Source: Candidatus Poribacteria bacterium
GTDB lineage: Bacteria > Poribacteria > WGA-4E > GCA-2687025
NCBI GenBank assembly: GCA_028818695.1
Contig: JAPPNK010000021.1
Location: 1-64,000, forward strand
Direction of reading: 5' to 3'
DNA: 64,000 nt
A model generated the notes under the pieces. It had not been told where the DNA came from. It saw only the letters and a list, made by a program, of their open reading frames with translations, and did no database searches. The translations under genes and the position numbers were made by a program. Positions 1-64,000 of this stretch are shown piece by piece; the first letter of the stretch is position 1; every line of letters starts with the position of its first letter.

Positions 1-270
1 CTCGTCGCTGTCGTAAAAGGGTTTTTATGAATGCCATCGCATGAGCGTACCACCCTCTGAGCTTACGCCTTGCGGCAAAGACGTCAATCAGAATCGTTCA
101 AACTCAAGGGAGAGGGTACGAAGGAAGATGTTGCCTAGATAGCCAGCCCATACTAAAAATTGAATGTAGCGACGAAAGGCGCATCAATTGGGTCGTCATG
201 ATGAACGTTGCGCAGGAGGCGGGCGGAGATTCCGCCTCTCCGCCCTTCCCGCGATTCCTGCCCGGCGTCT
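1..270. other. Left-edge non-coding stretch
   Basis: No convincing gene was found here. Plus-strand frames entering from the left edge close within about 40 bases, so at most the last codons of an upstream gene could be present. On the minus strand an ATG at 37-35 opens a frame that runs off the edge (Met-Ala-Phe-Ile-Lys...), with an AGAGGG-like site about 15 bases before it; it could be the first codons of a gene outside the window, but 12 codons are too few to judge. The right part holds the hairpin listed separately. Confidence 0.4.
221..245 (-). terminator. Hairpin 3' of the lipoprotein gene
   Basis: A perfect 9-bp stem (GGGCGGAGA / TCTCCGCCC) with a 7-base loop lies about 25 bases beyond the stop codon of the minus-strand lipoprotein gene. 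It sits inside a longer imperfect inverted repeat whose outer arms are AACGTTG at 204-210 and CAACGTT at 274-280. No U-run follows, so intrinsic termination is possible but not proven; it could also stabilise the 3' end. Confidence 0.45.
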
Positions 271-1110
271 CTACAACGTTCCGTCGAATACGTTTGAGCT
301 AATCGGCTCCTTTATCGCGTTCTTCTTCTTGCTGCCGCTGGACGCTTTAATGCCGGATGCGCTGATCGACATGTCCGCTTCAGAGCCTTTCACTTCGATT
401 TCCATCAGGCGCACCGTCATGACGAACGCCTTCGCCGCCCTTCCGCGAAGGGTTTGACCGCTCTCCGCCCGCTTCTTCTTCATCATCGTGTTGATGATCA
501 CGCGCACCTGGTCGGTTTTCACCGTGTTGAAAAGAAACTTTGAGACAGGTTTCATCTGAAACGCCTGCCGACCAGGGACATACCCCCATCCGCTTTGAAC
601 CATCCCAACAGTCTTCCAAGGATTAAGATCGTCGTTCATGTCGCGCACTTGCAGGAAGGCGTTTTCGATGCCGACCGCGGGAGCGTCCGGCGCGTTTGCC
701 TCATGAATGACAATCTGGTTGATGCGTTTAGGCTCGTCGAATGTAATAAGGACCCATGGTGCGCCGTTAGCGACAGCGCCTTCGATGCCTCGCTTCTGGC
801 TCTGGCCCTGGCTTCCTATGTTGCAGCATTGCCTGTACTGCTCTGCAGTCAGCGTCCATGTGTATTCCCAGCCGTCTCCCACGCTCCACTGGGACGAGCT
901 CTTGACTCCATTGATGAGCGAGTCGGCCAAGCGCGCGCCGTTGGAGCCTTTCGATTTGACGGTCGCGCCGGCGTCGACGGTCGCGTAATCCAGCAGCTGC
1001 TTATTTAGCGCCTCGCTGTTTAGCGCTTCGTTGACCGCGGCGCATCCAACCCAATAGAACGCGGCAGCCGCCATGCATGCCGCTATGCCGATCCGTGTTC
1101 GTCGTTGCAT
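271..1110 (-). CDS. Lipoprotein with discoidin-like (F5/8 type C) fold
   Basis: A 279-residue secreted lipoprotein. A hydrophobic leader of about 20 residues ends in the lipobox WVGC, so the mature protein should be anchored by its N-terminal cysteine. The middle (about residues 60-240) has segments typical of F5/8 type C/galactose-binding-like sandwiches: an early WSVGDGW stretch, PWVLITFDEPKRINQIVIHEAN, a WKTVG strand and KTDQVRVIINT. The C-terminal 40 residues are Ser/Lys-rich and low in complexity. I chose the ATG at 1110 because GAGGAAA lies 7 bases upstream; an in-frame TTG 15 bases earlier would place that site inside the gene. The ligand cannot be read from sequence. The domain call is by pattern, not by alignment. 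Confidence 0.7.
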   Translation of the reverse strand: MQRRTRIGIAACMAAAAFYWVGCAAVNEALNSEALNKQLLDYATVDAGATVKSKGSNGARLADSLINGVKSSSQWSVGDGWEYTWTLTAEQYRQCCNIGSQGQSQKRGIEGAVANGAPWVLITFDEPKRINQIVIHEANAPDAPAVGIENAFLQVRDMNDDLNPWKTVGMVQSGWGYVPGRQAFQMKPVSKFLFNTVKTDQVRVIINTMMKKKRAESGQTLRGRAAKAFVMTVRLMEIEVKGSEADMSISASGIKASSGSKKKNAIKEPISSNVFDGTL

Positions 1111-1183
1111 GATGTTTCCTCTCAAGATGACCTACCTCATAATACTGAATGAGCCGCCAATGTGTCAACCCCCTCCTCTGACC

Positions 1184-1343
1184 GGCAGTCTCTACAGACG
1201 ATGTTTTTGGTTTTAGAGCCGTTTTGGAATGTGGAGGCTGTCTAGGAAATCTCTCGATTCCCGCGTGTTTTACCGCAAGGGCGGGAATAGCGAGGCACCC
1301 GATTTGAACAGGATTTCGTATGCCATCGTTTGTAAAGAATGCC
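1184..1343. repeat. Family A repeat, copy A1 (MITE-like)
   Basis: A 160-bp element bounded by 20-bp imperfect inverted repeats: the left arm begins GGCAGTCTCTACAGACGATG and the right arm matches its reverse complement at 17 of 20 positions. The centre carries a stem ATTCCCGC/GCGGGAAT. Sequence closely related to 32419-32569. The flanking 8 bases (CTCTGACC left, CGCCCATT right) do not match, so no target duplication is left. The right arm ends 6 bases before the -35 box at 1350. No reading frame inside. Confidence 0.75.
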
Positions 1344-1349
1344 CGCCCA

Positions 1350-1378
1350 TTGACGCAAACGCCCAAAAGCGTTATCGT
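1350..1378 (+). promoter_or_regulatory. Promoter of the first small paralogue
   Basis: TTGACG (1350-1355), 17-base spacer, TATCGT (1373-1378). It predicts a start near 1385 and a leader of about 20 bases. The spacer and both boxes are nearly repeated at 1684-1712 in front of the second paralogue, which supports the call. Confidence 0.65.
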
Positions 1379-1405
1379 TGCGCATAACATACATACAGGC
1401 GCGAT

Positions 1406-1687
1406 ATGAACATGGACGCATCACCCATTTTTCCTACAGGAACGAGCGCGGCGGTCATGGTGGACAGAGCCGAATTTGAGCGCATTGCCGCCAAGATGGA
1501 GAAGCCGTTTATCGTTCTTCAAAAAAAGAGAAGCAAATCGCTTTACCTCGTCAGCTGCAACGGCTTTCTCTTTTTCACTTTTTCTCATCATGTGAAGCTG
1601 CCTGAAGAGGCTGAAGTCATGCGCGCTCAAAGAGTATTCACATCAAGGATGATATGGCTCAACCGCTTTACTGCCTTTTTTTATTGA
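1406..1687 (+). CDS. Small conserved protein, paralogue 1
   Basis: A 93-residue protein of unknown function. It is paralogous to the next gene: both have an (A/D)EFERI..K(M/I)EKP(F/L) stretch, a hydrophobic YLVSCNGFLFF-type strand pair and an LP..A..(M/I)RA(Q/E)R(V/I) ending. The pattern resembles a family of roughly 80-residue bacterial proteins with no assigned role, which is my recollection rather than a search result. After the shared part this copy runs on for about 16 hydrophobic, aromatic residues (ending FTAFFY) that the second copy lacks, perhaps through loss of the original stop. The stop codon lies inside the next gene's -35 box. The Shine-Dalgarno site is weak (ACAGG). Confidence 0.65.
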   Translation: MNMDASPIFPTGTSAAVMVDRAEFERIAAKMEKPFIVLQKKRSKSLYLVSCNGFLFFTFSHHVKLPEEAEVMRAQRVFTSRMIWLNRFTAFFY

Positions 1688-1712
1688 CGCTGTCGCCCAA
1701 CAGCGTTATCGT
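1684..1712 (+). promoter_or_regulatory. Promoter of the second small paralogue
   Basis: TTGACG (1684-1689), 17-base spacer, TATCGT (1707-1712). Spacer bases CGCCCAA.AGCGT match those of the promoter at 1350, so the promoter was copied with the gene. It overlaps the stop codon of the upstream gene. Confidence 0.65.
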
Positions 1713-1744
1713 GGAGGCGGGCAATTGGACAATGGAGACGCAAG

Positions 1745-2017
1745 ATGGACACCGTAACTCCGGTAATCATACCGACAGCTTTCGGCTCAAGCGGAGGGGG
1801 GATCGGATTTGTCAAGGTTAAAGAAGACGAGTTTGAGCGGATTGTTCGAAAGATTGAAAAGCCGCTCGTGATTGTGCAGGAAGGGCAAGGGCTTATTAGA
1901 AGATCAATATACGCGATAAAATACAGCGGCTTCATCTTTTATACGACGACAAAATCGGACTTAAACCTGCCAAGCGGCGCCGGAACGATCCGCGCCGAGA
2001 GGATCCATATCGAATAG
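1745..2017 (+). CDS. Small conserved protein, paralogue 2
   Basis: A 90-residue protein, paralogous to the gene just upstream. Order of features: a Gly/Ser-rich N-terminus, EDEFERIVRKIEKPLVIVQ, a linker of basic residues (LIRRSIYAIKYSG), strand FIFYTTT, and LPSGAGTIRAERIHIE at the end. No signal peptide or membrane segment, so probably cytoplasmic. GGAG 7 bases before the ATG supports the start. Function unknown. The tandem pair and the duplicated promoter suggest a recent local duplication followed by divergence of the N-terminus. Confidence 0.7.
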   Translation: MDTVTPVIIPTAFGSSGGGIGFVKVKEDEFERIVRKIEKPLVIVQEGQGLIRRSIYAIKYSGFIFYTTTKSDLNLPSGAGTIRAERIHIE

Positions 2018-2026
2018 GAGAGAATC

Positions 2027-2770
2027 ATGAGCGCCGCATTTGAATGGCCGGACGGACGCGCGGGGGCCGTCTCTCTCACCTTTGACGACGGACACCCCTC
2101 CCAGCTGGACGCCGCCATACCGCTTATGAACAGCCTTAGCATGGCGGGAACCTTCTATGTGAACCCGCCCGCCGACTATGTCGAATGGCTCAAACCCTGG
2201 CGCGAGGCGCGCCGCCAAGGACATGAGATCGGCAACCATACGGTTCAGCATATCTGCTCGCGCAACTTCGGCTTCCGCGCCGACGGCAGCGGTCTGGAAA
2301 CCGTCACGCTAGAAACCATCGAAGCGGACATCCTAGACGCCCAGGCGCGTCTGCGCGAGGGCATACCCGAACAGTCCGACTGCACCTTCTGCTACCCCTG
2401 CGCCCAGACCTTTGTGGGGGAAGGAGCGTCGCGCCAAAGTTATGTGCCTGTCGCGGCGCGCCATTTCATCGCGGCGCGCGGAATCGGCGAATGGGCGAAC
2501 CATCCCGCCCTGTGCGACCTGCTCTGCCTGTCGTCGTACGACTGCAGGCGAATGTCCGGCGCCGAAATGTTCGGTCTCGCAGAGCAAGCCGCCGCGCAGG
2601 GGCGCTGGGCGATCATGACCTTCCACGGCGTCGGCTCCGGGCATCTCTCCGTCGGCGCGTCCGACTTTCGAGAGCTGTGCGAGGCTCTGAACCGACACCG
2701 CGACCGCATCTGGACGGCGCCCGTCATAGAGGTCGCAAAGCACATCCGCCAATGGCGCGCCTCCTCCTGA
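2027..2770 (+). CDS. Polysaccharide deacetylase (NodB-like)
   Basis: A 247-residue carbohydrate esterase family 4-type protein, expected to remove N- or O-acetyl groups from a glycan with a divalent metal. The first NodB motif is TFDDG (18-22) and the metal-binding HxxxH is H71-H75 in GNHTVQH, both intact. A later FHGVG near residue 205 fits the last catalytic His motif. There is no signal peptide, so a cytoplasmic small-glycan or sugar-conjugate substrate is more likely than cell-wall polymer. AGGAGAG lies 5 bases before the ATG and the gene follows the small paralogue by 9 bases, probably in the same transcript. The stop codon lies inside a family B hairpin. Confidence 0.85.
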   Translation: MSAAFEWPDGRAGAVSLTFDDGHPSQLDAAIPLMNSLSMAGTFYVNPPADYVEWLKPWREARRQGHEIGNHTVQHICSRNFGFRADGSGLETVTLETIEADILDAQARLREGIPEQSDCTFCYPCAQTFVGEGASRQSYVPVAARHFIAARGIGEWANHPALCDLLCLSSYDCRRMSGAEMFGLAEQAAAQGRWAIMTFHGVGSGHLSVGASDFRELCEALNRHRDRIWTAPVIEVAKHIRQWRASS

Positions 2771-2808
2771 CAGCTTTAGGCATGTTCCAACTAAAGCCTT
2801 AAGGTCAG
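2767..2808 (+). repeat. Family B repeat, compact copy B1
   Basis: A 42-bp hairpin-like copy: outer arms CTGAC/GTCAG, inner arms GCTTTAG/CTAAAGC, with the family B end CTAAAGCCTTAAGGTCAG. It overlaps the deacetylase stop codon and ends 11 bases before the -35 box at 2820. The same end sequence occurs at 30749-30766 and, with one change, at 43711-43728. Confidence 0.65.
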
Positions 2809-2819
2809 ACGGACGGCGC

Positions 2820-2848
2820 TTGACACGCGCTCAAAAAGAAGACATGCT
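2820..2848 (+). promoter_or_regulatory. Promoter of the first PhyH gene
   Basis: TTGACA (2820-2825), 17-base spacer, CATGCT (2843-2848). The -35 is perfect and the -10 is poor. The predicted start near 2855 leaves a leader of about 34 bases before the chosen ATG. Confidence 0.45.
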
Positions 2849-2888
2849 GAACGGCGGACGCTCTTATCAACGCGCATGGAGAACGGCG

Positions 2889-4064
2889 ATGTCCATCGAA
2901 ACTTCACCCAAAAAAGAAACATACCGCGCCCCCGCGTTTGCCGATTCTAAGCCGGAGCTCTCCGCCCCAGGCGCCACTCCTGAACGCCTTGAGCATCTGC
3001 GCGAGCATGGTTTTGTGATCGTTACCGACTTTGTCGGCAGCCCTTGGATACCGATACTGCGCGAGGCGGGGCGGCGCGTTACCCAGGCATGCGCCCCCGA
3101 AAACGGATACGACATCATCGACTGCTCAAAAGGGTATGTCCACCGAGCCGGCGAAAACGAACCCTGGGCGATCCGCGGACTCATCCATCCAGCCTTCAAA
3201 GAACCTTCTTTCGCTGAATTCCACGGCTCCGACGAAATGCTCAAGTTTGTTGAATCATGGTGCGGGGTAAAAAAAGAGCAGTTTGTCCTGACAAACATGC
3301 TGCTCTGGTGCAACCCGCGAAAAAACGAGAACCAGCTCAGCTGGCATCGAGACGTCACCTGGTGGGGAACCGGCAAGGGGTACTTCTCCCAGCGCGAAGT
3401 GCGCGGCGAAACTCCCGAAGACTACTCCGAAGAGGTCGAACGCGTCCGCTGGAAAGAGATACAGGAACGCAACGAGCGCTCCATCGCGCATCACGGCGGG
3501 GTCAGCATGTTCCTTGCGCTCACCGACGACGAATGCCACGAAATGATCCCCGGCAGCCACCATCGCTGGCGGACGCCGTTTGAGCATGACGTCCTGTTGC
3601 CGAAATCGATGAAAGATCAGGGCGTCCCGCACACGCCGAGCTGGAACGGCAAAGACCCGCTCCCCGGGCAGACCGCCATCCGCCTCAAACCCGGCGAAGC
3701 TCTCATACGCAACGGCGCCGCAATCCACACGGGGCATACCGTCCCTGAACGCGAACGCAACACGCTCGCCATCGGCTGGTCAAAATGGGGCGGACCCTTT
3801 GAGGGCGAGCCGTCTGTCGCCGACGCGCGGTACGCATGGATGCTAGACCCCGCTGTCCGCGAAGCGCTGCCCTACGAGTGGATGAAAACGGCGTGGGACC
3901 GATGGGCGGAACGGCATCGCCTAGGCGGCACTCTCGAAGATCGATACGCCGGCTACGACATTCAGCGGATCAAAGAGGGAGCCTTTGTCGGCTGGCAGAC
4001 AGAGCTGGAGCGGCAAGCCGCCGACTCCGACGGAAACTGGGAGCGGTTCCAAACCGCCTCATAA
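2889..4064 (+). CDS. Phytanoyl-CoA dioxygenase (PhyH) family protein
   Basis: A 391-residue Fe(II)/2-oxoglutarate oxygenase of the PhyH superfamily. The facial triad is visible: HxD at H153/D155 in SWHRDVTWWGTG, a distal His at about 280-283 in AAIHTGH, and R290 placed to bind 2-oxoglutarate. The C-terminus (WMKTAWDRWAERH, YAGYDIQRI) is long for a PhyH domain and may form a lid or dimer surface. The start at 2889 has GGAG 7 bases upstream; in-frame TTG 2820 and ATG 2844 are less likely because they overlap the promoter. The substrate is unknown. It ends 7 bases from the convergent sulfatase gene. Confidence 0.85.
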   Translation: MSIETSPKKETYRAPAFADSKPELSAPGATPERLEHLREHGFVIVTDFVGSPWIPILREAGRRVTQACAPENGYDIIDCSKGYVHRAGENEPWAIRGLIHPAFKEPSFAEFHGSDEMLKFVESWCGVKKEQFVLTNMLLWCNPRKNENQLSWHRDVTWWGTGKGYFSQREVRGETPEDYSEEVERVRWKEIQERNERSIAHHGGVSMFLALTDDECHEMIPGSHHRWRTPFEHDVLLPKSMKDQGVPHTPSWNGKDPLPGQTAIRLKPGEALIRNGAAIHTGHTVPERERNTLAIGWSKWGGPFEGEPSVADARYAWMLDPAVREALPYEWMKTAWDRWAERHRLGGTLEDRYAGYDIQRIKEGAFVGWQTELERQAADSDGNWERFQTAS

Positions 4065-4071
4065 GGAGGCG

Positions 4072-5448
4072 TCAGTCCGCCTTCTCAATCCCGCCGGAAC
4101 CCGGCCATGGAACGCCGAGCGAGTTGGCGCGCATCTTGCTCGTCCGCGCTCTAGACCAGAGCTGCCAGTCTCCTTCTTCCAGCGAGTCGTTCCAAGAGTC
4201 GCCCGCCTGCGCCATGCGCCGCGTCAATTCGGCGTCCAGTTTCTCAACGAGCGGCGCATGTTCCGCCTCTTCAACCAGATTGCGCAGCTCATGCGGGTCG
4301 TTCTCCATATCGAACAGCAGCCATGGGGCGTTTTTTGTTCGGGCGTACATCCAACGCTCTCCGCGCAGGGCGCGCCACCCCGGCCACGGCACATACGCAT
4401 ACGGCATGGAGCAGTACGCATACGAATCGCGCCCGCTTTCGTTTCCGTCGATGAGCGGCTGCGCCGCGCTCTTGCCGTCCAAGCCCGCGGGAATCGACAA
4501 GCCTGCCAGCTCCGCCAGAGTCGGATACAGGTCGGGCGTACCAAGCGGTTGGCGCAGCTCGCCCCCGGCCGGCAGCCGACCCGTCTGGCGTATCATAAAC
4601 GGAACGCGCAGCGAAGCGTCATACGGCCAGCGCTTGTTTCCCTTATACCCGTGGCTCCCAAGCATTTCCCCGTGGTCGGAGGTGTACACAACAATCGTGT
4701 TTTCAGGGTCGCTCAACTTGTCCAACTCCGCCATGAGCCGCCCAAAAGCGTCGTCCAGCGAATGGACCAGCCCGTAATACCGCGCGAGGTTGCGCCGGGC
4801 GTATTCCGACGCCTGCCCTGTCGGCACATTCGGCGGCAGCGGCGCGTCCATGTAAGTCTCGGCGTATCCCGGCGGCGGATTGAACGGCGTATGAGGCGGT
4901 CCCCATGACAAAAACAGAATCCACGGCTTCTCATGCTCCCGTCCTATAAACTCCAGCGCCTGATCAACCTGCGTCTCCGGCTGATAACTGCGGCTCTGCG
5001 TCGGTTTCGTGTCGTCGTCCTTGTAGTATGTCCACTGGTAGTATCGATGCCCGCCGTTGAAGCCGCGCCAGTAATCGCGAAATCCGCCGCGCTTGTCGGG
5101 CGGAACATACCCGCCCTGCCCAGATTTGCCTTTCGGAAAATGCAGGTGCCACTTCCCGATATAGCCCGTCGAATACCCGTTTTGTTGAAACCAGTCGCCG
5201 ACGCATGGACGGGTCGGGTTGAAGGGTACAGAGTTGGTGAGATACCGGCATCGGCTTGTGTACATGCCGGTCATGAGGCTTGCGCGGTAAGGTCCGCAGA
5301 CCGGCGTATTGGAGACGCATGTCCGCGCGCGGACGCCCTCCTCGGCTAAGCGGTCGAAATGCGGCGTTTGTATCGCGCCGTTGCCGTAACAGCCCAGATC
5401 GGACGCTCGGTGCTGATCAGAAAACACAAAAAGAATGTTCGGTTTCAT
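4072..5448 (-). CDS. Sulfatase (alkaline-phosphatase superfamily)
   Basis: A 458-residue arylsulfatase-type enzyme that hydrolyses sulfate esters. It starts with the family strand NILFVFSDQHR (metal residues D11, Q12). The active-site motif is C51-G-P-Y-R, the CxPxR core in which Cys is oxidised to formylglycine by a maturase. YIGKWHLH and TSDHGEMLGSHG carry the lysine, histidine and metal Asp/His usually seen. No signal peptide is visible, so the enzyme seems cytoplasmic, unusual for polymer-degrading sulfatases. The ATG overlaps the stop of the upstream lipoprotein gene (ATGA), so the two are probably translationally coupled. Confidence 0.9.
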   Translation of the reverse strand: MKPNILFVFSDQHRASDLGCYGNGAIQTPHFDRLAEEGVRARTCVSNTPVCGPYRASLMTGMYTSRCRYLTNSVPFNPTRPCVGDWFQQNGYSTGYIGKWHLHFPKGKSGQGGYVPPDKRGGFRDYWRGFNGGHRYYQWTYYKDDDTKPTQSRSYQPETQVDQALEFIGREHEKPWILFLSWGPPHTPFNPPPGYAETYMDAPLPPNVPTGQASEYARRNLARYYGLVHSLDDAFGRLMAELDKLSDPENTIVVYTSDHGEMLGSHGYKGNKRWPYDASLRVPFMIRQTGRLPAGGELRQPLGTPDLYPTLAELAGLSIPAGLDGKSAAQPLIDGNESGRDSYAYCSMPYAYVPWPGWRALRGERWMYARTKNAPWLLFDMENDPHELRNLVEEAEHAPLVEKLDAELTRRMAQAGDSWNDSLEEGDWQLWSRARTSKMRANSLGVPWPGSGGIEKAD

Positions 5449-6419
5449 TTGCTCTCCCTACTCTCTACCGCTTTAAACGCTTCAACGCCCTTTTTTTTCA
5501 GGTTAAAGGCGACTCCGCTATGCGTCTCTTTAAAAGATTCAAACGCCTTTCGCGCTAGCTCTTCAGACGGGAACTCCGCCCAGAGAACCGGCGCCTTTTG
5601 ATCCTCGCCAAAACGCAGCCATGCGGTGAAGCCTCTCTCCGCGCCTTGAAACGCCTTTAAGCCCAATAAGCCGGGCGTAGCGTAGCGCATCTGGTCCGGC
5701 GTCCGAAACCAGCGCGGCGTCCGCGGGTTCATCGCCAATGTCGGCAGCGATTCGATCGGCGCCGGCTTCGACCCGGAACCGCGTATCCGTCCGCTGATAT
5801 GCTCGGAGAATTGACGCATCGCCTTCACCGTGTCGGTCGCATAGCGGTCAATGCCGGTCTCAACGCAGAACCGATCCTCCCAAAAAACCGCTAGATCCGC
5901 CTCCGTAAAACCCTCTGATCCGAACAGCTCATCATCGACGTCCGGACGGCGTTTGCTGGCGTAATACGCAAAAGCGTTTTCAGGCGTTCCCATATCCAAA
6001 AGGACGCAGCGAAGAAGCGGATAAGGAGAAACGCGCGGATTCATATACCTGCACATCAGCCCGCTCTGAAATTGGAAGGCGTTCAGCCGCTCCGGGTCAA
6101 GTCCGTTGATCGTTTCAAGCTCCGCAGGGTTAAACGGCTGCGGCTTTCCGACGCGCTCCCATCCCTTGACAGCCCCGCTTGCCGGCATCAGCCTGTCCAT
6201 ATCCGCCGCGGAATGGCGCGCCGCTTCGGATGCGTCCGGCGGGGCGTCCGCCGTCCACCGCTTCAGTATCTCCAGCGCGGCGCCCCTGTCGACAGCGTTC
6301 CAAACGGCGGTCACGGTGCGCTTTTGCACGGCGGCATAGGTGGTCGGTTCAGACGAACCGCAACCGACAAGCGCCAGCGCGAGAAGAGCGGCGGCGGCAG
6401 CCGTTTTCAGGTTCACCAC
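5445..6419 (-). CDS. Lipoprotein of unknown function (DUF6599-like?)
   Basis: A 324-residue lipoprotein with leader LLALALVGC and lipobox VGC. The mature part has aromatic-rich segments such as FQFQSGLMCRYMNP, NAFAYYASKRRP and LAVFWEDRFCVETG, and a duplicated-looking C-terminal half (GFTAWLRFGEDQKAPVLWAEF). This layout reminds me of DUF6599 proteins, which predict changes in seat of a signal-type sensor, but I cannot confirm it. It overlaps lptE by 7 bases and the sulfatase by 4 bases, so the three genes form a tight operon. No enzymatic motif is visible. Confidence 0.6.
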   Translation of the reverse strand: MVNLKTAAAAALLALALVGCGSSEPTTYAAVQKRTVTAVWNAVDRGAALEILKRWTADAPPDASEAARHSAADMDRLMPASGAVKGWERVGKPQPFNPAELETINGLDPERLNAFQFQSGLMCRYMNPRVSPYPLLRCVLLDMGTPENAFAYYASKRRPDVDDELFGSEGFTEADLAVFWEDRFCVETGIDRYATDTVKAMRQFSEHISGRIRGSGSKPAPIESLPTLAMNPRTPRWFRTPDQMRYATPGLLGLKAFQGAERGFTAWLRFGEDQKAPVLWAEFPSEELARKAFESFKETHSGVAFNLKKKGVEAFKAVESRESK

Positions 6420-6907
6420 TGCTCTGCGAGCTGGCTATACAACGCGCGCGCAATCTCGTCGATCAATTTTGCCCGCGCCTGCTCTTCGCTTTCCATCGGC
6501 TCGGGCGCGCCCTCAACGGCGTAGAAGTCCCGGTGGTACTGAAAACCGTTCTCTTTCTTAATCACTTTTCGCTTCACATTGTCGATGAACTCGTACTGAA
6601 CGCTGATCGACATGCGGTACTGCTCCGGCAGGTTGTTCACATCGTATGTCCTGGCGCGTATGTCATAATCCAGCGCCGTCAGAAGCAGCGTCGAATCGTC
6701 CCCCGCGCGCCACTTGGACCTGAAACGGCTCTGCAGCTTGCTCGTCATCTCGTCGCCCAACTCAAAAGAGGCGGTTTGGTTGACGATCGGCGGGATGCGT
6801 ATCGTTTTGATATGCTTCAGATAGGACGAAAGCGCAGGGGATTGATAACCGCACCCGACGCAAACCGACGCCGCTAACAGGACAGACGCGAGGCGCATGA
6901 CGCTCAT
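6413..6907 (-). CDS. LPS-assembly lipoprotein LptE
   Basis: A 164-residue lipoprotein (leader ending CVGCGYQ) with the LptE-type layout: HIKTIRIPPIVNQTASFELGDEMTSKLQSRF, then a strand on the tested value ALDYDIRARTY and an amphipathic C-terminal helix (EQARAKLIDEIARALYSQL). LptE plugs the LptD barrel that inserts LPS in the outer membrane. AAGGAG 8 bases before the ATG supports this start. No lptD is near. It heads the overlapping group lptE-lipoprotein-sulfatase. Confidence 0.75.
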   Translation of the reverse strand: MSVMRLASVLLAASVCVGCGYQSPALSSYLKHIKTIRIPPIVNQTASFELGDEMTSKLQSRFRSKWRAGDDSTLLLTALDYDIRARTYDVNNLPEQYRMSISVQYEFIDNVKRKVIKKENGFQYHRDFYAVEGAPEPMESEEQARAKLIDEIARALYSQLAEQW

Positions 6908-6972
6908 TTGGGCGGCTCCTTAGGGTTCGTATGCGAATAGCATAGCGCCTGAACGCCCTGCGCGCAAACCGC

Positions 6973-7977
6973 TCATTCCTTGAGATCCCAGCGCTGTATC
7001 AGCAGTTCGGCGGACATGCCGACGATCTCGCTGCCGTCCTCCGTGAACGCAACGCTCAAGATGCGGTCGGAGCGCGGAAGCGTTTTGACGATCTTGCCCG
7101 TTTCTACATCCCAGACAAGCGCGAGGAGATTTTTATGATCTTTCACTGCGACCGCAGCGCAGCGCGTTCCGTCCGGCGAAAAGACGACTTCATAGAAAAT
7201 ATAATTCGCTGGATTCTCCAGCGTATGCAGCGCGGCGCGCGTTTCTACATCCCACAGATGAATAGGCTGATTGATACCCACATGCGCGAGCGTTTTTCCG
7301 TTCGGCGAAAAGAGAACGACTCCCATCGGCAGCTTCGTATCGATCTTGGCAATTTTCTCGCCTGTCTGCCCATTCCAAAGCTGAATCGCATCTTTTTCAG
7401 AACCGGCGAGCAGGCGTCCGTCTGGGGAGAAGGCGTACGCGGGGGTCCGTAGCGAAAGATGTAGGATCATCTCGCCCGTCTGCACATTCCACAGCTTCGA
7501 TGCGCCTAAAAATTCGACGGAGGCGACCCTTTTTCCGTCCGGCGAGAAGACGGCTCCGGCGTAATCGACATCGCCCTTCTCTTTAAGCGTCTGGATCAAT
7601 TCGCCTGTGGCGACGTCCCAGATCTGGATCGCATCGTACTGGTCCAGGTGGACAGGAAATTCAACAAAGCGGGTCCAAGATCGATTGAACTCAAGCTTGC
7701 GTCTAGCGGGGGAGCTGATGCTGGCGGCTGTTTTTCCGTCCGGCGAAATGAACGCCCATCTTGGCGTACCCCGCAGCCGTTTGATGGTTCGGATGCGCTT
7801 TTCCGTCTCGAGATTCCATATCTGAATGGATTTGCTTGTGTCATGCGCAGTGACAGCGATCTTCCCGTTAGACGAGATGTCGGTATATACGATCGGGTCG
7901 GGCTTCTCCTTGCCCTTGCAACCAGAGAGAAGCGCAGCCGCCGCAAGAACCGCGGCAGCCGCAACTCTATATTTCAT
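6973..7977 (-). CDS. WD40-repeat lipoprotein
   Basis: A 334-residue exported lipoprotein: leader AAVLAAAALLSGC with lipobox LSGC, followed by about seven WD40 blades, enough for one propeller. Blades show the repeated strand pattern (V/I)AFSPDGK.(L/A)A.....IQLWN..TGE. I start at the ATG at 7977, which has GAGAGG 7 bases upstream and places the leader at the N-terminus; a longer frame from 7998 adds seven charged residues. WD40 propellers are binding platforms, and no partner is evident. It lies between pnp and lptE on the same strand and is related in style to the plus-strand array at 49549-57596. Confidence 0.85.
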   Translation of the reverse strand: MKYRVAAAAVLAAAALLSGCKGKEKPDPIVYTDISSNGKIAVTAHDTSKSIQIWNLETEKRIRTIKRLRGTPRWAFISPDGKTAASISSPARRKLEFNRSWTRFVEFPVHLDQYDAIQIWDVATGELIQTLKEKGDVDYAGAVFSPDGKRVASVEFLGASKLWNVQTGEMILHLSLRTPAYAFSPDGRLLAGSEKDAIQLWNGQTGEKIAKIDTKLPMGVVLFSPNGKTLAHVGINQPIHLWDVETRAALHTLENPANYIFYEVVFSPDGTRCAAVAVKDHKNLLALVWDVETGKIVKTLPRSDRILSVAFTEDGSEIVGMSAELLIQRWDLKE

Positions 7978-8026
7978 GGGGTGCCTCTCTTCATGCAACG
8001 CCCGTCGTCCGTCCGCTCATCCGCCG

Positions 8027-10345
8027 TTAGAAGCGCGCTTTCGGCACCCTAGGAGCGCTGCGTTCGTCGTTGTCGCGGTTGCTTCGCCTGTCCGAGCTTT
8101 TGCGGTAAGGTCCGCTTCCGCGCCGTTCCGACGACTGCTTGCGGTAGGGTCCGCTTCCGCGCCGCGATTCACTCGACCCGCCGCCAGTCTTGCGGTAGGG
8201 TCCGCTTCCGCGCCGCTCTTCAGGCTCCTCTTCGGAACCTTCAAACTTCACAATCGGCTCCAGGTCGACGCGTCCGCGGTCGTCCACCTTCGTCACGCGA
8301 ACGGCGATCTCGTCCCCCACGTTGACGACATCTTCCACCCGGCGGAGATAGCCCGACGCAAGGTCGGAGATATGAATCAGCCCGTCCTGTCCAGGCTTCA
8401 CCGACACAAACGCCCCAAACGGAGCGACGCGCGTCACTTTCCCCGTAATCTCATCCCCTGGCTGCGCCTCATAAAACAGGTCGGCGATCGCCTGCAGCGC
8501 CTTATCCGCCGCCTCGCCGTCTGCTGTGGCGACCTGAACCGTCCCATCCTCTTCGACGTTGATCGTGACGCCGAACTCGTCCTGCAGACCGCGTATCACC
8601 TTTCCGCCCGGTCCGATCAGCTCGCCGATGCGCTCCGGATCGATCTGCGTGATCTGAATGCGCGGCGCGTGCGGAGCAAGGTCGGCGCGCGGCTCGGCGA
8701 TGGCAGCCGTCATCAGCTCCAAGACGCGCAGACGCGCCTCTTTTGCTTGTTGAAGCGCCCGCGCCATCAGCTCAATCGAGACGCCGTCGATCTTGATGTC
8801 CAACTGAATCGCGGTGACGCCGTCTGCGGTGCCAGCCACCTTGAAGTCCATATCGCCCAGAAAATCCTCTTCGCCGATCATGTCGGTCAGGATAGACTCC
8901 TGATCCCCATCCTTGATGAGGCCGACCCCGACGCCCGCCACCGGTTTATGCAGCGGGACGCCCGCGTCCATCAGAGCTAAGCATGCGCTGCAGACGCTCG
9001 CCATGGAAGAGGAGGCGCTCGACTCGGTGATCTCTGAGACGGCGCGGATCGTGTATGGAAAATCTTCCGCGCTCGGTATGAGAGGCGCGATCGCTTTTTC
9101 GGCAAGGGCGCCATGCCCTATCTCGCGCCGCCCAGGTCCCGTGATGCGGCGCACCTCGCCGACGCTGTAACTTGGGAAGTTGTAATGCAGGAAGAACCGT
9201 TGCGTTGTCTCGCCGCGCAGGCCGCGCGACGTGTTTGCGTCCAGCGCCGTACCGAGCGTCACCGCCGCGAGAGACTGCGTCTGCCCGCGCGTGAACAGAG
9301 CCGAACCATGCGCCCGCGGCAAAATGCCGATATCGCAATCGATCTTGCGAAGCTCGTCCACGGCGCGCCCGTCCAGACGGCGCCCCTCTTCCAAGATCGA
9401 ACGGCGCATCTCCTCCTTTTCCACAAGGCGGAAAGCGTCCGCAGTCTGCTCATGGAAGGCGTCTTCGTCGTCCACAAACTCTTCGGCAAATTCTTCGGAG
9501 ATCTCGCCCGCAATCTCCTCCCGCACCTCGTCCAGATACGCCTCCCGTTCGTCCAGCGCCTCCATTCCAATCGAATCGCGGATGCGCGCCGCCGCCAGCT
9601 CGCGAATGCGCGCTTTCAGCTTCTCTGACTCGCTCTTCGGCGCCGTCTCGCGTTTCGGCTTGCCCGCTTCCGCTACAAGCTGTTCCTGCGCCTCGATGAT
9701 GGTCTGTATCTGCTCCTGGGCGAAGGCGAGCGCCTCCACGATCGTTTCTTCGTCCGCCTCGTGCGCAGAGCCTTCGACCGACATGATGCCGGTTTTGGCT
9801 CCCGTGACGAGAAGCTCTAGATCAGCCTCTTCGATCTCTTCGTAGGTTGGGAGGGCGATCCATTCGCCGCGGACGCGCGCGACGGTCAAGCCGCCGATCG
9901 GTCCATTAAATGGTATGTCCGATATGGACAGCGCCGCCGAGGAGCCGATGAGCGCGAGGTTGTTTGCGGGATGGACGAGGTCGGCGGAAACGACCAGCGT
10001 CTGAACCTGCGTTTCGTTTCGAAATCCTTTGGGAAAGCGCGGGCGTATGCAGTGGTCAATGAGCCGAGCCGTCAAGGTTTCGTCCACGCCCGGCCTCGGC
10101 TCTCGCCGTCCGTAGATTTGGGGGATTTTGCCGGAGGCGTACATTCGCTCGCGGTAGTCGACCGTGAGCGGGAAAAAGTCGATCCCTTCTCTTCCTTTGA
10201 TGTCGGCGACCGCCGCCGTCAATACGGCGGAGCCGCCCTGCCGGACCCATACGGACCCGTGCGCCTGCTTCGCTATTTTTCCAGTTTCAATGACGATTGT
10301 TTTGTTGTGAGATGGGTCTCCGAGAGGAATTTCAACGCTCTTCAC
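8027..10345 (-). CDS. Polyribonucleotide nucleotidyltransferase (PNPase)
   Basis: A 772-residue 3'-5' phosphorolytic exoribonuclease and degradosome component. Order: first RNase PH domain (about 10-235), a helical linker rich in Glu (about 240-320), second RNase PH domain (about 330-545) with GRREIGHGALAEKA and the DMDFKVAGT metal site, KH domain with IGPGGKVIRGLQ (about 570-625) and S1 domain from GDEITGKVTRVAPFGAFV (about 640-705). The last 55 residues form a basic tail with three copies of RRGSGPYRK. Start codon GTG with GGAG 10 bases upstream. It follows rpsO as in most bacteria. Confidence 0.97.
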   Translation of the reverse strand: MKSVEIPLGDPSHNKTIVIETGKIAKQAHGSVWVRQGGSAVLTAAVADIKGREGIDFFPLTVDYRERMYASGKIPQIYGRREPRPGVDETLTARLIDHCIRPRFPKGFRNETQVQTLVVSADLVHPANNLALIGSSAALSISDIPFNGPIGGLTVARVRGEWIALPTYEEIEEADLELLVTGAKTGIMSVEGSAHEADEETIVEALAFAQEQIQTIIEAQEQLVAEAGKPKRETAPKSESEKLKARIRELAAARIRDSIGMEALDEREAYLDEVREEIAGEISEEFAEEFVDDEDAFHEQTADAFRLVEKEEMRRSILEEGRRLDGRAVDELRKIDCDIGILPRAHGSALFTRGQTQSLAAVTLGTALDANTSRGLRGETTQRFFLHYNFPSYSVGEVRRITGPGRREIGHGALAEKAIAPLIPSAEDFPYTIRAVSEITESSASSSMASVCSACLALMDAGVPLHKPVAGVGVGLIKDGDQESILTDMIGEEDFLGDMDFKVAGTADGVTAIQLDIKIDGVSIELMARALQQAKEARLRVLELMTAAIAEPRADLAPHAPRIQITQIDPERIGELIGPGGKVIRGLQDEFGVTINVEEDGTVQVATADGEAADKALQAIADLFYEAQPGDEITGKVTRVAPFGAFVSVKPGQDGLIHISDLASGYLRRVEDVVNVGDEIAVRVTKVDDRGRVDLEPIVKFEGSEEEPEERRGSGPYRKTGGGSSESRRGSGPYRKQSSERRGSGPYRKSSDRRSNRDNDERSAPRVPKARF

Positions 10346-10408
10346 GATGCGGTTTCTCCATGTGCGTCTTGTAAATGATGTACGGCCGGTCTCTCTTCTG
10401 CAGAGATG

Positions 10409-10699
10409 TTAGGAACTGCGCGGCGAGATGCGGTCTCGAAGCCCGAGTTTGGCAATGATGTCTCGATACCGCTCAATGTCTTTTCGGTAAAGATAACGCA
10501 GTATGCGCCGCTGTTGACCGACCAGCTTGTAAAGCCCCCTGCGGGAATGGTGGTCGCGTTTGTGCGTCTGAAAATGCTGCGTGAGATGCTTGATCCGCGC
10601 GTTGAGCAGGGCGATCTGCGCTTCCGGGCTTCCCGTGTCGTTTTCGCCTCGCCGATGCTCCGCTATGATGTTGGCCGTTTCTTCTTTCGTGAGCGACAA
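10409..10699 (-). CDS. 30S ribosomal protein S15
   Basis: A 96-residue protein with the S15 hallmarks [39 protein letters not shown] and the basic [11 protein letters not shown] segment. It binds the three-way junction of 16S rRNA early in 30S assembly. It is about seven residues longer than the usual 89, through a C-terminal ISPRSS tail. The start is TTG, preceded by AAAGGA at 8 bases. The 63-base gap to pnp contains a small hairpin, (A)TCTCT/AGAGA around 10390-10406, where RNase III-type processing occurs in E. coli rpsO-pnp. Confidence 0.96.
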
Positions 10700-10752
10700 G
10701 GCGGAATCCTTTCACTTCATCTGTCTAACGTTTGCGTGTTCCATTTCTCTTT

Positions 10753-10781
10753 CAAATATATCCTAGCGCGTAGAATGTCAA
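10753..10781 (-). promoter_or_regulatory. rpsO-pnp promoter
   Basis: On the minus strand TTGACA (10781-10776), a 17-base spacer and TATTTG (10758-10753); an alternative TATATT at a 15-base spacing overlaps it. It predicts a leader of about 45 bases before rpsO, long enough for S15 autoregulation, although no specific pseudoknot was modelled. Confidence 0.6.
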
Positions 10782-10827
10782 TAGGCAAACTTTTTGCAAG
10801 CGGCGCCTGAAAGCGCGTTTTTAGCAA

Positions 10828-10844
10828 ACGATGAACTTCATCGT
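10828..10844 (-). terminator. Palindrome after glyQS
   Basis: A near-perfect 17-bp palindrome ACGATGAACTTCATCGT starts 5 bases beyond the glyQS stop. The stem is 8 bp with a one-base centre, too tight for a normal RNA loop unless the inner pairs open, and it lacks a U-run. It may be a weak terminator or a protein-binding site between glyQS and the rpsO promoter. Confidence 0.35.
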
Positions 10845-10848
10845 CGCC

Positions 10849-13818
10849 TTAAGTCCTGCTTGAAACCTCCAGCTTTGTGAAATCGCCCACCTGCAAAAGA
10901 CTGCGCGCGATCCACTCCGCCAGCGCCAGCCGGTTGCGGCGCACCGCCTTGTCCTTGTCCATCACCAAAATGTTGTCGAAAAAGCGGTTGATATGCGGAG
11001 CAAGCCCTGCCAGAGCCTCCAGCGCCTTCCCATAATCTCCGTCCGTTTTGAGCTGGCGGAAATGCGCGTCCAAAGCCCGCTCCTCTTCTTCAAGATACTT
11101 CGCAGGATTGGGAACGGCGTCGGTTGGACGACCCGGCAAGATGCGCAACAGACGATTGAATGCCGGGTACGCCTCTTCAAACAAAGCGGAACGGCGAAAG
11201 GCGCGCAAGGCGTCCAAACGCGGCGTCATCCGCGAAAGACGGTCGGAATCGACCGAAAGAACCGCCGCAATCTCGTCCCGCGCATATCCGCTCTCATACA
11301 GAATGCCCTCCAGCCGCGCAATGAAGAACGCGCGAATCTCCTCCGCCGGCGACTCCGCCTCATACGCGCCGCACGCCCGCTCAATCAACGCTGACAGCGA
11401 CACTGCAGAGCCGCGCTTCATCAGGATGCGGCAGATGTCGATCGCATGGCGCCGCAGCGAATACGGGTCCTGCGAACCTGTCGGCTTCTGCCCTATCCCA
11501 AAATAACCGGCGATGGTATCGATCTTGTCCACGACCGCCAGCGCCGCGCCCACTTTTGTTTCAGGCTGCGCCGCATAACGGTCTCGCAGCGCGTCCGCCG
11601 CCACTCTGCATTCGCCCGCCTCCAGCGCATAACGCCGCCCGATGACGCCCTGCAGCTCCGCAAATTCGGACACCATCAGCGTTGTCAAATCCGCATCCGC
11701 CAGTTCCGCCGCCCGCTGCAGGTCCTCGGTTTCTTCAGTCGAAAGGTTGAATTGCGGCGCGATCCAATCGGCAAGGCTGCGCCGCCGAATCATCTTGTCG
11801 TAGAGCGATCCGAGCGACTCTTGGAATGTGACGCGCCGCAGGTCCTCCACCCTCTCGCCGAGAGAGCGCTTCAGGTCCTCTTTCCAGAAAAAGCCGGCGT
11901 TCTCAAGCCGGGCGCGCAGCACCCGTTCATTCCCGCGCCGAGCGTTTTCTGGACCGCTTTCGCCCGCCGTCCCGTTCGAGACCGCTACAAACTGCGGCAG
12001 CAGCGACCCGTCCTCCCGATACATCGGAAAATACCGCTGATCTTTTTTCATCGCCGCTGTCAGCGCTTCCTGCGGAATCTCCAGCAGCCGCGCGTCAAAC
12101 TCCCCGACGACAAACTCAGGACTCTCCACTAGATACAACACCTCGTCCAGCAGCGCCTCGTCGATCTGGACGCCGCTCTCGTTTTCCTTGAAAGCTCTCT
12201 CCACCCCCTCGCGGATGATTTGCCGCCGCTCCGTCTGGTTGACGACGACACGCGCCTTCTCCAGCGCCGCCTTGTAATCTTCCAGGCTCGCGTTCGGCAG
12301 ACGGATGCTCTCTTTTGAAAGGAACCGATGCCCTTGCGTCTTGCGCCCAGAACGAAACGACCCGAACGGAAAGTCGATCGTATGCTCTCCGAGAAGCGCC
12401 GTCATCCAGCGTATCGGGCGGGCGAAGCGCAGCCCATGCGCCGGCTCGCCCCAACGCATCGATTTTGGAAAACGCAGCTCCGAGGCGAGGCGCGGCAGGT
12501 ACTCCGCCAGCAGGTCTGCCGCCCGCAACCCCTTCACCTGTTTTCGCGCGAACACATACCGCCCTTTCTCCGTCTCTTTAATATACAGGTCCGAAACGGA
12601 CGCCCCCTGGCTTCGGGCGAAACCTTCCGCCGCGCGCGTCGGCATTCCGTCCGCGCCGTACGCCGCAGCCGCCGGCGGTCCCCCTATCTCCGCCTCCATA
12701 TCCTCCTGAACGGTTGCCAGATTCTCGATGTGAAGTACAAGACGGCGCGGCGTCGCCAAGGTCGAAATCTCCCCGCGCTCAAGCCGATTCTCTTTAAGCC
12801 AAGCCTCCGTCTGCCCGCGCATCTGCTGAAGGGCTGGCTCAATGTAACTGGCGGGCAGCTCCTCGCATCCAATCTCAAAAAGCATGTCGGCGGTCGGCGC
12901 GGCAGGCTCTGGGGCGGGTTTCGGCGGCGCCGGTTCCGCAGGGGCGGACGTTTTTTTCAGCAGCGGGTAGCCCATCTCCTCCCGCTTGACAAGATACGCC
13001 TGCGCCGCTTTCCGCGCCAACGCGCGCACCCGCGCGATATAACCGACCCGCTCCGAAACGCTGATGGCGCCCCGCGCGTCCAGCACATTGAAGATATGGG
13101 ACGCCTTGAGCGTGTAGTCCATCGCGGGCCACACAAGACCCGCCTCAACGCACATGCGCCCCTCCCGCTCGCAGTCGTTGAACCAGCGCGTCAGCATCTC
13201 CGCGGACGCTTTCTCCTTGTAGTAGGCGGTGTACTCCGCCTCCGTCTGATGATGAATCTCCCGATACCGCGTCTCATCGTTCCAACGAATATCAAAAATG
13301 CTGTCCGCCTCTTGGAGGTACATCGCGACGCGCTCAAGCCCGTAGGTCAGCTCAACGCAGATCGGGTCCAGCTCCATTCCGCCCATCTGTTGAAAGTAGG
13401 TGTACTGGGTCACTTCGGCGCCGTTGCACCAGATCTCCCAGCCCAGCCCGGACGCGCCCAGCGTCGGCGATTCCCAGTCATCCTCCACAAAACGGATGTC
13501 GTTGCTCTGCAGGTTCAGCCCCAGCGCTTCGAGGCTGTTGAGATACAGCTCCTGGCTGTTTTCCGGCGCAGGTTTCAAAATAACCTGATACTGATAATAA
13601 TGCCCAGCCTTATATGGATTTTCGCCGTACCGCCCGTCTGCAGGACGGCGCGACGGCTCCACATAAGCGACATCGAACGGCTCCGGACCGAGGCAGCGCA
13701 GCGAGGTCGCAGGATTAAAGGTTCCGGCTCCCACCTCCAGATCGCACGGCTGCTGCAGTAAACATCCCTGTTCAGACCAGTATCGGTTCAGCGCTTCGAT
13801 CATCTCTTGGAGCGTCAT
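10849..13818 (-). CDS. Glycyl-tRNA synthetase, fused alpha-beta chain
   Basis: A 989-residue single-chain version of the bacterial alpha2beta2 GlyRS. Residues 1-287 are Gly[30 protein letters not shown] and [29 protein letters not shown]-like core. A Pro/Ala-rich linker (288-310) joins it to GlyS, which starts [11 protein letters not shown] at 313 and continues through the B-domain-type, HD-like and anticodon-binding regions ([30 protein letters not shown] near the end). The enzyme charges tRNA-Gly. Such fusions are known in some lineages, for example Chlamydiae. The ATG follows GCGGAA at 7 bases; moaA lies 86 bases upstream. Confidence 0.96.
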
Positions 13819-13904
13819 ATGGTTCCGCTTCGTTTGGTTCGGTTTATGGTTTTGGTTAATGAATTTAAGAGGAGCCTGATCATCCTATCCGCATGTATCT
13901 GTCT

Positions 13905-14930
13905 TCATCCGCCAATCTGCGACATGGCGCGCTCAGGCTTCACAAAATCGGCATGGTTGATGAGATGCCCGCGCCATTTTTGCGCCACATTCTGCGCGAC
14001 CGCCTCCGCAATCTGTTCGTCGTCCGCCCCGCCGCGCAGGAGAGCGCGTATGTCCGTCTCTTCAACGGCGAACAGGCAGTTGCGCAGCTTTCCCTCGGCG
14101 GTGATGCGGATGCGGTCGCACAGGTCGCAGAACGGGTCTGTCACCGACGCGATGACGCCGATTTCGCCTTTTCCGTCTTTAAAACGAAAACGCTCCGCCG
14201 GCGAGCTGCCGCGCCCTTCAACAGGCTCCAGCGGATATTCGGCATGAATCCGCTCCACGATTTCGCGCCGCGTCAGGATGTTCTCCCGTTTCCAGGCGCC
14301 GTCGGCGTCCAACGGCATGAACTCAATGAAACGGACGATGACAGGCTTCTCGCGCGCTAAGCGGGCAAAGTCAAGCAGCTCCCGCTCCGTTGAGCCGCGC
14401 ATCGCAACAGCGTTCACCTTCAAAGGCGAAAATCCCGCCTCCAGCGCCGCGTCGATGCCGTCCAGCGTTTGCCGCAGACCGTCCCGCCGCGCAAGCCGCT
14501 CAAACGTCTCCCTGTCCAGAGAATCGAGACTCACATTCAGGCGGCTTAGCCCCGCCTCTCGAAGCGGAACAGCCAGCTGCGGCAGGAGAACGCCGTTCGT
14601 CGTCAGCGCAACCTCCTCAATCCCCTTTACCGCCGCCAATTTCTGAACCAGTTTCGGAACGCCGCGCCGGACGAGCGGTTCCCCGCCGGTGACGCGTATC
14701 TTGCGGACGCCTCTCCCGGCGGCGATTCGCACAAAACGCTCTATCTCCTCAAAGGTGAGAATCTCGGAGCGCGGCAGAAAGATCATCTCCTCAGCCATGC
14801 AATAGACGCAGCGGAAGTTGCAGCGGTCTGTGACGGAGACGCGCAGGCTGCGGACGACTCTTCCAAACCGGTCGATGAAAAGCTTACCGCCGCGACATGT
14901 AGTCGGCGTCGAGGTCCATTCTTGGTTCAT
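13905..14930 (-). CDS. GTP 3',8-cyclase MoaA
   Basis: A 341-residue radical-SAM enzyme for the first step of molybdenum cofactor synthesis. The N-terminal cluster motif is C37-x3-C41-x2-C44 in DRCNFRCVYC; TGGEPL (81-86) binds SAM; the C-terminal cluster uses C268, C271 and C285 in CDLCDRIRITAEGKLRNC; and the protein ends in the conserved Gly-Gly tail. The only plausible start, ATG 14930, lies 47 bases inside nuoI, an unusually long overlap. No other moa gene is in the window, though the MOSC protein at 48013 also points to molybdenum cofactor use. Confidence 0.95.
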   Translation of the reverse strand: MNQEWTSTPTTCRGGKLFIDRFGRVVRSLRVSVTDRCNFRCVYCMAEEMIFLPRSEILTFEEIERFVRIAAGRGVRKIRVTGGEPLVRRGVPKLVQKLAAVKGIEEVALTTNGVLLPQLAVPLREAGLSRLNVSLDSLDRETFERLARRDGLRQTLDGIDAALEAGFSPLKVNAVAMRGSTERELLDFARLAREKPVIVRFIEFMPLDADGAWKRENILTRREIVERIHAEYPLEPVEGRGSSPAERFRFKDGKGEIGVIASVTDPFCDLCDRIRITAEGKLRNCLFAVEETDIRALLRGGADDEQIAEAVAQNVAQKWRGHLINHADFVKPERAMSQIGG

Positions 14931-15405
14931 GGCTCAACAGCTGCTCTTTGTCAAAGATAAAGTCCTCGCGCCGCCCGAAGACCGGCACGGTGATGTTTGT
15001 GTCCATGCGTATGGCGTCTTCGGGGCATGCCTCCACGCAGTATCCACAAAAAATGCACCGCAGCTCGTTGATCTCAAACACGGCGGGCATCTTTTCGCGG
15101 TCTGTCCACTCTTCAGGAGTCGCCTGCGCCACAATCGTAATGCAGTCGGCGGGGCATGCGGTTGAACACATGAAACAGGCGACGCACTTGACGCGCCCCT
15201 GCGGGTCTTTCGTCAACCGATGCAGTCCGCGGTACCGTTCCGGCTCGGGGCGCAGATGTTCAGGGCGCGCCTCAGGGTACAACACCGTCTTTTTCTTGCG
15301 CGGGATATGCCGAAGCGTCGCCGCCATCCCTTTAAACACCTCCGGCACATACATCCGCTCCCACCAGGTCATATTGTGGGTCAGTTTTTTCTCGTTCTGC
15401 TCCAT
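14884..15405 (-). CDS. NADH-quinone oxidoreductase subunit I (NuoI-like)
   Basis: A 173-residue 8Fe ferredoxin-type protein with two CxxCxxCxxxCP motifs: C74, C77, C80, C84 and C117, C120, C123, C127. The ends (PEVFKGMAATLRHI before the clusters; EDFIFDKEQLL after) match NuoI of respiratory complex I, which carries clusters N6a and N6b on the arm toward the quinone site. No other nuo gene is adjacent, so the rest of complex I must lie elsewhere, or this is a stand-alone electron carrier. GGAG 7 bases before the ATG. Confidence 0.88.
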   Translation of the reverse strand: MEQNEKKLTHNMTWWERMYVPEVFKGMAATLRHIPRKKKTVLYPEARPEHLRPEPERYRGLHRLTKDPQGRVKCVACFMCSTACPADCITIVAQATPEEWTDREKMPAVFEINELRCIFCGYCVEACPEDAIRMDTNITVPVFGRREDFIFDKEQLLSHEPRMDLDADYMSRR

Positions 15406-15435
15406 GTCGATCTCCGTCCTTTGGGCGTCTCCCTA

Positions 15436-16605
15436 TTAATATAATCCGTACTCATATGCCGCGTCTAGCGCCGCTTCTATATTTCGCGGCGGAACATCCG
15501 CGTCCGCCGCCGGATAGAGGCTCCAGATGAAGCCGCCGCCCGGCGCGAACAGGTCCAGCGCCTCTTTGACGCAGTCCTTCGCCTGCTCCTCCGTTCCTTT
15601 TAAAAAATCGTCCTTGGAACGAACGCCGCCTCCCCAAAACGCGAGCGACAAGCCGTACTCCCGCTTCAAAAAGGACGGCTTCGAATATCGAACGCTCAGA
15701 GGGTCTAAACAGACCGCCTGAACGCCCGCCTCAATGAAATCTTGAACCGTCTCAACAGCGTAACCTCGACAAAAAAAGAGCAGAAACGAGGACGGCGACA
15801 GACGCCGAACCGCTTGAAACAGGCGTTCCCAACGCGGTTTTAAAACGGCGCGAAACAGCTTCGGCTCCATCGGCAGCCCAGGGAGCAGGTCTAGCCGCTC
15901 CCGCTCCATCAAAAACATGGGCGGAGTCTCCATCTCCGACAGCCGCCGCTCCCAATACTCCGCCTTCAGATCGGCGATCTTCTCCAGCAGCGGAAAGGTT
16001 GGTCCCGTCCCCAACGCGATGTCGCGGTTCACATCGGAACGCCCGCGCAGCAGCAGCGCCGTCTCAAGCAGCCCGTACCCGAAAGGGCCGACCAGCCGAG
16101 CCAGCCCGTCTCCGTCTTCAGGCGCCTTGAGCGTTTCCGCCTGCGCAGGTTCCGGCCAATCGCGGCTCTCCATCCATCCGTCCTGAAGCTCTCCCTCAAG
16201 AGGCAGTCCCGCCGGTTGAAAGCGCGCCGCATTCGCCTCGCGCGTCCACTCAACGCCCCAGGCGTCTTCAGCCCGTTCCGCCTGCGTCTCTGCGTCCGTT
16301 TCAACGCGCCAGCCGACCTGCCGCTCTTCTTCCTCTTCGTCGCCGCCGTTCTCCGTCCGCGCAACCGCCAACTCGCAAGCGATGTCGGTCGGAAAACGCC
16401 CCAAAAGAGAAGCGCGCGGCTCGGAGATGCGCATCGGCTCATTCAACCGCCGTTCCGAAACGTCGTCGATCTTCAAATGCCGCAGAAGCTGGTCCTGCGC
16501 TTCAACCCGCAGCCCCGTTAGCCCCGTCGCCCCGATGTCCACAGGGACGCGGTCAGGCTCCTTCAAAGCCGCAGCCGTTTGAGCGCGCTCCGCCGGCGTC
16601 CGCAC
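15436..16605 (-). CDS. Uroporphyrinogen decarboxylase-like protein
   Basis: A 389-residue protein of the UroD/MtaA superfamily. Evidence: the N-terminal REPDRVPVD-type stretch (KEPDRVPVDIGATG), the central GPFGYGLLETALLLRG and the C-terminal FLLFFCRGYAVETVQDFIEAGVQAVCLDPLSVRYS...LAFWGGG pattern. Members include heme-pathway UroD and corrinoid methyltransferases; the low resemblance to HemE makes the methyltransferase-like branch more likely. A Glu-rich insert (GGDEEEEE near residue 90) is unusual. Start GTG with AGGA very close upstream, 15 bases after the HEAT gene. Confidence 0.7.
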   Translation of the reverse strand: MRTPAERAQTAAALKEPDRVPVDIGATGLTGLRVEAQDQLLRHLKIDDVSERRLNEPMRISEPRASLLGRFPTDIACELAVARTENGGDEEEEERQVGWRVETDAETQAERAEDAWGVEWTREANAARFQPAGLPLEGELQDGWMESRDWPEPAQAETLKAPEDGDGLARLVGPFGYGLLETALLLRGRSDVNRDIALGTGPTFPLLEKIADLKAEYWERRLSEMETPPMFLMERERLDLLPGLPMEPKLFRAVLKPRWERLFQAVRRLSPSSFLLFFCRGYAVETVQDFIEAGVQAVCLDPLSVRYSKPSFLKREYGLSLAFWGGGVRSKDDFLKGTEEQAKDCVKEALDLFAPGGGFIWSLYPAADADVPPRNIEAALDAAYEYGLY

Positions 16606-16620
16606 TTCCTGTTCCCGCCT

Positions 16621-17187
16621 TTACGGTTTGCGGCTGATGATCGTCGGAACATGGTACGCCGTGTTCCGATACTGATCGCTCGTGTGAACGGGCTTCTGGT
16701 CGCCTTCGCGGAACCGGTTCACCGCCAACTTCGCTTCCCAGCGCACGGCAGGGTAGACGTCCATGTCGTCGGCGATCTTTTGAAGGGCGTCCCTCGCGCT
16801 CGCGTCCTGAATGGCGGCGAGCGCCTGGATCGCGCATTTGCGGACGAACGAAACCTTGTGGTTGATCTTGCCCATGAGAGGCTCAACCGCCTCCGCGCCG
16901 ATGAACCCGACAGCGCGCACCGCCTCCTCCCGAACCGCTGGATATGAGTCGTTGAAACGCTCAATGAGCGGCGCGATGGCGGACGGATCGGCAATGCGCC
17001 CAAGACAGACGGCTGCCTGCCCTCTCAGGAAGCTGTCCTCCTCTTCCAGCAGAAGAATGAGCGGCTCCACAGCCGGCTGCCCAATCTCAATCAGATCGCG
17101 CGCAGCGGTGTGGCGTATGTTCCAGTCGGGGTCGCGCAGCTGCGTCAAGGCGTTCTCAAGTTCGTTCGTCGATTCAATCTGTGCCAT
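16621..17187 (-). CDS. HEAT-repeat (PBS lyase-like) protein
   Basis: A 188-residue all-helical protein with about four HEAT repeats of 30-32 residues: LRDPDWNIRHTAARDLIEIG, EEDSFLRGQAAVCLGRIAD, DSYPAVREEAVRAVGFIG, and HKVSFVRKCAIQALAAI. Such arrays bind other proteins. The last 25 residues (HTSDQYRNTAYHVPTI) fall outside the repeats. No signal peptide. It is 12 bases after yggU and 15 before the UroD-like gene, so probably co-transcribed with both. Confidence 0.85.
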   Translation of the reverse strand: MAQIESTNELENALTQLRDPDWNIRHTAARDLIEIGQPAVEPLILLLEEEDSFLRGQAAVCLGRIADPSAIAPLIERFNDSYPAVREEAVRAVGFIGAEAVEPLMGKINHKVSFVRKCAIQALAAIQDASARDALQKIADDMDVYPAVRWEAKLAVNRFREGDQKPVHTSDQYRNTAYHVPTIISRKP

Positions 17188-17199
17188 AAGGCGCGCCTT

Positions 17200-17421
17200 T
17201 CATTCGATCACAATCACTTTTTTAGAAGATGTCCATCCCCGCGCGATGCGGGTTTTGGAGGGACGGACGCCGAGCCGTTCCGCAATCAGCTTCACGACCG
17301 CTTTGTTCGCCTTGCCGCGTTCCGGCGCGGCGCAAACCCACACCTTCGCTTCGGTCGGCGACAGCCATTGAATGCGTTGCCGCGACGCGCGCGGAATGAC
17401 CGAGACGTTCAGTTTGCGCAT
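17200..17421 (-). CDS. DUF167 (YggU) family protein
   Basis: A 73-residue protein with the family signature: VIPRASRQRI at the start, AAPERGKANKAVVKLIAERLGV and SKTRIARGWTSSKKVIVI at the end. Structures of the family show a small alpha/beta fold; the role is unknown. First gene of the minus-strand run, with its own promoter and a GAGGGCGGA leader before the ATG. Confidence 0.93.
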   Translation of the reverse strand: MRKLNVSVIPRASRQRIQWLSPTEAKVWVCAAPERGKANKAVVKLIAERLGVRPSKTRIARGWTSSKKVIVIE

Positions 17422-17440
17422 ACTCCGCCCTCTCTTCTAT

Positions 17441-17469
17441 ATTGTATGCCATCCGGCGGCAAGACGCAA
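17441..17469 (-). promoter_or_regulatory. Promoter of yggU and the genes after it
   Basis: On the minus strand TTGCGT (17469-17464), 17-base spacer, TACAAT (17446-17441), predicting a short leader before the ATG at 17421. Divergent from the aquaporin promoter. Confidence 0.6.
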
Positions 17470-17506
17470 GCGCGATTCTTGACAAGGACAGGACGCGCCG
17501 GCGCGC

Positions 17507-17535
17507 TTGATTGAGCGGCGGTTCAGACGTAACAT
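17507..17535 (+). promoter_or_regulatory. Aquaporin promoter
   Basis: TTGATT (17507-17512), 17-base spacer, TAACAT (17530-17535). A perfect TTGACA at 17479-17484 lies farther upstream but has no good partner -10. Confidence 0.5.
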
Positions 17536-17566
17536 AAGCGGGCAACAGACATCAAAGGAGGATGAA

Positions 17567-18256
17567 ATGAACGAATCGATGAAATGGAAGCCGCTGCTGG
17601 CGGAGCTGGTCGGCACATTCGCGTTCTTCGTCATCGGCGCAGGCGCAATCTGCATCGACGCCGCGACAGAGGTCAAGCTCGGCTTACTGGGCATCGCCCT
17701 GGCGCATGGCCTCATGCTCTCGAACATGGTTAACGTCTTCGGTCCCGTCTCCGGCGCCCACTTCAACCCGGCGGTCACGCTCGGGGCGCTGGTCGGCAAA
17801 AAGATCAAAGCGGGGCAGGCGCTGCTCTACGTCATCGCCCAGCTGATTGGAGCGGTTCTCGCCGGCTATTTTCTGCTGCTCATTTTCAGGGATACGCCGG
17901 CAATGGACAAATCCTTGGGAACGCCAATGATTAACACGGATCTGGTCAACAGCGGAACCGCTATCCTGATCGAAGCGGCATTGACCTTTTTCCTTGTCAT
18001 CACGGTCTTTGCGACAGGCTTTTCCAACAAGGCGCCAAACGTCCCCGCCATCGGCGGATACGGCATCGGCTTGACGGTGACGGCCGACATCCTTATGGGC
18101 GGTCCCCTGACCGGCGCGGCGATGAACCCGGCGCGCGTCTTCGGTCCAGCCCTCGCCTCAGGACAATGGGCGCTCCACTGGATTTACTGGGTCGGTCCGC
18201 TTCTGGGCGGCTTGTTGGCGGGGCTGTTCTACAGCCGAATCTTCGGAGACGACTAA
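17567..18256 (+). CDS. Aquaporin (MIP family channel)
   Basis: A 229-residue six-helix channel. The two NPA boxes are HFNPAVTLG (NPA 67-69) and AMNPARVFGPA (NPA 187-189). The second is followed by R190 of the selectivity filter and the FGPA seen in water-selective aquaporins; glycerol facilitators carry NPARD. So water permeation is most likely. The ATG at 17567 has AAAGGAGG 6 bases upstream; an extended frame upstream runs through the promoter. Its 3' end overlaps the convergent 119-residue gene by 4 bases. Confidence 0.95.
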   Translation: MNESMKWKPLLAELVGTFAFFVIGAGAICIDAATEVKLGLLGIALAHGLMLSNMVNVFGPVSGAHFNPAVTLGALVGKKIKAGQALLYVIAQLIGAVLAGYFLLLIFRDTPAMDKSLGTPMINTDLVNSGTAILIEAALTFFLVITVFATGFSNKAPNVPAIGGYGIGLTVTADILMGGPLTGAAMNPARVFGPALASGQWALHWIYWVGPLLGGLLAGLFYSRIFGDD

Positions 18257-18612
18257 GGCGACACCGTATAGATCGACAACATATCGGAGGAGGCGCGGTA
18301 CGCCAGCACAACCACCTGCTCGTTTAGGTCGGCTTTGTCCAGCGCTCTTTTGGCGGAGCGGTAGATCGGAGGCTCCAAGCCCAAAGCGTTTTCAACGCCG
18401 TCCCAGTCAAGCGGCGCCGGCAGCGTCTCCTCCGTTTCAACATTGCACATGACAACGACGCGCGCTTCCGTCCGCTCCGCCGCTTCCCGCGCCAGCCGAT
18501 GAAATTGATCCGCATAGGCGTTCAACAGCTCCATATCGGCGCGCTGAATCTGCGCAATCTCCTCCTGCGACAGCCGCATCTGCGGGTCGGTGATGTGCGG
18601 GCGTATCTTCAC
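18253..18612 (-). CDS. Hypothetical protein
   Basis: A 119-residue, acidic, mainly helical protein without signal peptide or membrane segment. Visible segments: MRLSQEEIAQIQRADMELLNAYADQFHRLAREAA and an alpha/beta part TEARVVVMCNVETEE...NEQVVVLAYRASSDMLSIY. I do not recognise the family. It begins with GTG three bases after the VWA gene stop; an internal ATG at residue 12 is possible. The close spacing suggests co-transcription with the VWA gene. Compact and conserved-looking, so a real gene is likely. Confidence 0.6.
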   Translation of the reverse strand: MKIRPHITDPQMRLSQEEIAQIQRADMELLNAYADQFHRLAREAAERTEARVVVMCNVETEETLPAPLDWDGVENALGLEPPIYRSAKRALDKADLNEQVVVLAYRASSDMLSIYTVSP

Positions 18613-18615
18613 GCG

Positions 18616-19800
18616 CTAGCGCGAGCTGCTTAACTGCTCTTGCTTGTAACGAATCAGCTCGTCTCGGCTGATGAATTTCACCTTGCCGCCCGTGGAAGCC
18701 GCCAGCCTGTTCAGCAGAATCGCCCCTGGAGCGCCTTGCCGATCGTCGATCTCCATCCCGTAAATGTCAAGCATCGCGTTCGACTTGTTCGCCTCCTTGA
18801 AGGCGTTCACAATCACATCCGGGTCGGTCATGACGGTGATTCCGTCCGTGCCTGTCGGCAGCCCGTCCGTGAGAAGCACAATTACATCCGGCTGCATGGC
18901 GCACGCTTTCTGAAGCGCCGCCAGCGTGTTTGTGCCTAAGTTGCGGTTGATCGATTCTTGCGTGAAGCCCGCCAAGTATTTGCTGGCGCGGCGGATGCTC
19001 TTTTCTGAAGAGTCCAGCAGCGTTTGATTCATCTCGCTGACATAGCCGGCAAACGTAACAATGTTGAACGTCGCTGCATCATCCAGCCGATAGATATGGT
19101 CAATGAGCGAGGTTTTGGCAAGCGCCAGCTTCTGGAGACCCGCCGCCGACATGCTCGCCGAAACATCCAGCACATAAACGATGCGCCCCGTGAAGACGCC
19201 GTCTCCAGTTCCGGTGATGAAGCCAAGTCCGCCATTGCCGCCGCCGGGGCCGCCGCCAAGCAGCCCGTCCTCCTCGCCGAGGTTTTCTAGAAGATGCGAG
19301 CCGTCGCCATCGCCTTTCACCCGCACGCGCCCCGTCACATCTCCTATTCCGTCTGTCCGCCCAAGTATCGCCTGCGGCCGGTTGAGTCCCGTGACATCTG
19401 TCGGCAGGTCAACCTCGGTCGCAATGTCGGGAAGCTGCTTTGTTTTTTCAAAGTCGATGTTGAGCGCGTCCTTCATGAGCTTCCGGTTGCTCAACTTTTC
19501 CACTTCGGTGCGTTTGTTTTTCGCCTGCTTCATGAGCTTGTCAGGATCCTTGAAAGAAATATCTCGGTCCTTATTGATCTTGGGCACCTTCGGTTGAAGC
19601 CGGCGGCGTGTCGGCTCCTTTTTTTGGAGGTCCTGAATCCAAAGCACATCGCCCCGATCGATCAGATCGCGGGCGTCTTCGGACAACGCCAGCATGATCC
19701 CCGTCACTGCGATGAGCGCCCCGTGTAAGCACAATGAAATCATGAAAGGCGATCTGTTCTTTCCGCCTTCTCGTTCCGGTCCGCGCACGATCTTTGTCAT
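18616..19800 (-). CDS. Membrane-anchored von Willebrand factor A domain protein
   Basis: A 394-residue protein with one N-terminal membrane helix (about 19-38, FMISLCLHGALIAVTGIMLAL, reminiscent of TonB-like anchors), a basic, charged region (60-125), a Gly-rich hinge (182-202) and a C-terminal VWA domain (205-385). The MIDAS is DVSASMS (D212-S216), with a conserved Thr in LGTNT and LLTDGLPTGTDG. VWA domains bind protein partners through a metal ion. The bulk is predicted outside the cytoplasm. ATG with AGGGGCG upstream. A MoxR ATPase, a common partner of VWA proteins, is far away at 58937. Confidence 0.85.
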   Translation of the reverse strand: MTKIVRGPEREGGKNRSPFMISLCLHGALIAVTGIMLALSEDARDLIDRGDVLWIQDLQKKEPTRRRLQPKVPKINKDRDISFKDPDKLMKQAKNKRTEVEKLSNRKLMKDALNIDFEKTKQLPDIATEVDLPTDVTGLNRPQAILGRTDGIGDVTGRVRVKGDGDGSHLLENLGEEDGLLGGGPGGGNGGLGFITGTGDGVFTGRIVYVLDVSASMSAAGLQKLALAKTSLIDHIYRLDDAATFNIVTFAGYVSEMNQTLLDSSEKSIRRASKYLAGFTQESINRNLGTNTLAALQKACAMQPDVIVLLTDGLPTGTDGITVMTDPDVIVNAFKEANKSNAMLDIYGMEIDDRQGAPGAILLNRLAASTGGKVKFISRDELIRYKQEQLSSSR

Positions 19801-19835
19801 GATGGTCGCCCCTGTTTTGTGTAGCTCCTACCCAT

Positions 19836-19864
19836 ATCATAACCCAAACGGCTTGGCGGCGCAA
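19836..19864 (-). promoter_or_regulatory. Promoter of the VWA gene
   Basis: On the minus strand TTGCGC (19864-19859), 17-base spacer, TATGAT (19841-19836). The rest of the 19801-19932 gap holds small inverted repeats (CTAAAG/CTTTAG near 19890) that may end the lhr transcript. Confidence 0.55.
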
Positions 19865-19932
19865 ATAAAGAGCGCAGCTTTTCAACCTAAAGCCCCCTTT
19901 AGACGTCCTAAAGGCGGCCGCCCGCCTCAAAA

Positions 19933-22900
19933 TCATTCATATTTGCGGTGAAGCGCGACCGTTTCATAATCGACGGTCGCGTCGAACCGCCGGCGGAACG
20001 CCTCCACATACGGGCTTTTCGAGGCTTGAACCCCGTTCACCGTCTCCACCACAATGCGCGGCAACGGATGCGCGGAGCGCGTCAACAACCGCTCAATCGG
20101 GGCGAGATAAAGGTCTAAGCGCGCGTCGTCCGGCGGAACATGTATCTCCAGCGCCTTGCCCTGACGCCGCGACTCCAAGACCAGACGCGCGCCGTGGTAT
20201 GTCAGATGCGCGCTCGGCTCCCGCCGAGGAAGAAGCCCCCGCGCCGCGTCCAGCTGAAGACCGCACAGCGACGCTGGATCCGCGGCGTTCAGCCAGTACA
20301 CCGCGTCGTCGTTCAGAGGCGCCTTCAACCGCTCAAACGCGCGTTTGGAAATGAACTGCAGCCCCGGTATCCCATGGAAAAACGCGCCCGCATACACCTC
20401 CCCCGCCAGCTCCATGATCCGCAGCGCTCTGAAGACGGCTCCCCATTGAAAATGCGGCAGCTCCCGTTTCAGCAGCTCCCGAAACAGGATGCCGTACCGG
20501 TCTAGAAGGGCGCGGACGCGCTCCTTGTTTCGCTCCTCCGCTTCGACGATGTCCGCCGGCGGCGTCGGATCCGGCAGCAGCGACCATGCGCCAGGCAGAA
20601 CGGCGGCGCGCTTGCGCCGGAGATAACGCCGTCTGCGGCGGTGCGAAAGCGCCGGGCGAACTTCCCCAACCGCCGGCGCTCTGAAACGACTCTCAACCCC
20701 CTTCCGCAAAGCTGAAAAGGCGTCGTTCCCAATCTTCCCGCTCCAAACGGCGCCCCACAACGCCTCCGTGAACGGCGACGCGGTCATTCCCGAATTGCGC
20801 ATCAGGGCGGTAAAGTCGTACTTGCCGTTCGGGTCGGTGAACCACTGCTCCGCTTGCGCCGCTGCGCCGTTGTCCGCGCCGGTCGGTTCGTTGGGCTGGA
20901 CGAGGTCAAAATCCTCCTCATGCGCGAACGCCGTCTTCCGCCCCTCAAAGCCGATCCATCTTAACCGCTCCTCCTGCATGAGAGCGTCCAGATAGGCGGG
21001 TCTATAGTCGGACACGCGCGCGGGAAAGATCTCCGCCTCCCATAGATCCGCCCTCGCAGGAAACGCGAACAGCTGCTCAACCGCCTGAAACAGCCCATTT
21101 TCGCCCTCAGACGGGTTCGTCAGCCCCTGTATTTCGGCTAAAAACAGGCTGAGCTGTTCAAACGGAAGCGGTTCAAAAACGGGCGACGACCCCGCCCGCG
21201 CGATGCGCAAGAGTGTCTCGAAATTCTGCCCGTCGCACAGATACTCGTTCGGATCGTCCGCGATCAGCTGACCCGCAATGAGCGTTTCTTCATCCAGAAG
21301 CGTCTGCAGTCCGGCGTTCAGCCGCCGCCGTCCGACGCCCAGCGACCGGCGCGCAAACTCTTCCGTGAACGGCCCGTAAAATTGCGCCCAATTTCCCAGC
21401 GCAGATGCAAAAAACTGGTCCGCGTCTTTGTCTTCCCTCTGTCCATCGTCCCTTGGCAGACGCGGCGGCGGCGTTCCTTCCACAATAGGCAGCAGGGGCG
21501 TTTCTTCTTCAGGGTAAAGGGCGTCAGCCAGCGCTTCCGCCTGTTCAAGCGGCGCGATCAAGCCGCGAACGCGCGCCAGCTTCTCCGCCGCCGCCGAAGC
21601 TACAGAATGCGCCTCAACCCCCTCCTCGCGCATTTGAGCCAGCAGGCGGTTCCATTCGTCAAGCGGAATAACGCCCCGCTCCTTCGTCCAGTCGATTAAG
21701 CCGCGCGCGTTGTCGGGCGCATAGCCGGGGGCGGTTCGCTGCAGCTTCGCCTCATAAGGCTCAATGATCTCGCGCGGTATCCCCGGACGCAGCCCAGGCG
21801 TGAACGCCACCTGCGCCAGAAGGTCTCCCCGCAGGTTCGACCTTTCGGAACCGGTCGGCTCGTCGCCCGCATACATATAATGGTCGCTGATCTGGCGCCA
21901 TGCGGTTGTCTGGGCGAAGGGGCTGCCATGAACGGTTTTCGCCTCCGTCCAACGTATCCGCCCCGTCTCCAGCTCCTTCAGCAGCGTTTTAAGCGTGTCT
22001 ATGTCGAACTCGTCCTGCAGGCAGGTTCGCCATGTTTCCAATAAAATCGGAAAATCGTCATATTTTTTGACCGATTCAAGCAGTTTTTTAGACCGCAGCC
22101 GCGTCAACCAGAGCGGCATGCGCTGCCCGATGCGCCCCCGCGTCACAAGCAGGGCGCGCCCGGCGCATTCTCTAAAACGCGCCCCGAAAAAACCGGATCC
22201 TTCCAAGCGCTTCCGCAAAAGCGGCTCCACCGCGTCCGCGTTCACCAGCCCGATCAGCTCTTCCGCGTCCATCCTGAACGGCGCCAGCAGGACGACGCAG
22301 TCGTTTTCGGCATACGCCTCAAGGCGCTGCCCGACCGTCTCTTCAAACGCGGCGTCCAGCGCCATGGCGAGCGGCCGGTTCACCCTCGATCCCCACAACG
22401 TATGCAGGATTGTCTGCTCAACGGGAGAATCTTTCACGCCGACTTCAACCCGTTCGATCAGCAGATGCCATCGATGCGGCAGCTCTCCCGCCGCCTTTTT
22501 TTGGCGGATGAGCAACTGAAGCAGCGCTTCGGCGGCTTCCTTCTCCATGGCGTACTCGTTCTGGAGCTGGTCGAGAAAGCTGTCGTCTTCCAGGCGCTCA
22601 TTCGCGCGCTCTAAAAACTCGCCGATTTGTTCAGAAAAATGAAAATCTCTGTTGATTTTTTCAGAGCGCCAGAACGGCATATCGTCCGCGCGTCCCTGCG
22701 CCGGCGAGACGAAGACGTCGTTGTTCGTGATGCGCTCAATCTTCCAGCTCTGCGCGCCCAAGGTGAAAACGGCGCCTTCGTCCCGCTCCCACACAAACTC
22801 CTCGTCCAGCTCCCCAATGCGCGCCCCTGTCCCATGATGGCGCAGATGAAAGTAGCCGCGGTCGGGTATCGTCCCGCCGGACATATATAATGTCTGCGCC

Positions 22901-24420
22901 GCTCCTGGACGCGCGGACGCCTCATTCTCAATGCGGTCGATGGAGATGCGCGGGTTCAGCTCGCGCACGCGCGTGTCGGCGTAGCGGCCCGCCAGCATAT
23001 TCAGAACCGCGTCGAACGGCTCCCGCTCCAAGTTCCAAAACGGATGCGCCGACCGCAAAAAATGGTACATCTCGTCAATGTCCCACGTCTCCATCGCCGT
23101 CATCGAAACGATCGTCTGCGCGAGAACATCCAGCGGCGACTGAATCGGCTTCGTTTCTTCGATGCTGCCTTCCAGCGCCGCCTTTGCCAGAACAGCGGCA
23201 TTGATAAAATCGCGTCCATGTGTTGGAAAAACGGCGGCGCGGCTTGTTTCGCCCACCTGATGCCCCGCCCGTCCGATGCGCTGTATCGCGGAGGAGATCG
23301 ACTGCGGCGATTGAATCAACCCCACCTCGTCCAAAGCCCCGATGTCGATGCCCATCTCCAGCGAACTGGTCGCCACAATCGCCTTCAGCTCCCCCTCTTT
23401 CAGTTTACGCTCCACCGTTTCGCGCATTTCACGGGCGAGCGATCCGTGGTGCGAATACGCGATCGGCTCCTCCTCAAAGGCGTTCAGCCCCAATGTGATG
23501 CGCTCGCATAGACGGCGGCTGTTTGTAAAAAAAAGCGTTGAAGCGTTATGATGAATCATCCGGCGGAACTCGTCTATGAACGGGTCCCAAAACTCTTCGT
23601 CGGTGTGTTCGCCGCCGTACCCCTGATCGGGACGGCGCGGAAAGCGGACTGAGATGTCGTATTTCTTTTCGGCGGCGGAGCGGACAATCTCCACTGGACG
23701 CGGCTCGTAAACGGGGTCTTTGAGGCTGCCGACTCCGTCCCGCGAATAGACGCGCCCGCCGACAAACTCCGCGACGACGTTCAACGGCTCGGCCGTCGCC
23801 GAAAGCGCGACGCGTTGAAACTCCCCCGTAAGCCTGGCAAGACGCTCCACAGCGGCAATGAGGTGAACGCCGCGTTTCGTTCCCGCCGTCGCGTGAATCT
23901 CATCCAGGATGACCGTTTCGACGGTCGAAAGCAGACCGCGCCCGCTGTGCGAGCTGAGCAGCAGGTTCAAGCTTTCAGGCGTTGTGATCAGTATTTCAGG
24001 CGGCGTACGGATCATGCGCCGGCGCTCGGAACTGGTCGTGTCGCCGCTGCGCGTGGCGGCGCGTATGTTCGGAAACGGCTCGGCGGCGGCGGCAAAATAC
24101 TCCGCCAGTTCCCGCAGAGGGCGAGTCAGGTTGCGCCGTATGTCGTTGTTGAGCGCTTTGAGCGGCGAGACGTAAAGAACGCGCGTACGCCCCGCTTCAA
24201 GACGCCCTTCGATGAGCTGGTTGATCGCCCATAGGAACGCCGTGAGCGTTTTCCCGCTGCCGGTCGGGGCGGAGACGAGGACATGGCGTCCGTCCGCGAT
24301 GATCGGCCATGCCTGCCGCTGCGCGTCCGTCGGCGTCCCGATCTGCTCCTGGAACCAGTCTTGGACAATGGGATGGAACCGATCAAGCGAATTGTTGGGG
24401 ATTCCCCGTTCGTCGTCCAC
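19933..24420 (-). CDS. Lhr-type ATP-dependent helicase
   Basis: A 1495-residue superfamily 2 helicase of the Lhr class. Residues 51-58 are Walker A (APTGSGKT), DEIH box at 173-176, SAT at 206-208, and motif VI is QRIGRAGHQ near residue 385. Winged-helix and Lhr-core segments follow (RDEGAVFTLGAQSWKIERI), then a long C-terminal region as in E. coli Lhr (1538 residues), ending in HLTYHGARLVLESRRQGKALEIHV. It probably unwinds DNA or DNA:RNA in repair. Start codon GTG, 13 bases after mnmE, so likely the last gene of the rnpA-to-mnmE transcript. Confidence 0.93.
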   Translation of the reverse strand: MDDERGIPNNSLDRFHPIVQDWFQEQIGTPTDAQRQAWPIIADGRHVLVSAPTGSGKTLTAFLWAINQLIEGRLEAGRTRVLYVSPLKALNNDIRRNLTRPLRELAEYFAAAAEPFPNIRAATRSGDTTSSERRRMIRTPPEILITTPESLNLLLSSHSGRGLLSTVETVILDEIHATAGTKRGVHLIAAVERLARLTGEFQRVALSATAEPLNVVAEFVGGRVYSRDGVGSLKDPVYEPRPVEIVRSAAEKKYDISVRFPRRPDQGYGGEHTDEEFWDPFIDEFRRMIHHNASTLFFTNSRRLCERITLGLNAFEEEPIAYSHHGSLAREMRETVERKLKEGELKAIVATSSLEMGIDIGALDEVGLIQSPQSISSAIQRIGRAGHQVGETSRAAVFPTHGRDFINAAVLAKAALEGSIEETKPIQSPLDVLAQTIVSMTAMETWDIDEMYHFLRSAHPFWNLEREPFDAVLNMLAGRYADTRVRELNPRISIDRIENEASARPGAAQTLYMSGGTIPDRGYFHLRHHGTGARIGELDEEFVWERDEGAVFTLGAQSWKIERITNNDVFVSPAQGRADDMPFWRSEKINRDFHFSEQIGEFLERANERLEDDSFLDQLQNEYAMEKEAAEALLQLLIRQKKAAGELPHRWHLLIERVEVGVKDSPVEQTILHTLWGSRVNRPLAMALDAAFEETVGQRLEAYAENDCVVLLAPFRMDAEELIGLVNADAVEPLLRKRLEGSGFFGARFRECAGRALLVTRGRIGQRMPLWLTRLRSKKLLESVKKYDDFPILLETWRTCLQDEFDIDTLKTLLKELETGRIRWTEAKTVHGSPFAQTTAWRQISDHYMYAGDEPTGSERSNLRGDLLAQVAFTPGLRPGIPREIIEPYEAKLQRTAPGYAPDNARGLIDWTKERGVIPLDEWNRLLAQMREEGVEAHSVASAAAEKLARVRGLIAPLEQAEALADALYPEEETPLLPIVEGTPPPRLPRDDGQREDKDADQFFASALGNWAQFYGPFTEEFARRSLGVGRRRLNAGLQTLLDEETLIAGQLIADDPNEYLCDGQNFETLLRIARAGSSPVFEPLPFEQLSLFLAEIQGLTNPSEGENGLFQAVEQLFAFPARADLWEAEIFPARVSDYRPAYLDALMQEERLRWIGFEGRKTAFAHEEDFDLVQPNEPTGADNGAAAQAEQWFTDPNGKYDFTALMRNSGMTASPFTEALWGAVWSGKIGNDAFSALRKGVESRFRAPAVGEVRPALSHRRRRRYLRRKRAAVLPGAWSLLPDPTPPADIVEAEERNKERVRALLDRYGILFRELLKRELPHFQWGAVFRALRIMELAGEVYAGAFFHGIPGLQFISKRAFERLKAPLNDDAVYWLNAADPASLCGLQLDAARGLLPRREPSAHLTYHGARLVLESRRQGKALEIHVPPDDARLDLYLAPIERLLTRSAHPLPRIVVETVNGVQASKSPYVEAFRRRFDATVDYETVALHRKYE

Positions 24421-24433
24421 TAGCCGCCGCCCG

Positions 24434-25837
24434 TCATTTTCCGATGCAGAACTGGGAGAAGATGCGGTCTAAAATATCGTCCGCCGCCGTTTCGCCCACG
24501 ATCAACCCAAGCGAATGCAGCGCGCCGCGCAGATCCACCGCCGTAAACTCCAGCGACGCCCCGCCGCGCAGGCTTTCCGCCGCCAATCCAATCGAACAAT
24601 GCGCCTCTTCAAGCGCATGTAAATGGCGCAAATTTGTCACAAGCGGCGGCTGCGCGCTAAAGGCGTTCGTCCCAAACAGAAGCCGAGACGCCGTCTCCGC
24701 CAGCGCTTCCACGCCCTCCCCCGTCAACGCGCAGGTTTCCACCGCCGGCGCGTCCATCTCCAAAGCGTCCGCGTTCCAAGCCGCCGGCAGGTCCGCCTTG
24801 TTGAGCGCCGCCATGCGCGTCCTTCCTTTTGAGAGCCGCATCAACCGCCGGTCGTTCTCATCCAGCGGCTGCGACATATCCAAAACAAGAATAACAAGGT
24901 CGGCCGTTTCAAGCCGCCCTTCAGACCGCTTGACGCCCTCCCGCTCCACGATGTCGGCGGTGTCGCGGATGCCCGCCGTGTCGACCAGAAGAGTCGGCGC
25001 TCCCTGCAGGTCGATATACTCTTCAATCAGATCGCGCGTCGTGCCGGGCGCGTCTGTGACAATCGAGCGGTCGCGCTGCAGCAGCTGATTCATAAGGCTC
25101 GACTTGCCGACATTCGGCTTGCCGACGATCGCCGCGACGGCTCCGTCGCGCAGTCGGCGTCCGCGTTCGCCTTCGCGTATGAGCGCGCGCAGCCGTTTCG
25201 CCGCGGCGCGCAGGTCCGACTCAAGCCGTTCGGTTGGAATGAAGTCCAGGTCGTCGTCTTCTGGGAAGTCGATGCGCGCCTCCACTTCGGCGAGGACATC
25301 CGCGATCGTTTCCTTTGCGGCGCGTATTTTTTCAGAAAGCGTTCCGCGCAGCTGCTGCGCGGCGGCGGCTCCGCTTGCTTCGGTTCTCGCGTGAATCAGG
25401 TCGGCGACCGCTTCCGCCTGCGCCAGGTCCATTTTTCCGTTTAAAAAGGCGCGGCGGGTGAATTCGCCCGGCTCGGCGAGGCGCGCCCCGTTCTCCAAGA
25501 GCAGACGCATCGCCCCGTTCAACGGCGCATACCCGCCATGCAGATGCAGCTCCACCATCTCTTCGCCGGTGTAGGTCTTGGGAGGACGAAAATAAGCGGC
25601 TAGCGCCTGGTCTATCGGGACGCCGGCGCCGCGCGCGTTTTCAAGACAGCCGAGCGTGAACGCATGGCTCCGTTTCGGTTCATAGACGGAGCGGCGCATC
25701 GGGCGAAAAATGCGCTGCACAACCTGGAGGGCGCCGCGTCCGCTGACTCGAATGACGCCGATGGCCGCCTCGCCGCGCGCGGTGGCGACCGCCGCAATGA
25801 CGTCGTCCATGCGGTTCGCTCCGCCCCCAGCGCTCAC
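24434..25837 (-). CDS. tRNA modification GTPase MnmE
   Basis: A 467-residue protein: N-terminal tetrahydrofolate-binding domain (IAAVATARGEAAIGVIRVSG), helical domain with GEFTRRAFLNGKMDLAQAEAVADLI, a G domain (GKPNVGKSSL, DTAGIRDT, NKAD) inserted into it, and the C-terminal FCIGK. With MnmG it makes the cmnm5 modification of wobble uridine. The GTG at 25837 overlaps the jag stop (GTGA); an ATG at 25810 with a GGGGGCGG leader is an alternative that removes nine residues. Confidence 0.96.
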   Translation of the reverse strand: MSAGGGANRMDDVIAAVATARGEAAIGVIRVSGRGALQVVQRIFRPMRRSVYEPKRSHAFTLGCLENARGAGVPIDQALAAYFRPPKTYTGEEMVELHLHGGYAPLNGAMRLLLENGARLAEPGEFTRRAFLNGKMDLAQAEAVADLIHARTEASGAAAAQQLRGTLSEKIRAAKETIADVLAEVEARIDFPEDDDLDFIPTERLESDLRAAAKRLRALIREGERGRRLRDGAVAAIVGKPNVGKSSLMNQLLQRDRSIVTDAPGTTRDLIEEYIDLQGAPTLLVDTAGIRDTADIVEREGVKRSEGRLETADLVILVLDMSQPLDENDRRLMRLSKGRTRMAALNKADLPAAWNADALEMDAPAVETCALTGEGVEALAETASRLLFGTNAFSAQPPLVTNLRHLHALEEAHCSIGLAAESLRGGASLEFTAVDLRGALHSLGLIVGETAADDILDRIFSQFCIGK

Positions 25838-26583
25838 GAATCTGGAACATAGCGGTCTCTCGGCGCGACGACGACAGCCCGCCCCTGTCCAACATTTCGG
25901 CTAAACGTCCGCACATCCTCGTCGTCGCTCAGCGCGAGATGCACCGTGCGGCGGTCGCGCGGACTCATCGGCTCCAGCTCCACCTCGCGCCCCGTCGCGC
26001 GCGCTCTCCTGGCAAGCTGATGCGCCATCTCAATCAGCATATCTTCCCGCTTCTCCCGATACTGCCCCGCATTAACGACAATACGCCTCCGCTCCGAATC
26101 GCTCGACACGCGGCGTATCATTCCGTTCACAAGGTATTGAAGCGCGTCCAGCGTGCGTCCATGCCGCCCAATCAGAATCGCGGCGTCCGGCGTTTCTAAG
26201 GTGAGATGCGTTTCGTCGTCCCGGTCGTCCACATAGATTTCCGCATCGATGCCCATAAGGTACACAATCTGGTCGAGTATGTCTTCAGGGAGTAGCTCTT
26301 CGCGCCGCTCAATGGAGACGCGGACGCGCGCCGGCCTTGAGGGCAGGTTTCCGCCGAGGCCGACAAGCCCCTGCGCTCCTTCCGACAGTATCTGTATCGT
26401 TATGTCTTCGAGTTCAATTCCGAGCTCTTCCGCGGCTGTCTCCTGAATGCCCTGAAAAGTTTCGTCTGTCCAAGCGTCTGGATCAACGCCGAGCTCTTCA
26501 AACGCGAGCGTCAGAGCTTCTTCTTTGGAGTCCGCTTCCGCCTCCGCGAAGGATACGCCGCCGGGGTTTGTGTTTGGGTTCAT
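25834..26583 (-). CDS. Jag/KhpB RNA-binding protein
   Basis: A 249-residue protein with a Jag-N domain (KEEALTLAFEELGV... and the LGVLG-like EGAQGLVGLGG), a KH-like domain (AAILIGRHGRTLDALQYLVN, about 132-155) and an R3H domain (PMSPRDRRTVHLALSDDEDVRTFSRN, about 205-232). It is the usual partner gene of yidC and binds RNA, often with KhpA. Ends in a 4-base overlap with mnmE. Confidence 0.95.
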   Translation of the reverse strand: MNPNTNPGGVSFAEAEADSKEEALTLAFEELGVDPDAWTDETFQGIQETAAEELGIELEDITIQILSEGAQGLVGLGGNLPSRPARVRVSIERREELLPEDILDQIVYLMGIDAEIYVDDRDDETHLTLETPDAAILIGRHGRTLDALQYLVNGMIRRVSSDSERRRIVVNAGQYREKREDMLIEMAHQLARRARATGREVELEPMSPRDRRTVHLALSDDEDVRTFSRNVGQGRAVVVAPRDRYVPDS

Positions 26584-26611
26584 TCTGACATCCTTTCATG
26601 CTTATCGAAGA

Positions 26612-28750
26612 TTATCTCAGGAGCGAGGGCCGCGCGGGAGACCGGCGCCTGCGCTGTTTTTTCTTCCGCTCCATGCGCGCCCTTCGCTCCAGGTCCGCCG
26701 CGGTGAGCTGCTCCTCTTCCTCCTGCTTGCCAAGCTTGCCCACCAAAAACTGCATCCCGACGCCCAGAAGAGTGCTAGCCCCCCAATACAGATTCAGTCC
26801 AGAAGCCATGTTGTAAAAGAAGAATAAGAATATCAGCGGCATCAGGTACATCATCATCTTCTGCTGTTTTCCGCCCATCGGAGAGGCGGTCGGCAACATT
26901 CGCTGCTGAAGCAGCGTGCCGACCGTCATCAAGATCGGCAGCGCCCGAATCGGGAGTCCGAAGATGGAAAACATCACATCCGGAGCCGTCAGATCGTCGA
27001 TCCAGAGCATAAACGGCTCGCCCCGAAGCTCCGCCGAATTTCGCAGCATTGTGAACATGGCAAAAAAGATCGGCATCTGCGGCAGCATCATGAGGCAGCC
27101 CCACATCCCGCTCATCGGATTGACGCCGTACTTGCGAAACACCTTCATCGTTTCAACCTGCATGCGCTGCGGATCGGCGCTGTATTTTTTCTTAACCTCA
27201 TCCACCATCGGCTGAATGATCTTCATCTGGCTCTGCGATTTTTTCATCGCTTCGCTGCTCTTCTTTGTGAGCGGGTACATCGCCAGCCGAACAAGAATGG
27301 TGAGAACGATGATGGCGACGCCGTAGTTTCTGAACAGCGCATGGAACAGCTTGAGAAGCCAAAGCAGCCCCTTCGCCAGCGGGCCGGTGAAACCGAAACT
27401 GACCAGCTGATTCAACTGCGCAGGCTCGCCCCCGTCCGCGAGGACGACATCCTTCAGAAGCTCTGTATGTTTCGGGCCGGCGTAAATGCGGAACCGATCT
27501 ATGAGGACCCGCCCCTCCGGCAACAGGAACCCGTCCGCGGAAAGGCGCGCGCCGGTCAGCAGGCTCTGCGCGTCTCCGTATTCGGCGTAGATGCGTTTCA
27601 GATTCTCCTCCGACTTGCGCCCGTCCCCCTTCCGCGCCGCCTTTTCAATGTCCGCGTTCATCTGCCGCGTTCCTGTCGGTATCAGCAGCAGATGCGTCGG
27701 CTTCTTCTGCCCAAAATGCGCCTCGTCAACGAGCCACTCTTTTCCGATCTCCATCAGCAAGCGATGCCGATCCGGTTCCCGCGGCCAGTCAAGCGGGAAG
27801 GCGTCGTACTCGCTAAAGTGAATGTAACGATCCGTTTCGCCGTCCGCGCCGAGTCCGTCGCCAATCAACGCGGCGATGAAATACTTGCTGTGAATCGCGC
27901 TCCAGATCGTTTCGTACTGAGGAGCTTCGTCGGCGGGGGAGCCGTCTTTATTCTGCGGCCCCGGTTCCGATACCATATGATCGCGCAGCTCCGTGAACCC
28001 GTCCAGCGGACCGACCGAATGCATCCCCCCGACAATCCCAAACTCGTTCGTCGGCTGTTCCCTGTCCATGGCGATGCCGGGACCCCAGCGCAGCTCATAG
28101 CCGCCGGCGAGTATGTCCTCTGGGGCGCCTTGGTTGTGAAACTTAACGGAGACGTCGATGGCGTAGCTGCGCCAGGCTCCTCTGGAACCCGCCCGCAGCG
28201 CGTCCTCGGAGACGCCCGTAAAGCTGAAGGTCTTTTCAATCTTAACCCCGTTCAACTCCGCCTGAAAAGAGATGTCGGCGGTTTCGCCTTCGCGGTTGAG
28301 AATAATCCGATTCCACATTCCAAGCGGCTGCCAGTCGAGCGCGGCGCCGTCAAACCGCAGCGACCCGTAATCGGACAGATAAACCGGTATCAGATCGACC
28401 ATGGAGTCTTCGATGAGACGCCCCTTCGGACTGCGCATCGGGTACTGTTTCAGCTTGAGCGACCGAAAGGAGGCGGAGCTGTGCGCAATTTCAGCGATGA
28501 AGGCGGCCGTTTCAACGACCGTCGCGCCGCTCTTCTTTATGTTGTCCCCGCTCTCTTTCAGATCCTCGATGGCGCGGGTCTTTGCGGACAGGGGAGTTGG
28601 CGCTTCGCCTGTCTCGTTTTTCGGCGCGTCCGAGATTTCCGACTCGCCCGGCTCTCTCTCGGACGGCGGCGGATCCGGCGCAAAAAAGTGCGCCCACGCA
28701 AGCAGCAGCCCCGCAGAGATAATGAAAAAAAGTACTGTGTTGCGATTCAT
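26612..28750 (-). CDS. Membrane protein insertase YidC
   Basis: A 712-residue Gram-negative-type YidC: N-terminal membrane helix (LFFIISAGLLLAWAHFFA), a charged linker, a large periplasmic beta domain (about 80-450), and the five-helix core (about 465-690) starting GLLWLLKLFHALFRNYGVAIIVLTILVRLAMYPL with the conserved LPQMPIFFAMFTMLR and ending MPLIFLFFFYNMASGLNLYW. The tail is highly basic (RKKKQRRRR), suited to ribosome contact. ATG 2 bases after yidD. Confidence 0.97.
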   Translation of the reverse strand: MNRNTVLFFIISAGLLLAWAHFFAPDPPPSEREPGESEISDAPKNETGEAPTPLSAKTRAIEDLKESGDNIKKSGATVVETAAFIAEIAHSSASFRSLKLKQYPMRSPKGRLIEDSMVDLIPVYLSDYGSLRFDGAALDWQPLGMWNRIILNREGETADISFQAELNGVKIEKTFSFTGVSEDALRAGSRGAWRSYAIDVSVKFHNQGAPEDILAGGYELRWGPGIAMDREQPTNEFGIVGGMHSVGPLDGFTELRDHMVSEPGPQNKDGSPADEAPQYETIWSAIHSKYFIAALIGDGLGADGETDRYIHFSEYDAFPLDWPREPDRHRLLMEIGKEWLVDEAHFGQKKPTHLLLIPTGTRQMNADIEKAARKGDGRKSEENLKRIYAEYGDAQSLLTGARLSADGFLLPEGRVLIDRFRIYAGPKHTELLKDVVLADGGEPAQLNQLVSFGFTGPLAKGLLWLLKLFHALFRNYGVAIIVLTILVRLAMYPLTKKSSEAMKKSQSQMKIIQPMVDEVKKKYSADPQRMQVETMKVFRKYGVNPMSGMWGCLMMLPQMPIFFAMFTMLRNSAELRGEPFMLWIDDLTAPDVMFSIFGLPIRALPILMTVGTLLQQRMLPTASPMGGKQQKMMMYLMPLIFLFFFYNMASGLNLYWGASTLLGVGMQFLVGKLGKQEEEEQLTAADLERRARMERKKKQRRRRSPARPSLLR

Positions 28751-28752
28751 CG

Positions 28753-28965
28753 TTATCGGTTCCTTTTAGATGCGGGAGCTGTCGGAACAGGGTCGTAGCC
28801 GCCCTCGTTCCAAGGATGGCAGCGGAAAATGCGCTTGACGCCCAGAAAAACGCCGCGGACGACGCCATGGGTCAAGACGGCTCGGCGCATATACTCCGAG
28901 CAGGTCGGCTGAAAACGGCACATCGGACCGAACAAGGGGGAAATGAACAGCTGATACGCCCTCAC
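28753..28965 (-). CDS. Membrane insertion efficiency factor YidD
   Basis: A 70-residue protein with the YidD core AYQLFISPLFGPMCRFQPTCSEYMRRAVLTHG and RCHPWNEGGYDPVP. I place the start at GTG 28965, because it overlaps the rnpA stop as GTGA and no other ATG/GTG/TTG lies nearby in frame; CTG about 13 codons upstream would give a family-like longer N-terminus. It assists YidC-dependent insertion at the inner membrane. Confidence 0.9.
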   Translation of the reverse strand: MRAYQLFISPLFGPMCRFQPTCSEYMRRAVLTHGVVRGVFLGVKRIFRCHPWNEGGYDPVPTAPASKRNR

Positions 28966-29339
28966 GGCGCCGACAGCGATCCGCCGCGCGATTCGGCTTG
29001 CCAGACCCGCGCCCGTTTCAGGAGGCGAATCAGGTCCCGTTCCGCTTCCTGGCGCTTCATCTGGAGAAGACGCCGACCCGCGACAGCGACAATGTCCACT
29101 CCTGGACGAATCCGCTCCGCGTTCAGACGGAACGACTCGCGCAGCAGCCGCTTCGCCCGGTTTCGCTGAACGGCGCCGCCAAGGCGCTTTGTCGCGGCGA
29201 TCCCGTACCGCCATAGAAATTCGCTTTCCTCCTTCGGTCGTCTGTAGATAAAGAGCGTCATGGACGGCAGCCACACCTTCCGCCCATGGTTGTAGGCGCG
29301 CTGAAACTGCCAGCGTCTTTTCAATCCGTTCCCTGTCAT
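28962..29339 (-). CDS. Ribonuclease P protein component
   Basis: A 125-residue basic protein with the RnpA core: RRWQFQRAYNHGRK, FLWRYGIAATKRLGGAVQRNRAKRLLRESFRLN (RNR motif) and VDIVAVAGRRL. It assists the catalytic RNA in maturing tRNA 5' ends. It starts 15 bases after an unrelated lipoprotein gene; rpmH, the usual upstream neighbour, is absent. Confidence 0.96.
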   Translation of the reverse strand: MTGNGLKRRWQFQRAYNHGRKVWLPSMTLFIYRRPKEESEFLWRYGIAATKRLGGAVQRNRAKRLLRESFRLNAERIRPGVDIVAVAGRRLLQMKRQEAERDLIRLLKRARVWQAESRGGSLSAP

Positions 29340-29354
29340 TTCCAGGCCGTCGAT

Positions 29355-30029
29355 TCAAAACCGCTGAATGTTGACAAGCTGTTTCCATTCCGACAGGCTC
29401 ATCTCTCCGTTTTTGTAGGCGTAAAATGATTGCATTGTCGCAGCCGCGCTGAGCCATGGGAGCGATCCGCCGTCCAGCGCCAGCCCGACCACCGCGTCTA
29501 GCGCAGCGTTCTCGTCCATCCCGGCGGCGATGGCGCAGATCAGCAGAAGCTCCCGTAAAGCGGCGCTCTCGTCCAGCGCGGGCGAGGAAAACTCAACGCG
29601 CAAAATGTTGGATGCGCGGGGAGAGGATTCGTCCAGACGTCCAAGAATCGTTTTGATATCCTGAATCTGTATGCCGTATTTGGACTGCGCAACTGCTGCC
29701 AGCTGCTCCCCATCGATGGCTTCCATAGGCGCGGGCGGGAGAGGCGCCGCTTCATCGGAGCCTGTCTCAACAGCGCCGGGACCGCCCGGCCCGACCAGCC
29801 GTACCTGAAACGTCGGTCCCCCCTCCAGCTCAATTGGCGTGTGGAGCGTCTCCTCTTCTGGATGGACGATCTCGCCAATTTTCCGCCCGGTCGTCCGGCG
29901 CGTCTCTTCTCCGAGGCGCGTCATATGCCCCGTTTCGGCGTAGTAGTCGGGCGGAGCTGCGCATCCAGCAAGCGCGGCTATGAAGAGAATTTGAACGGCG
30001 GCTAATTGATAAAGAGATATTTTTTCCAT
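29355..30029 (-). CDS. Lipoprotein of unknown function
   Basis: A 224-residue lipoprotein: leader AAVQILFIAALAGC with lipobox LAGC. After a Pro/Gly/Glu-rich region (about 60-100) come helical segments (DGEQLAAVAQSKYGIQIQDIKTILGRLDE, ALRELLLICAIAAGMDENAALDAVVGLAL). No family recognised. ATG 30029 lies 28 bases inside the HNH gene, and no good Shine-Dalgarno site is present, so translation may depend on the upstream gene. Upstream frame extension is antisense-like noise from the HNH gene. Confidence 0.6.
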   Translation of the reverse strand: MEKISLYQLAAVQILFIAALAGCAAPPDYYAETGHMTRLGEETRRTTGRKIGEIVHPEEETLHTPIELEGGPTFQVRLVGPGGPGAVETGSDEAAPLPPAPMEAIDGEQLAAVAQSKYGIQIQDIKTILGRLDESSPRASNILRVEFSSPALDESAALRELLLICAIAAGMDENAALDAVVGLALDGGSLPWLSAAATMQSFYAYKNGEMSLSEWKQLVNIQRF

Positions 30030-30553
30030 GATTCGTGGGCGGCTTTGGAAATGCGCGTCAATTGTATCAGATAGGCGACGGTGGGCGCCTTCGGTTTTTT
30101 GAGGCACTGCATGCGCGCCTCGGCGGGCGAGCGGTCGCCTTTGAGATGGTTGCAGCGTTTGCATGCGGCGACCACATTTTCCCAGTTGGTGGCTCCGCCT
30201 CTGGAGCGCGGCGTCACATGGTCGAGCGTCAACTCGGAAGCAGTGAAGACGTTGGCGCAATACTGGCATGTGTGTTGATCCCGAAGCAGTACATTTCGGC
30301 GCGAAAATTTGACGGGGCGGTGCGGTATAGGCACATATCTCCGCAGCCGTATCACATGCGGAAGATGGACGACCCATTTTTCCGAGCGGACGACGCTATG
30401 GCTCGCCTCTTCGGCGATAGCGACGCCTTTTACAAGCATCTTCAAAGCTCGCTTCGCTCCGCAAACATGAATTGCCTCATAGCTCGCGTTCAAGACGAGT
30501 ACGTTTGAAGCAATCCAGTCGGTCATCTCTTGATAGTCCCGCGCCGATTTCAT
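30002..30553 (-). CDS. HNH endonuclease family protein
   Basis: A 183-residue protein with an HNH zinc fold: CQYC (about 99-102), then LTLDHVTPRSRGGATNWENVVAACKRCNHLKGDRSP with the catalytic His, the Asn in NWENVV and the second metal CxxC-like pair in CKRCN. This chromosomal HNH type is widespread and usually not linked to phage; its substrate is not known. N-terminal part (VLVLNASYEAIHVCGAKRALKMLVKGVA) is also typical. It has its own promoter next to a family B element. Confidence 0.88.
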   Translation of the reverse strand: MKSARDYQEMTDWIASNVLVLNASYEAIHVCGAKRALKMLVKGVAIAEEASHSVVRSEKWVVHLPHVIRLRRYVPIPHRPVKFSRRNVLLRDQHTCQYCANVFTASELTLDHVTPRSRGGATNWENVVAACKRCNHLKGDRSPAEARMQCLKKPKAPTVAYLIQLTRISKAAHESWKKYLFIN

Positions 30554-30565
30554 GACTTACATTAA

Positions 30566-30594
30566 AGCATAGCGCCAATAGCCCTCCCATTCAA
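30566..30594 (-). promoter_or_regulatory. HNH gene promoter
   Basis: On the minus strand TTGAAT (30594-30589), 17-base spacer, TATGCT (30571-30566). A family B end lies 5 bases upstream of the -35. Confidence 0.6.
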
Positions 30595-30599
30595 GTACG

Positions 30600-30766
30600 C
30601 TGACCTCATGCGTAAAGTTGGGACATTTGAACGAATGATCGCTCTATTTATGGGAAAAGGCGCCGCCAACCAGGCCGTCATTCCCGCGAAAGCGGGAATC
30701 CAGAGGCACCGCAGAAACCGTCCGCGTTCGCCCAGGCGAATGTCCCAACTAAAGCCTTAAGGTCAG
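30600..30766. repeat. Family B repeat, full-length copy B2 with inverted ends
   Basis: A 167-bp element. The right end is AATGTCCCAACT...AAGGTCAG and the left end, read on the other strand, is AATGTCCCAACT...GAGGTCAG; the outer 7 and inner 12 bases match with a divergent middle. Each end points to a promoter outside the element: HNH on the left (5 bases away) and hyuB on the right (10 bases away). The interior holds the REP-like palindrome at 30677-30705. No obvious target duplication, no reading frame. Confidence 0.7.
30677..30705. repeat. REP-like palindrome inside B2
   Basis: Stem ATTCCCGC-GAAA-GCGGGAAT with flanks that give a 29-base block. The exact reverse complement of the block recurs at 32488-32516 inside repeat A2, on the other side of hyuB. 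Palindromes of this kind are scattered in many bacterial genomes. Confidence 0.8.
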
Positions 30767-30776
30767 ACTGCTCCTC

Positions 30777-30805
30777 TTGAAGGTCCCGCCCAGAGCCGCT
30801 ATCAT
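30777..30805 (+). promoter_or_regulatory. hyuB promoter, apparently leaderless
   Basis: TTGAAG (30777-30782), 17-base spacer, TATCAT (30800-30805). A start 7 bases past the -10 coincides with the A of the ATG at 30812, and no Shine-Dalgarno site precedes that ATG. Confidence 0.55.
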
Positions 30806-30811
30806 GCCCGC

Positions 30812-32410
30812 ATGACAAAAAAAACGAACGGCGCGGGAGAAGATCCGATCCTTCTTGAGGTGTATAAGAGCCTCCTGACCGCCGCCGCCGAAGAGATGGG
30901 CGCGGCGCTCCAGCAGTCCGCCTTCTCGCCCAACATCAAGGAGCGGCGCGACTTCTCATGCGCTCTCTTCAACGCCGACGGACGCATGACCGCCCAAGCC
31001 GCCCATATACCGGTTCATCTCGGCGCGATGCCGCTCTCCGTCCAGGCATGCATGGACGCGCACACCTTTGAGCCGGGCGACGCCGTCATCCTGAACGACC
31101 CGTACGAAGGCGGAACGCACCTGCCCGACATCACGCTCGTGACGCCTGTCTTTTTGCCGGGGGAAACGCGCCCGTTCGCCTTCGCCGCCAGCCGCGCGCA
31201 TCACGCCGACGTCGGCGGCATGTCCCCCGGCTCCATGCCGCTCTCGCGCGAAATCTATCAAGAAGGGCTGATCATACCGCCGATAAAAATCATGGAGCGC
31301 GGCAAACGCAACGCCAGCCTGTGGAAACTGCTGCTCGCCAACACGCGCACGCCGAACGAACGCGAGGGCGACCTGAATGCGCAGTTTGCCGCGAACCATA
31401 TCGGCGCGGAACGGCTCAAAGCGATTGTGAAGCGGCGCGGCAAATCGGAAACCGCCGACTGCATGGACGGACTGCTGCGCTATTCGGAACGGATGATGCG
31501 CGCGTTCATTGCCGATCTGCCGGACGGCGTATACGAGTATGAGGATCATATGGACGACGACGGCGTCGACCCTGAGCCGGTCGGCATCGCCGTTTCCATC
31601 GCCGTCAAGGGCGGAGAGGCGGCGGTGGATTTCAGCGGTTCGTCGACCCAGCGCGCTGGGAATGTGAACGCGGTGGAAGCGATCGCCGTCTCGGCGGCGC
31701 ATTACGCTTTTCTGTCGCTTTTGGCGCCGGGAATGCCGATGAACGCCGGCTCATGCGCGCCGATCACGGTCCACGCGCCTCAGGGAACCGTTGTGAACGC
31801 GCGGCGGCCGGCGGCGGTGGCGGCGGGAAATGTGGAAACCTCGCAGCGGATTGTGGACGCGCTGCTCGGCGCCCTGGCGAAAGCCGCCCCGACGCAAACC
31901 CCCGCGGCAAGCCAAGGCGCCATGAACAACTTGACCGTCGGCGGCATAGATCCGCGAACAGGCCGCTCCTACGCCTACTACGAAACGATCGCCGGCGGCG
32001 CGGGCGCAGGGTACAACAACCCAGGCGTCAACGCGGTCCATACGCATATGACAAACACGTTGAACACGCCTGTGGAGGCGCTGGAGTACGCCTATCCGTT
32101 CCGCGTCTCGGAATACTCGATGCGCGTCGGCTCCGGCGGAGAGGGGCAGTACCGCGGCGGAAACGGCGTCGTCCGCGAAATCGAACTGCTGGCGGACGCT
32201 TCGGCAACGCTTCTGGCTGAAAGCCGCAAGCGCGCCCCCTACGGCATCAACGGCGGGCAGCCGGGAACGCCGGGGGAAGATTATCTCATACGCGAAGGTA
32301 AAAAAACGCGCATCCCCGGCAAAACGCAACTTGAGCTCCAAAAAGGGGACAGACTGCGCATTGAAACGCCTGGCGGAGGGGGATACGGACCGAAGGCAGA
32401 AAACGGATAG
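30812..32410 (+). CDS. Hydantoinase B/5-oxoprolinase family protein
   Basis: A 532-residue HyuB-type subunit. Signatures: [26 protein letters not shown], the metal-site-like [36 protein letters not shown] and the C-terminal [19 protein letters not shown]. Members form ATP-dependent hydantoinases, 5-oxoprolinases or acetone carboxylase-type complexes together with a HyuA-type chain. No HyuA gene is next to it, so partner and substrate are unknown. It stands alone between repeats B2 and A2. Confidence 0.92.
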
Positions 32411-32418
32411 GCTTATTT

Positions 32419-32569
32419 GGCAGTCTCTATAGGCGATGATTTTGATTTTATAGAGTTGTTTTAGAATGCGGAGGTTGTCTGGGAGAACTCTGGATTCCCG
32501 CTTTCGCGGGAATGACGATCTGCCCGATTTGAACAGGATTTTCGTATATCATCGCCTGTAAAGGCTACC
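32419..32569. repeat. Family A repeat, copy A2, with 8-bp target duplication
   Basis: A 151-bp element with 20-bp inverted ends (left GGCAGTCTCTATAGGCGATG, right end matching 16 of 20). It is flanked on both sides, with no gap, by the direct repeat GCTTATTT (32411-32418 and 32570-32577), the mark of a transposition event. The centre holds a REP-like hairpin (32488-32516). It lies between the 3' ends of hyuB and the TonB receptor gene. Too short to encode a transposase. Confidence 0.85.
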
Positions 32570-32590
32570 GCTTATTTTATTAAAAGAGAA

Positions 32591-32628
32591 AAGCCGCCCC
32601 TCACGCGAAGAGCATGAGAAGGCGGCTT
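32591..32628 (-). terminator. Terminator of the first TonB receptor gene
   Basis: Stem AAGCCGCC.../...GGCGGCTT with an inner CTCA/TGAG pairing and, on the minus strand, a following TTTTCTCTTTTAA run. It begins 24 bases after the receptor stop codon. It could also stop plus-strand transcription from hyuB, though without a U-run in that direction. Confidence 0.8.
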
Positions 32629-32651
32629 CGCTGCGTTGGGCGAAACTCCGC

Positions 32652-35225
32652 TTAGAAGTTCAGAGCCGCTTTGGCGTACCAAAACGCGCCGTTGATCCCA
32701 AACGGGCTGTATTCGCCGTAGATGTTCCCGTAATCGCGCGCGAGCGGATTGTGTTCAGGGAAGTTGTTGAACAGGTTCTGGGCGCCGACTGTCAAAGACG
32801 TGGTATCGCCGTCGAACGTGTAAGTTCCCTCAAGATCGAACACAATCTCGTCGCTGAATGTGTGCGGATACAGGGTGCCTTCAAACCAGGAGCCGTAGTA
32901 GCTCCCGCGCGCGACGACGCTGATATTTTCCGTCAAGAACTGGCGGAAAGTGGCGGTCCACCGGGTCTCCGGCAGGCCTTCCTGCAGCAGTCGAATGCGC
33001 AGATCGTTGAGAACGTCGGGGTTGTACTCAACAACCTCGTTTTGGGTGTAGTTGTATGCGATGCTCAGGTCGCCGATGCCAATCGGCCGTGTGAGAACCA
33101 CATCCACGCCCTGCGTTTCCGTCTCAAAGTCGTTCGTGAAGAAACGGAAACTCTGCAGGTTTCTCGCGTCGGTGATCCCCGCCGCCACCAGCTGATCAAC
33201 CTGATCAGGCGTCAGAGTGTAGTCCTGCGTCACCCCCAGGCGGTCCTCCACCCGTATGTTGAAGTAGTCGACGGTGAGCGTTGCGACATCGCCTGTGAGA
33301 ATGATTCCCGCTGTCGCGTTGGTCGATTTCTCCGGCTTGAGCGCTTCCCCGCCGAACAGCGCCGCCGCCGGGTTCGTGGACGGAATGATGCCCTTGTTCA
33401 CCAGTTCGCCTTGAGTGGGTCCAGGACTTTGATCAATTTCGGTTGTGACGTTGAAGGCGTTCTGCTGCCCCGGCGTCGGCGCTCGGAAGCCGGTGCTGAA
33501 GCTGGCGCGGGCGCGCATGTTTTCATGCACATTCGCGTTCGCCGCCACTTTAAAGTTGCTCGTTGATCCGAAATCCTCATAATCTTCATACCGGAAAGCC
33601 GCCCCAACCAGCAGCTCCGGCGCCGGACGCGCTTCCGCTTCCACATACACCGCCACGTTGCTTCGGTCCCAGACGCCGGCAGCGAGTTCGTTGAAGCCGA
33701 CAAACCCGTTTGAGCCAGAGCTGAAGCCCTGATCTGCCAGAGGACCGACCTTCCATGACGCTTCCTCGCCTTGTACGATTTCGAACTCTTCGATGCGGTA
33801 TTCCAGACCCACCGCCACGAACAGCGGCTCCGACACCGGATAGGTCAGATCCAGATTGACGCCCAGATCGTTCTGAATGTAGGCGCCAGGATCAAACGAG
33901 GTCGGCGTCTCCGGCCCGAGCGAAGCGTTCACCGTGTTGAAGATGAAGAAGTCAGCCTCATGCCGCCCCTGATAGCCGCTCACCTCCCAGGTCAGCCCCT
34001 GCTGCAGAGCGCCGCGCAGCCCCGCCGCGATGGAATGGTCGAACGTATCCGCGCCAAACCGAGGCGTGAAACCGCCGGGAAACAGCTCCTGGAAGGTGAA
34101 CAGATCGTCGCTGTCTTTAACGATCTGCAGCGCTTCCGGATCGGGGACATTGTCCACAATCTCCACAACCGGAATGCTCTCCACATCGCCGCTTATGCTG
34201 CCGACAAGAAGCGTTGCGCCGCCGTCGCCGGTGAACACAGCGGGGCGCGTGTTCGGATTTCGGAAGTAGAACCCGCCCTCAACGCGCTTGCTTGCGTAGT
34301 TCGCATGCCCGAACAGCTGGATGTCTTCGGTCAGAACCGCGCCGTAGTTGGCAAACAGCTTCAGATCGCCGCTCACATCGGGCGCGCCCCATATCTGCGC
34401 CGGGTCGCGCACATCTCCGTTGCCTGCGGCGACAAGATTGATCGCGTCGTTGCGTTGGACGGAGCGGATGGTCGGCGCTGAGCGGCCGTATTCGGCGCTG
34501 ATATTCGCCCAGCCGGCGCTGGTGCCTAAGCCGTAGTTGCCGGCGAAGGTGTAGAGCGCGCCGTCGCCTTCTTGGTAGGAACCCGCGCGCGTTTCAATCA
34601 AGGCGCCGTCCATGTTGTCGCGCAGCTGGAAGTTCAGCACCCCCGCGATGGCGTCCGAGCCGTACTGCGCCGACGCGCCGTCGCGCAAGATCTCAATGCG
34701 CTTGATGGCGATCGCCGGTATCGCAGAGATGTCGGCTCCCTGCGCCCCGTCCGAGACGCCGTTGCCGAGCCAGTAGATCACCGACGCGCGGTGCCGCCGC
34801 TTGCCGTTCACCAGAACCAGCGTGTGGTCGGACGGCAGCCCGCGCAGGTTTGCGGGGCGCACCACCGTCGCCGCGTCGCTGATGGGTTGCGTGTTTACAT
34901 TGAACGAGGGCGCAACATTGCGGAGCAGATCCACCGCGTCGGTTCCACCCTGATCGGTGAAGTCGTCGCCGCCGATCACATCGATCGGGACCGCCGAATC
35001 GATCACGGAGCGCGGACGCGCCCGCGAGCCTGTTACCACCACAGTCTCAAGCTGTTTCTCCTTTGATGATGTTGCCGTCTCCTCCGGAGCCATTTCTTCT
35101 CCGGCTGTTTCGGTCATTTCGCCTTCTTCATGAGAATCTGCCGAACACAAGCTCGGCGCCCCAATAAAGAGCAGAGCCCCTGCGGCGAGAATGAGCGCTT
35201 TAAAAATCGCGTTTTCCGTTCTCAT
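32652..35225 (-). CDS. TonB-dependent receptor, copy 1
   Basis: An 857-residue outer-membrane active transporter. Signal peptide (about 1-29, FKALILAAGALLFIGAPSLCSA), acidic spacer, TonB-box-like ETVVVTG, plug domain (about 75-200: VPIDVIGGDDF, NVAPSFN, NLRGLPSDHTLVLVNGKRRH, ILRDGASAQYGSDAIAGVLNF) and a 22-strand-type barrel ending AKAALNF with terminal Phe. Start at 35225 has AAGGAG 9 bases upstream. The substrate is unknown. It is a close paralogue of the next gene, same strand. Confidence 0.95.
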   Translation of the reverse strand: MRTENAIFKALILAAGALLFIGAPSLCSADSHEEGEMTETAGEEMAPEETATSSKEKQLETVVVTGSRARPRSVIDSAVPIDVIGGDDFTDQGGTDAVDLLRNVAPSFNVNTQPISDAATVVRPANLRGLPSDHTLVLVNGKRRHRASVIYWLGNGVSDGAQGADISAIPAIAIKRIEILRDGASAQYGSDAIAGVLNFQLRDNMDGALIETRAGSYQEGDGALYTFAGNYGLGTSAGWANISAEYGRSAPTIRSVQRNDAINLVAAGNGDVRDPAQIWGAPDVSGDLKLFANYGAVLTEDIQLFGHANYASKRVEGGFYFRNPNTRPAVFTGDGGATLLVGSISGDVESIPVVEIVDNVPDPEALQIVKDSDDLFTFQELFPGGFTPRFGADTFDHSIAAGLRGALQQGLTWEVSGYQGRHEADFFIFNTVNASLGPETPTSFDPGAYIQNDLGVNLDLTYPVSEPLFVAVGLEYRIEEFEIVQGEEASWKVGPLADQGFSSGSNGFVGFNELAAGVWDRSNVAVYVEAEARPAPELLVGAAFRYEDYEDFGSTSNFKVAANANVHENMRARASFSTGFRAPTPGQQNAFNVTTEIDQSPGPTQGELVNKGIIPSTNPAAALFGGEALKPEKSTNATAGIILTGDVATLTVDYFNIRVEDRLGVTQDYTLTPDQVDQLVAAGITDARNLQSFRFFTNDFETETQGVDVVLTRPIGIGDLSIAYNYTQNEVVEYNPDVLNDLRIRLLQEGLPETRWTATFRQFLTENISVVARGSYYGSWFEGTLYPHTFSDEIVFDLEGTYTFDGDTTSLTVGAQNLFNNFPEHNPLARDYGNIYGEYSPFGINGAFWYAKAALNF

Positions 35226-35341
35226 TTGACACTCCTTAGAAATTCTCTGTGCCGCGCCAACGCTCTCTGCGCTGACGGTTGTTGTCTGATAGACGCCGGA
35301 CCGGCAAAACAGACGCCAATAAAGGCTCCGCTTTGCCGATT

Positions 35342-35370
35342 CGGATACAACAACACGCATGCTTACTCAA
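35342..35370 (-). promoter_or_regulatory. Promoter of TonB receptor copy 1
   Basis: On the minus strand TTGAGT (35370-35365), 17-base spacer, TATCCG (35347-35342), predicting a leader of about 110 bases. No fold was modelled in that leader. Confidence 0.45.
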
Positions 35371-35422
35371 GACAACCTAGAATGCAAGCGCTTTTTTTCA
35401 GAGCTTGATTCTTGAGGCTGGC

Positions 35423-37984
35423 TTAGAAATTCAAAGCTGCCTTCGCATACCAAAAAGCGCCGCTGAACCCAAACGGGCTGTATTCCCCGTAAATGCTCCC
35501 GACAAAGCCCGGCGTGGGGTTCTTGTCGGGGTAGTTGTTGAACAGGTTCTGGACTCCCGCTGTCAGAGCGGTCGCGCCGCCGTCCAGCGCGTAGGTCGCT
35601 TCAAGGTCGAACACAATCTCATCCCCGAAGGTATGCTCCGTGATCGTCCCTTCAAACCAGCTGCCGTAGTAGCTGGCGCGTCCGACAGCGCGCAGGTTCT
35701 CCGTCAACGACTGCCGCAGGGTCGCGCTCCACCGCGTCTTCGGCAGCCCCTCCTCCAACAAGCGAATGCGCAGGTCGTCCAAGATCTTCGGATCGTAATC
35801 GACCACCTCGTTGTCCGTATAATTGTAGGCGAGGTTCAATTCGCCGTTGCCGACAGGCCGCGTCAACACGACATCCACCCCCTGTGTCTCCGTCTCAAAG
35901 TCGTTCGTGAAGAAACGGAATTCCTGAAGGTTCGCCGCGCTCGCGATGCCCGCGCTCACCAGCTGCTCAACCTGCTCAGGCTCCAGCTGAAAATCCTGCG
36001 ACACCGCCAAGCGGTCTTCAACCTGTATGTTGAAGTAGTCGACCGTCAACGTCGCGTTGCTGCCGGTGAGAATAATCCCCGCCGTCGCGTTCGTCGACTT
36101 CTCCGGCTTCAGCGGCTCCCCGCCGACCAGCTCCGCCGCCGGGTTCGTCGAAGGGATTGTGCCTCTGTTCACCAGGTCGCTTTTTTGCGGGTTGAATTCG
36201 GTCGTGACGTTGAAGGCGTTCTGCTGCCCCGGCGTCGGCGCCCGGAAGCCGGTACTGTAGCTGGCGCGGGCGCGGATGTTCTCATGCAGATTCATGTTCG
36301 CCGCCATCTTGTAATTCGTCGTGGAGCCGAAATCCTCAAAATCCTCGTACCGCAAAGCCGCCCCAATCAGCAGCGTCGGCGTCGGGCGCGCTTCAGCCTC
36401 CACATACACCGCCGCGTTGTTGCGGTCCCAAACGCCGGCGGCGATGTCGCTGAAACCAGGGAACCCGTTTGAGCCGGAGCTGAACCCCTGTTGAGCCAGC
36501 GGTCCAACGACGTACGACGCTTCCTCGCCTTGAACAATCTCAAACTCTTCGATGCGGTATTCCAGACCCGCCGCCAAGAACACCATCTCGGACGCCGGAT
36601 AGGTCAAATCCAGGTTGACGCTCAGATCGGTCTGAATGTAGGCGCCAGGATCAAACGAGGTCGGCGTCTCCGGTCCGAGCGAAGCGTTCACCGTGTTGAA
36701 AATGAAAAAGTCCGACTCATGCCGCCCCTGATAACCGCTCGCCTCCCAGGTCAACCCCTGCGGCAGAGCGCCGCGCAGCCCCGCCAAGACCGAATGGTCC
36801 TGCGTGTCCGCGCCAAACCGAGGCGTGAAACCGCCCGGAAACATCTCCTGGAACGAAAACAGGTTGTCGTCGTCCATCACCTGTTGAAGCGCCGCCGCGT
36901 CGGGAACGTTGTCGTTCACCTCCACAACAGGCGTTTCGCCTTCGCCGCTCAGGTTGGCGATGAGAAGCGTCTTGCCGCCGTCGCCGCTGAACACGGCGCC
37001 GCGCGTGTTCGGATTGCGGAAAAAGAAGCCGCCCTCAACGCGCTTGCTTGCATAGTTCGCATGTCCGAACAGCTGAATATCCTCCGTGAGAGCCGCGCCG
37101 TAGTTGGCAAACAGCTTCAGATCGCCGCTGATGTCTGGATTTCCCCATATCTGCGCAGGGTCGCGCACATTTGTGTTGCCGGCGGCGAGAAGATTCTGCG
37201 CATCCCTACGCTGCGTGGAGCGCACCGTTGGGCCAGATCTGCCGTATTCGGCGCTCAGGTTCGCCCATCCGGATCTCTGCCCGACGCCGTAGTTGCCGGC
37301 GATGGTGTAGAGCGTTCCGTCCCCTTCTTGGTAGGAACCCGCCCGCGTTTCAATCATGGCTCCGTCCGTGTTGTCGCGCAGCTGAAAGTTCAGCGCCCCC
37401 GCGATGGCGTCCGAGCCGTATTGGGCTGACGCGCCGTCGCGCAAAATTTCAATGCGTTGAATAGCGATCGCCGGTATAGCCGAAAGGTCGGCTCCCTGCG
37501 CTCCGTCCGAGACGCCGTTGCCGAGCCAGTAGATCACCGACGCGCGGTGCCGCCGCTTGCCGTTCACCAGAACCAGCGTGTGGTCGGACGGCAGCCCGCG
37601 CAGGTTTGCGGGGCGCACCACCGTCGCCGCGTCGCTGATGGGTTGCGAATTCACGTTGAACGAGGGGGCGACATTGCGAAGCAGGTCCATTGCGTCGGTT
37701 CCGCCTTGCTCCACAAACGATTCGCCGCCGAGCACATCGATCGGAACCGCCGAATCGATCGCGGAGCGCGCCCGCGCCCGCGAGCCTATCACCACCAGCT
37801 TCTCAAGCTGTATGTCTGCGGAAGAGCTGGCGGATTCCTTCTCCCCGCCGCATGACGCCGTCTCTTCAGCATGCTCCTCCCCCTCCTCATGTGAAGCGGC
37901 TGAACACCAGAAAGCGGTCCCGGCGCAGAGCAGCAACGTCGATCCAAAAAACAACGATCTCAAAATCGCGCGTTTATATCTCAT
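35423..37984 (-). CDS. TonB-dependent receptor, copy 2
   Basis: An 853-residue paralogue of the preceding receptor with the same layout: signal peptide (LLLCAGTAFWCSA), an acidic His/Glu-rich spacer (HEEGEEHAEE), TonB-box-like KLVVIGSRA, plug, barrel and final Phe. The two proteins match over nearly the whole length, differing most in the leader/spacer and in extracellular-loop-like segments (for example SPGPTQGEL versus a shorter NPQKSDL). A block of about 144 bases in the plug is identical at DNA level. AAGGAG before the ATG. Confidence 0.95.
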   Translation of the reverse strand: MRYKRAILRSLFFGSTLLLCAGTAFWCSAASHEEGEEHAEETASCGGEKESASSSADIQLEKLVVIGSRARARSAIDSAVPIDVLGGESFVEQGGTDAMDLLRNVAPSFNVNSQPISDAATVVRPANLRGLPSDHTLVLVNGKRRHRASVIYWLGNGVSDGAQGADLSAIPAIAIQRIEILRDGASAQYGSDAIAGALNFQLRDNTDGAMIETRAGSYQEGDGTLYTIAGNYGVGQRSGWANLSAEYGRSGPTVRSTQRRDAQNLLAAGNTNVRDPAQIWGNPDISGDLKLFANYGAALTEDIQLFGHANYASKRVEGGFFFRNPNTRGAVFSGDGGKTLLIANLSGEGETPVVEVNDNVPDAAALQQVMDDDNLFSFQEMFPGGFTPRFGADTQDHSVLAGLRGALPQGLTWEASGYQGRHESDFFIFNTVNASLGPETPTSFDPGAYIQTDLSVNLDLTYPASEMVFLAAGLEYRIEEFEIVQGEEASYVVGPLAQQGFSSGSNGFPGFSDIAAGVWDRNNAAVYVEAEARPTPTLLIGAALRYEDFEDFGSTTNYKMAANMNLHENIRARASYSTGFRAPTPGQQNAFNVTTEFNPQKSDLVNRGTIPSTNPAAELVGGEPLKPEKSTNATAGIILTGSNATLTVDYFNIQVEDRLAVSQDFQLEPEQVEQLVSAGIASAANLQEFRFFTNDFETETQGVDVVLTRPVGNGELNLAYNYTDNEVVDYDPKILDDLRIRLLEEGLPKTRWSATLRQSLTENLRAVGRASYYGSWFEGTITEHTFGDEIVFDLEATYALDGGATALTAGVQNLFNNYPDKNPTPGFVGSIYGEYSPFGFSGAFWYAKAALNF

Positions 37985-38020
37985 TTCGGCGCTCCTTAGG
38001 AAAATCTATCCGTCTCGTCC

Positions 38021-38049
38021 ATCTTATACCTATCCGACTTACAGCGCAA
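38021..38049 (-). promoter_or_regulatory. Promoter of TonB receptor copy 2
   Basis: On the minus strand TTGCGC (38049-38044), 17-base spacer, TAAGAT (38026-38021); about 35 bases of leader. Confidence 0.5.
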
Positions 38050-38115
38050 CGCTTTGAAAGGGCTGTGTCTGAAGGCGGAGTTCTGCGCGCAAACGGAAAT
38101 CTAGCGGGGCGGCAT

Positions 38116-38144
38116 TTGACGAATCTGCCCAGCTTCGGTAAACT
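38116..38144 (+). promoter_or_regulatory. Promoter of the fused membrane/TPR gene
   Basis: TTGACG (38116-38121), 17-base spacer, TAAACT (38139-38144). Divergent from the receptor promoter at 38021. Confidence 0.55.
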
Positions 38145-38174
38145 GATCTTAAATGCGTCCAAGCGGAGAATATC

Positions 38175-41100
38175 TTGACGAACGCGAGAGGCGCGCGGGC
38201 TTTCGTCTTCGCGCTGTTTGTATTGTCTGGAACGGCGGGGCTGGTATACCAGGTGGTCTGGTCGCGCATGTTGACGACCCATGTCTTCGGCGCGACGGTT
38301 CAGGCGGTCAGCGCGACGCTTGCGGCGTTCATGTCCGGCTTGGCGCTTGGAGCCTACTGGCTCGCCAAACGCGCCGACCAGATGCGCAGCCCGCTCCGTT
38401 TCTACGCCGTCCTTGAAGTCGGCATCGGGCTGTACGCCTTTCTCTTTCCGCTCCTTTTAAAAGGCGTACTGGCGGTCTACCTGCTGTTCGCAAAGGGGCG
38501 CGACCCGAACGCCTTTTTGACCGCGCTTCGTTTTGCGCTCGCCTTTGCGCTCCTTCTCGCTCCGACAGCGATGATGGGCGCGACGCTTCCCGCCTTAGCC
38601 AAGCAATTCGCCCGCCGCTTCTCTGACGCCGGACAGCAGGGCGGATTTCTCTACGCCGCCAACACGTTCGGCGCGGTCGCCGGCGCTCTGCTTGCCGGTT
38701 TTGCGCTGATCCGCTGGCTCGGCGTCAACGGTACGCTGTTCGCCGCAGGAGCCGCCAACATTGCCATCGGAGCCGCCGCATGGTACGCCGCGCGGACGTT
38801 TCCGCAGCAGGGCGCAGAGGAAACGGCGCCCGAAACGGAACCGGCCGAAACGTTCAGCCCCCGCGTCGTGAACGCCAGCGCCGCCGCCTTCGGCATCTCC
38901 GGCTTCTGCGCGCTCGCTTACGAGGTGTTTTGGACGCGCATTCTTGTTTTTTTTCTAGGCAGCACCACCTACGCCTTTGCGACAATGCTCGCCGCGTTTT
39001 TGACCGGCATCGCGTTTGGCAGCGCCGTTTTGTCCCGCTTACTGCCGCGCATACGCCGACCGACGCTCGCCTTGGGGGCAGTTCAGGCGCTGATCGGGAT
39101 CGCCTCGGTCCTTTCTCTTCCGATCATCAGCGAAATGAACGCGATTGTGCGCGGCATCGGGTTCGGCGGGCGGCCGACGGTGTTTGCCGTCTGCGTCCTT
39201 GTCATGCTCGGTCCAACATTCCTGATGGGCGCGTCGTTTCCGCTGGCGGCGCGCATCGCGTCGGCTGGCGACTCCCGCATCGCCGCGGCGGTCGGGGGCG
39301 TCTATGCGCTCAATACCGCAGGCGCGATTCTCGGCTCCATCGCCGCCGGCTTTCTGATGGCTCCTATTTTTGGAATACGCAACAGCGTTCTGTTGACCGC
39401 GCTGCTCAACCTTGTCGCGGCGGGCTGGGTCTTGTCTGCCGACGCCTCGCTGAATGTCTGGGAGCGGCGCGCGCCTCTTTTGACGGGGGCGGCGGTCGTT
39501 TTCGCGGCATTTTTCCTCTTCCCTAAAACGCATTTTTTCTTAAAAAGCGCCATCTACTATGAGCAGTTTCAGGACGAAGAGCCGCCCAAAACACTCTATT
39601 ATGTTGAAAACGCGGACGCGAGCGTCACTGTCCTGGAAGACTCCGAAGGCGTCCGCAGCCTTTATGTCGACACGAACGAAGCCGCGAACAGCAGCCGATG
39701 GGACGCCCCGTCTCACCGCGTCATAGCGCATGCGCCGCTGCTGCTTCATCCGAATCCGAAACGCGCTCTCGTGGTCGGTTTCGGCATGGGGCGAACTTCC
39801 AATTCAATCATTCAGCACGGCGTTTTTGTGGACGCGGCGGAGATCTCGCCGGGCGTTCCGACTGCCGCCCGCCAATTCTTCTCAAAAGAAAACAACCGCG
39901 TCCTCAACAACGCATCCCTGTTTCGCCTCCATGTCAACGACGGGCGCAACTATATTCTGACGACAACGAACCGATACGACATGATCTCCACCGGCATCAT
40001 TCATCCGCTGGTGAGCGCCGGCAGCTCCAACATTTACAGCAAGGACTTTTACGAGATGTGCCGCGGCATACTCAAAGAGGACGGGGTGATGAGCCAGTGG
40101 GCGCCGCTGCATCGGCTGCCGCTGCGCGAGCTGAAGATCATCGTGCGCACTTTTTTGGAGGTTTTCCCGCATACGACCGTCTGGTATAAATACACGCCCG
40201 ACTTCATCATCCTCGCCGGTTCTATGAAGCCGTTTGAGATCGACTTTCAGGAGTGGATGCGCCGGGCGCAGCTCCCCGCTGTCGACGCAGACCTGGCAAA
40301 GGACGATATGGACGCATGGTCGCTCCTGGACTCCTTTTTAATGGGGCCGGATCAGGCGCGCGCTTTTGCGGGCGAGGGTCCGATCCATACGGACGACCGG
40401 CCGCTTCTTGAATTCTTCGGCTCCAACCTCGGCGGCGAAATGACGACGCAGGTTGAAAATATACGCGAGATGGCAACGTTTCGAGAGTCGGCGCTTCCTT
40501 ATCTGCGCAATTTTGCCAGCGCCGCGCAAAAACGAGAGGCGGAAGCGAAGTTGGACAAATACTATGCGGCGACGGAGAAGCTAATTCAGGGACAGGTCGA
40601 ATTCGCCGATGCGCGCTATGAAAAAGCGGCTGAATTGTATAACGAAGCGGCGCGTCTCAATCAGCTTGACCCGACCGTCGGCTACCACCAGATGGTTGTT
40701 TCCAGGCTCATTCACAGCGAACTCAGCCGCGAGGCGCAGGCGCTCGTTCAGCCGCTGCTGAATCAGCTCCATGGCGATCCGCGAAATTTGCGGCTCATCG
40801 CGCAGATCGGAGCGGCGTACCGCGAGGCGGGCGATCTGCCGGGAGCTGTCCGCATGTTCCAGCGCGCTTTGACCGTCTCCCCGGACGATCTGCGGTTCCT
40901 GCTGCCGCTCGCTGAAACGTACCATCGAAACGGGCAGATTTCGGAGGCGATCCATGCGTATCAAAAAGCGCTGGACATCGACCCGCAGGCGCCGATGGAG
41001 ATCTACGGGCAGCTGTCGGAGGCGTACGCAGGCGCGGAAAATATGCAGGAGGCGATACGGACGCTGCGGCAGGCGTTAACGATTGATCCGACGCATGCGT

Positions 41101-41372
41101 TGACGCATTCTCGGCTTGGGTCGCATCTTTACACGACGCGACAGCTGACGCAGGCGGCGGAGCATTTTGAGCGCGCCATTGAGCTGGAGCCGAACTCGCT
41201 GGCGGCGCGCAATTCCTGGTATGAGCTGGGGTTGATTCGGTATGAACAAGGGCGCAGCGCCGACTCCAAACAAGCGTTTGAATCGGCGCTGCGTATCGAT
41301 CCTTCCTTTAAGGAAGCTAGGGAAGCGCGGCAAAGACTGGAAGAGCTTACGGAACCTCAGGGCTTAGAATGA
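38175..41372 (+). CDS. Polytopic membrane / spermidine-synthase-like / TPR fusion protein
   Basis: A 1065-residue protein. Residues 1-465 hold about 11-12 membrane helices in two related halves (GTAGLVYQVVWSRML and CALAYEVFWTRILVFFLGSTTYAFATML repeat the same motif). Residues about 475-740 resemble a spermidine-synthase fold with SAM motif VVGFGMGRTS, acidic AAEIS and NDGRNY, but the usual DxxD after the YDM strand is replaced by GIIH. Residues about 770-1060 are TPR repeats. Fused proteins of this type occur in several phyla with unproven roles. Start TTG with GGAG 7 bases upstream. Overlaps the next, convergent, gene by 26 bases. Confidence 0.85.
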   Translation: MTNARGARAFVFALFVLSGTAGLVYQVVWSRMLTTHVFGATVQAVSATLAAFMSGLALGAYWLAKRADQMRSPLRFYAVLEVGIGLYAFLFPLLLKGVLAVYLLFAKGRDPNAFLTALRFALAFALLLAPTAMMGATLPALAKQFARRFSDAGQQGGFLYAANTFGAVAGALLAGFALIRWLGVNGTLFAAGAANIAIGAAAWYAARTFPQQGAEETAPETEPAETFSPRVVNASAAAFGISGFCALAYEVFWTRILVFFLGSTTYAFATMLAAFLTGIAFGSAVLSRLLPRIRRPTLALGAVQALIGIASVLSLPIISEMNAIVRGIGFGGRPTVFAVCVLVMLGPTFLMGASFPLAARIASAGDSRIAAAVGGVYALNTAGAILGSIAAGFLMAPIFGIRNSVLLTALLNLVAAGWVLSADASLNVWERRAPLLTGAAVVFAAFFLFPKTHFFLKSAIYYEQFQDEEPPKTLYYVENADASVTVLEDSEGVRSLYVDTNEAANSSRWDAPSHRVIAHAPLLLHPNPKRALVVGFGMGRTSNSIIQHGVFVDAAEISPGVPTAARQFFSKENNRVLNNASLFRLHVNDGRNYILTTTNRYDMISTGIIHPLVSAGSSNIYSKDFYEMCRGILKEDGVMSQWAPLHRLPLRELKIIVRTFLEVFPHTTVWYKYTPDFIILAGSMKPFEIDFQEWMRRAQLPAVDADLAKDDMDAWSLLDSFLMGPDQARAFAGEGPIHTDDRPLLEFFGSNLGGEMTTQVENIREMATFRESALPYLRNFASAAQKREAEAKLDKYYAATEKLIQGQVEFADARYEKAAELYNEAARLNQLDPTVGYHQMVVSRLIHSELSREAQALVQPLLNQLHGDPRNLRLIAQIGAAYREAGDLPGAVRMFQRALTVSPDDLRFLLPLAETYHRNGQISEAIHAYQKALDIDPQAPMEIYGQLSEAYAGAENMQEAIRTLRQALTIDPTHALTHSRLGSHLYTTRQLTQAAEHFERAIELEPNSLAARNSWYELGLIRYEQGRSADSKQAFESALRIDPSFKEAREARQRLEELTEPQGLE

Positions 41373-43560
41373 TCGGTTCCGACTCCACATGGCTGCGTAT
41401 CTTAAGGCGCGCCGCTTCAGCCTCGTTGCGCTCGTCAAAACGCCCCACCAGAACGCGGTACCAGCTCCCCGAATCGACAAGGCGGTTTTCGACCACCGCA
41501 TGGAAGCCGGCGATGTCGAGAGCCTGCTTCGCGCGTTCGGCGTTCGCGGCGTTTTTGAACGAGCCTGCCAGGACGCGGTAGGCGTTCGGCTGCGCCGCGG
41601 AGGCTGGCGGAGCGCTCAACTCCGCCGCGCCCACCGCAAGGCGCACCGGCGCGCCGACAGGCCGAGACGCCGACGGAGCGCCCGACCGAACCAACTTCGG
41701 ATCGGAGCCGAACACGGTCATATACTGAAGGAGCTCATCCGCCCGCTCTTTGGACAGACCGGGATCGCCCCCGCCGGTTCCAATCTCCACATGCAGCCCG
41801 TCTTTGATGGCGAGGGAGAGCTCTCCCGCGAGCTGCGCGCCGCGCGCGTTCAACCCTTGACGCCCTTCATTGAAAGCCGCCTCAGGCATATCCACCAACA
41901 GCCGCCCGCCGTCGATCCAAGCGTCCGCGCCGCGCAGATCCAGCGCCGCAAAGCCGCGGGATATTTCAGCGCGGTTGCCAGCCTCATCCTCGGCGGCAAA
42001 AGTGAGCGCATAACGGGCGCCCGGCTTCAGAGCGTCCAGCGGTATCTCAGCCGATTTTGTATCGCCTTCGCCGCTGTGAACGACGGCGCCGCTGTTCCGT
42101 ATCTCAACCGTCCACCGATGGAGCGCGTTCAATTCCGCCGCATGCGCGGTGATCTTGCCGACAGGGCTTTCCCCGTTTGCAAACGCTATAGGCGTCGAGT
42201 CGATCCGCAGCGTCGGCGCCGTTGTGTCGACCTTGACAGTACCTTCGGCGATCGCGGTGAGGCCTTTAATCGCCGCCCAGTTGTAAGTTCCGTCGGACGC
42301 GCCGTCAGCATTCCACGCGACGCTTTCTGGACGATCCGACAGATCAAACGCTTCCAGAAGCGCGCCCGCCGAGCTGCGTATCTCCAGTTTGGCTCCCTGC
42401 GGCAGGTTGTAGAGATGGAACAAGGCGGCGTCTTTTTTGCCGTCTCCATTGGGCGAGAAGACGCTGTTCTCGATGCGAACATGCCGTTCATGGGAGCCGG
42501 GCAGAATCAAGCCGCCGCCTGCTCCCTCGCTCTCTGGCTGGCGCGCGCCGTTCTTGTTCTCATGCAGCATCTTCGACCCCGTCCATTGAAGCGACATCGT
42601 GACAAGATGCCGTCCTTCAATGGCGTCCTCCAGCCCGTTCATGCCCCATAAATAGGCGTAATCGATGCGCCCTCCGCCGACCTGCGCCGACGCGCCGACA
42701 GAACCCATCCCGTTTCCGATTCGGTAGTAGTTCGCGGCGGTGTTGTATCCGGCTCTCAACGCGGCGGCTCCGTTCCAGAAGCGCGCTTCAACGCCGGCTC
42801 CGGCGCGAAATCTGTCCTGGGCGAGGCGCAAGGAGTCGTCTACATAGGCGAGGTCTCCCGCCGCGGTCCATTCGACGCCTGCCTGCTCGCCGATCGTATA
42901 GGCGGCTCCCGTCCGCACGGTCAACGGCGACAGCGAGGCGGACATCTGCCGCCCTTCGGCGTCCCAAAAGCGCGCCCCGATATTGGAGACGGCGAGGGCG
43001 AGGTCAAGAGAGCGCCCATTCAACAGGTCTTTGCTCCATAAAACGCCGGCGTCCATCCCCCATGCGGAAATGGCTTTGCCGGGCAGATGCCGACTTTCAT
43101 GGCGCGCGGCGGCGCCGACGAAGACGTTATCGGCGACCGGCAAGGCGTAACCGAAGGCAATAGCGCGGTTGCGCGTCGGGTCGCTTGTCCATCCCTCAAA
43201 CTGCGCGGCGAGGCCGAAGTTGCCTGTGTCTTCGGCTCCGATGGCTCTCAGATTTCCGCTCAGGTCAAAGCTGGAGAGCCGGGCGGAGCGTTGAGACGAA
43301 AACGGCGCCTGCGATAAGGAGCCTTTGATGTCGGGCGAAGCGGCAATTAGCGCGGGGTTCCAGAACATTCCGGAGGCTCCGCTTGAGACGGCTGCGCCGG
43401 CTCCGCCAAGCCCTGCCAGCCGCGCGTTCGTTCCAGGCAGCATCTCTCGTAAAATGGATGTTTCATAGAGATAACTCCAGTCCGAATCGGGAGTCTCCTC
43501 CGCATACGCCGTCATAACCATGCATACTGCCGCAAACCATACGGCGAATCGCTTCAACAT
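41347..43560 (-). CDS. PorV-like outer-membrane protein with OmpA-like and SPOR domains
   Basis: A 737-residue protein. Signal peptide (1-20, ending AYA), then an N-terminal barrel of the UPF0164/PorV kind (about 30-330: AGLGGAGAAVSSGASGMFWNPA), a FlgD/Ig-like part beginning with the SPNGDGKKD motif (about 365-450), a second Ig-like region, a degenerate OmpA-like segment (about 590-640, GLHVEI...GLSKERADELLQYM) and a SPOR domain at the end (about 665-735, YRVLAGSFKNAANAERAKQAL, WYRVLVGRF). OmpA-like and SPOR modules both bind peptidoglycan. GGAGG 8 bases before the ATG. Confidence 0.75.
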   Translation of the reverse strand: MLKRFAVWFAAVCMVMTAYAEETPDSDWSYLYETSILREMLPGTNARLAGLGGAGAAVSSGASGMFWNPALIAASPDIKGSLSQAPFSSQRSARLSSFDLSGNLRAIGAEDTGNFGLAAQFEGWTSDPTRNRAIAFGYALPVADNVFVGAAARHESRHLPGKAISAWGMDAGVLWSKDLLNGRSLDLALAVSNIGARFWDAEGRQMSASLSPLTVRTGAAYTIGEQAGVEWTAAGDLAYVDDSLRLAQDRFRAGAGVEARFWNGAAALRAGYNTAANYYRIGNGMGSVGASAQVGGGRIDYAYLWGMNGLEDAIEGRHLVTMSLQWTGSKMLHENKNGARQPESEGAGGGLILPGSHERHVRIENSVFSPNGDGKKDAALFHLYNLPQGAKLEIRSSAGALLEAFDLSDRPESVAWNADGASDGTYNWAAIKGLTAIAEGTVKVDTTAPTLRIDSTPIAFANGESPVGKITAHAAELNALHRWTVEIRNSGAVVHSGEGDTKSAEIPLDALKPGARYALTFAAEDEAGNRAEISRGFAALDLRGADAWIDGGRLLVDMPEAAFNEGRQGLNARGAQLAGELSLAIKDGLHVEIGTGGGDPGLSKERADELLQYMTVFGSDPKLVRSGAPSASRPVGAPVRLAVGAAELSAPPASAAQPNAYRVLAGSFKNAANAERAKQALDIAGFHAVVENRLVDSGSWYRVLVGRFDERNEAEAARLKIRSHVESEPIILSPEVP

Positions 43561-43635
43561 TGCCCATTCCTCCAGTCTTCAGGACGCATCATGGTACAGT
43601 TTATATTCAAAACGCGCGCCGGTGAGGGTTCGTTA

Positions 43636-43728
43636 CATGTCCCCGTGAAACGGGGAGAGAATCCTGAGTCCAGAAGACGACGTCCGCGTTCGCATGCCGA
43701 CATGCCCCAACTAAAGCCTAAAGGTCAG
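43636..43728 (+). repeat. Family B repeat, copy B3
   Basis: A copy aligned with the right half of B2: a hairpin CCCCGT-GAA-ACGGGG at 43641-43655 in place of the REP stem, the shared GTCCGCGTTCGC stretch, and the B end CTAAAGCCTAAAGGTCAG. The left inverted arm is missing. It ends 12 bases before the -35 at 43741. The sequence CATGTCCCCGTGAAAC recurs at 60009-60024 beside repeat A3. Confidence 0.6.
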
Positions 43729-43740
43729 AGAGCGCGCCTC

Positions 43741-43770
43741 TTGACACGCGCGCCTGCGGCGCTATATGAT
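43741..43770 (+). promoter_or_regulatory. Promoter of the first 307-residue gene
   Basis: TTGACA (43741-43746), 18-base spacer, TATGAT (43765-43770). The transcript should begin about 20 bases before the ATG at 43798. Confidence 0.65.
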
Positions 43771-43797
43771 GTACCATGAACGCGGAAGGGCGAGACC

Positions 43798-44721
43798 ATG
43801 AAACAGCAGGACAAACGCGCATTCTGGCTCATACTTGCGGGCGTCGGCATGGCGGCTGCCGCTGTGTTTATGTTTTTGGCGGCGGAGCGTCTCAGAAAAA
43901 GCGGCATGGACAAAAAGCAGACGGCTGAGCAAACCCTCAATCCTTCCCCTGCTCCCGTCGAGGTAAAGCCGATTGTTCAGCCGCTGCCTTCCTTCCCTAA
44001 AAAGACGCCGCCTCCAGCAATAAGACGCGCTGAGGAGCCTGTTGAGGCGCCGTCAATGAAGCCTTCCCCTCGGTATGTTTATGTTGAAGACCCCATCGAA
44101 AAGGCGGCGCGGGACTACGACGCAAGCGGGCAGGTCGGAGATCCGCCGGCGGGCTGGAAAAAGGATTACTCTCACTGGGATTCCGAAAACTGGGGGATGC
44201 CTATCGAGAAGCTGGGGACGCTCTACCCAAACGGAAAGATCGAGTATAGCGCCCAGCCTTTCAAATTGAGCAAAGAAGGCAACAGATTATTAATGGAGGA
44301 ACTTGAAGCGATTCGCCAAGAAAAAGGAGAAGAAGCCGTCAAAGAGTTCATCTCCGACACGCCGAAAACAGGCGCAATTCGCCTTGACGACGAGTATCTG
44401 GACGAAAGAAGATTTACTGAAGTGGAGCTGGAAAACGGAGAGACGGTTTATGTGGCTCTGAGTCTCTACGACATTTACGGTTATAGAATTCTCGGCAACA
44501 GGACCCGTCAATTCAACTCTCCCAACGGCTTCTCCATTGCGTATTACCGCCGGCACACTGACGGCGCGCTCTTGCGCGATATTTACATGCCGGATAAAGG
44601 CTCTAAAGAGTTCATCGCCGCGCCCCCTCCCGACCTGTCAAAATACACGGACGCTCAGGTCGAGTCCTTGACCCGCACATGGCGGGGAAACTTAGAAGCG
44701 CTCAGTCCGTGCTATTTCTAA
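43798..44721 (+). CDS. Single-pass membrane protein, tandem copy 1
   Basis: A 307-residue protein with a short basic N-terminus, one membrane helix (about 9-28, AFWLILAGVGMAAAAVFMFLAAE), a Lys/Gln stretch, a Pro-rich linker (about 45-80) and a C-terminal domain (about 90-300) starting YVYVEDPIEKAARDYDASGQVGDPPAGW. It is nearly identical to the next gene over the first 125 residues and then only about half the positions agree. Family not recognised. Topology by the positive-inside rule places the C-terminal domain outside the cytoplasm. Weak Shine-Dalgarno site (GAAGGGCGAG). Confidence 0.7.
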   Translation: MKQQDKRAFWLILAGVGMAAAAVFMFLAAERLRKSGMDKKQTAEQTLNPSPAPVEVKPIVQPLPSFPKKTPPPAIRRAEEPVEAPSMKPSPRYVYVEDPIEKAARDYDASGQVGDPPAGWKKDYSHWDSENWGMPIEKLGTLYPNGKIEYSAQPFKLSKEGNRLLMEELEAIRQEKGEEAVKEFISDTPKTGAIRLDDEYLDERRFTEVELENGETVYVALSLYDIYGYRILGNRTRQFNSPNGFSIAYYRRHTDGALLRDIYMPDKGSKEFIAAPPPDLSKYTDAQVESLTRTWRGNLEALSPCYF

Positions 44722-44791
44722 AATAGCGTCCGCGGCGTCAACCTGGGAGCCGGGACAGCCGCCGCGGCCGTTCCCGCGCAGGCGGTTCATG

Positions 44792-44800
44792 TGCGATAAT
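44792..44800 (+). promoter_or_regulatory. Possible extended -10 for the second 307-residue gene
   Basis: TGCGATAAT (44792-44800), an extended -10 of the TGn-TATAAT kind, 49 bases before the ATG, without a recognisable -35. The preceding gap 44722-44791 is GC-rich with small inverted repeats and no gene. Confidence 0.35.
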
Positions 44801-44848
44801 GGCGATGCCGAGCGAGCTGAACGAGACAACGCATGAAAGGGCGAGACC

Positions 44849-45772
44849 ATGAAACAGCAGGACAAACGCGCATTCTGGCTCATACTTGCGGGCGTCGGCA
44901 TGGCGGCTGCCGCTGTGTTTATGTTTTTGGCGGCGGAGCGTCTCAGAAAAAGCGGCACGGACAAAAAGCAGACGGCTGAGCAAACCCTCAATCCTTCCCC
45001 TGCTCCAGTCGAGGTAAAGCCGATTGTTCAGCCGCTGCCCTCCTTACCTAAAAAGACGCCGCCGCCTGCGGTAAGACGCGCCGATGAGCCTCCCGTTGAG
45101 CTGCCGATGAAGCCATCCCCGCGGTATGTTTATGTTGAAGACCCCATCGAAAAAGCGGCGCGGGACTACGACGCAAGCGGACAGGTCGGAGATCCGCCGG
45201 CGGGTTGGAAAGAGGATTACTCCCATTGGGATTCTGAAAACTGGGGCATGCCTGTTGAAAAACTGGGAATGCTCTATCCGGACGGAAAACTGGACTACAG
45301 TTTTTTCCCAATTAAATTGAGCGCAGAAGGATACGAACATCTGAAGAAAGAGAGGGAGTCGATCCGTCAAGAAAAGGGCGACGAAGCGGCGAAGGAGTTC
45401 ATCTCAGACGAACCGAAAGAAGGCGTCATCCGCATCGGCGACGACTATTTTGACGGCTACCGCTACACGGAAGCGGAGCTGGAAAACGGAAAGACTGTTT
45501 ATGTCGCTTTGTATCAGGACCACATCTACGGATATAGAACGTTCGGCAACCGCTTTCGAGAATTTACGTCGCCCAGCGGTTTCTCCATCGTCTATATTCG
45601 AAGAGACCCTGACGGCGCGCTTCTCCGACAGGTCGGAACCCCCGACGATAAATGGCATGAATTCATCGCCGCGCCGCCGCCCGACAGGTCGGAATACACA
45701 GCCGAGCAGATAGAAGCCATGAAAAACTCATGGGGGTACGACCGAGAAGTGTTTAACGCCTGCCCTTTCTAA
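44849..45772 (+). CDS. Single-pass membrane protein, tandem copy 2
   Basis: A 307-residue paralogue of the gene just upstream, same length and domain order (membrane helix, Pro-rich linker, C-terminal domain). The duplicated DNA begins at AAGGGCGAGACC just before the ATG. Differences gather after about residue 125 (for example ALSLYDIYGYRILGNRTR against ALYQDHIYGYRTFGNRFR). Both end in an AAPPPD..(E/K)YT..Q(I/V)E motif followed by a short variable tail. Function unknown. Confidence 0.7.
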   Translation: MKQQDKRAFWLILAGVGMAAAAVFMFLAAERLRKSGTDKKQTAEQTLNPSPAPVEVKPIVQPLPSLPKKTPPPAVRRADEPPVELPMKPSPRYVYVEDPIEKAARDYDASGQVGDPPAGWKEDYSHWDSENWGMPVEKLGMLYPDGKLDYSFFPIKLSAEGYEHLKKERESIRQEKGDEAAKEFISDEPKEGVIRIGDDYFDGYRYTEAELENGKTVYVALYQDHIYGYRTFGNRFREFTSPSGFSIVYIRRDPDGALLRQVGTPDDKWHEFIAAPPPDRSEYTAEQIEAMKNSWGYDREVFNACPF

Positions 45773-45781
45773 GAGCGCGTT

Positions 45782-45815
45782 CGCCGCATCCGAAGCGGAC
45801 GGCGCGGCGGCTTTT
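45782..45815 (+). terminator. Possible terminator after the tandem pair
   Basis: Inverted repeat CGCCGC/GCGGCG (45782-45787 and 45804-45809) followed by GCTTTTCC. The stem is short and the T-run has four bases. Confidence 0.3.
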
Positions 45816-45847
45816 CCGCTGATCATCGCGGTTCTTTCGGGATGACG

Positions 45848-45870
45848 CCCAACTTTCTGCATGAGGTCAG
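45848..45870 (+). repeat. Family B end, copy B5
   Basis: A 23-bp fragment CCCAACTTT...GCATGAGGTCAG that matches the left-arm version of B2 (30600-30622, other strand) at about 21 of 23 positions. It ends 10 bases before the -35 at 45881. The preceding bases TTTCGGGATGAC resemble half of the REP stem. Confidence 0.6.
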
Positions 45871-45880
45871 CCGAGGGGTG

Positions 45881-45909
45881 TTGTATCGAAGGGCGGGGCG
45901 CGCTAAATT
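45881..45909 (+). promoter_or_regulatory. Promoter of the Gfo/Idh gene
   Basis: TTGTAT (45881-45886), 17-base spacer, TAAATT (45904-45909). About 70 bases of leader before the chosen ATG. It may drive the run of genes down to 54804. Confidence 0.5.
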
Positions 45910-45984
45910 ATGGAAGCCGCGCGCCGATCAACTCAACAGAAAATAGCCGCGCGCTCAATCAAAAGAACCGAAAAGGACACGCAT

Positions 45985-47001
45985 ATGGCAGACGAGATTA
46001 GAGGAGCCGTCATCGGATACGGCGCCGCCTTCAATATGGGCAGGCACCATGCTCACGCCATGAACAACCAGGACGGCATGAAAACCGTCGCAATCCTAGA
46101 CATTGACAAGGCGCGCACCGACGCCGCTCAAAAGGATTTCGCCGACATCGAAACCTTTAATTCGCTTGACGACATGCTCGCCTGGGGCGAGTTTGACGTC
46201 GCCGTCAACGTCCTCCCGCACAACCTGCATCACCCTGTCACGCTTCCGTGCCTCCAAGCCGGCAAGCATGCGATCGTCGAAAAGCCGTTCACGATCACCA
46301 TCGCCGAAGCGACCGAGCTGATCGAAACGGCAAAGAAAAAAGAGGTTGTCCTGACCGTCCACCACAACCGGCGCTGGGATGCCGACTTCTGGACGCTCAA
46401 AAACCTGGTCGCCAGCGGCATCATCGGGCAGGTGTACAATGTGGAAATGTGGGGCGGCGGATACGGGCGTCCAAATCCGAACTGGTGGCGCAGCGTCAAG
46501 GCGGTCTCCGGCGGCGCCTTCTACGACTGGGGCGCTCACTTCATCGACTGGCTCCTGAACGTCATCCCCGAAAAAATGATCAACATCACCGGCTTCTTCC
46601 ATGACCTTGTCTGGCATGACATCAGCAACGAAGACCATGTCCACGGCATCATCCGCTTTGCGAACGGCTGCAGCGCCGACATTCAGATGTCGAACATTGC
46701 CAAGGTCGGCAAACCGCGCTGGCGTCTGCTCGGCTCGCACGGTTCCATCGTTTCCGACGGCGGTAAGTATAAGATTCTGTCCGAGGTGGAAGGGTTTGAC
46801 AAAGAGAGCGAAGTCGGCTTTTCAGGGCGCCCTGGTCCCTCTTTTTACACGAACTTTGTCGCGCATGTGAACGATCCGGAAAACAACCCGCTCATCGTGA
46901 CGCCGGAATCGGCGCGGCGCGTCATCGCGGTTCTGGAGCTGTCCGAAAAATCGGCGCATTCGCACCAGTCCGAGACGGCGCCGTACGAATTTGAGGAGTG
47001 A
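45985..47001 (+). CDS. Gfo/Idh/MocA family oxidoreductase
   Basis: A 338-residue NAD(P)-dependent sugar or sugar-alcohol dehydrogenase-type protein. The Rossmann part begins GAVIGYGAAFNMGRHHAHAM; the GxGxxG is degenerate (GYGAAFNMG). The catalytic EKP motif is VEKPFT near residue 95, followed by the HHNRRWDADF and GGAFYDWGAHFIDWLL stretches of the C-terminal domain with the usual active-site His. AAAGGA 9 bases before the ATG at 45985; the frame open upstream lacks such a site. The substrate cannot be told. Confidence 0.92.
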   Translation: MADEIRGAVIGYGAAFNMGRHHAHAMNNQDGMKTVAILDIDKARTDAAQKDFADIETFNSLDDMLAWGEFDVAVNVLPHNLHHPVTLPCLQAGKHAIVEKPFTITIAEATELIETAKKKEVVLTVHHNRRWDADFWTLKNLVASGIIGQVYNVEMWGGGYGRPNPNWWRSVKAVSGGAFYDWGAHFIDWLLNVIPEKMINITGFFHDLVWHDISNEDHVHGIIRFANGCSADIQMSNIAKVGKPRWRLLGSHGSIVSDGGKYKILSEVEGFDKESEVGFSGRPGPSFYTNFVAHVNDPENNPLIVTPESARRVIAVLELSEKSAHSHQSETAPYEFEE

Positions 47002-47020
47002 ACGGGCGATTGAGGCAGCG

Positions 47021-48016
47021 ATGCTAAAGCCGCCGTGGGACGCCGCCCTGACGCGCCTGTCGAGTCTGCGCGCGTTGACCCTGGGCGACGCAATCTTGGA
47101 CTCGTATCTGCTTGGGGAGGCGCGCCGCATCTCCCCGGAGGCGCCCGTGCCGATTGTGGAGATACAGTCGGAGGAGCGGCGGCTCGGCGGGGCGGCGAAT
47201 GTCGCGGCGAACGCGGCATCCTTAGGGGCGTTGTGCCGGCTCATATGCGTCGTTGGAAAGGACGAGGCGGGGGCGGAGCTGAAAAAGCTGCTCGCCGAAG
47301 CGCGCATCAACGGAGAAGGCGTCGTTATTGACGCAGCCCGCCCGACAAGTCACAAAACGCGCGTCATCGCGCGAAATCAGCAGGTTGTGCGCCTCGACCG
47401 CGAATCGCGCCTGCCAATCTCCGAGGAGGCGCGCCATGCGGTTCTTGAAAACGCGCGGCGGTTCATTCCGTTCTCCGACGCCCTTATCATCGAGGATTAC
47501 GATAAGGGAGTCTTAGACGCGGAGATGATCGCGGAGGCGGGGGAACTGGCGCGCAGGGCGGGGATTCCGGTCGTTGTGGACCCGAAGGCGGAAAATTTCT
47601 GGTCGTACCGCGGCGCCGCATGCGTCGTGCCGAACGTTCAGGAGGCGGGCGAAGCGGTCGGTCGGCGGCTGACTACGGAGCGGGAGTTGCGCCGCGCCGC
47701 CCGCGAGATCATGGAGCGGCTGGAGCTGGAGTTTCTGCTCATCACGCGCGGGCCGAACGGCATGAGCTTGTATGAACGCGGCGCCGAGACGCGCATCCCC
47801 GCCGCCGCGCGCGAGGTGTACGATGTCACCGGCGCGGGAGACACGGTCGCCGCGGCATTCACACTCGGCTTGGCGGCGGGCTTGTCCCCCGTCGACGCGG
47901 CGCGCATGGCAAATTGCGCCGCCGGGCTGGCGGTCGGGCAGATGGGCTGCGCTGTCGCAACGCAGGACCAGCTGCGGGCGGAGCTTGTCAAAATGGAACA
48001 GGAGAAAGCGCTGTGA
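47021..48016 (+). CDS. D-glycero-beta-D-manno-heptose-7-phosphate kinase (RfaE1-type)
   Basis: A 331-residue PfkB-family kinase. RfaE-type features: LTLGDAILDSYLLGEARRISPEAPVPIVEI at the N-terminus, RRLGGAANVAANAASLGA and the catalytic DVTGAGDTVAAAF. The adenylyltransferase half of HldE is absent, so this is the kinase-only form for making ADP-heptose for LPS core. ATG 47021 with GAGG 5 bases upstream preferred over TTG 46991, which would overlap the Gfo gene. Confidence 0.9.
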   Translation: MLKPPWDAALTRLSSLRALTLGDAILDSYLLGEARRISPEAPVPIVEIQSEERRLGGAANVAANAASLGALCRLICVVGKDEAGAELKKLLAEARINGEGVVIDAARPTSHKTRVIARNQQVVRLDRESRLPISEEARHAVLENARRFIPFSDALIIEDYDKGVLDAEMIAEAGELARRAGIPVVVDPKAENFWSYRGAACVVPNVQEAGEAVGRRLTTERELRRAAREIMERLELEFLLITRGPNGMSLYERGAETRIPAAAREVYDVTGAGDTVAAAFTLGLAAGLSPVDAARMANCAAGLAVGQMGCAVATQDQLRAELVKMEQEKAL

Positions 48017-48807
48017 GTCTAACGGTTGCGTCGCTGCATGTGTATCCGGTGAAGTCCCTCGGCGGCATTCAGGTTGAAACGGCGGAGGTTGGACGGCGCG
48101 GCTTTCAATACGACAGGCTCTGGATGGTCGTCGATTCAGACGGTCAATTCCGCACCCAGCGCGAAACGCCCCGAATGTGCCTCATTAAAACGCATATGCG
48201 GGACGGAGAGCTGCGTTTGAGCGCGGACGGAATGCCCGACCTGCGCCTGCCAATGGAAGGCGGGCAAGGCGCGCGCCGTTCTGTCGTCGTCTGGGGGGAC
48301 GAGTGCGGCGCCATTGACCAGGGAAAAGAACCGGCAGAATGGTTGAGCGATTTTCTCAAAAAACCTTCCCGCCTTGTGCGCATGGCGGACAACCACCGGC
48401 GCGAGGCGGGATGGGGCGATTCGCTCGTAGGCTTCGCCGACCGGTACGCGTTTCTGTTCATTTCAGAAGCGTCGCTGGACGATCTCAACAGCCGTCTAGA
48501 AACGCCCCTGCCGATGAACAGGTTCAGGCCGAACATCGTCGTTCGAGGCGCAAAGCCGTATGAGGAGGATGAATGGAGCCGCGTTAAAATCGGAGAGACG
48601 CGCTTCCGCGGGCGGACGCGGTGTACTCGCTGCGCGACGACAGCGACTGATCAAGAAACGGCGGCGCGCGGCGTAGAGCCTCTCCGCACGCTTGCGACCT
48701 ACCGCAGAACGCCGAAGGGCGATGTCGCCTTTGGGCGCAATTTCAACCACCTGGACATCGGCGGACAGATCTCCGTCGGGGACGTTATCGACACAACTCA
48801 ATTCTAA
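48013..48807 (+). CDS. MOSC domain protein
   Basis: A 264-residue protein with an N-terminal beta-barrel MOSC_N domain (LHVYPVKSLGGIQVETAEVGRRGFQYDRLWMVVD) and a MOSC domain (about 115-262, MNRFRPNIVVRG...RCTRCATTATDQ) whose conserved Cys in RCTRC is expected to bind molybdenum cofactor or sulfur. It belongs to the YcbX/mARC-like group, which reduces N-hydroxylated compounds in some organisms. GTG start overlaps the kinase stop (GTGA), with AGGAG 8 bases upstream. Confidence 0.9.
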   Translation: MSLTVASLHVYPVKSLGGIQVETAEVGRRGFQYDRLWMVVDSDGQFRTQRETPRMCLIKTHMRDGELRLSADGMPDLRLPMEGGQGARRSVVVWGDECGAIDQGKEPAEWLSDFLKKPSRLVRMADNHRREAGWGDSLVGFADRYAFLFISEASLDDLNSRLETPLPMNRFRPNIVVRGAKPYEEDEWSRVKIGETRFRGRTRCTRCATTATDQETAARGVEPLRTLATYRRTPKGDVAFGRNFNHLDIGGQISVGDVIDTTQF

Positions 48808-48820
48808 AAAGGAGCAAACG

Positions 48821-49537
48821 ATGAGCGGATGGCTGCGGATTGCGCATCGCGGCGCGTCTGGGCATGCGCCTGAAAACACCCTGGCGTCCTTTCAAAAGGC
48901 GCTGGAGATCGGCGTGGACGGCGTCGAAATGGACGCGCGGCTGACAGCGGACGGGCATGCGGTCGTCATGCATGACGGGACGCTTGACAGAACGACCGAC
49001 ATGAAGGGGCGCGTCGACGAGTTGACGCTGGCGCAGATACAACAGGCGGACGCGGGCGGCGGCGAGCGCGTCCCGACGCTTCAGGAGGCGCTGTCGATAC
49101 TGCCGAGCGGCGTTCTGGCGGTGGTGGAGATCAAGGCGGTTGCGGCGGCGGGTCCGTCGGCGCGCATTTTGTCCGATTTAGGCAAAAGCGCCGAGGCGCT
49201 CGCCATCTCTTTTTTGCCGGACGCTCTCCCTGCCGTCCGCGCCGTGGATGCGGGCATTCAGACAGGTTTGATTGTCGGACAGCGGCTGGCTGAAGGCGAT
49301 GCGGAAAACGGCTTGGCGATGCTTGAAGCGGCGCGCGCCCTCGGAACCTCCGCCGTCAGCTGCAACTGGCGAACCGCAACGCCTGAAACGGTTGAAGCGA
49401 TCCACGCGGCGGGCGGAACCATCGGCGTCTGGACGCCGAACGACCCGCGCCATATCCGCCAAGCGATACAAGCGGGCGTGGACGCCGTCACCTCCGACTA
49501 TCCCGACAGGTTGAACGACGCCCGCTCCGTCAATTAA
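48821..49537 (+). CDS. Glycerophosphodiester phosphodiesterase (GDPD)
   Basis: A 238-residue TIM-barrel enzyme. Active-site residues: H9 and R10 in AHRGASGHAPENT with E18, DGVEMDARLT with its metal Glu/Asp, and HDGTLDRTT. It should cleave glycerophosphodiesters to glycerol-3-phosphate and an alcohol. No signal peptide, so cytoplasmic. AAAGGAG 7 bases before the ATG. It is 11 bases upstream of the first gene of the WD40 array and probably shares its transcript. Confidence 0.95.
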   Translation: MSGWLRIAHRGASGHAPENTLASFQKALEIGVDGVEMDARLTADGHAVVMHDGTLDRTTDMKGRVDELTLAQIQQADAGGGERVPTLQEALSILPSGVLAVVEIKAVAAAGPSARILSDLGKSAEALAISFLPDALPAVRAVDAGIQTGLIVGQRLAEGDAENGLAMLEAARALGTSAVSCNWRTATPETVEAIHAAGGTIGVWTPNDPRHIRQAIQAGVDAVTSDYPDRLNDARSVN

Positions 49538-49548
49538 GGAGGAGAGAA

Positions 49549-51585
49549 ATGAGACGGCGAACCGCTGCGGCGTTGACGGCTGTCGCGCTGTTTTTCTCTA
49601 TCGGCTGCGGCGATAGATCCACTGACCATGTCGCCCATTCCAGAGACAGGAAAGGTACCGCTTCCGTCGCCTATTCGCCGGACGGCAAAACGCTTGCGGC
49701 GGTGGGAGAATCTTTTGACGGCGACACGATCCTGCTCTTCGACGCCGAAACGGGGGAGGTAAAAACCTCGCTGGAAGGACATGAACGACTTGTCCGTTCC
49801 GCGGCGTTCTCGCCGGACGGCAAGACGCTTGTCAGCGGCGGCGGATGGATGGACGACACGATTCGAGTATGGGATGTCGAAACAGGCGCGCTGCTCAAGA
49901 CCCTGAACATTAGGAACGGCGACTATGTCGTTACCTTTTCGCCTGACGGCAAAACGCTCGTCAGCGGCGATCATAGAGGCGAGATACGGTTCTGGGATGT
50001 CGAGACATGGACTCAAACTGCAACCCATTCGTTAAGAGGAGACGCGAACTGCTTGGCGTACTCGCCGGATGGAGAGAGGCTTGCCGCCGGCGCAGACTCA
50101 AGCCGAGCGGTTCATATTTTCGACGGAAAAACCTTCGAACTCGTCCAATCTCTCCGCGGGCATCGGGATATGATCACATCCACTGCCTATTCGCCGGACG
50201 GAAAGATACTTGCCAGCGGCGGAAACGAGGGGCAAATAACGCTTTGGAACGCTTACACAGGCAAACGGCTTAAAAAGTTAGAAGGGCATGAAAGCGGCGT
50301 GATGTCGCTCTCGTTTTCCCCTGACAGCAAAACGCTTGTGAGCGGCGGCGGCGACAAAACGATACGGCTTTGGGATCTCCAAACGCGCGAGCTGATCAAA
50401 ACGATACAGGACCCTGAAGGCTCCAGATCGGTCGCCTATTCGCCGGACGGAACGACGATTGCCAGCGGCAGCTTAAGAACCGGCATACGCTTATGGAGCA
50501 CTGAAACGGGGGAGCTGATCAAAACGCTGAACAACGTTCAAAATGCAGTCCACTTTCTGACTTTTTCGCCGGACGGAGAGTCGGTCGCTGTGGACGGCTC
50601 AGGCACAGACCCGCGGGTTACGAATGTGAGCATCTTCATTCGCTTTTTAGACCCAAAAACGCTGCAAGAAAAGTTCAGAATGACGGATAACATGAAGGTG
50701 AGAGGCGCCCAATCGAGAGCCTTCTCGGCTGCGTATTCGCCAGACGGCAGGACGCTTGCGGTCGGAAACATCAGCTCTACAGCTTTTTGGCGGCCGGACG
50801 CATACCACTGGGACGCTAAAAAAAGAGAAGATATCAAAAAAGAGTTTCTAGCGCTGGCTGAGCAGGCAAAGACAGACCCTCAAATACCCGAGGATTCGAG
50901 GGAGTTCATCATCGGCGAGCTGCTAGGCTCTGTCCGGCACAATATGTATTATCAAGTTAAGAGAAACGATATTAGAGCCGCACGATGTATGGACTTTTCG
51001 CCCGACGGAAAAATAGTCGCCATCGGCAATGGTCTTTTTGGAGGAATCGGACTCATCCATGCGGATACTGGAACGGTGAAATGGAGAAAATCAGGGTACA
51101 GAGACAAAGTTCGCTTTGTCGATTTTTCACCCGACGGAAAAACGCTCGTCAGCGGCAGCCTCAATCGAACCGTGCGCTTCTGGGACGCCGAAACAGGCGC
51201 CGTAATACGCGACTTGAAAGGGCATCAAGGCATGGCGTACGCCGGCGCCTACTCTCCAGACGGCAAGACGCTCGCCGTCGCCAGCTCCAAAACCTTAGCC
51301 GTCTGGGACGCCGATACAGGCGCCCTGATCCATACGCTGGAGGGTCATGACGGCGCCGTATTCTGTCTGGCGTTTTCTCCAGACGGCGCCGAAATCGCGA
51401 CAGGCGGGCGGGATAAAACGGTCCGCCGATGGAACGCCAAGACAGGCGAACTCATCAAAACGCTGGAGAAACATGCGGCGCCCGTGACCGCCGTCGCCTA
51501 TTCGCCGGACGGCGCCGATCTGTTGAGCGGCGACGCGGACGGGAAGATTTTGCGCTGGAGTTTGAATGAAGGAGGAGAGAAATGA
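49549..51585 (+). CDS. Large WD40-repeat lipoprotein 1 (two propellers)
   Basis: A 678-residue lipoprotein: leader AALTAVALFFSIGC with lipobox SIGC. The mature chain has about 13-14 blades of the type (V/A)YSPDGKTLA.....I.LWDAETGE(L/V)(I/K)KTL. A non-repeat, Lys/Glu-rich helical segment (about residues 420-475, WDAKKREDIKKEFLALAEQAK...) divides the blades into a first and a second propeller. GGAGGAGAGAA before the ATG is identical to that of the next gene. Probable role: extracytoplasmic binding scaffold. Last four bases overlap the next gene (ATGA). Confidence 0.85.
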   Translation: MRRRTAAALTAVALFFSIGCGDRSTDHVAHSRDRKGTASVAYSPDGKTLAAVGESFDGDTILLFDAETGEVKTSLEGHERLVRSAAFSPDGKTLVSGGGWMDDTIRVWDVETGALLKTLNIRNGDYVVTFSPDGKTLVSGDHRGEIRFWDVETWTQTATHSLRGDANCLAYSPDGERLAAGADSSRAVHIFDGKTFELVQSLRGHRDMITSTAYSPDGKILASGGNEGQITLWNAYTGKRLKKLEGHESGVMSLSFSPDSKTLVSGGGDKTIRLWDLQTRELIKTIQDPEGSRSVAYSPDGTTIASGSLRTGIRLWSTETGELIKTLNNVQNAVHFLTFSPDGESVAVDGSGTDPRVTNVSIFIRFLDPKTLQEKFRMTDNMKVRGAQSRAFSAAYSPDGRTLAVGNISSTAFWRPDAYHWDAKKREDIKKEFLALAEQAKTDPQIPEDSREFIIGELLGSVRHNMYYQVKRNDIRAARCMDFSPDGKIVAIGNGLFGGIGLIHADTGTVKWRKSGYRDKVRFVDFSPDGKTLVSGSLNRTVRFWDAETGAVIRDLKGHQGMAYAGAYSPDGKTLAVASSKTLAVWDADTGALIHTLEGHDGAVFCLAFSPDGAEIATGGRDKTVRRWNAKTGELIKTLEKHAAPVTAVAYSPDGADLLSGDADGKILRWSLNEGGEK

Positions 51586-53663
51586 GACGGCGAACCGCTG
51601 CGGCGTTGATGGCTGTCGCGCTGCTTTCCACTATCGGCTGCGGCGATAGACCCGCCGACAGGCGCAGCGGCGTGTTCACATCTCGCGGCAACCCCCTTGT
51701 CGCCTATTCGCCGGACGGCAAAACGCTCGCCGCTGTCGGATGGGACTACTACGGCGCCTCGATCAGGCTCTTCGATGCTGAAACAGGCGAGGTCAAAAAA
51801 ACGCTGGGAGGGGATAACCAAGGCGTCCGTTCCGCGGCGTTCTCTCCTGACGGCAAAACGCTTGTCAGCGGCGGATGGATGGACAACTCCATACGGATTT
51901 GGGATGTCCAAACAGGCGAGCTTCTGAAAACACTGACCGCTTTAAGCGAAGACATTGTAGTCGTCTACTCTCCCGACGGCAAAACGCTTGTCAGCGGCGG
52001 TCGGTTGGGCGGCGGACTCCAATTCTGGGACGCCGAAACATGGACGCCCATAGCAAGCGACCGTTACAACGGCAGTATTGCCAGCTTGGCGTACTCGCCG
52101 GACGGACAACGGCTGGCTGTCGGCCTCGCCCAATTATCCGAGGTTCATTTGGTGGACGGCGTCACATATGAGCGCGTTGAATCTCTCCGCGGACATCTGG
52201 ACAATGTCGTTTCCGTCGCCTATTCGCCGGACGGAAAGATTCTTGCCAGCGGAGGATCCGAGGGGGAGATACTGCTTTGGGACGCCTACACCGGCAAACG
52301 CCTCAAAATATTAACAAAAGCCGAGGGATCGGCGGTGTCGGTTGTCTTTTCGCCGGACAGCAAAACGCTCCTCGGCGAAAACGAGCGCAACATGGCAATA
52401 AAGAAAACAACTTCGGGATCTTGGGTGTCAGTTGCCTATTATTCACATGACGGCAAAACGCTCCTCGGCGAAAACGAGCGCAACAATATACGGCTCTGGG
52501 ATGTCCAAACAGGCGAACTGATCAAGACAATCCAAAACCCTGACGCGAAACGATCGGTCGTTTATTCGCCGGACGGAACGACGATTGCCAGCGGCAACTT
52601 AGCAGGCGTACATTTATGGAATGCCGAAACGGGCGAGCGGATAAAGACGCTGGGAGACTATAGTCATGCAGTCCGCTTTCTGGCTTATTCGCCGGACGGC
52701 GATATCGTCTTCGCCAGCAACGCGCAGGGGCATATCGGAATGTTAGACGCCAAACCATTAAAAATAACAAAGCCGTTAGATCCCCTCGGCTGGCTGACAG
52801 GTTCGGCGGCTCTGTCTCCAGACGGCAAGACGCTGGTCGCAGGCGCAACCAGTTCCGAACTTGTGTTTTGGCAGGTTGCCGCGCACCACTGGGACGATGA
52901 CAAAAGAAGAGCGGGCAGAGAAGCGGCCAAAAAAGAGCTCCTGGCGCGGGCGAAGCATCTTGCATTGAACGCCAAATCGGACATATCGCGCCGCTTCGCT
53001 GTCACCTTGGAGGACGCCGCGAATCGATCTGTTTATAGATTTCCCGTCGGAAGATATTTCGGGAGCGCCTATTGCATTGCGTACTCCCCCGATGGAAAAA
53101 CGATCGCTGCCGGCGGAGGCGGACCAGATCACGAAATCGTATTGAGCGAATCTGAAACAGCGCATGTTAAAGCGGTCATAAAAGGCCACAAGGAACCGGT
53201 CCGCTTTGCCGCCTTCTCACCCGACGGAAAAACGCTCGTCAGCGGCGGTCTCGACCGAGCCGTGCGCTTCTGGGACGCCGAAACGGGCGCGGCAATACGC
53301 GACTTAAAAGGGCATAAAGGCATGGCGTACACCGGCGCTTATTCTCCCGATGGAAAGACGCTCGCTGTCGCCAGCTCCGAAACTGCAGCCGTCTGGGACG
53401 CCAAAACAGGCGCACTGCTCCATACGCTGGAGGGTCATGACGGCGCCGTATTCTGTCTGGCGTTCTCTCCAGACGGCGCTGAAATCGCGACAGGCGGGCG
53501 AGACAAAACGGTACGACGATGGAGCGCCAAGACAGGCGAACTCATTAAAACGCTGGAGAAGCATGCGGCGCCCGTGACCGCTGTCGCCTATTCGCCGGAC
53601 GGCGTCCATCTATTGAGCGGCGACGCGGTAGGTAAAATATACCGATGGAGTTTGAACGACTAA
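51582..53663 (+). CDS. Large WD40-repeat lipoprotein 2 (two propellers)
   Basis: A 693-residue paralogue of the preceding gene: leader AALMAVALLSTIGC, two sets of blades, and a helical divider at about residues 430-490 (HHWDDDKRRAGREAAKKELLARAKHLAL). The first half of the first propeller carries an in-frame duplication of DGKTLLGENERN. The C-terminal blades match copy 1 almost base for base (for example around 51340-51560 and 53420-53650), which points to recent conversion or duplication. Followed after 22 bases by a third WD40 gene. Confidence 0.85.
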   Translation: MRRRTAAALMAVALLSTIGCGDRPADRRSGVFTSRGNPLVAYSPDGKTLAAVGWDYYGASIRLFDAETGEVKKTLGGDNQGVRSAAFSPDGKTLVSGGWMDNSIRIWDVQTGELLKTLTALSEDIVVVYSPDGKTLVSGGRLGGGLQFWDAETWTPIASDRYNGSIASLAYSPDGQRLAVGLAQLSEVHLVDGVTYERVESLRGHLDNVVSVAYSPDGKILASGGSEGEILLWDAYTGKRLKILTKAEGSAVSVVFSPDSKTLLGENERNMAIKKTTSGSWVSVAYYSHDGKTLLGENERNNIRLWDVQTGELIKTIQNPDAKRSVVYSPDGTTIASGNLAGVHLWNAETGERIKTLGDYSHAVRFLAYSPDGDIVFASNAQGHIGMLDAKPLKITKPLDPLGWLTGSAALSPDGKTLVAGATSSELVFWQVAAHHWDDDKRRAGREAAKKELLARAKHLALNAKSDISRRFAVTLEDAANRSVYRFPVGRYFGSAYCIAYSPDGKTIAAGGGGPDHEIVLSESETAHVKAVIKGHKEPVRFAAFSPDGKTLVSGGLDRAVRFWDAETGAAIRDLKGHKGMAYTGAYSPDGKTLAVASSETAAVWDAKTGALLHTLEGHDGAVFCLAFSPDGAEIATGGRDKTVRRWSAKTGELIKTLEKHAAPVTAVAYSPDGVHLLSGDAVGKIYRWSLND
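52360..52485 (+). repeat. 33-bp direct repeat inside WD40 lipoprotein 2
   Basis: A 33-base block (52360-52392 and 52453-52485), coding for the SKTLLGENERN segment, occurs twice with a period of 93 bases, that is 31 codons. It is in frame, so the reading frame is kept, but the first unit (NMAIKKTTSGSWVSVAYYSH) lacks a complete W-D ending and gives a malformed blade. Confidence 0.85.
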
Positions 53664-53685
53664 GCGAAAGCAGAAAAGGACGCGG

Positions 53686-54804
53686 ATGAGGAAACAGAAC
53701 GCCTTATGGGCATGCGTCGCGGCATTCTTGATATTGACAGGCTGCGGCGACAAAGCGCGCAAGGACGCCTACTACCCAGTCATTGGCAGCGGCGCCATCC
53801 TTGCGCTCGCGTTCTCTCCGGACGGAAAGACGCTCGCCAGCGGACACTACAGGGTGCATCGCTCTCAGACGGAAGCTCGGTTGTGGGACGTGAAAACAGG
53901 AGAAAAGAAAGCGACTCTGGAGGGGCATCATAATAGAATCGGAACGCTGACATTCTCTCCGGACGGAAAGACGCTCGCCAGCGGCGCCTCCGACAGAACG
54001 GCGCGGCTATGGAGTGCCGAAACAGGAGAGCCAATCCAAACCTTTACCACAACGACGACGGCCAGCGGCGTTCCAGCATGGCGCATCGTTTCCGCCGCAT
54101 TCGCCGCCGATGGAAAAAACCTCGCGGCAATTGACAACTTCGGAGGCGTCATCGTTTGGAACCCAGACACGGGCAGTCCAGCAAGAAATCCGATACAGAT
54201 ATCGACGATGCAGATACGGCTCACCGGCATTGATGTCTCAGCCTTTTCGCCCGACGGGCAACTGATTGCTGTCAACGAAATGAGGGGGAAAGTTCTCCTC
54301 ATGGACGCGGTTACAGGCGAACATATCCGCGTTATGAAAGGCCATTCGTATCGCATTCATGCGCTCGCCTTCTCACCCGACAGCTCAACGCTTGCCAGCG
54401 GCAGTTTTGACTGGTCAATACTGCTTTGGGACCCTTACACAGGCAAGCGGCTCAAACGGCTCAAAGGGCATGAAAGCAGAGTACTGTGCTTGGCGTTTTC
54501 GCCGGACGGAAAAACGCTTGCCAGCGGCTGCATTTCTCCGCGGAAAGAGACGATAGACTGGCTTAGACTGAAAGGTGAGCGCGGGAAAATAATGGATTTA
54601 AAACACGGCGATTTAAGCGAAGAAACGCTGCGCCTTTGGGATGTGAAGACAGGCGCCCATCTGAAAACGCTGGACGGCCATAAAATGGCGGTCTGGTCGG
54701 TCGCGTTCTCTCCGGACGGAAAAACGCTCGCCAGCGGCGGCGCGGATCAAACCGTTCGCATCTGGAACGTGAAAACGGGGGAACTGATCAAGACGCTCAA
54801 ATGA
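53686..54804 (+). CDS. WD40-repeat lipoprotein 3 (one propeller)
   Basis: A 372-residue lipoprotein: leader LWACVAAFLILTGC with lipobox LTGC, then about seven to eight blades, one propeller. One blade carries an insert (about residues 285-310, ISPRKETIDWLRLKGERGKIMDL). Ends exactly with the motif [33 protein letters not shown], whose DNA recurs at the end of the minigene at 56054. AAAAGGA 7 bases before the ATG. Last gene of the run that starts with the Gfo gene. Confidence 0.85.
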   Translation: MRKQNALWACVAAFLILTGCGDKARKDAYYPVIGSGAILALAFSPDGKTLASGHYRVHRSQTEARLWDVKTGEKKATLEGHHNRIGTLTFSPDGKTLASGASDRTARLWSAETGEPIQTFTTTTTASGVPAWRIVSAAFAADGKNLAAIDNFGGVIVWNPDTGSPARNPIQISTMQIRLTGIDVSAFSPDGQLIAVNEMRGKVLLMDAVTGEHIRVMKGHSYRIHALAFSPDSSTLASGSFDWSILLWDPYTGKRLKRLKGHESRVLCLAFSPDGKTLASGCISPRKETIDWLRLKGERGKIMDLKHGDLSEETLRLWDVKTGAHLKTLDGHKMAVWSVAFSPDGKTLASGGADQTVRIWNVKTGELIKTLK

Positions 54805-54840
54805 AACCAAACAATGCGCGGAATGAACCCGTTTAAATTC

Positions 54841-54890
54841 CGTTCCCGCGGAATATCATCGCCTTCAGGCGCTGCTCAATATCTGCCCGC
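54841..54890 (+). repeat. Family A right-end fragment C1
   Basis: Contains ATATCATCGCCT (54853-54864), shared with the right arm of A2, then GGCGCTG and TGCCCGCCC directly before TTGACG. TGCCCGCCCATTGACG is found after copy A1 too, so the -35 box belongs to the shared sequence. Nearly the same 110-base stretch precedes 56532. Confidence 0.6.
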
Positions 54891-54893
54891 CCG

Positions 54894-54921
54894 TTGACGA
54901 ACGTTCAAAAACGTCTATAAT
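54894..54921 (+). promoter_or_regulatory. Promoter of WD40 gene at 54957
   Basis: TTGACG (54894-54899), 16-base spacer, TATAAT (54916-54921), a strong consensus. Repeated with two changes at 56469-56496. Leader of about 30 bases with AGAAGGAGG before the ATG. Confidence 0.75.
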
Positions 54922-54956
54922 CGACATGAAAGCGGAATGCGCAGAAGGAGGCGCCC

Positions 54957-56012
54957 ATGAACAAATATCGGAACCGAGTCGTCATGGCGGCGGCCGCAGC
55001 GGCGCTGTTCATGGCTAGCGCCCGCGCGCATGAAGACGCCGTTTCCTATCCCAGCGTCATGCTGATTGGACATACCGCGTCCGTTAGGGCGGTCGCGTTC
55101 TCGCCGGACGGCAAAACGCTCGCCAGCGGCAGTTTCGACGCGACGATTCGGCTGCGGGACGTCAACACCTATAAAGCGACAGCGCTGAAAGGGCATGAAT
55201 ACGGCGTCTACTGCCTCGCCTATTCGCCGGACGGCAAGACGCTCGTCAGCGGCGGCATCGATTCGACGGCGCGCGTCTGGGATCTGAAAACAGGCAAAAC
55301 CGTCCAAACTTACGCGGAGCATCAAAACACGATCATGCGCATTGCGTACTCCCCTGACGGAAAAAAGATTGTCAGCGGCGATCTTGAGGGAACCGTCTCT
55401 CTTTGGAAGGTCGGCGCGGGAGAGACGATCCATCGTTGGAGCGTTGAAGCGGAAGACGAGGAGGAAAAGAACAGCTATATCCAAGCGATCGCGTATTCGC
55501 CGGACGGCAAAACGATCGCCGCCAGCCGAGGCGTATGGGAATCGGTCATCCTCTTATGGGATTCAGAGACGGGCGAGTTGAAACGAACCTTCACGGCGCA
55601 TCGATCTGACGTCAACGCCGTTCAGTTTTCGCCCGACGGAAAGTTCATCGCCAGCGCCGGCGGCAACGCCATTTTGGTCTGGGGCGTCAACAATGATCAG
55701 AAGTTCAAGATTCAAGTCAACCCCCAGGACGCGCCTGATCCGAAGTTGAGCGATCGGATCTACGCCTTGGCGTATTCGCCGGACGGCAAGACGCTCGCCA
55801 GCGGAGGAGCCGACTCCATCATACGCCTTTGGGACCTTGAAACAGGGGTTTTGAAGGCGGCGCTGGAGGGGCATACGGGAACGATCTATTCGCTCGCGTT
55901 CTCGCCGGACGGCAGGACGCTTGCCAGCGGCGCAGGGCAGATGCAATGGAATCTCCCCAAAGACCGCACGGTACGCCTCTGGAGACTAGACGAAAACGGC
56001 GGCGGGAGTTGA
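54957..56012 (+). CDS. Periplasmic WD40-repeat protein A
   Basis: A 351-residue exported protein: signal peptide (about 1-24, [17 protein letters not shown], cleavage after ARA), no lipobox Cys, then seven blades, one complete propeller. Blade ends include [15 protein letters not shown] and RLWDLETG. Strong ribosome site. It has its own strong promoter rather than reading from the upstream operon. Paralogous to the gene at 56532, about two-thirds identical by eye. Confidence 0.88.
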
Positions 56013-56053
56013 TCGACAGACGGCGTATCATCAACATGAGACAGAGGGCGTCT

Positions 56054-56287
56054 ATGAAAAAATCTTGGGATCGAGCAATCATGACAGCGGCGGCGCTGCT
56101 GGCGATCAACGCGCAGGCGCACAACCCACCGGAATCCTACCGAAGCTCCATCTTGATTGGACATACCGCATCCGTTTGGGCGGTCGCATTCTCGCCGGAC
56201 GGAAACACGCTCGCCAGCGGCGGGGCAGATCAAACCGTTCGGATCTGGGATGTGAAAACGGGGGAACTGATCAAGACGCTCAAATGA
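56054..56287 (+). pseudogene. One-blade WD40 remnant (chimeric minigene)
   Basis: A 77-codon frame: ATG with AGAGGG upstream, an intact signal peptide resembling those of the flanking WD40 genes ([12 protein letters not shown]), the segment [21 protein letters not shown] shared with them, then [23 protein letters not shown] plus the following stop and AACAATGCGCGGAATGA, shared with the end and 3' flank of the gene at 53686. This looks like a recombination product between a 5' part of one WD40 gene and a 3' part of another. A single blade cannot close a propeller, so it is probably non-functional, though translation is possible. Confidence 0.7.
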
Positions 56288-56409
56288 AACCTAACAATGC
56301 GCGGAATGAAAAAGCCATGATCAAACGGCGTCTGGCGGCTCTCGCCCGCCTCCCGGTAAACGCCATTCCCGCCCCTTCATCCGGTCATCCCGCGCGCTCA
56401 TTCCCGTTT

Positions 56410-56465
56410 AAATTCTGTTCGCGCGAAATATCATCGCCTTCAGGCGCTGGTCAATATCTGCCCGC
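56410..56465 (+). repeat. Family A right-end fragment C2
   Basis: Second copy of the C1 stretch: TTTAAATT, ATATCATCGCCTTCAGGCGCTG and TGCCCGCCC just before TTGACG. Between the minigene stop and this copy lie about 98 bases that are absent from the equivalent place near 54830. Confidence 0.6.
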
Positions 56466-56468
56466 CCT

Positions 56469-56496
56469 TTGACGAATGTTCAAAAACGTCTATAAT
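56469..56496 (+). promoter_or_regulatory. Promoter of WD40 gene at 56532
   Basis: TTGACG (56469-56474), 16-base spacer, TATAAT (56491-56496). Duplicate of the promoter at 54894. Confidence 0.75.
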
Positions 56497-56531
56497 CGAC
56501 ATGAAAGCGGAATACGCAGAAGGAGGCGCCC

Positions 56532-57596
56532 ATGAACAAATATCGGAACCGAGTCGTCATGGCGGCGGTCGCAGTGGCGCTGCTCACGACGAACGCCCGC
56601 GCGCATGAAGACGCCGTTTCCTACCCCAGCATCATACTGATTGGACATACCGCATCCGTTGAGGCGGTCGCGTTCTCGCCGGACGGCAAGACGCTTGCCA
56701 GCAGCAGCTATGATGAGACGATTCGGCTGCGGGATGTTGACACCTACAAGGCGACGAAGCTGGACGGGCATGAAAAAGGAACGCTTAGCCTTGCCTATTC
56801 GCCGACCGGAAACGCTCTCGCCAGCGGCGGCAGAGATTCAACGGCCCGCATCTGGAACCCTAAAACAGGGGAAGCCGTCCAAACCTATACTGGCCATCAA
56901 GATTCGGTCATATCTCTCGCGTACTCCCCCGACGGCAAGACGATTGTCAGCGGCAGCTACGATGAAACCATTCATCTATGGAACATCGAAACGGGAGAGA
57001 TCGTCCATCTTTGGAGCCTCAAAGCAAAAGAGAAGGACGAAAAGAACAAACGCATAAAATATATCCAAAAGGTCGCGTTTTCGCCGGACGGCAAAACGAT
57101 CGCCGGCTGCATCGGTGGACAAGTCTCTCCCATTTATCTATGGGATGTTGAGACAGGTGAGATGAAACGAGCCTTCAAAGAGCATCGGAAAGAAGTGAAC
57201 GACATTGTGTTCTCGCCCGACGGAAAGTTCATCGCCAGCGCCGGCGACGACGAAGGCAAAATACTGGTCTGGGGCGTCGAGACCGACCAGATGATTGTTC
57301 TCCAGATCGATCCTTCGGAAACGCAGAGCATCTTTGTGAGCGACGATATCCTATCCTTGGCGTATTCGTCGGACGGCAAGACGATCGCCAGCGGCGGACG
57401 CGACACTTTCGTACGTTTGTGGGATGTCGAAACGGGCGCCTTGAAGGCGAAACTGACGGGTCATACTGGAGATGTTAACTCGCTCGCGTTTTCGCCGGAC
57501 GGCAAGACGCTCGCCAGCGCCGGCGGCATCTCGCAGAATCGCAATCAACCCGACGACAGAACAGTTCGTATATGGAACCTAACCAAAAGCGAGTGA
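56532..57596 (+). CDS. Periplasmic WD40-repeat protein B
   Basis: A 354-residue exported protein: signal peptide ending [15 protein letters not shown], then seven blades, with blade endings IRLRDVD, RIWNPKTGE, HLWNIETGE and RLWDVETGA. Paralogue of 54957 from promoter to C-terminus. It differs in an extra Lys-rich loop (AKEKDEKNKRIKYIQK). Three bases separate its stop from the next gene (57600), which links the WD40 array to the MoxR pair in one transcript. Confidence 0.88.
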   Translation: MNKYRNRVVMAAVAVALLTTNARAHEDAVSYPSIILIGHTASVEAVAFSPDGKTLASSSYDETIRLRDVDTYKATKLDGHEKGTLSLAYSPTGNALASGGRDSTARIWNPKTGEAVQTYTGHQDSVISLAYSPDGKTIVSGSYDETIHLWNIETGEIVHLWSLKAKEKDEKNKRIKYIQKVAFSPDGKTIAGCIGGQVSPIYLWDVETGEMKRAFKEHRKEVNDIVFSPDGKFIASAGDDEGKILVWGVETDQMIVLQIDPSETQSIFVSDDILSLAYSSDGKTIASGGRDTFVRLWDVETGALKAKLTGHTGDVNSLAFSPDGKTLASAGGISQNRNQPDDRTVRIWNLTKSE

Positions 57597-57599
57597 ACG

Positions 57600-58940
57600 A
57601 TGCATAAAGCGGCGCGTCCATTTTTAAAACGAGCGCGGATGCGGGCTGCCTTGCGCGGCGCGCTGTACGGCTCTTTTCTCGGCTCTGCAGCTCTTTTTGC
57701 CGCGCTGACGGCTGGACAGCTCATGCGTTTTCCGTTCGCTTTTGTTTCAGGCGCGGCGCTGTTTGCGGCATGCGTCGCCGCCGGCGCCTTTTTTTTCTTT
57801 AAAAAAGCGCGCGCCGCGCAGCCGATACTGGAGGAAATCGACCGCTTTTACGACCTGAAAGACCGCGTCCAAACCGCCTATGCGCTCGAAACGGACGGCG
57901 CCTCCGCCGACATGGAAAAAGCGCAGATCGCCGACGCGGCGGAGCGGCTCTCCAACGCGGACGCGAAGGCATGGATTCCGCGCCTCTTGCCGCGCTGGGC
58001 GTGGACGTCTCCATGCGCGCTGCTTCTGGCATGCGTTCCGCTGCTGCTGCCTCCGCCAGCGCCCGATCCAAACGCGATGACCGACGACGAAAGAATCGCC
58101 GCGATTGAAGCCGCCAATGCGCTCTCCAAGGACGACAGCGAAGCTGAACAGAAGCTGAAACGCGCCGAGACGCTCCGCGAGGCGTTTGCGGCGCTGGCGG
58201 AAGCCGAAAAGCGGGCTGAAGAGTCGGCGCAGAGCGCGGAGGCGCTGGCAACGGCGCAGAAAACGCTGGCGCAAGACAAGCCGCTTTCAGACGCCCTGCG
58301 CGGCGCGGCGGCAGAGCCTCCTCCAGACCTGGCGGAGCGGCTGCGCGCCCTGCGCGACGCGCTCGCCTCCAATCCGTCGGCTGAGGCGGTTTTGGACGCG
58401 CTCGCCGGCATCGAAACGGCGGCCGTCTCCGAGGCGAAGCTGAACGCGATCGCCGACGCGCTGCGCCAACTAGAACGGCGCGCCGATCCGAACGCCGCCG
58501 AAACCTTGAAACGCATACAAGCGCAGAAACGCAAACTTGCCGCCGCCGCTCTCAACTCCCCCCTTCAAAACGGCAGCCCAAGCGGACAGACCGCCGGCGG
58601 AAACAACGCAGGTACCGATCTCGACAACAACCCTTCCGCGCGGACGCCGGCAGACCTTCCTGAAGCGACGCTTCAAAAAAACGCGCAGCTCATTTTAGAA
58701 ACGCTGGAAAACGCCGGGGCGCGCCAAGAGACGGTCTATTCATCGAAAAAAGAGAGCGGAAAACCGGACTCCGAGCCTGAGCTGCTTCCGTTCAAACAGG
58801 CGGCGCTGAACGCTTCCCGCTCCGCCCTGAAAAACGCGGAAGCGGGAGCCGTCAACGCCGAAAGGCTCCCTGCCGCTTACCGCGACCGCATTCGGAGATA
58901 CTTCAAGGCTGTCGAAGCGGCGGCGCGGAACATGCCATGA
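57600..58940 (+). CDS. Membrane protein with coiled-coil, MoxR-linked
   Basis: A 446-residue protein with three hydrophobic segments (about 20-40, 45-68 and 133-153), then a long Ala/Glu/Lys-rich helical region (about 165-325) likely to form coiled coils, a Gly/Asn-rich hinge and a C-terminal helix YRDRIRRYFKAVEAAARNMP. The EYRD.IRRYF-type ending is common in proteins next to moxR in several phyla, an observation from general knowledge. Function unknown; probably a membrane partner of the ATPase. Overlaps moxR by 4 bases (ATGA). Confidence 0.7.
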   Translation: MHKAARPFLKRARMRAALRGALYGSFLGSAALFAALTAGQLMRFPFAFVSGAALFAACVAAGAFFFFKKARAAQPILEEIDRFYDLKDRVQTAYALETDGASADMEKAQIADAAERLSNADAKAWIPRLLPRWAWTSPCALLLACVPLLLPPPAPDPNAMTDDERIAAIEAANALSKDDSEAEQKLKRAETLREAFAALAEAEKRAEESAQSAEALATAQKTLAQDKPLSDALRGAAAEPPPDLAERLRALRDALASNPSAEAVLDALAGIETAAVSEAKLNAIADALRQLERRADPNAAETLKRIQAQKRKLAAAALNSPLQNGSPSGQTAGGNNAGTDLDNNPSARTPADLPEATLQKNAQLILETLENAGARQETVYSSKKESGKPDSEPELLPFKQAALNASRSALKNAEAGAVNAERLPAAYRDRIRRYFKAVEAAARNMP

Positions 58941-59932
58941 GCAAGGCGGCGGAGCGGGTTCAAGAAGCGGCGCGTCGGTTTCAGGCTGCCCGCGCCGAGA
59001 TCGCCAAGGCGGTCGTCGGGCAGGAGGAGGCGGTGGACGGCGCGCTCACCGCCGCCCTCGCGGGGGGGCATGTACTGCTGGAGGGGGCGCCGGGTCTCGG
59101 CAAAACATCGCTGGTGAACGCGCTGTCGGACGCGCTCGGTCTGACGCAGCGGCGTATTCAGTTCACCCCCGACCTGATGCCGTCCGACATTTCAGGCTCG
59201 CGCATTCTCATGGAATCGGCGGACGGGAGCCGCGTTTTTGAGTTTCAAAAGGGGCCGGTGTTCGCCAACATGGTCTTGGCGGATGAGATCAACCGCGCCT
59301 CGCCGCGCACGCAGTCGGCGCTGCTGGAAGCGATGCAGGAACGCAGCGTCACCGACGGCAACGACACCTACGCGCTTGACGCGCCTTTTCTGGTCGCGGC
59401 GACGCAGAACCCGATCGAGATGGAAGGAACCTATCCGCTTCCGGAGGCGCAGCTGGACAGGTTCATGTTCAAGCTGATGGTGTCGTATCCGAGCGAGGCG
59501 CAGCTGGGCGAAATCTTAGAGCGGTCGGCGACAAATGCGCAGCCGTCCGTTCAGCCGGCGCTGGACGCCGAGGCGGTCTTGGAGTTTCAGTCGCTTGTGC
59601 GCGAGACGGTCATGCCGGCGCATGCGCGCGCCTATGTCGTCCGTTTGACGCTGGCGACGCACCCCAGCTCGGAGCATGCGCCTGAGTCGATTCGGCGGTA
59701 TGCGGCGTACGGGTCAAGTCCGCGCGGGGCGCAGGCTTTGGAGCTGGGCGCAAAGACGCGCGCCGCCGCGGACGGTCGCTTCAACGCCGCAATAGAGGAT
59801 GTGGACGCGGTCGCCGTCTGGGCTTTGCGCCACCGCATTCTGCTAAACTTCGATGGCGAGGCGGACCGCATTGATCCCGAAGACCTGGCGCGGGAGGCGC
59901 TAGAAACATGCCGCGCCGCCCGCCAAACATGA
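58937..59932 (+). CDS. MoxR-family AAA+ ATPase
   Basis: A 331-residue AAA+ protein of the MoxR group: Walker A GAPGLGKTS (50-58), Walker B VLADEINRA (113-121), sensor 1 ATQNPIEMEGTYPLPEAQLDRFMF and sensor 2 in SSPRGAQAL. MoxR ATPases act as chaperones on metal-binding or VWA-containing partners. The DUF58 and VWA genes that normally follow are absent; the next gene is a PhyH oxygenase on its own promoter. Confidence 0.95.
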   Translation: MSKAAERVQEAARRFQAARAEIAKAVVGQEEAVDGALTAALAGGHVLLEGAPGLGKTSLVNALSDALGLTQRRIQFTPDLMPSDISGSRILMESADGSRVFEFQKGPVFANMVLADEINRASPRTQSALLEAMQERSVTDGNDTYALDAPFLVAATQNPIEMEGTYPLPEAQLDRFMFKLMVSYPSEAQLGEILERSATNAQPSVQPALDAEAVLEFQSLVRETVMPAHARAYVVRLTLATHPSSEHAPESIRRYAAYGSSPRGAQALELGAKTRAAADGRFNAAIEDVDAVAVWALRHRILLNFDGEADRIDPEDLAREALETCRAARQT

Positions 59933-60017
59933 AGACGGACCTGCCTCTTCAGTTGCGCCATGAGAGCGGAAAAGCCGCCGCCCATCCGCCATCATTCCTT
60001 CAAAAGCCATGTCCCCG

Positions 60018-60060
60018 TGAAACAAGTTCTAAAATCAAAACATCGTCTGTAGAGAGCTCC
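60018..60060 (-). repeat. Family A fragment A3 (inverted)
   Basis: The reverse complement starts GG..CTCTACAGACGATG and matches the left 43 bases of A1. Sequence beyond that becomes GTCCCCGTGAAAC, as in B3. It ends 15 bases before the -35 at 60076. Confidence 0.65.
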
Positions 60061-60075
60061 TGTCTGGAAGGCTAG

Positions 60076-60104
60076 TTGACGCAAGGCGGCGGTACTTGTA
60101 TCCT
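60076..60104 (+). promoter_or_regulatory. Promoter of the second PhyH gene
   Basis: TTGACG (60076-60081), 17-base spacer, TATCCT (60099-60104). The first nine bases, TTGACGCAA, are those of the promoter at 1350. Leader about 45 bases; GGAGGG before the ATG. Confidence 0.6.
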
Positions 60105-60157
60105 AAGGAAGCCGTTGTATCATGCGGATGATTGTTAAACATTGCGGAGGGTCGTAG

Positions 60158-60958
60158 ATGGTCGCGTTGACGCCCGAACAGATCGAATTTTTTCACGAAA
60201 ACGGATTCGTCCGAATGGAGCAGGTGTATCCGCCCGATGAACTGAAGCGGATGCTGGACGAGCTGGAATATGTCATGGAGACCTTCGCCAACTGGAACGC
60301 GGCGTGGCGCGGTCCGTGGCGCGAGAAATACTTGGACAAAGAAGAGAATGAAAAAGCTGTCCTGGTGGCGATTCATGAGCTTCAGCATTATTCGTCCGCT
60401 TGGTCGAGAGCGTTGACGAAGCCGGACATAGGGGCGGCGGTTGCGAGCCTGCTGGAGACCGACTGCGTCGAGATGCACCACTGCACGCTGCATGCGAAGT
60501 CGCCGAGTACGGGCGCGCCGTTTCCAATGCATCAGGACGTTCCGTTTTACGCCCACTCGGACGGGCGCTACATCGACTCGCTGATCCATTTAGACGACGC
60601 AGACGAGAAGAGCGGAAACATCAAGTTTCTTGCGGGCAGCCACAAGAACGGCCCGCTTGACCATATACTGGGTCCAGACACGGCGCCGCACCTTCCGACA
60701 GACCAGTACCGCTTGGAGGATGCGGTGTCGGTTCCAGCGCGGGCGGGAGATGTGGTTCTGTTTCATCTTTGGACGGTTCACGGGTCTGCGGTGAACAACA
60801 GCGGGCGCTGGCGCCGCTTGGTGCGCGTCGGCTTCCGCGATCCGCGCAACGCCCAGGTGGCTGGTCAAGCGCTCGGCCGCCCTGGCATCGTCGTCCACGG
60901 CGTTCGCCCGAAAGTGGACGGTCAGAATGTGGATGTGTATGGAAATTGGAGCGGGTAG
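60158..60958 (+). CDS. Phytanoyl-CoA dioxygenase (PhyH) family protein
   Basis: A 266-residue Fe(II)/2-oxoglutarate oxygenase. The triad is H125-x-D127 in MHQDVPFYAH and H208 in WTVHGS, with R near 219 for 2-oxoglutarate. The N-terminal LTPEQIEFFHENGFVRME is typical of the family. Compact, close to the length of ectoine-hydroxylase-like members, but substrate unknown. Independent of the PhyH gene at 2889 (different length and sequence). Confidence 0.9.
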   Translation: MVALTPEQIEFFHENGFVRMEQVYPPDELKRMLDELEYVMETFANWNAAWRGPWREKYLDKEENEKAVLVAIHELQHYSSAWSRALTKPDIGAAVASLLETDCVEMHHCTLHAKSPSTGAPFPMHQDVPFYAHSDGRYIDSLIHLDDADEKSGNIKFLAGSHKNGPLDHILGPDTAPHLPTDQYRLEDAVSVPARAGDVVLFHLWTVHGSAVNNSGRWRRLVRVGFRDPRNAQVAGQALGRPGIVVHGVRPKVDGQNVDVYGNWSG

Positions 60959-61014
60959 AGACGGCTGCGCGGCCGATCCGCCCGTCAAAACTCAACAAAC
61001 TAAGGAGAATATTC

Positions 61015-61812
61015 ATGCGTTCGATAGTCCGTAAGGCGTTCATTGGGACCGCCGTTCTCATTCTTGCTGCCGGGTGCGGGAGCAAGGAGCTTCCGCCGCC
61101 CGACATGACGATGTCTTCGAAGATTGCCATCGCTCCATTTCTTTCCTCTTTCGATCCTCAGTTTGGGATGTTGACAGCGCGCGACCTCGGCAACCGTTTC
61201 CAGCTCCATTTTGAGCAGGTCAAGGAAGGGTACGAGGTTCTTTTTGACCAGTCCGAAGCGCTTCAACCGATCACGCAATCGATCGTGGACCTTGAGCTGA
61301 CCGAAGAAGAGATATTCGCCAATCCAGCGCTGGCGGGCAAGGTGGCTGAAAATCTTGGCGTTGACCTGCTAATTGTAGGCAGAATAGGAGAACCGCGGAT
61401 CACAATTAAAGAGGATACGACGCCTGTATATGACATGAGCAAAGCGGGGGGTCTCTCCGTTGCGGACACGAAGTATTTCATCACATGGCAGCGGGCGACG
61501 ATGAGGATTTGGCTCAAAGCCGTGAACCAGCAGGGCGAAGTGGTGTGGCAGACAGGCTCAACGCCGCCGGACGAAGCGAAAAGTTTCACGGGGCATATAC
61601 GATACGCGCGCGCTTACCAGTCCGCCGCGCCGGAACGTCCGCCCGTGTCGGAGGAGCAGATCATGTCGGACCTGCGGGAGGACGCATGGATGCGCATCGC
61701 CAATCGTCTGTTGCCTGAAGATTTTCCGAAAGTAGTGTCGCCTGCCTGGAAAGAGAAGCCGGCGGCGCATCATAGGTTCAAATCATCGGGTGGGTTCGTT
61801 GAGTTTCGATAA
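61015..61812 (+). CDS. Lipoprotein, CsgG/LpoB-like
   Basis: A 265-residue lipoprotein: leader GTAVLILAAGC with lipobox AAGC. The mature part has the pattern KIAIAPFLSSFDPQFGMLTARDLGNRFQLHF...NLGVDLLIVGRIGEPRITI...RATMRIWLKAVNQQGEVVWQTG found in CsgG/LpoB/GNA1162-type alpha-beta domains of envelope lipoproteins. Ligand unknown. The start at 61015 has AAGGAGA 7 bases upstream; the frame open upstream lies over the PhyH gene. Its stop overlaps the next frame. Confidence 0.7.
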   Translation: MRSIVRKAFIGTAVLILAAGCGSKELPPPDMTMSSKIAIAPFLSSFDPQFGMLTARDLGNRFQLHFEQVKEGYEVLFDQSEALQPITQSIVDLELTEEEIFANPALAGKVAENLGVDLLIVGRIGEPRITIKEDTTPVYDMSKAGGLSVADTKYFITWQRATMRIWLKAVNQQGEVVWQTGSTPPDEAKSFTGHIRYARAYQSAAPERPPVSEEQIMSDLREDAWMRIANRLLPEDFPKVVSPAWKEKPAAHHRFKSSGGFVEFR

Positions 61813-62317
61813 ACCCCTCCATCGGTGGGGAAAGGTTGAACTGTCGCCGAAGCAGCGCGCCGCGTTCAACGCAATAGAATCGCTTTTGGCGAGTCAGCCC
61901 GTTTACGCCCCGATCTGTTTGATTGGGGCGTTCGGCTCCGGAAAAACAACATTGGCGCGCTACTGGCTTGCGCAGCATTTTGACAACCCGGAGGCGCGGT
62001 ATGTCTCGGCTGGGCGCCCCCTGCTGAACGGGCTGAAACAGGAGGAATCGCTGGCGAGAATGGGCGGAAACCCAGCGAAGATCCTGCCGCTGCTGCAGCT
62101 GGGGCTTTCCGAACTGCTGGAAGAAGCGCTGGCGGACGAACAGGCGGTTGTGTTGGACAATCTAGAGGTTGTGCAGCCGTACGGCGTCTCTCTGGAGAAA
62201 GCGGCGCTCCCCTATACCCGTCAGGGGAAGGCGGTTCTGCTCTGCCTTTCCAGCGACAAGAAAGCGAACTTCCACATGAACATTTCGCGGACGGAATGCC
62301 ATTGCTTCGAGATTTAG
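61790..62317 (+). CDS. P-loop ATPase-like protein
   Basis: A 175-residue protein with one Walker A (GAFGSGKTT, about 46-54), a Walker-B-like AVVLDN at about 121-126 and a short C-terminal part. The rest is alpha-helical (LLQLGLSELLEEALAD). It may be a small ATP-binding accessory protein; no family recognised. Start unclear: GTG 61790 or TTG 61799, both overlapping the lipoprotein stop. It overlaps the ComEA-like gene by 22 bases, so the three are probably coupled. Confidence 0.6.
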   Translation: MGSLSFDKPLHRWGKVELSPKQRAAFNAIESLLASQPVYAPICLIGAFGSGKTTLARYWLAQHFDNPEARYVSAGRPLLNGLKQEESLARMGGNPAKILPLLQLGLSELLEEALADEQAVVLDNLEVVQPYGVSLEKAALPYTRQGKAVLLCLSSDKKANFHMNISRTECHCFEI

Positions 62318-62772
62318 CGAGACGGTTAAACGAGCGCGGCCCGTTCACCAAGGCGGAGCGCGCATTGCTGATGGCGCTCGCGGCGTTCACGCTTGTGAGC
62401 GCCGCGGTTGCAGCGGCGCATTCGTTGTTCCCAGAAATGTTTTACGGCGAGCCGACCTTCAACGCCGCCGAAAAACATGAGCTGACAAGCGCCCCGCTTC
62501 CCGCTTCAACCCAAACGAGCGGAGCGGAAGAGAGCAAGGAAAGCGGCAATGCGCTGCTGAATCTCAACGCGGCGGACGCCGAGGCGCTTCAACAGCTGCC
62601 GGGCATCGGTCCTGTTCTTGCGCAGCGCATCGTGAACTGGCGGAACGAATACGGGCAGTTTGAGACGCTTGAAGACCTGTTGATGGTGGAAGGCATCGGG
62701 GAGAAACGCATTGAGCAGCTGCGGGCGGCGGCGCAGGTCGTTCCTGCAGAGAGCGGGTCGGCTTCCGAGTGA
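62296..62772 (+). CDS. ComEA-like helix-hairpin-helix protein
   Basis: A 158-residue protein: one membrane helix (about 23-42, ALLMALAAFTLVSAAVAAAHSLF), a linker, and a C-terminal double HhH domain (about 90-150: LNLNAADAEALQQLPGIGPVLAQRIVNWR and LEDLLMVEGIGEKRIEQLR). ComEA proteins bind double-stranded DNA at the cell surface during uptake; other members act in DNA metabolism. No other competence gene is in the window. Confidence 0.85.
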   Translation: MPLLRDLARRLNERGPFTKAERALLMALAAFTLVSAAVAAAHSLFPEMFYGEPTFNAAEKHELTSAPLPASTQTSGAEESKESGNALLNLNAADAEALQQLPGIGPVLAQRIVNWRNEYGQFETLEDLLMVEGIGEKRIEQLRAAAQVVPAESGSASE

Positions 62773-62791
62773 AGTTTAAGGAGAAGCTTGC

Positions 62792-64000
62792 ATGCATCGA
62801 CTGCGAAACATGACAGCGCGGCGCGCGCTTCTTCTTGCCATGCCTGTTGCGGCGTTGATTCTCTTGATTGTCGGGTTCGCAAGCCTCCTTCATGAAAGAT
62901 GGGAGACGCCTGGGCAAAATGAAACTGCCGCGGTTCAAAATGGAGCGGCAGACCGAACGGAAGAGAATCCGATCGAACGGAAGTCGGTCTTGAGACCCAA
63001 GGAGAAACCTGTTGAGTCGCTGCCCTTTGAAAACGGCAAGCTGGTTCCCGACGGATACAAGTGGCGCGATCCGCACCCGTGGCTCGTTTCTGTTCGCGGC
63101 GAAAGGTACCGCCGTTATATCGGACCGCAGACCGCGGAAGCGATCTTTGCGGTCTACGACTCGCCGTACACAACGGGCGAAAAGGCAGAAAAGCTGCTGG
63201 CGCATTGGAAACGGGTTCTCGCGCGCGGAGCTGTCGTCAACGACTACAAGGATGCGCTCAAATTAGGATTCAGTCTGATGAATGAGCTGGCGAATTTGCG
63301 CATCAGACCAGATCTTCACCGGAGTCGCTTCGACCTCTCAGCGGACGCTCCGATTGAAGAGATAGAAAAGACTCTGATAACGTACAGGATTCGCACCAGG
63401 CCGATCAAGAAGGAGCAGTTCAGCCATGCCGCCAAGACGGGCGAAGGCACCTTGAATGTGACGCTTTTTTCGGACGGATACGGCGGCGGAGGCATGGGCA
63501 TCTCGACCGTCCGGGCGGGCGGAAGCCGAAGAAGCAGCGATCTGACAGATAGGGAGTGGCGCAACATCAGACTCTACGGAACCGCTCCGAAAGGGTTTCG
63601 GCTGCGCTTGATTGACGAGGACGACAACGAGTTGCCGTTTGATAAGTTTCCGTCTTTCAATGAGCGCGACGCAGTGAAACGTCTGAGCAAAGCGAACCTT
63701 GGACAGCTGCTGTTTGCGCTTCCCTCGTATCTAATTCAACCCGACGCGCAGGAGCGCTCCACTGCGGCGTGGATGCGCATGATGAACAGGTACGACGCGG
63801 CGCTGGCAGAGCTCGCAGACCGAGGGCAGGTTCCAATGCCGGCAGCTGTACCGGGCGAAGCTCCTGGGGCTGCGAAACCTCTGGAGCCGATGGTCGATTG
63901 GGGCGATCCGGACCCGCGGCGCAAAAGCGTCGCCGAAGCATATATGTCCGCGCTAGAGAAGCAGGCAAAGAAGGCGAACATATCGGAGGCGGCGCGGGCG
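62792..64000 (+). CDS. Single-pass membrane protein, 3' end beyond window
   Basis: An open frame of 403 codons from ATG 62792 to the right edge, with AAGGAGA about 10 bases upstream. The N-terminus has a membrane helix (about 14-32, LLLAMPVAALILLIVGFASLL), then a charged linker, a WRDPHPWLVSVRGERYRRYIG segment, a helical GEKAEKLLAHWKRVLARG stretch, and a Gly-rich segment (FSDGYGGGGMGISTVRAGG, about 230-250). Late residues are charged and helical (SALEKQAKKANISEAARA). I do not recognise it. Gap of 19 bases from the ComEA-like gene suggests one transcript. Confidence 0.7.
   Translation, partial: MHRLRNMTARRALLLAMPVAALILLIVGFASLLHERWETPGQNETAAVQNGAADRTEENPIERKSVLRPKEKPVESLPFENGKLVPDGYKWRDPHPWLVSVRGERYRRYIGPQTAEAIFAVYDSPYTTGEKAEKLLAHWKRVLARGAVVNDYKDALKLGFSLMNELANLRIRPDLHRSRFDLSADAPIEEIEKTLITYRIRTRPIKKEQFSHAAKTGEGTLNVTLFSDGYGGGGMGISTVRAGGSRRSSDLTDREWRNIRLYGTAPKGFRLRLIDEDDNELPFDKFPSFNERDAVKRLSKANLGQLLFALPSYLIQPDAQERSTAAWMRMMNRYDAALAELADRGQVPMPAAVPGEAPGAAKPLEPMVDWGDPDPRRKSVAEAYMSALEKQAKKANISEAARA

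Follow-up and report, generated by a model that had tools for sequence, protein, structure and literature searches.

A CGTC REP Hairpin at the Core of a Miniature Element of Candidatus Poribacteria That Is Probably Mobilized by IS1-Type Transposase

Family A is a MITE, being short, non-coding, multi-copy, bounded by terminal inverted repeats (TIRs), and flanked by a target-site duplication, and it is found in about 100 copies or remnants in the genome of a Candidatus Poribacteria bacterium. We consider it probable, at roughly three chances in four, that family A is moved in trans by an IS1-family transposase of the same genome, with its REP core as a passenger. As a MITE it is an ordinary element, a new family in a well-known class; more interesting than the MITE itself is the CGTC REP that forms its core. 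The copy with which we deal here is found in the first 64,000 nucleotides of contig JAPPNK010000021.1, the stretch of DNA that is referred to below as the window. The genome to which the window belongs comprises 3.57 Mb in 35 contigs, and flanks were read from the stretches around the family A ends.

Structure and Position of the Element

The 8-bp sequence GCTTATTT is present at both 32411–32418 and 32570–32577, where it directly abuts the two sides of a 151-bp element (32419–32569), as a preliminary description of this DNA had reported. The inverted ends that were described as 20 bp long are also present, but they are imperfect, with GGCAGTCTCTATAGGCGATG and GGTAGCCTTTACAGGCGATG agreeing at 16 of 20 positions, or at 18 of 22 over 22 bp. 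The features of this copy are as follows.

32411–32418, plus strand: left copy of the 8-bp target duplication, GCTTATTT
32419–32569, plus strand: family A MITE, 151 bp, without coding capacity
32419–32440, plus strand: left terminal inverted repeat, GGCAGTCTCTATAGGCGATGAT
32491–32517, minus strand: CGTC-1 type REP core, by comparison of its sequence with the definition in PMC3733652
32548–32569, minus strand: right terminal inverted repeat, GGTAGCCTTTACAGGCGATGAT, matching the left one at 18 of 22 positions
32570–32577, plus strand: right copy of the 8-bp target duplication, GCTTATTT

The stop codon (TAG, 32408–32410) of a 532-aa ORF at 30812–32410 directly precedes the left duplication at 32411, and the next large ORF, at 32652–35360, is on the opposite strand; the MITE is therefore situated between convergent genes. 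As a single strand the unit folds strongly (z = -5.5), which is expected wherever TIRs enclose a hairpin core, and it may have a role in transcript ends. The minus-strand ORFs beside the MITE (32652–35360 and 35423–37984) are adjacent large paralogues that harbor blocks of 74–84% identity. Elsewhere in the window, tandem duplicate ORFs of 307 aa are found at 43798–44721 and 44849–45772, with their first 300 bp 93% identical, and the large ORFs at 49549–57596 contain dozens of degenerate repeats spaced about 126 bp apart, encompassing 41 copies of a WD40-type unit and recently duplicated blocks that are 93% identical over 300 bp.

Copies and Boundaries of Family A

Near-full copies of family A at 87% identity or above number 40 in the genome, and the 20-bp end sequence, with up to 3 mismatches allowed, gives 100 matches, compared with 1 for a reversed control. 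Both ends are recognized in 46 copies, of which 17 have a perfect 8/8 flanking repeat and a further 8 a 7/8 repeat, against a chance expectation of about 0.02 among the 46. The perfect duplications represent 17 different 8-mers, always at the same boundaries, and the ends are conserved in all copies. Because these duplications are so far above the chance level, the boundaries of family A are real and common to its copies, which upholds the earlier claim that the window copy defines the exact ends of the family.

The same counts confirm a footprint of transposition. The designation of this footprint as classical cut-and-paste goes further than the evidence, since duplications of a fixed length arise both in cut-and-paste and in replicative DDE transposition and do not separate the two; IS1 itself moves both by cut-and-paste and replicatively. 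Two more remnants of family A are found in the window.

1184–1343, plus strand: a further family A copy, diverged to 75% identity across the element, with a disrupted palindrome core and without a matching flanking duplication
60020–60060, minus strand: family A fragment with one end only (end at 60060)

The family A end pattern is absent from the 58 relatives that were searched, and across 84,980 genomes the exact pattern gave one stray match, which is about the chance level.

Two Unassembled ISs with Related Ends

As the preliminary description had noted, no transposase is encoded inside family A, and its mobility must come from elsewhere. Many contigs of the assembly end 52–55 bases into one of a small number of recurring termini, which is the expected effect of multi-copy ISs on an assembler. 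From these termini two unassembled multi-copy ISs can be recognized, alpha (GGTAGTACCTGAAGGCGATGG) and beta (GGTGGTACGCTCATGCGATGG), which together are found at 18 contig ends. When left termini are matched to right ones through their flanking sequence, nine insertions emerge, five of alpha and four of beta, and in all nine the duplication is perfect over 8 bp and no longer. One of these ISs is found at the beginning of the window, where the break in the contig arises from assembly.

1–54, minus strand: outer 54 bp of an IS-beta terminus; beta is multi-copy and the contig breaks inside it
55–62, plus strand: CTCTGAGC, the 8-bp target duplication of the IS-beta copy, the other copy of which is at the end of contig C29

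The ends of family A match those of alpha at 15 of 21 positions, and at 19–21 of 30 when the subterminal bases are included (the interior of alpha is not in the assembly), and a variant end, A' (GGCAGTCTCTACAGGCGATGAAATTCATT), matches the right end of alpha at 23 of 30. Few 30-mers in the window reach such scores, and their number does not exceed that of the known copies of these elements in the window. The match to the ends of beta is only 11–12 of 21, and the similarity of family A to any IS stops about 40 bp from the ends. The search for full ISs with family A ends that had been proposed leads to the alpha termini, with the IS interiors unassembled. Two full-length candidates that were picked out by paired ends, on contigs C18 (1111 bp) and C32 (1275 bp), were rejected, as both are without a duplication and that on C18 is also without a transposase-like frame.

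Profile searches of the assembly with PF12762, PF01609, PF01610, and PF03400 (IS1595, DDE_Tnp_1, ISL3, and the IS1 DDE domain) found none of these transposase domains, because the multi-copy ISs are absent from it. The exact beta end pattern was not found in viral contigs, and a looser IS-end pattern applied to 98 relatives gave matches that, where inspected, fell inside ordinary genes and so are attributed to chance. At the ends of contigs C8 and C15 an IS-alpha insertion adjoins a family A copy, with three copies of the 8-mer CCTTCCAC separating and flanking the two; it looks as if one of these two elements had landed in the other's target duplication. Contigs C4, C11, and C22 start with long C runs or other low-complexity sequence, and these are probably assembly artefacts.

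Assignment of the ISs to the IS1 Family

Two decayed copies of beta are present in the assembly, at C26:6684-6880 and C12:16242-16542. The latter has been reduced to 301 bp by an internal deletion but retains both ends, and shows the usual step by which MITEs are formed. These copies encode MxRPRSYRHDIRCIHCGSNWIIN(Y/C)GKDRGKQTALCRQCETRHTP and carry MFRPRSYRHDIRCIHCGSNW...CRQC. The translation of the C26 copy matches the NCBIfam model IS1_IS1595_Zn (NF050000) with E = 9e-6, just under its cut-off, and the N-terminal zinc ribbon also matches an IS256-type model nearly as well. An InsA-type zinc ribbon is thus found for beta, in a decayed copy, and was not seen for alpha. When the 47-aa beta zinc ribbon was used in a tblastn search of plasmids, the only matches had E values of at least 0.2 and were annotated as IS1 or IS1595.

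A clearer view of the family comes from G002, a genome of the same family as the window's own, where an 851-bp element (L187:129-979) with inverted ends GGTGCTCCTGATCCATGATGATA / GGTGTTCCTAACTCATGATGATA runs from GGTGCTCC to GGAACACC and is a homologue of beta. For the DDE portion of this element the matches are transpos_IS1 (4.2e-16) and PF03400 (7e-5); the zinc-ribbon/HTH portion was scanned in a second G002 copy, where it gave transpos_IS1 at 1.8e-19. These halves are in different frames and are joined at a run of seven A, so that this relative, like IS1, combines an insA zinc ribbon with an insB' DDE domain through a frameshift at an A-run. In a further genome (G007), the 5' ends of IS1-type elements read GGTGTTCTCTATAGATGATGG, and have TCTCTATAG..GATG in common with family A.

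The assignment of beta and its kin to IS1 is well supported and that of alpha, which is made from the similarity of its ends, is likely; for family A we infer the link. As in IS1, the ends begin with GG and the target duplication is short. In contrast to IS1, family A is without coding capacity and its end similarity extends over only about 20–40 bp, and the duplications of family A, alpha, and beta are 8 bp long rather than the 9 bp that is usual for enterobacterial IS1. IS6, ISL3, IS66, and IS1595 had been put forward as candidate sources of mobility; the domains of IS1595 and ISL3 were not found in the assembly, which is a weak argument as the relevant ISs are unassembled, and the evidence points instead to IS1.

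The CGTC REP Core

On the minus strand, positions 32491–32517 read CGTC-ATTCCCGC-GAAA-GCGGGAAT-CCA, which comprises an 8-bp stem, a 4-nt loop, and a CCA tail. Members of the CGTC-1 REP class are defined by a CGTC tag, an 8-bp stem beginning with AT, a 4-nt loop, and a CCA tail (PMC3733652), and by its sequence the family A core fits this class of Di Nocera et al. Such palindromes, with no more than 1 mismatch, number 225 in the genome and 0–18 in relatives; relatives without family A have at most 18. A search of Rfam gave nothing above threshold.

For 75 intact REPs, sampled by following an unselected list in the order of the contigs, the surroundings were classed. In 66 of the 75 (88%) the arms around the REP belong either to family A or to a second family, B, and in the remaining 9 to neither. 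Family B is the more abundant of the two in this sample and has the ends CYGACCTCATGCGTAAAGTTGGGACAT (seen also at L211 and L226–L265); one copy is present in the window.

30600–30766, plus strand: family B MITE-like element with ends CTGACCTCATGCGTAAAGTTGGGACAT and the same CGTC REP core at 30679–30700

The repeats flanking family B are less regular, at 6–12 bp, and its boundaries are loosely defined. A strict search for TIRs with a 7–8 bp duplication around other REPs found nothing, because the flanks of family B are more variable. Three chimeras of A and B are joined at the REP (C7:9048, C16:144683, and C3:183956), and at C24:102254-102407 an A' arm is joined to an A arm at the same place. 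From the sample and the chimeras it follows that the REPs mostly travel as the cores of MITE-like units, with the hairpin as the site of arm exchange. Another REP-centred element, whose ends, G(A/G)TAGTACGCTYAWACGGAGT, resemble those of IS-beta, may be present at the end of contig C14 (L111, REP at C14:148569).

A third unassembled IS, gamma, is inserted at one fixed position within the CGTC REP of both A and B elements. One terminus, joined at ...ACAGATA|CTCCCGCG inside the REP, accounts for at least 7 contig ends, and the opposite terminus, at GTCATT|TACATGATTA, for 6.

Own genome (G000), C3e, C13e, C16e, C21s, C23s, C24s, C31e; and C1s, C5s, C10s, C19s, C19e, C32s: gamma contig ends

The inner end of gamma holds a hairpin, CCCCTCAGGTATGCGCATACTTAAGGGG, and in its behaviour this IS is like IS110/IS1111.

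A Proposed Mechanism and Its Alternatives

In the mechanism that we propose, full-length ISs such as IS-alpha and IS-beta would encode an IS1-family transposase that recognizes the family A ends in trans, the arms of family A being in effect IS1-like ends. The transposase would excise or copy the 151-bp unit and join it to a staggered cut, to give rise to the 8-bp duplication; the footprint is what the copies display, and the enzyme is its presumed agent. The central CGTC-1 REP hairpin would have been captured once and then amplified with the MITE, and REPs would thereby have spread as passengers of families A and B, for which the association is observed and the causal direction is our interpretation. 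The common core would act both as an arm-exchange point, as in the three chimeras, and as the insertion point of gamma.

That the mobilizing enzyme belongs instead to another DDE family with 8-bp duplications (IS1595, ISL3, IS66, IS6, or IS256), with its full-length copy unassembled and the likeness to IS1 reflecting convergence on GG...GATG ends, is unlikely. The zinc ribbon of beta is recognized by a model common to IS1 and IS1595, with the IS256-type model nearly equal, and multi-copy ISs have been left out of the assembly, both of which would accommodate such an enzyme. However, the genome has no match to PF12762, PF01609, or PF01610, and the only ISs with similar ends are alpha and beta, with their 18 contig ends, whose homologues in the same-family genome are IS1 in both halves. 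It is highly improbable that the unit spreads as a REP, through a RAYT-type tyrosine (HUH) transposase that recognizes the central hairpin, with the outer arms as mere conserved surroundings, as the boundaries of the unit are the outer TIRs with their 8-bp duplication, and HUH enzymes are not known to make such a duplication. The core does take the form of a REP hairpin, and RAYTs have been linked to GTAG-class REPs (PMC3733652, PMC2817692), but CGTC REPs are reported to be without RAYT association (PMC3733652).

The other alternative concerns the direction of the association, in that REPs may insert preferentially into existing MITEs, which would then be landing sites rather than carriers. 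This would explain why the REP occupies the same central position in two or more MITE families whose ends differ, and gamma, an IS, does target the REP. Against this, family A copies have arms and REP at one fixed junction with 87–95% identity, which fits a single capture followed by amplification, and no intact family A copy without the palindrome region was seen, though the region is disrupted in some. The fixed junctions and high identity favour capture over repeated landing, and we regard the landing-site explanation as quite improbable. We accordingly retain trans-mobilization by an IS1-family transposase, with the REP as passenger, as the preferred reading.

Relation to Known Elements and Significance

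Family A shares with Correia/NEMIS, RUP, ERIC, and other bacterial MITEs the properties of being short, non-coding, TIR-bounded, and multi-copy with palindromic transcripts. By description it is set apart from them by other ends and other duplications, those of the known elements being mostly TA. The closest precedent for the whole arrangement of a MITE, a central REP, and an IS target, compared in architecture only, is QMITE2 of Coxiella burnetii, which is 150–190 bp long with TIRs of 23–25 bp and duplications of 7–11 bp of varying sequence, has a central REP that is targeted by IS1111, and is often found at the 3' ends of genes (PMC5896051). QMITE2 differs in that its REP is of the GTAG class, its duplication varies in length, and the origin of its transposase was left undetermined (PMC5896051), whereas the element described here, in another organism, has a CGTC REP, a fixed 8-bp duplication, and IS1-type ends. 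CGTC-1 REPs, including dRS3 of Neisseria, were described as REPs without a transposase, and in H. neapolitanus CGTC REP dimers occur in 41-bp palindromes (Di Nocera et al. 2013, PMC3733652). In contrast to these published examples, the REP is here the centre of 150–165-bp units, with clear 8-bp duplications in the case of family A.

We tentatively suggest, at somewhat less than even odds, that in this lineage CGTC REPs, which reportedly have no dedicated transposase, are spread by IS1-family enzymes acting on DDE-type MITEs whose cores they form, and that recombination at the hairpin allows the core to be swapped between MITE families. The core would so act as a modular hub that combines the roles of passenger, site of arm exchange, and target of a third IS. 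The spread of CGTC REPs has until now been unexplained, and the mobilization of a REP-containing mini-element by an IS1-type enzyme becomes a testable question. Equally testable is whether CGTC REPs elsewhere may be the cores of decayed MITEs, as has been suggested for short copies of QMITE2 in Coxiella (PMC5896051).
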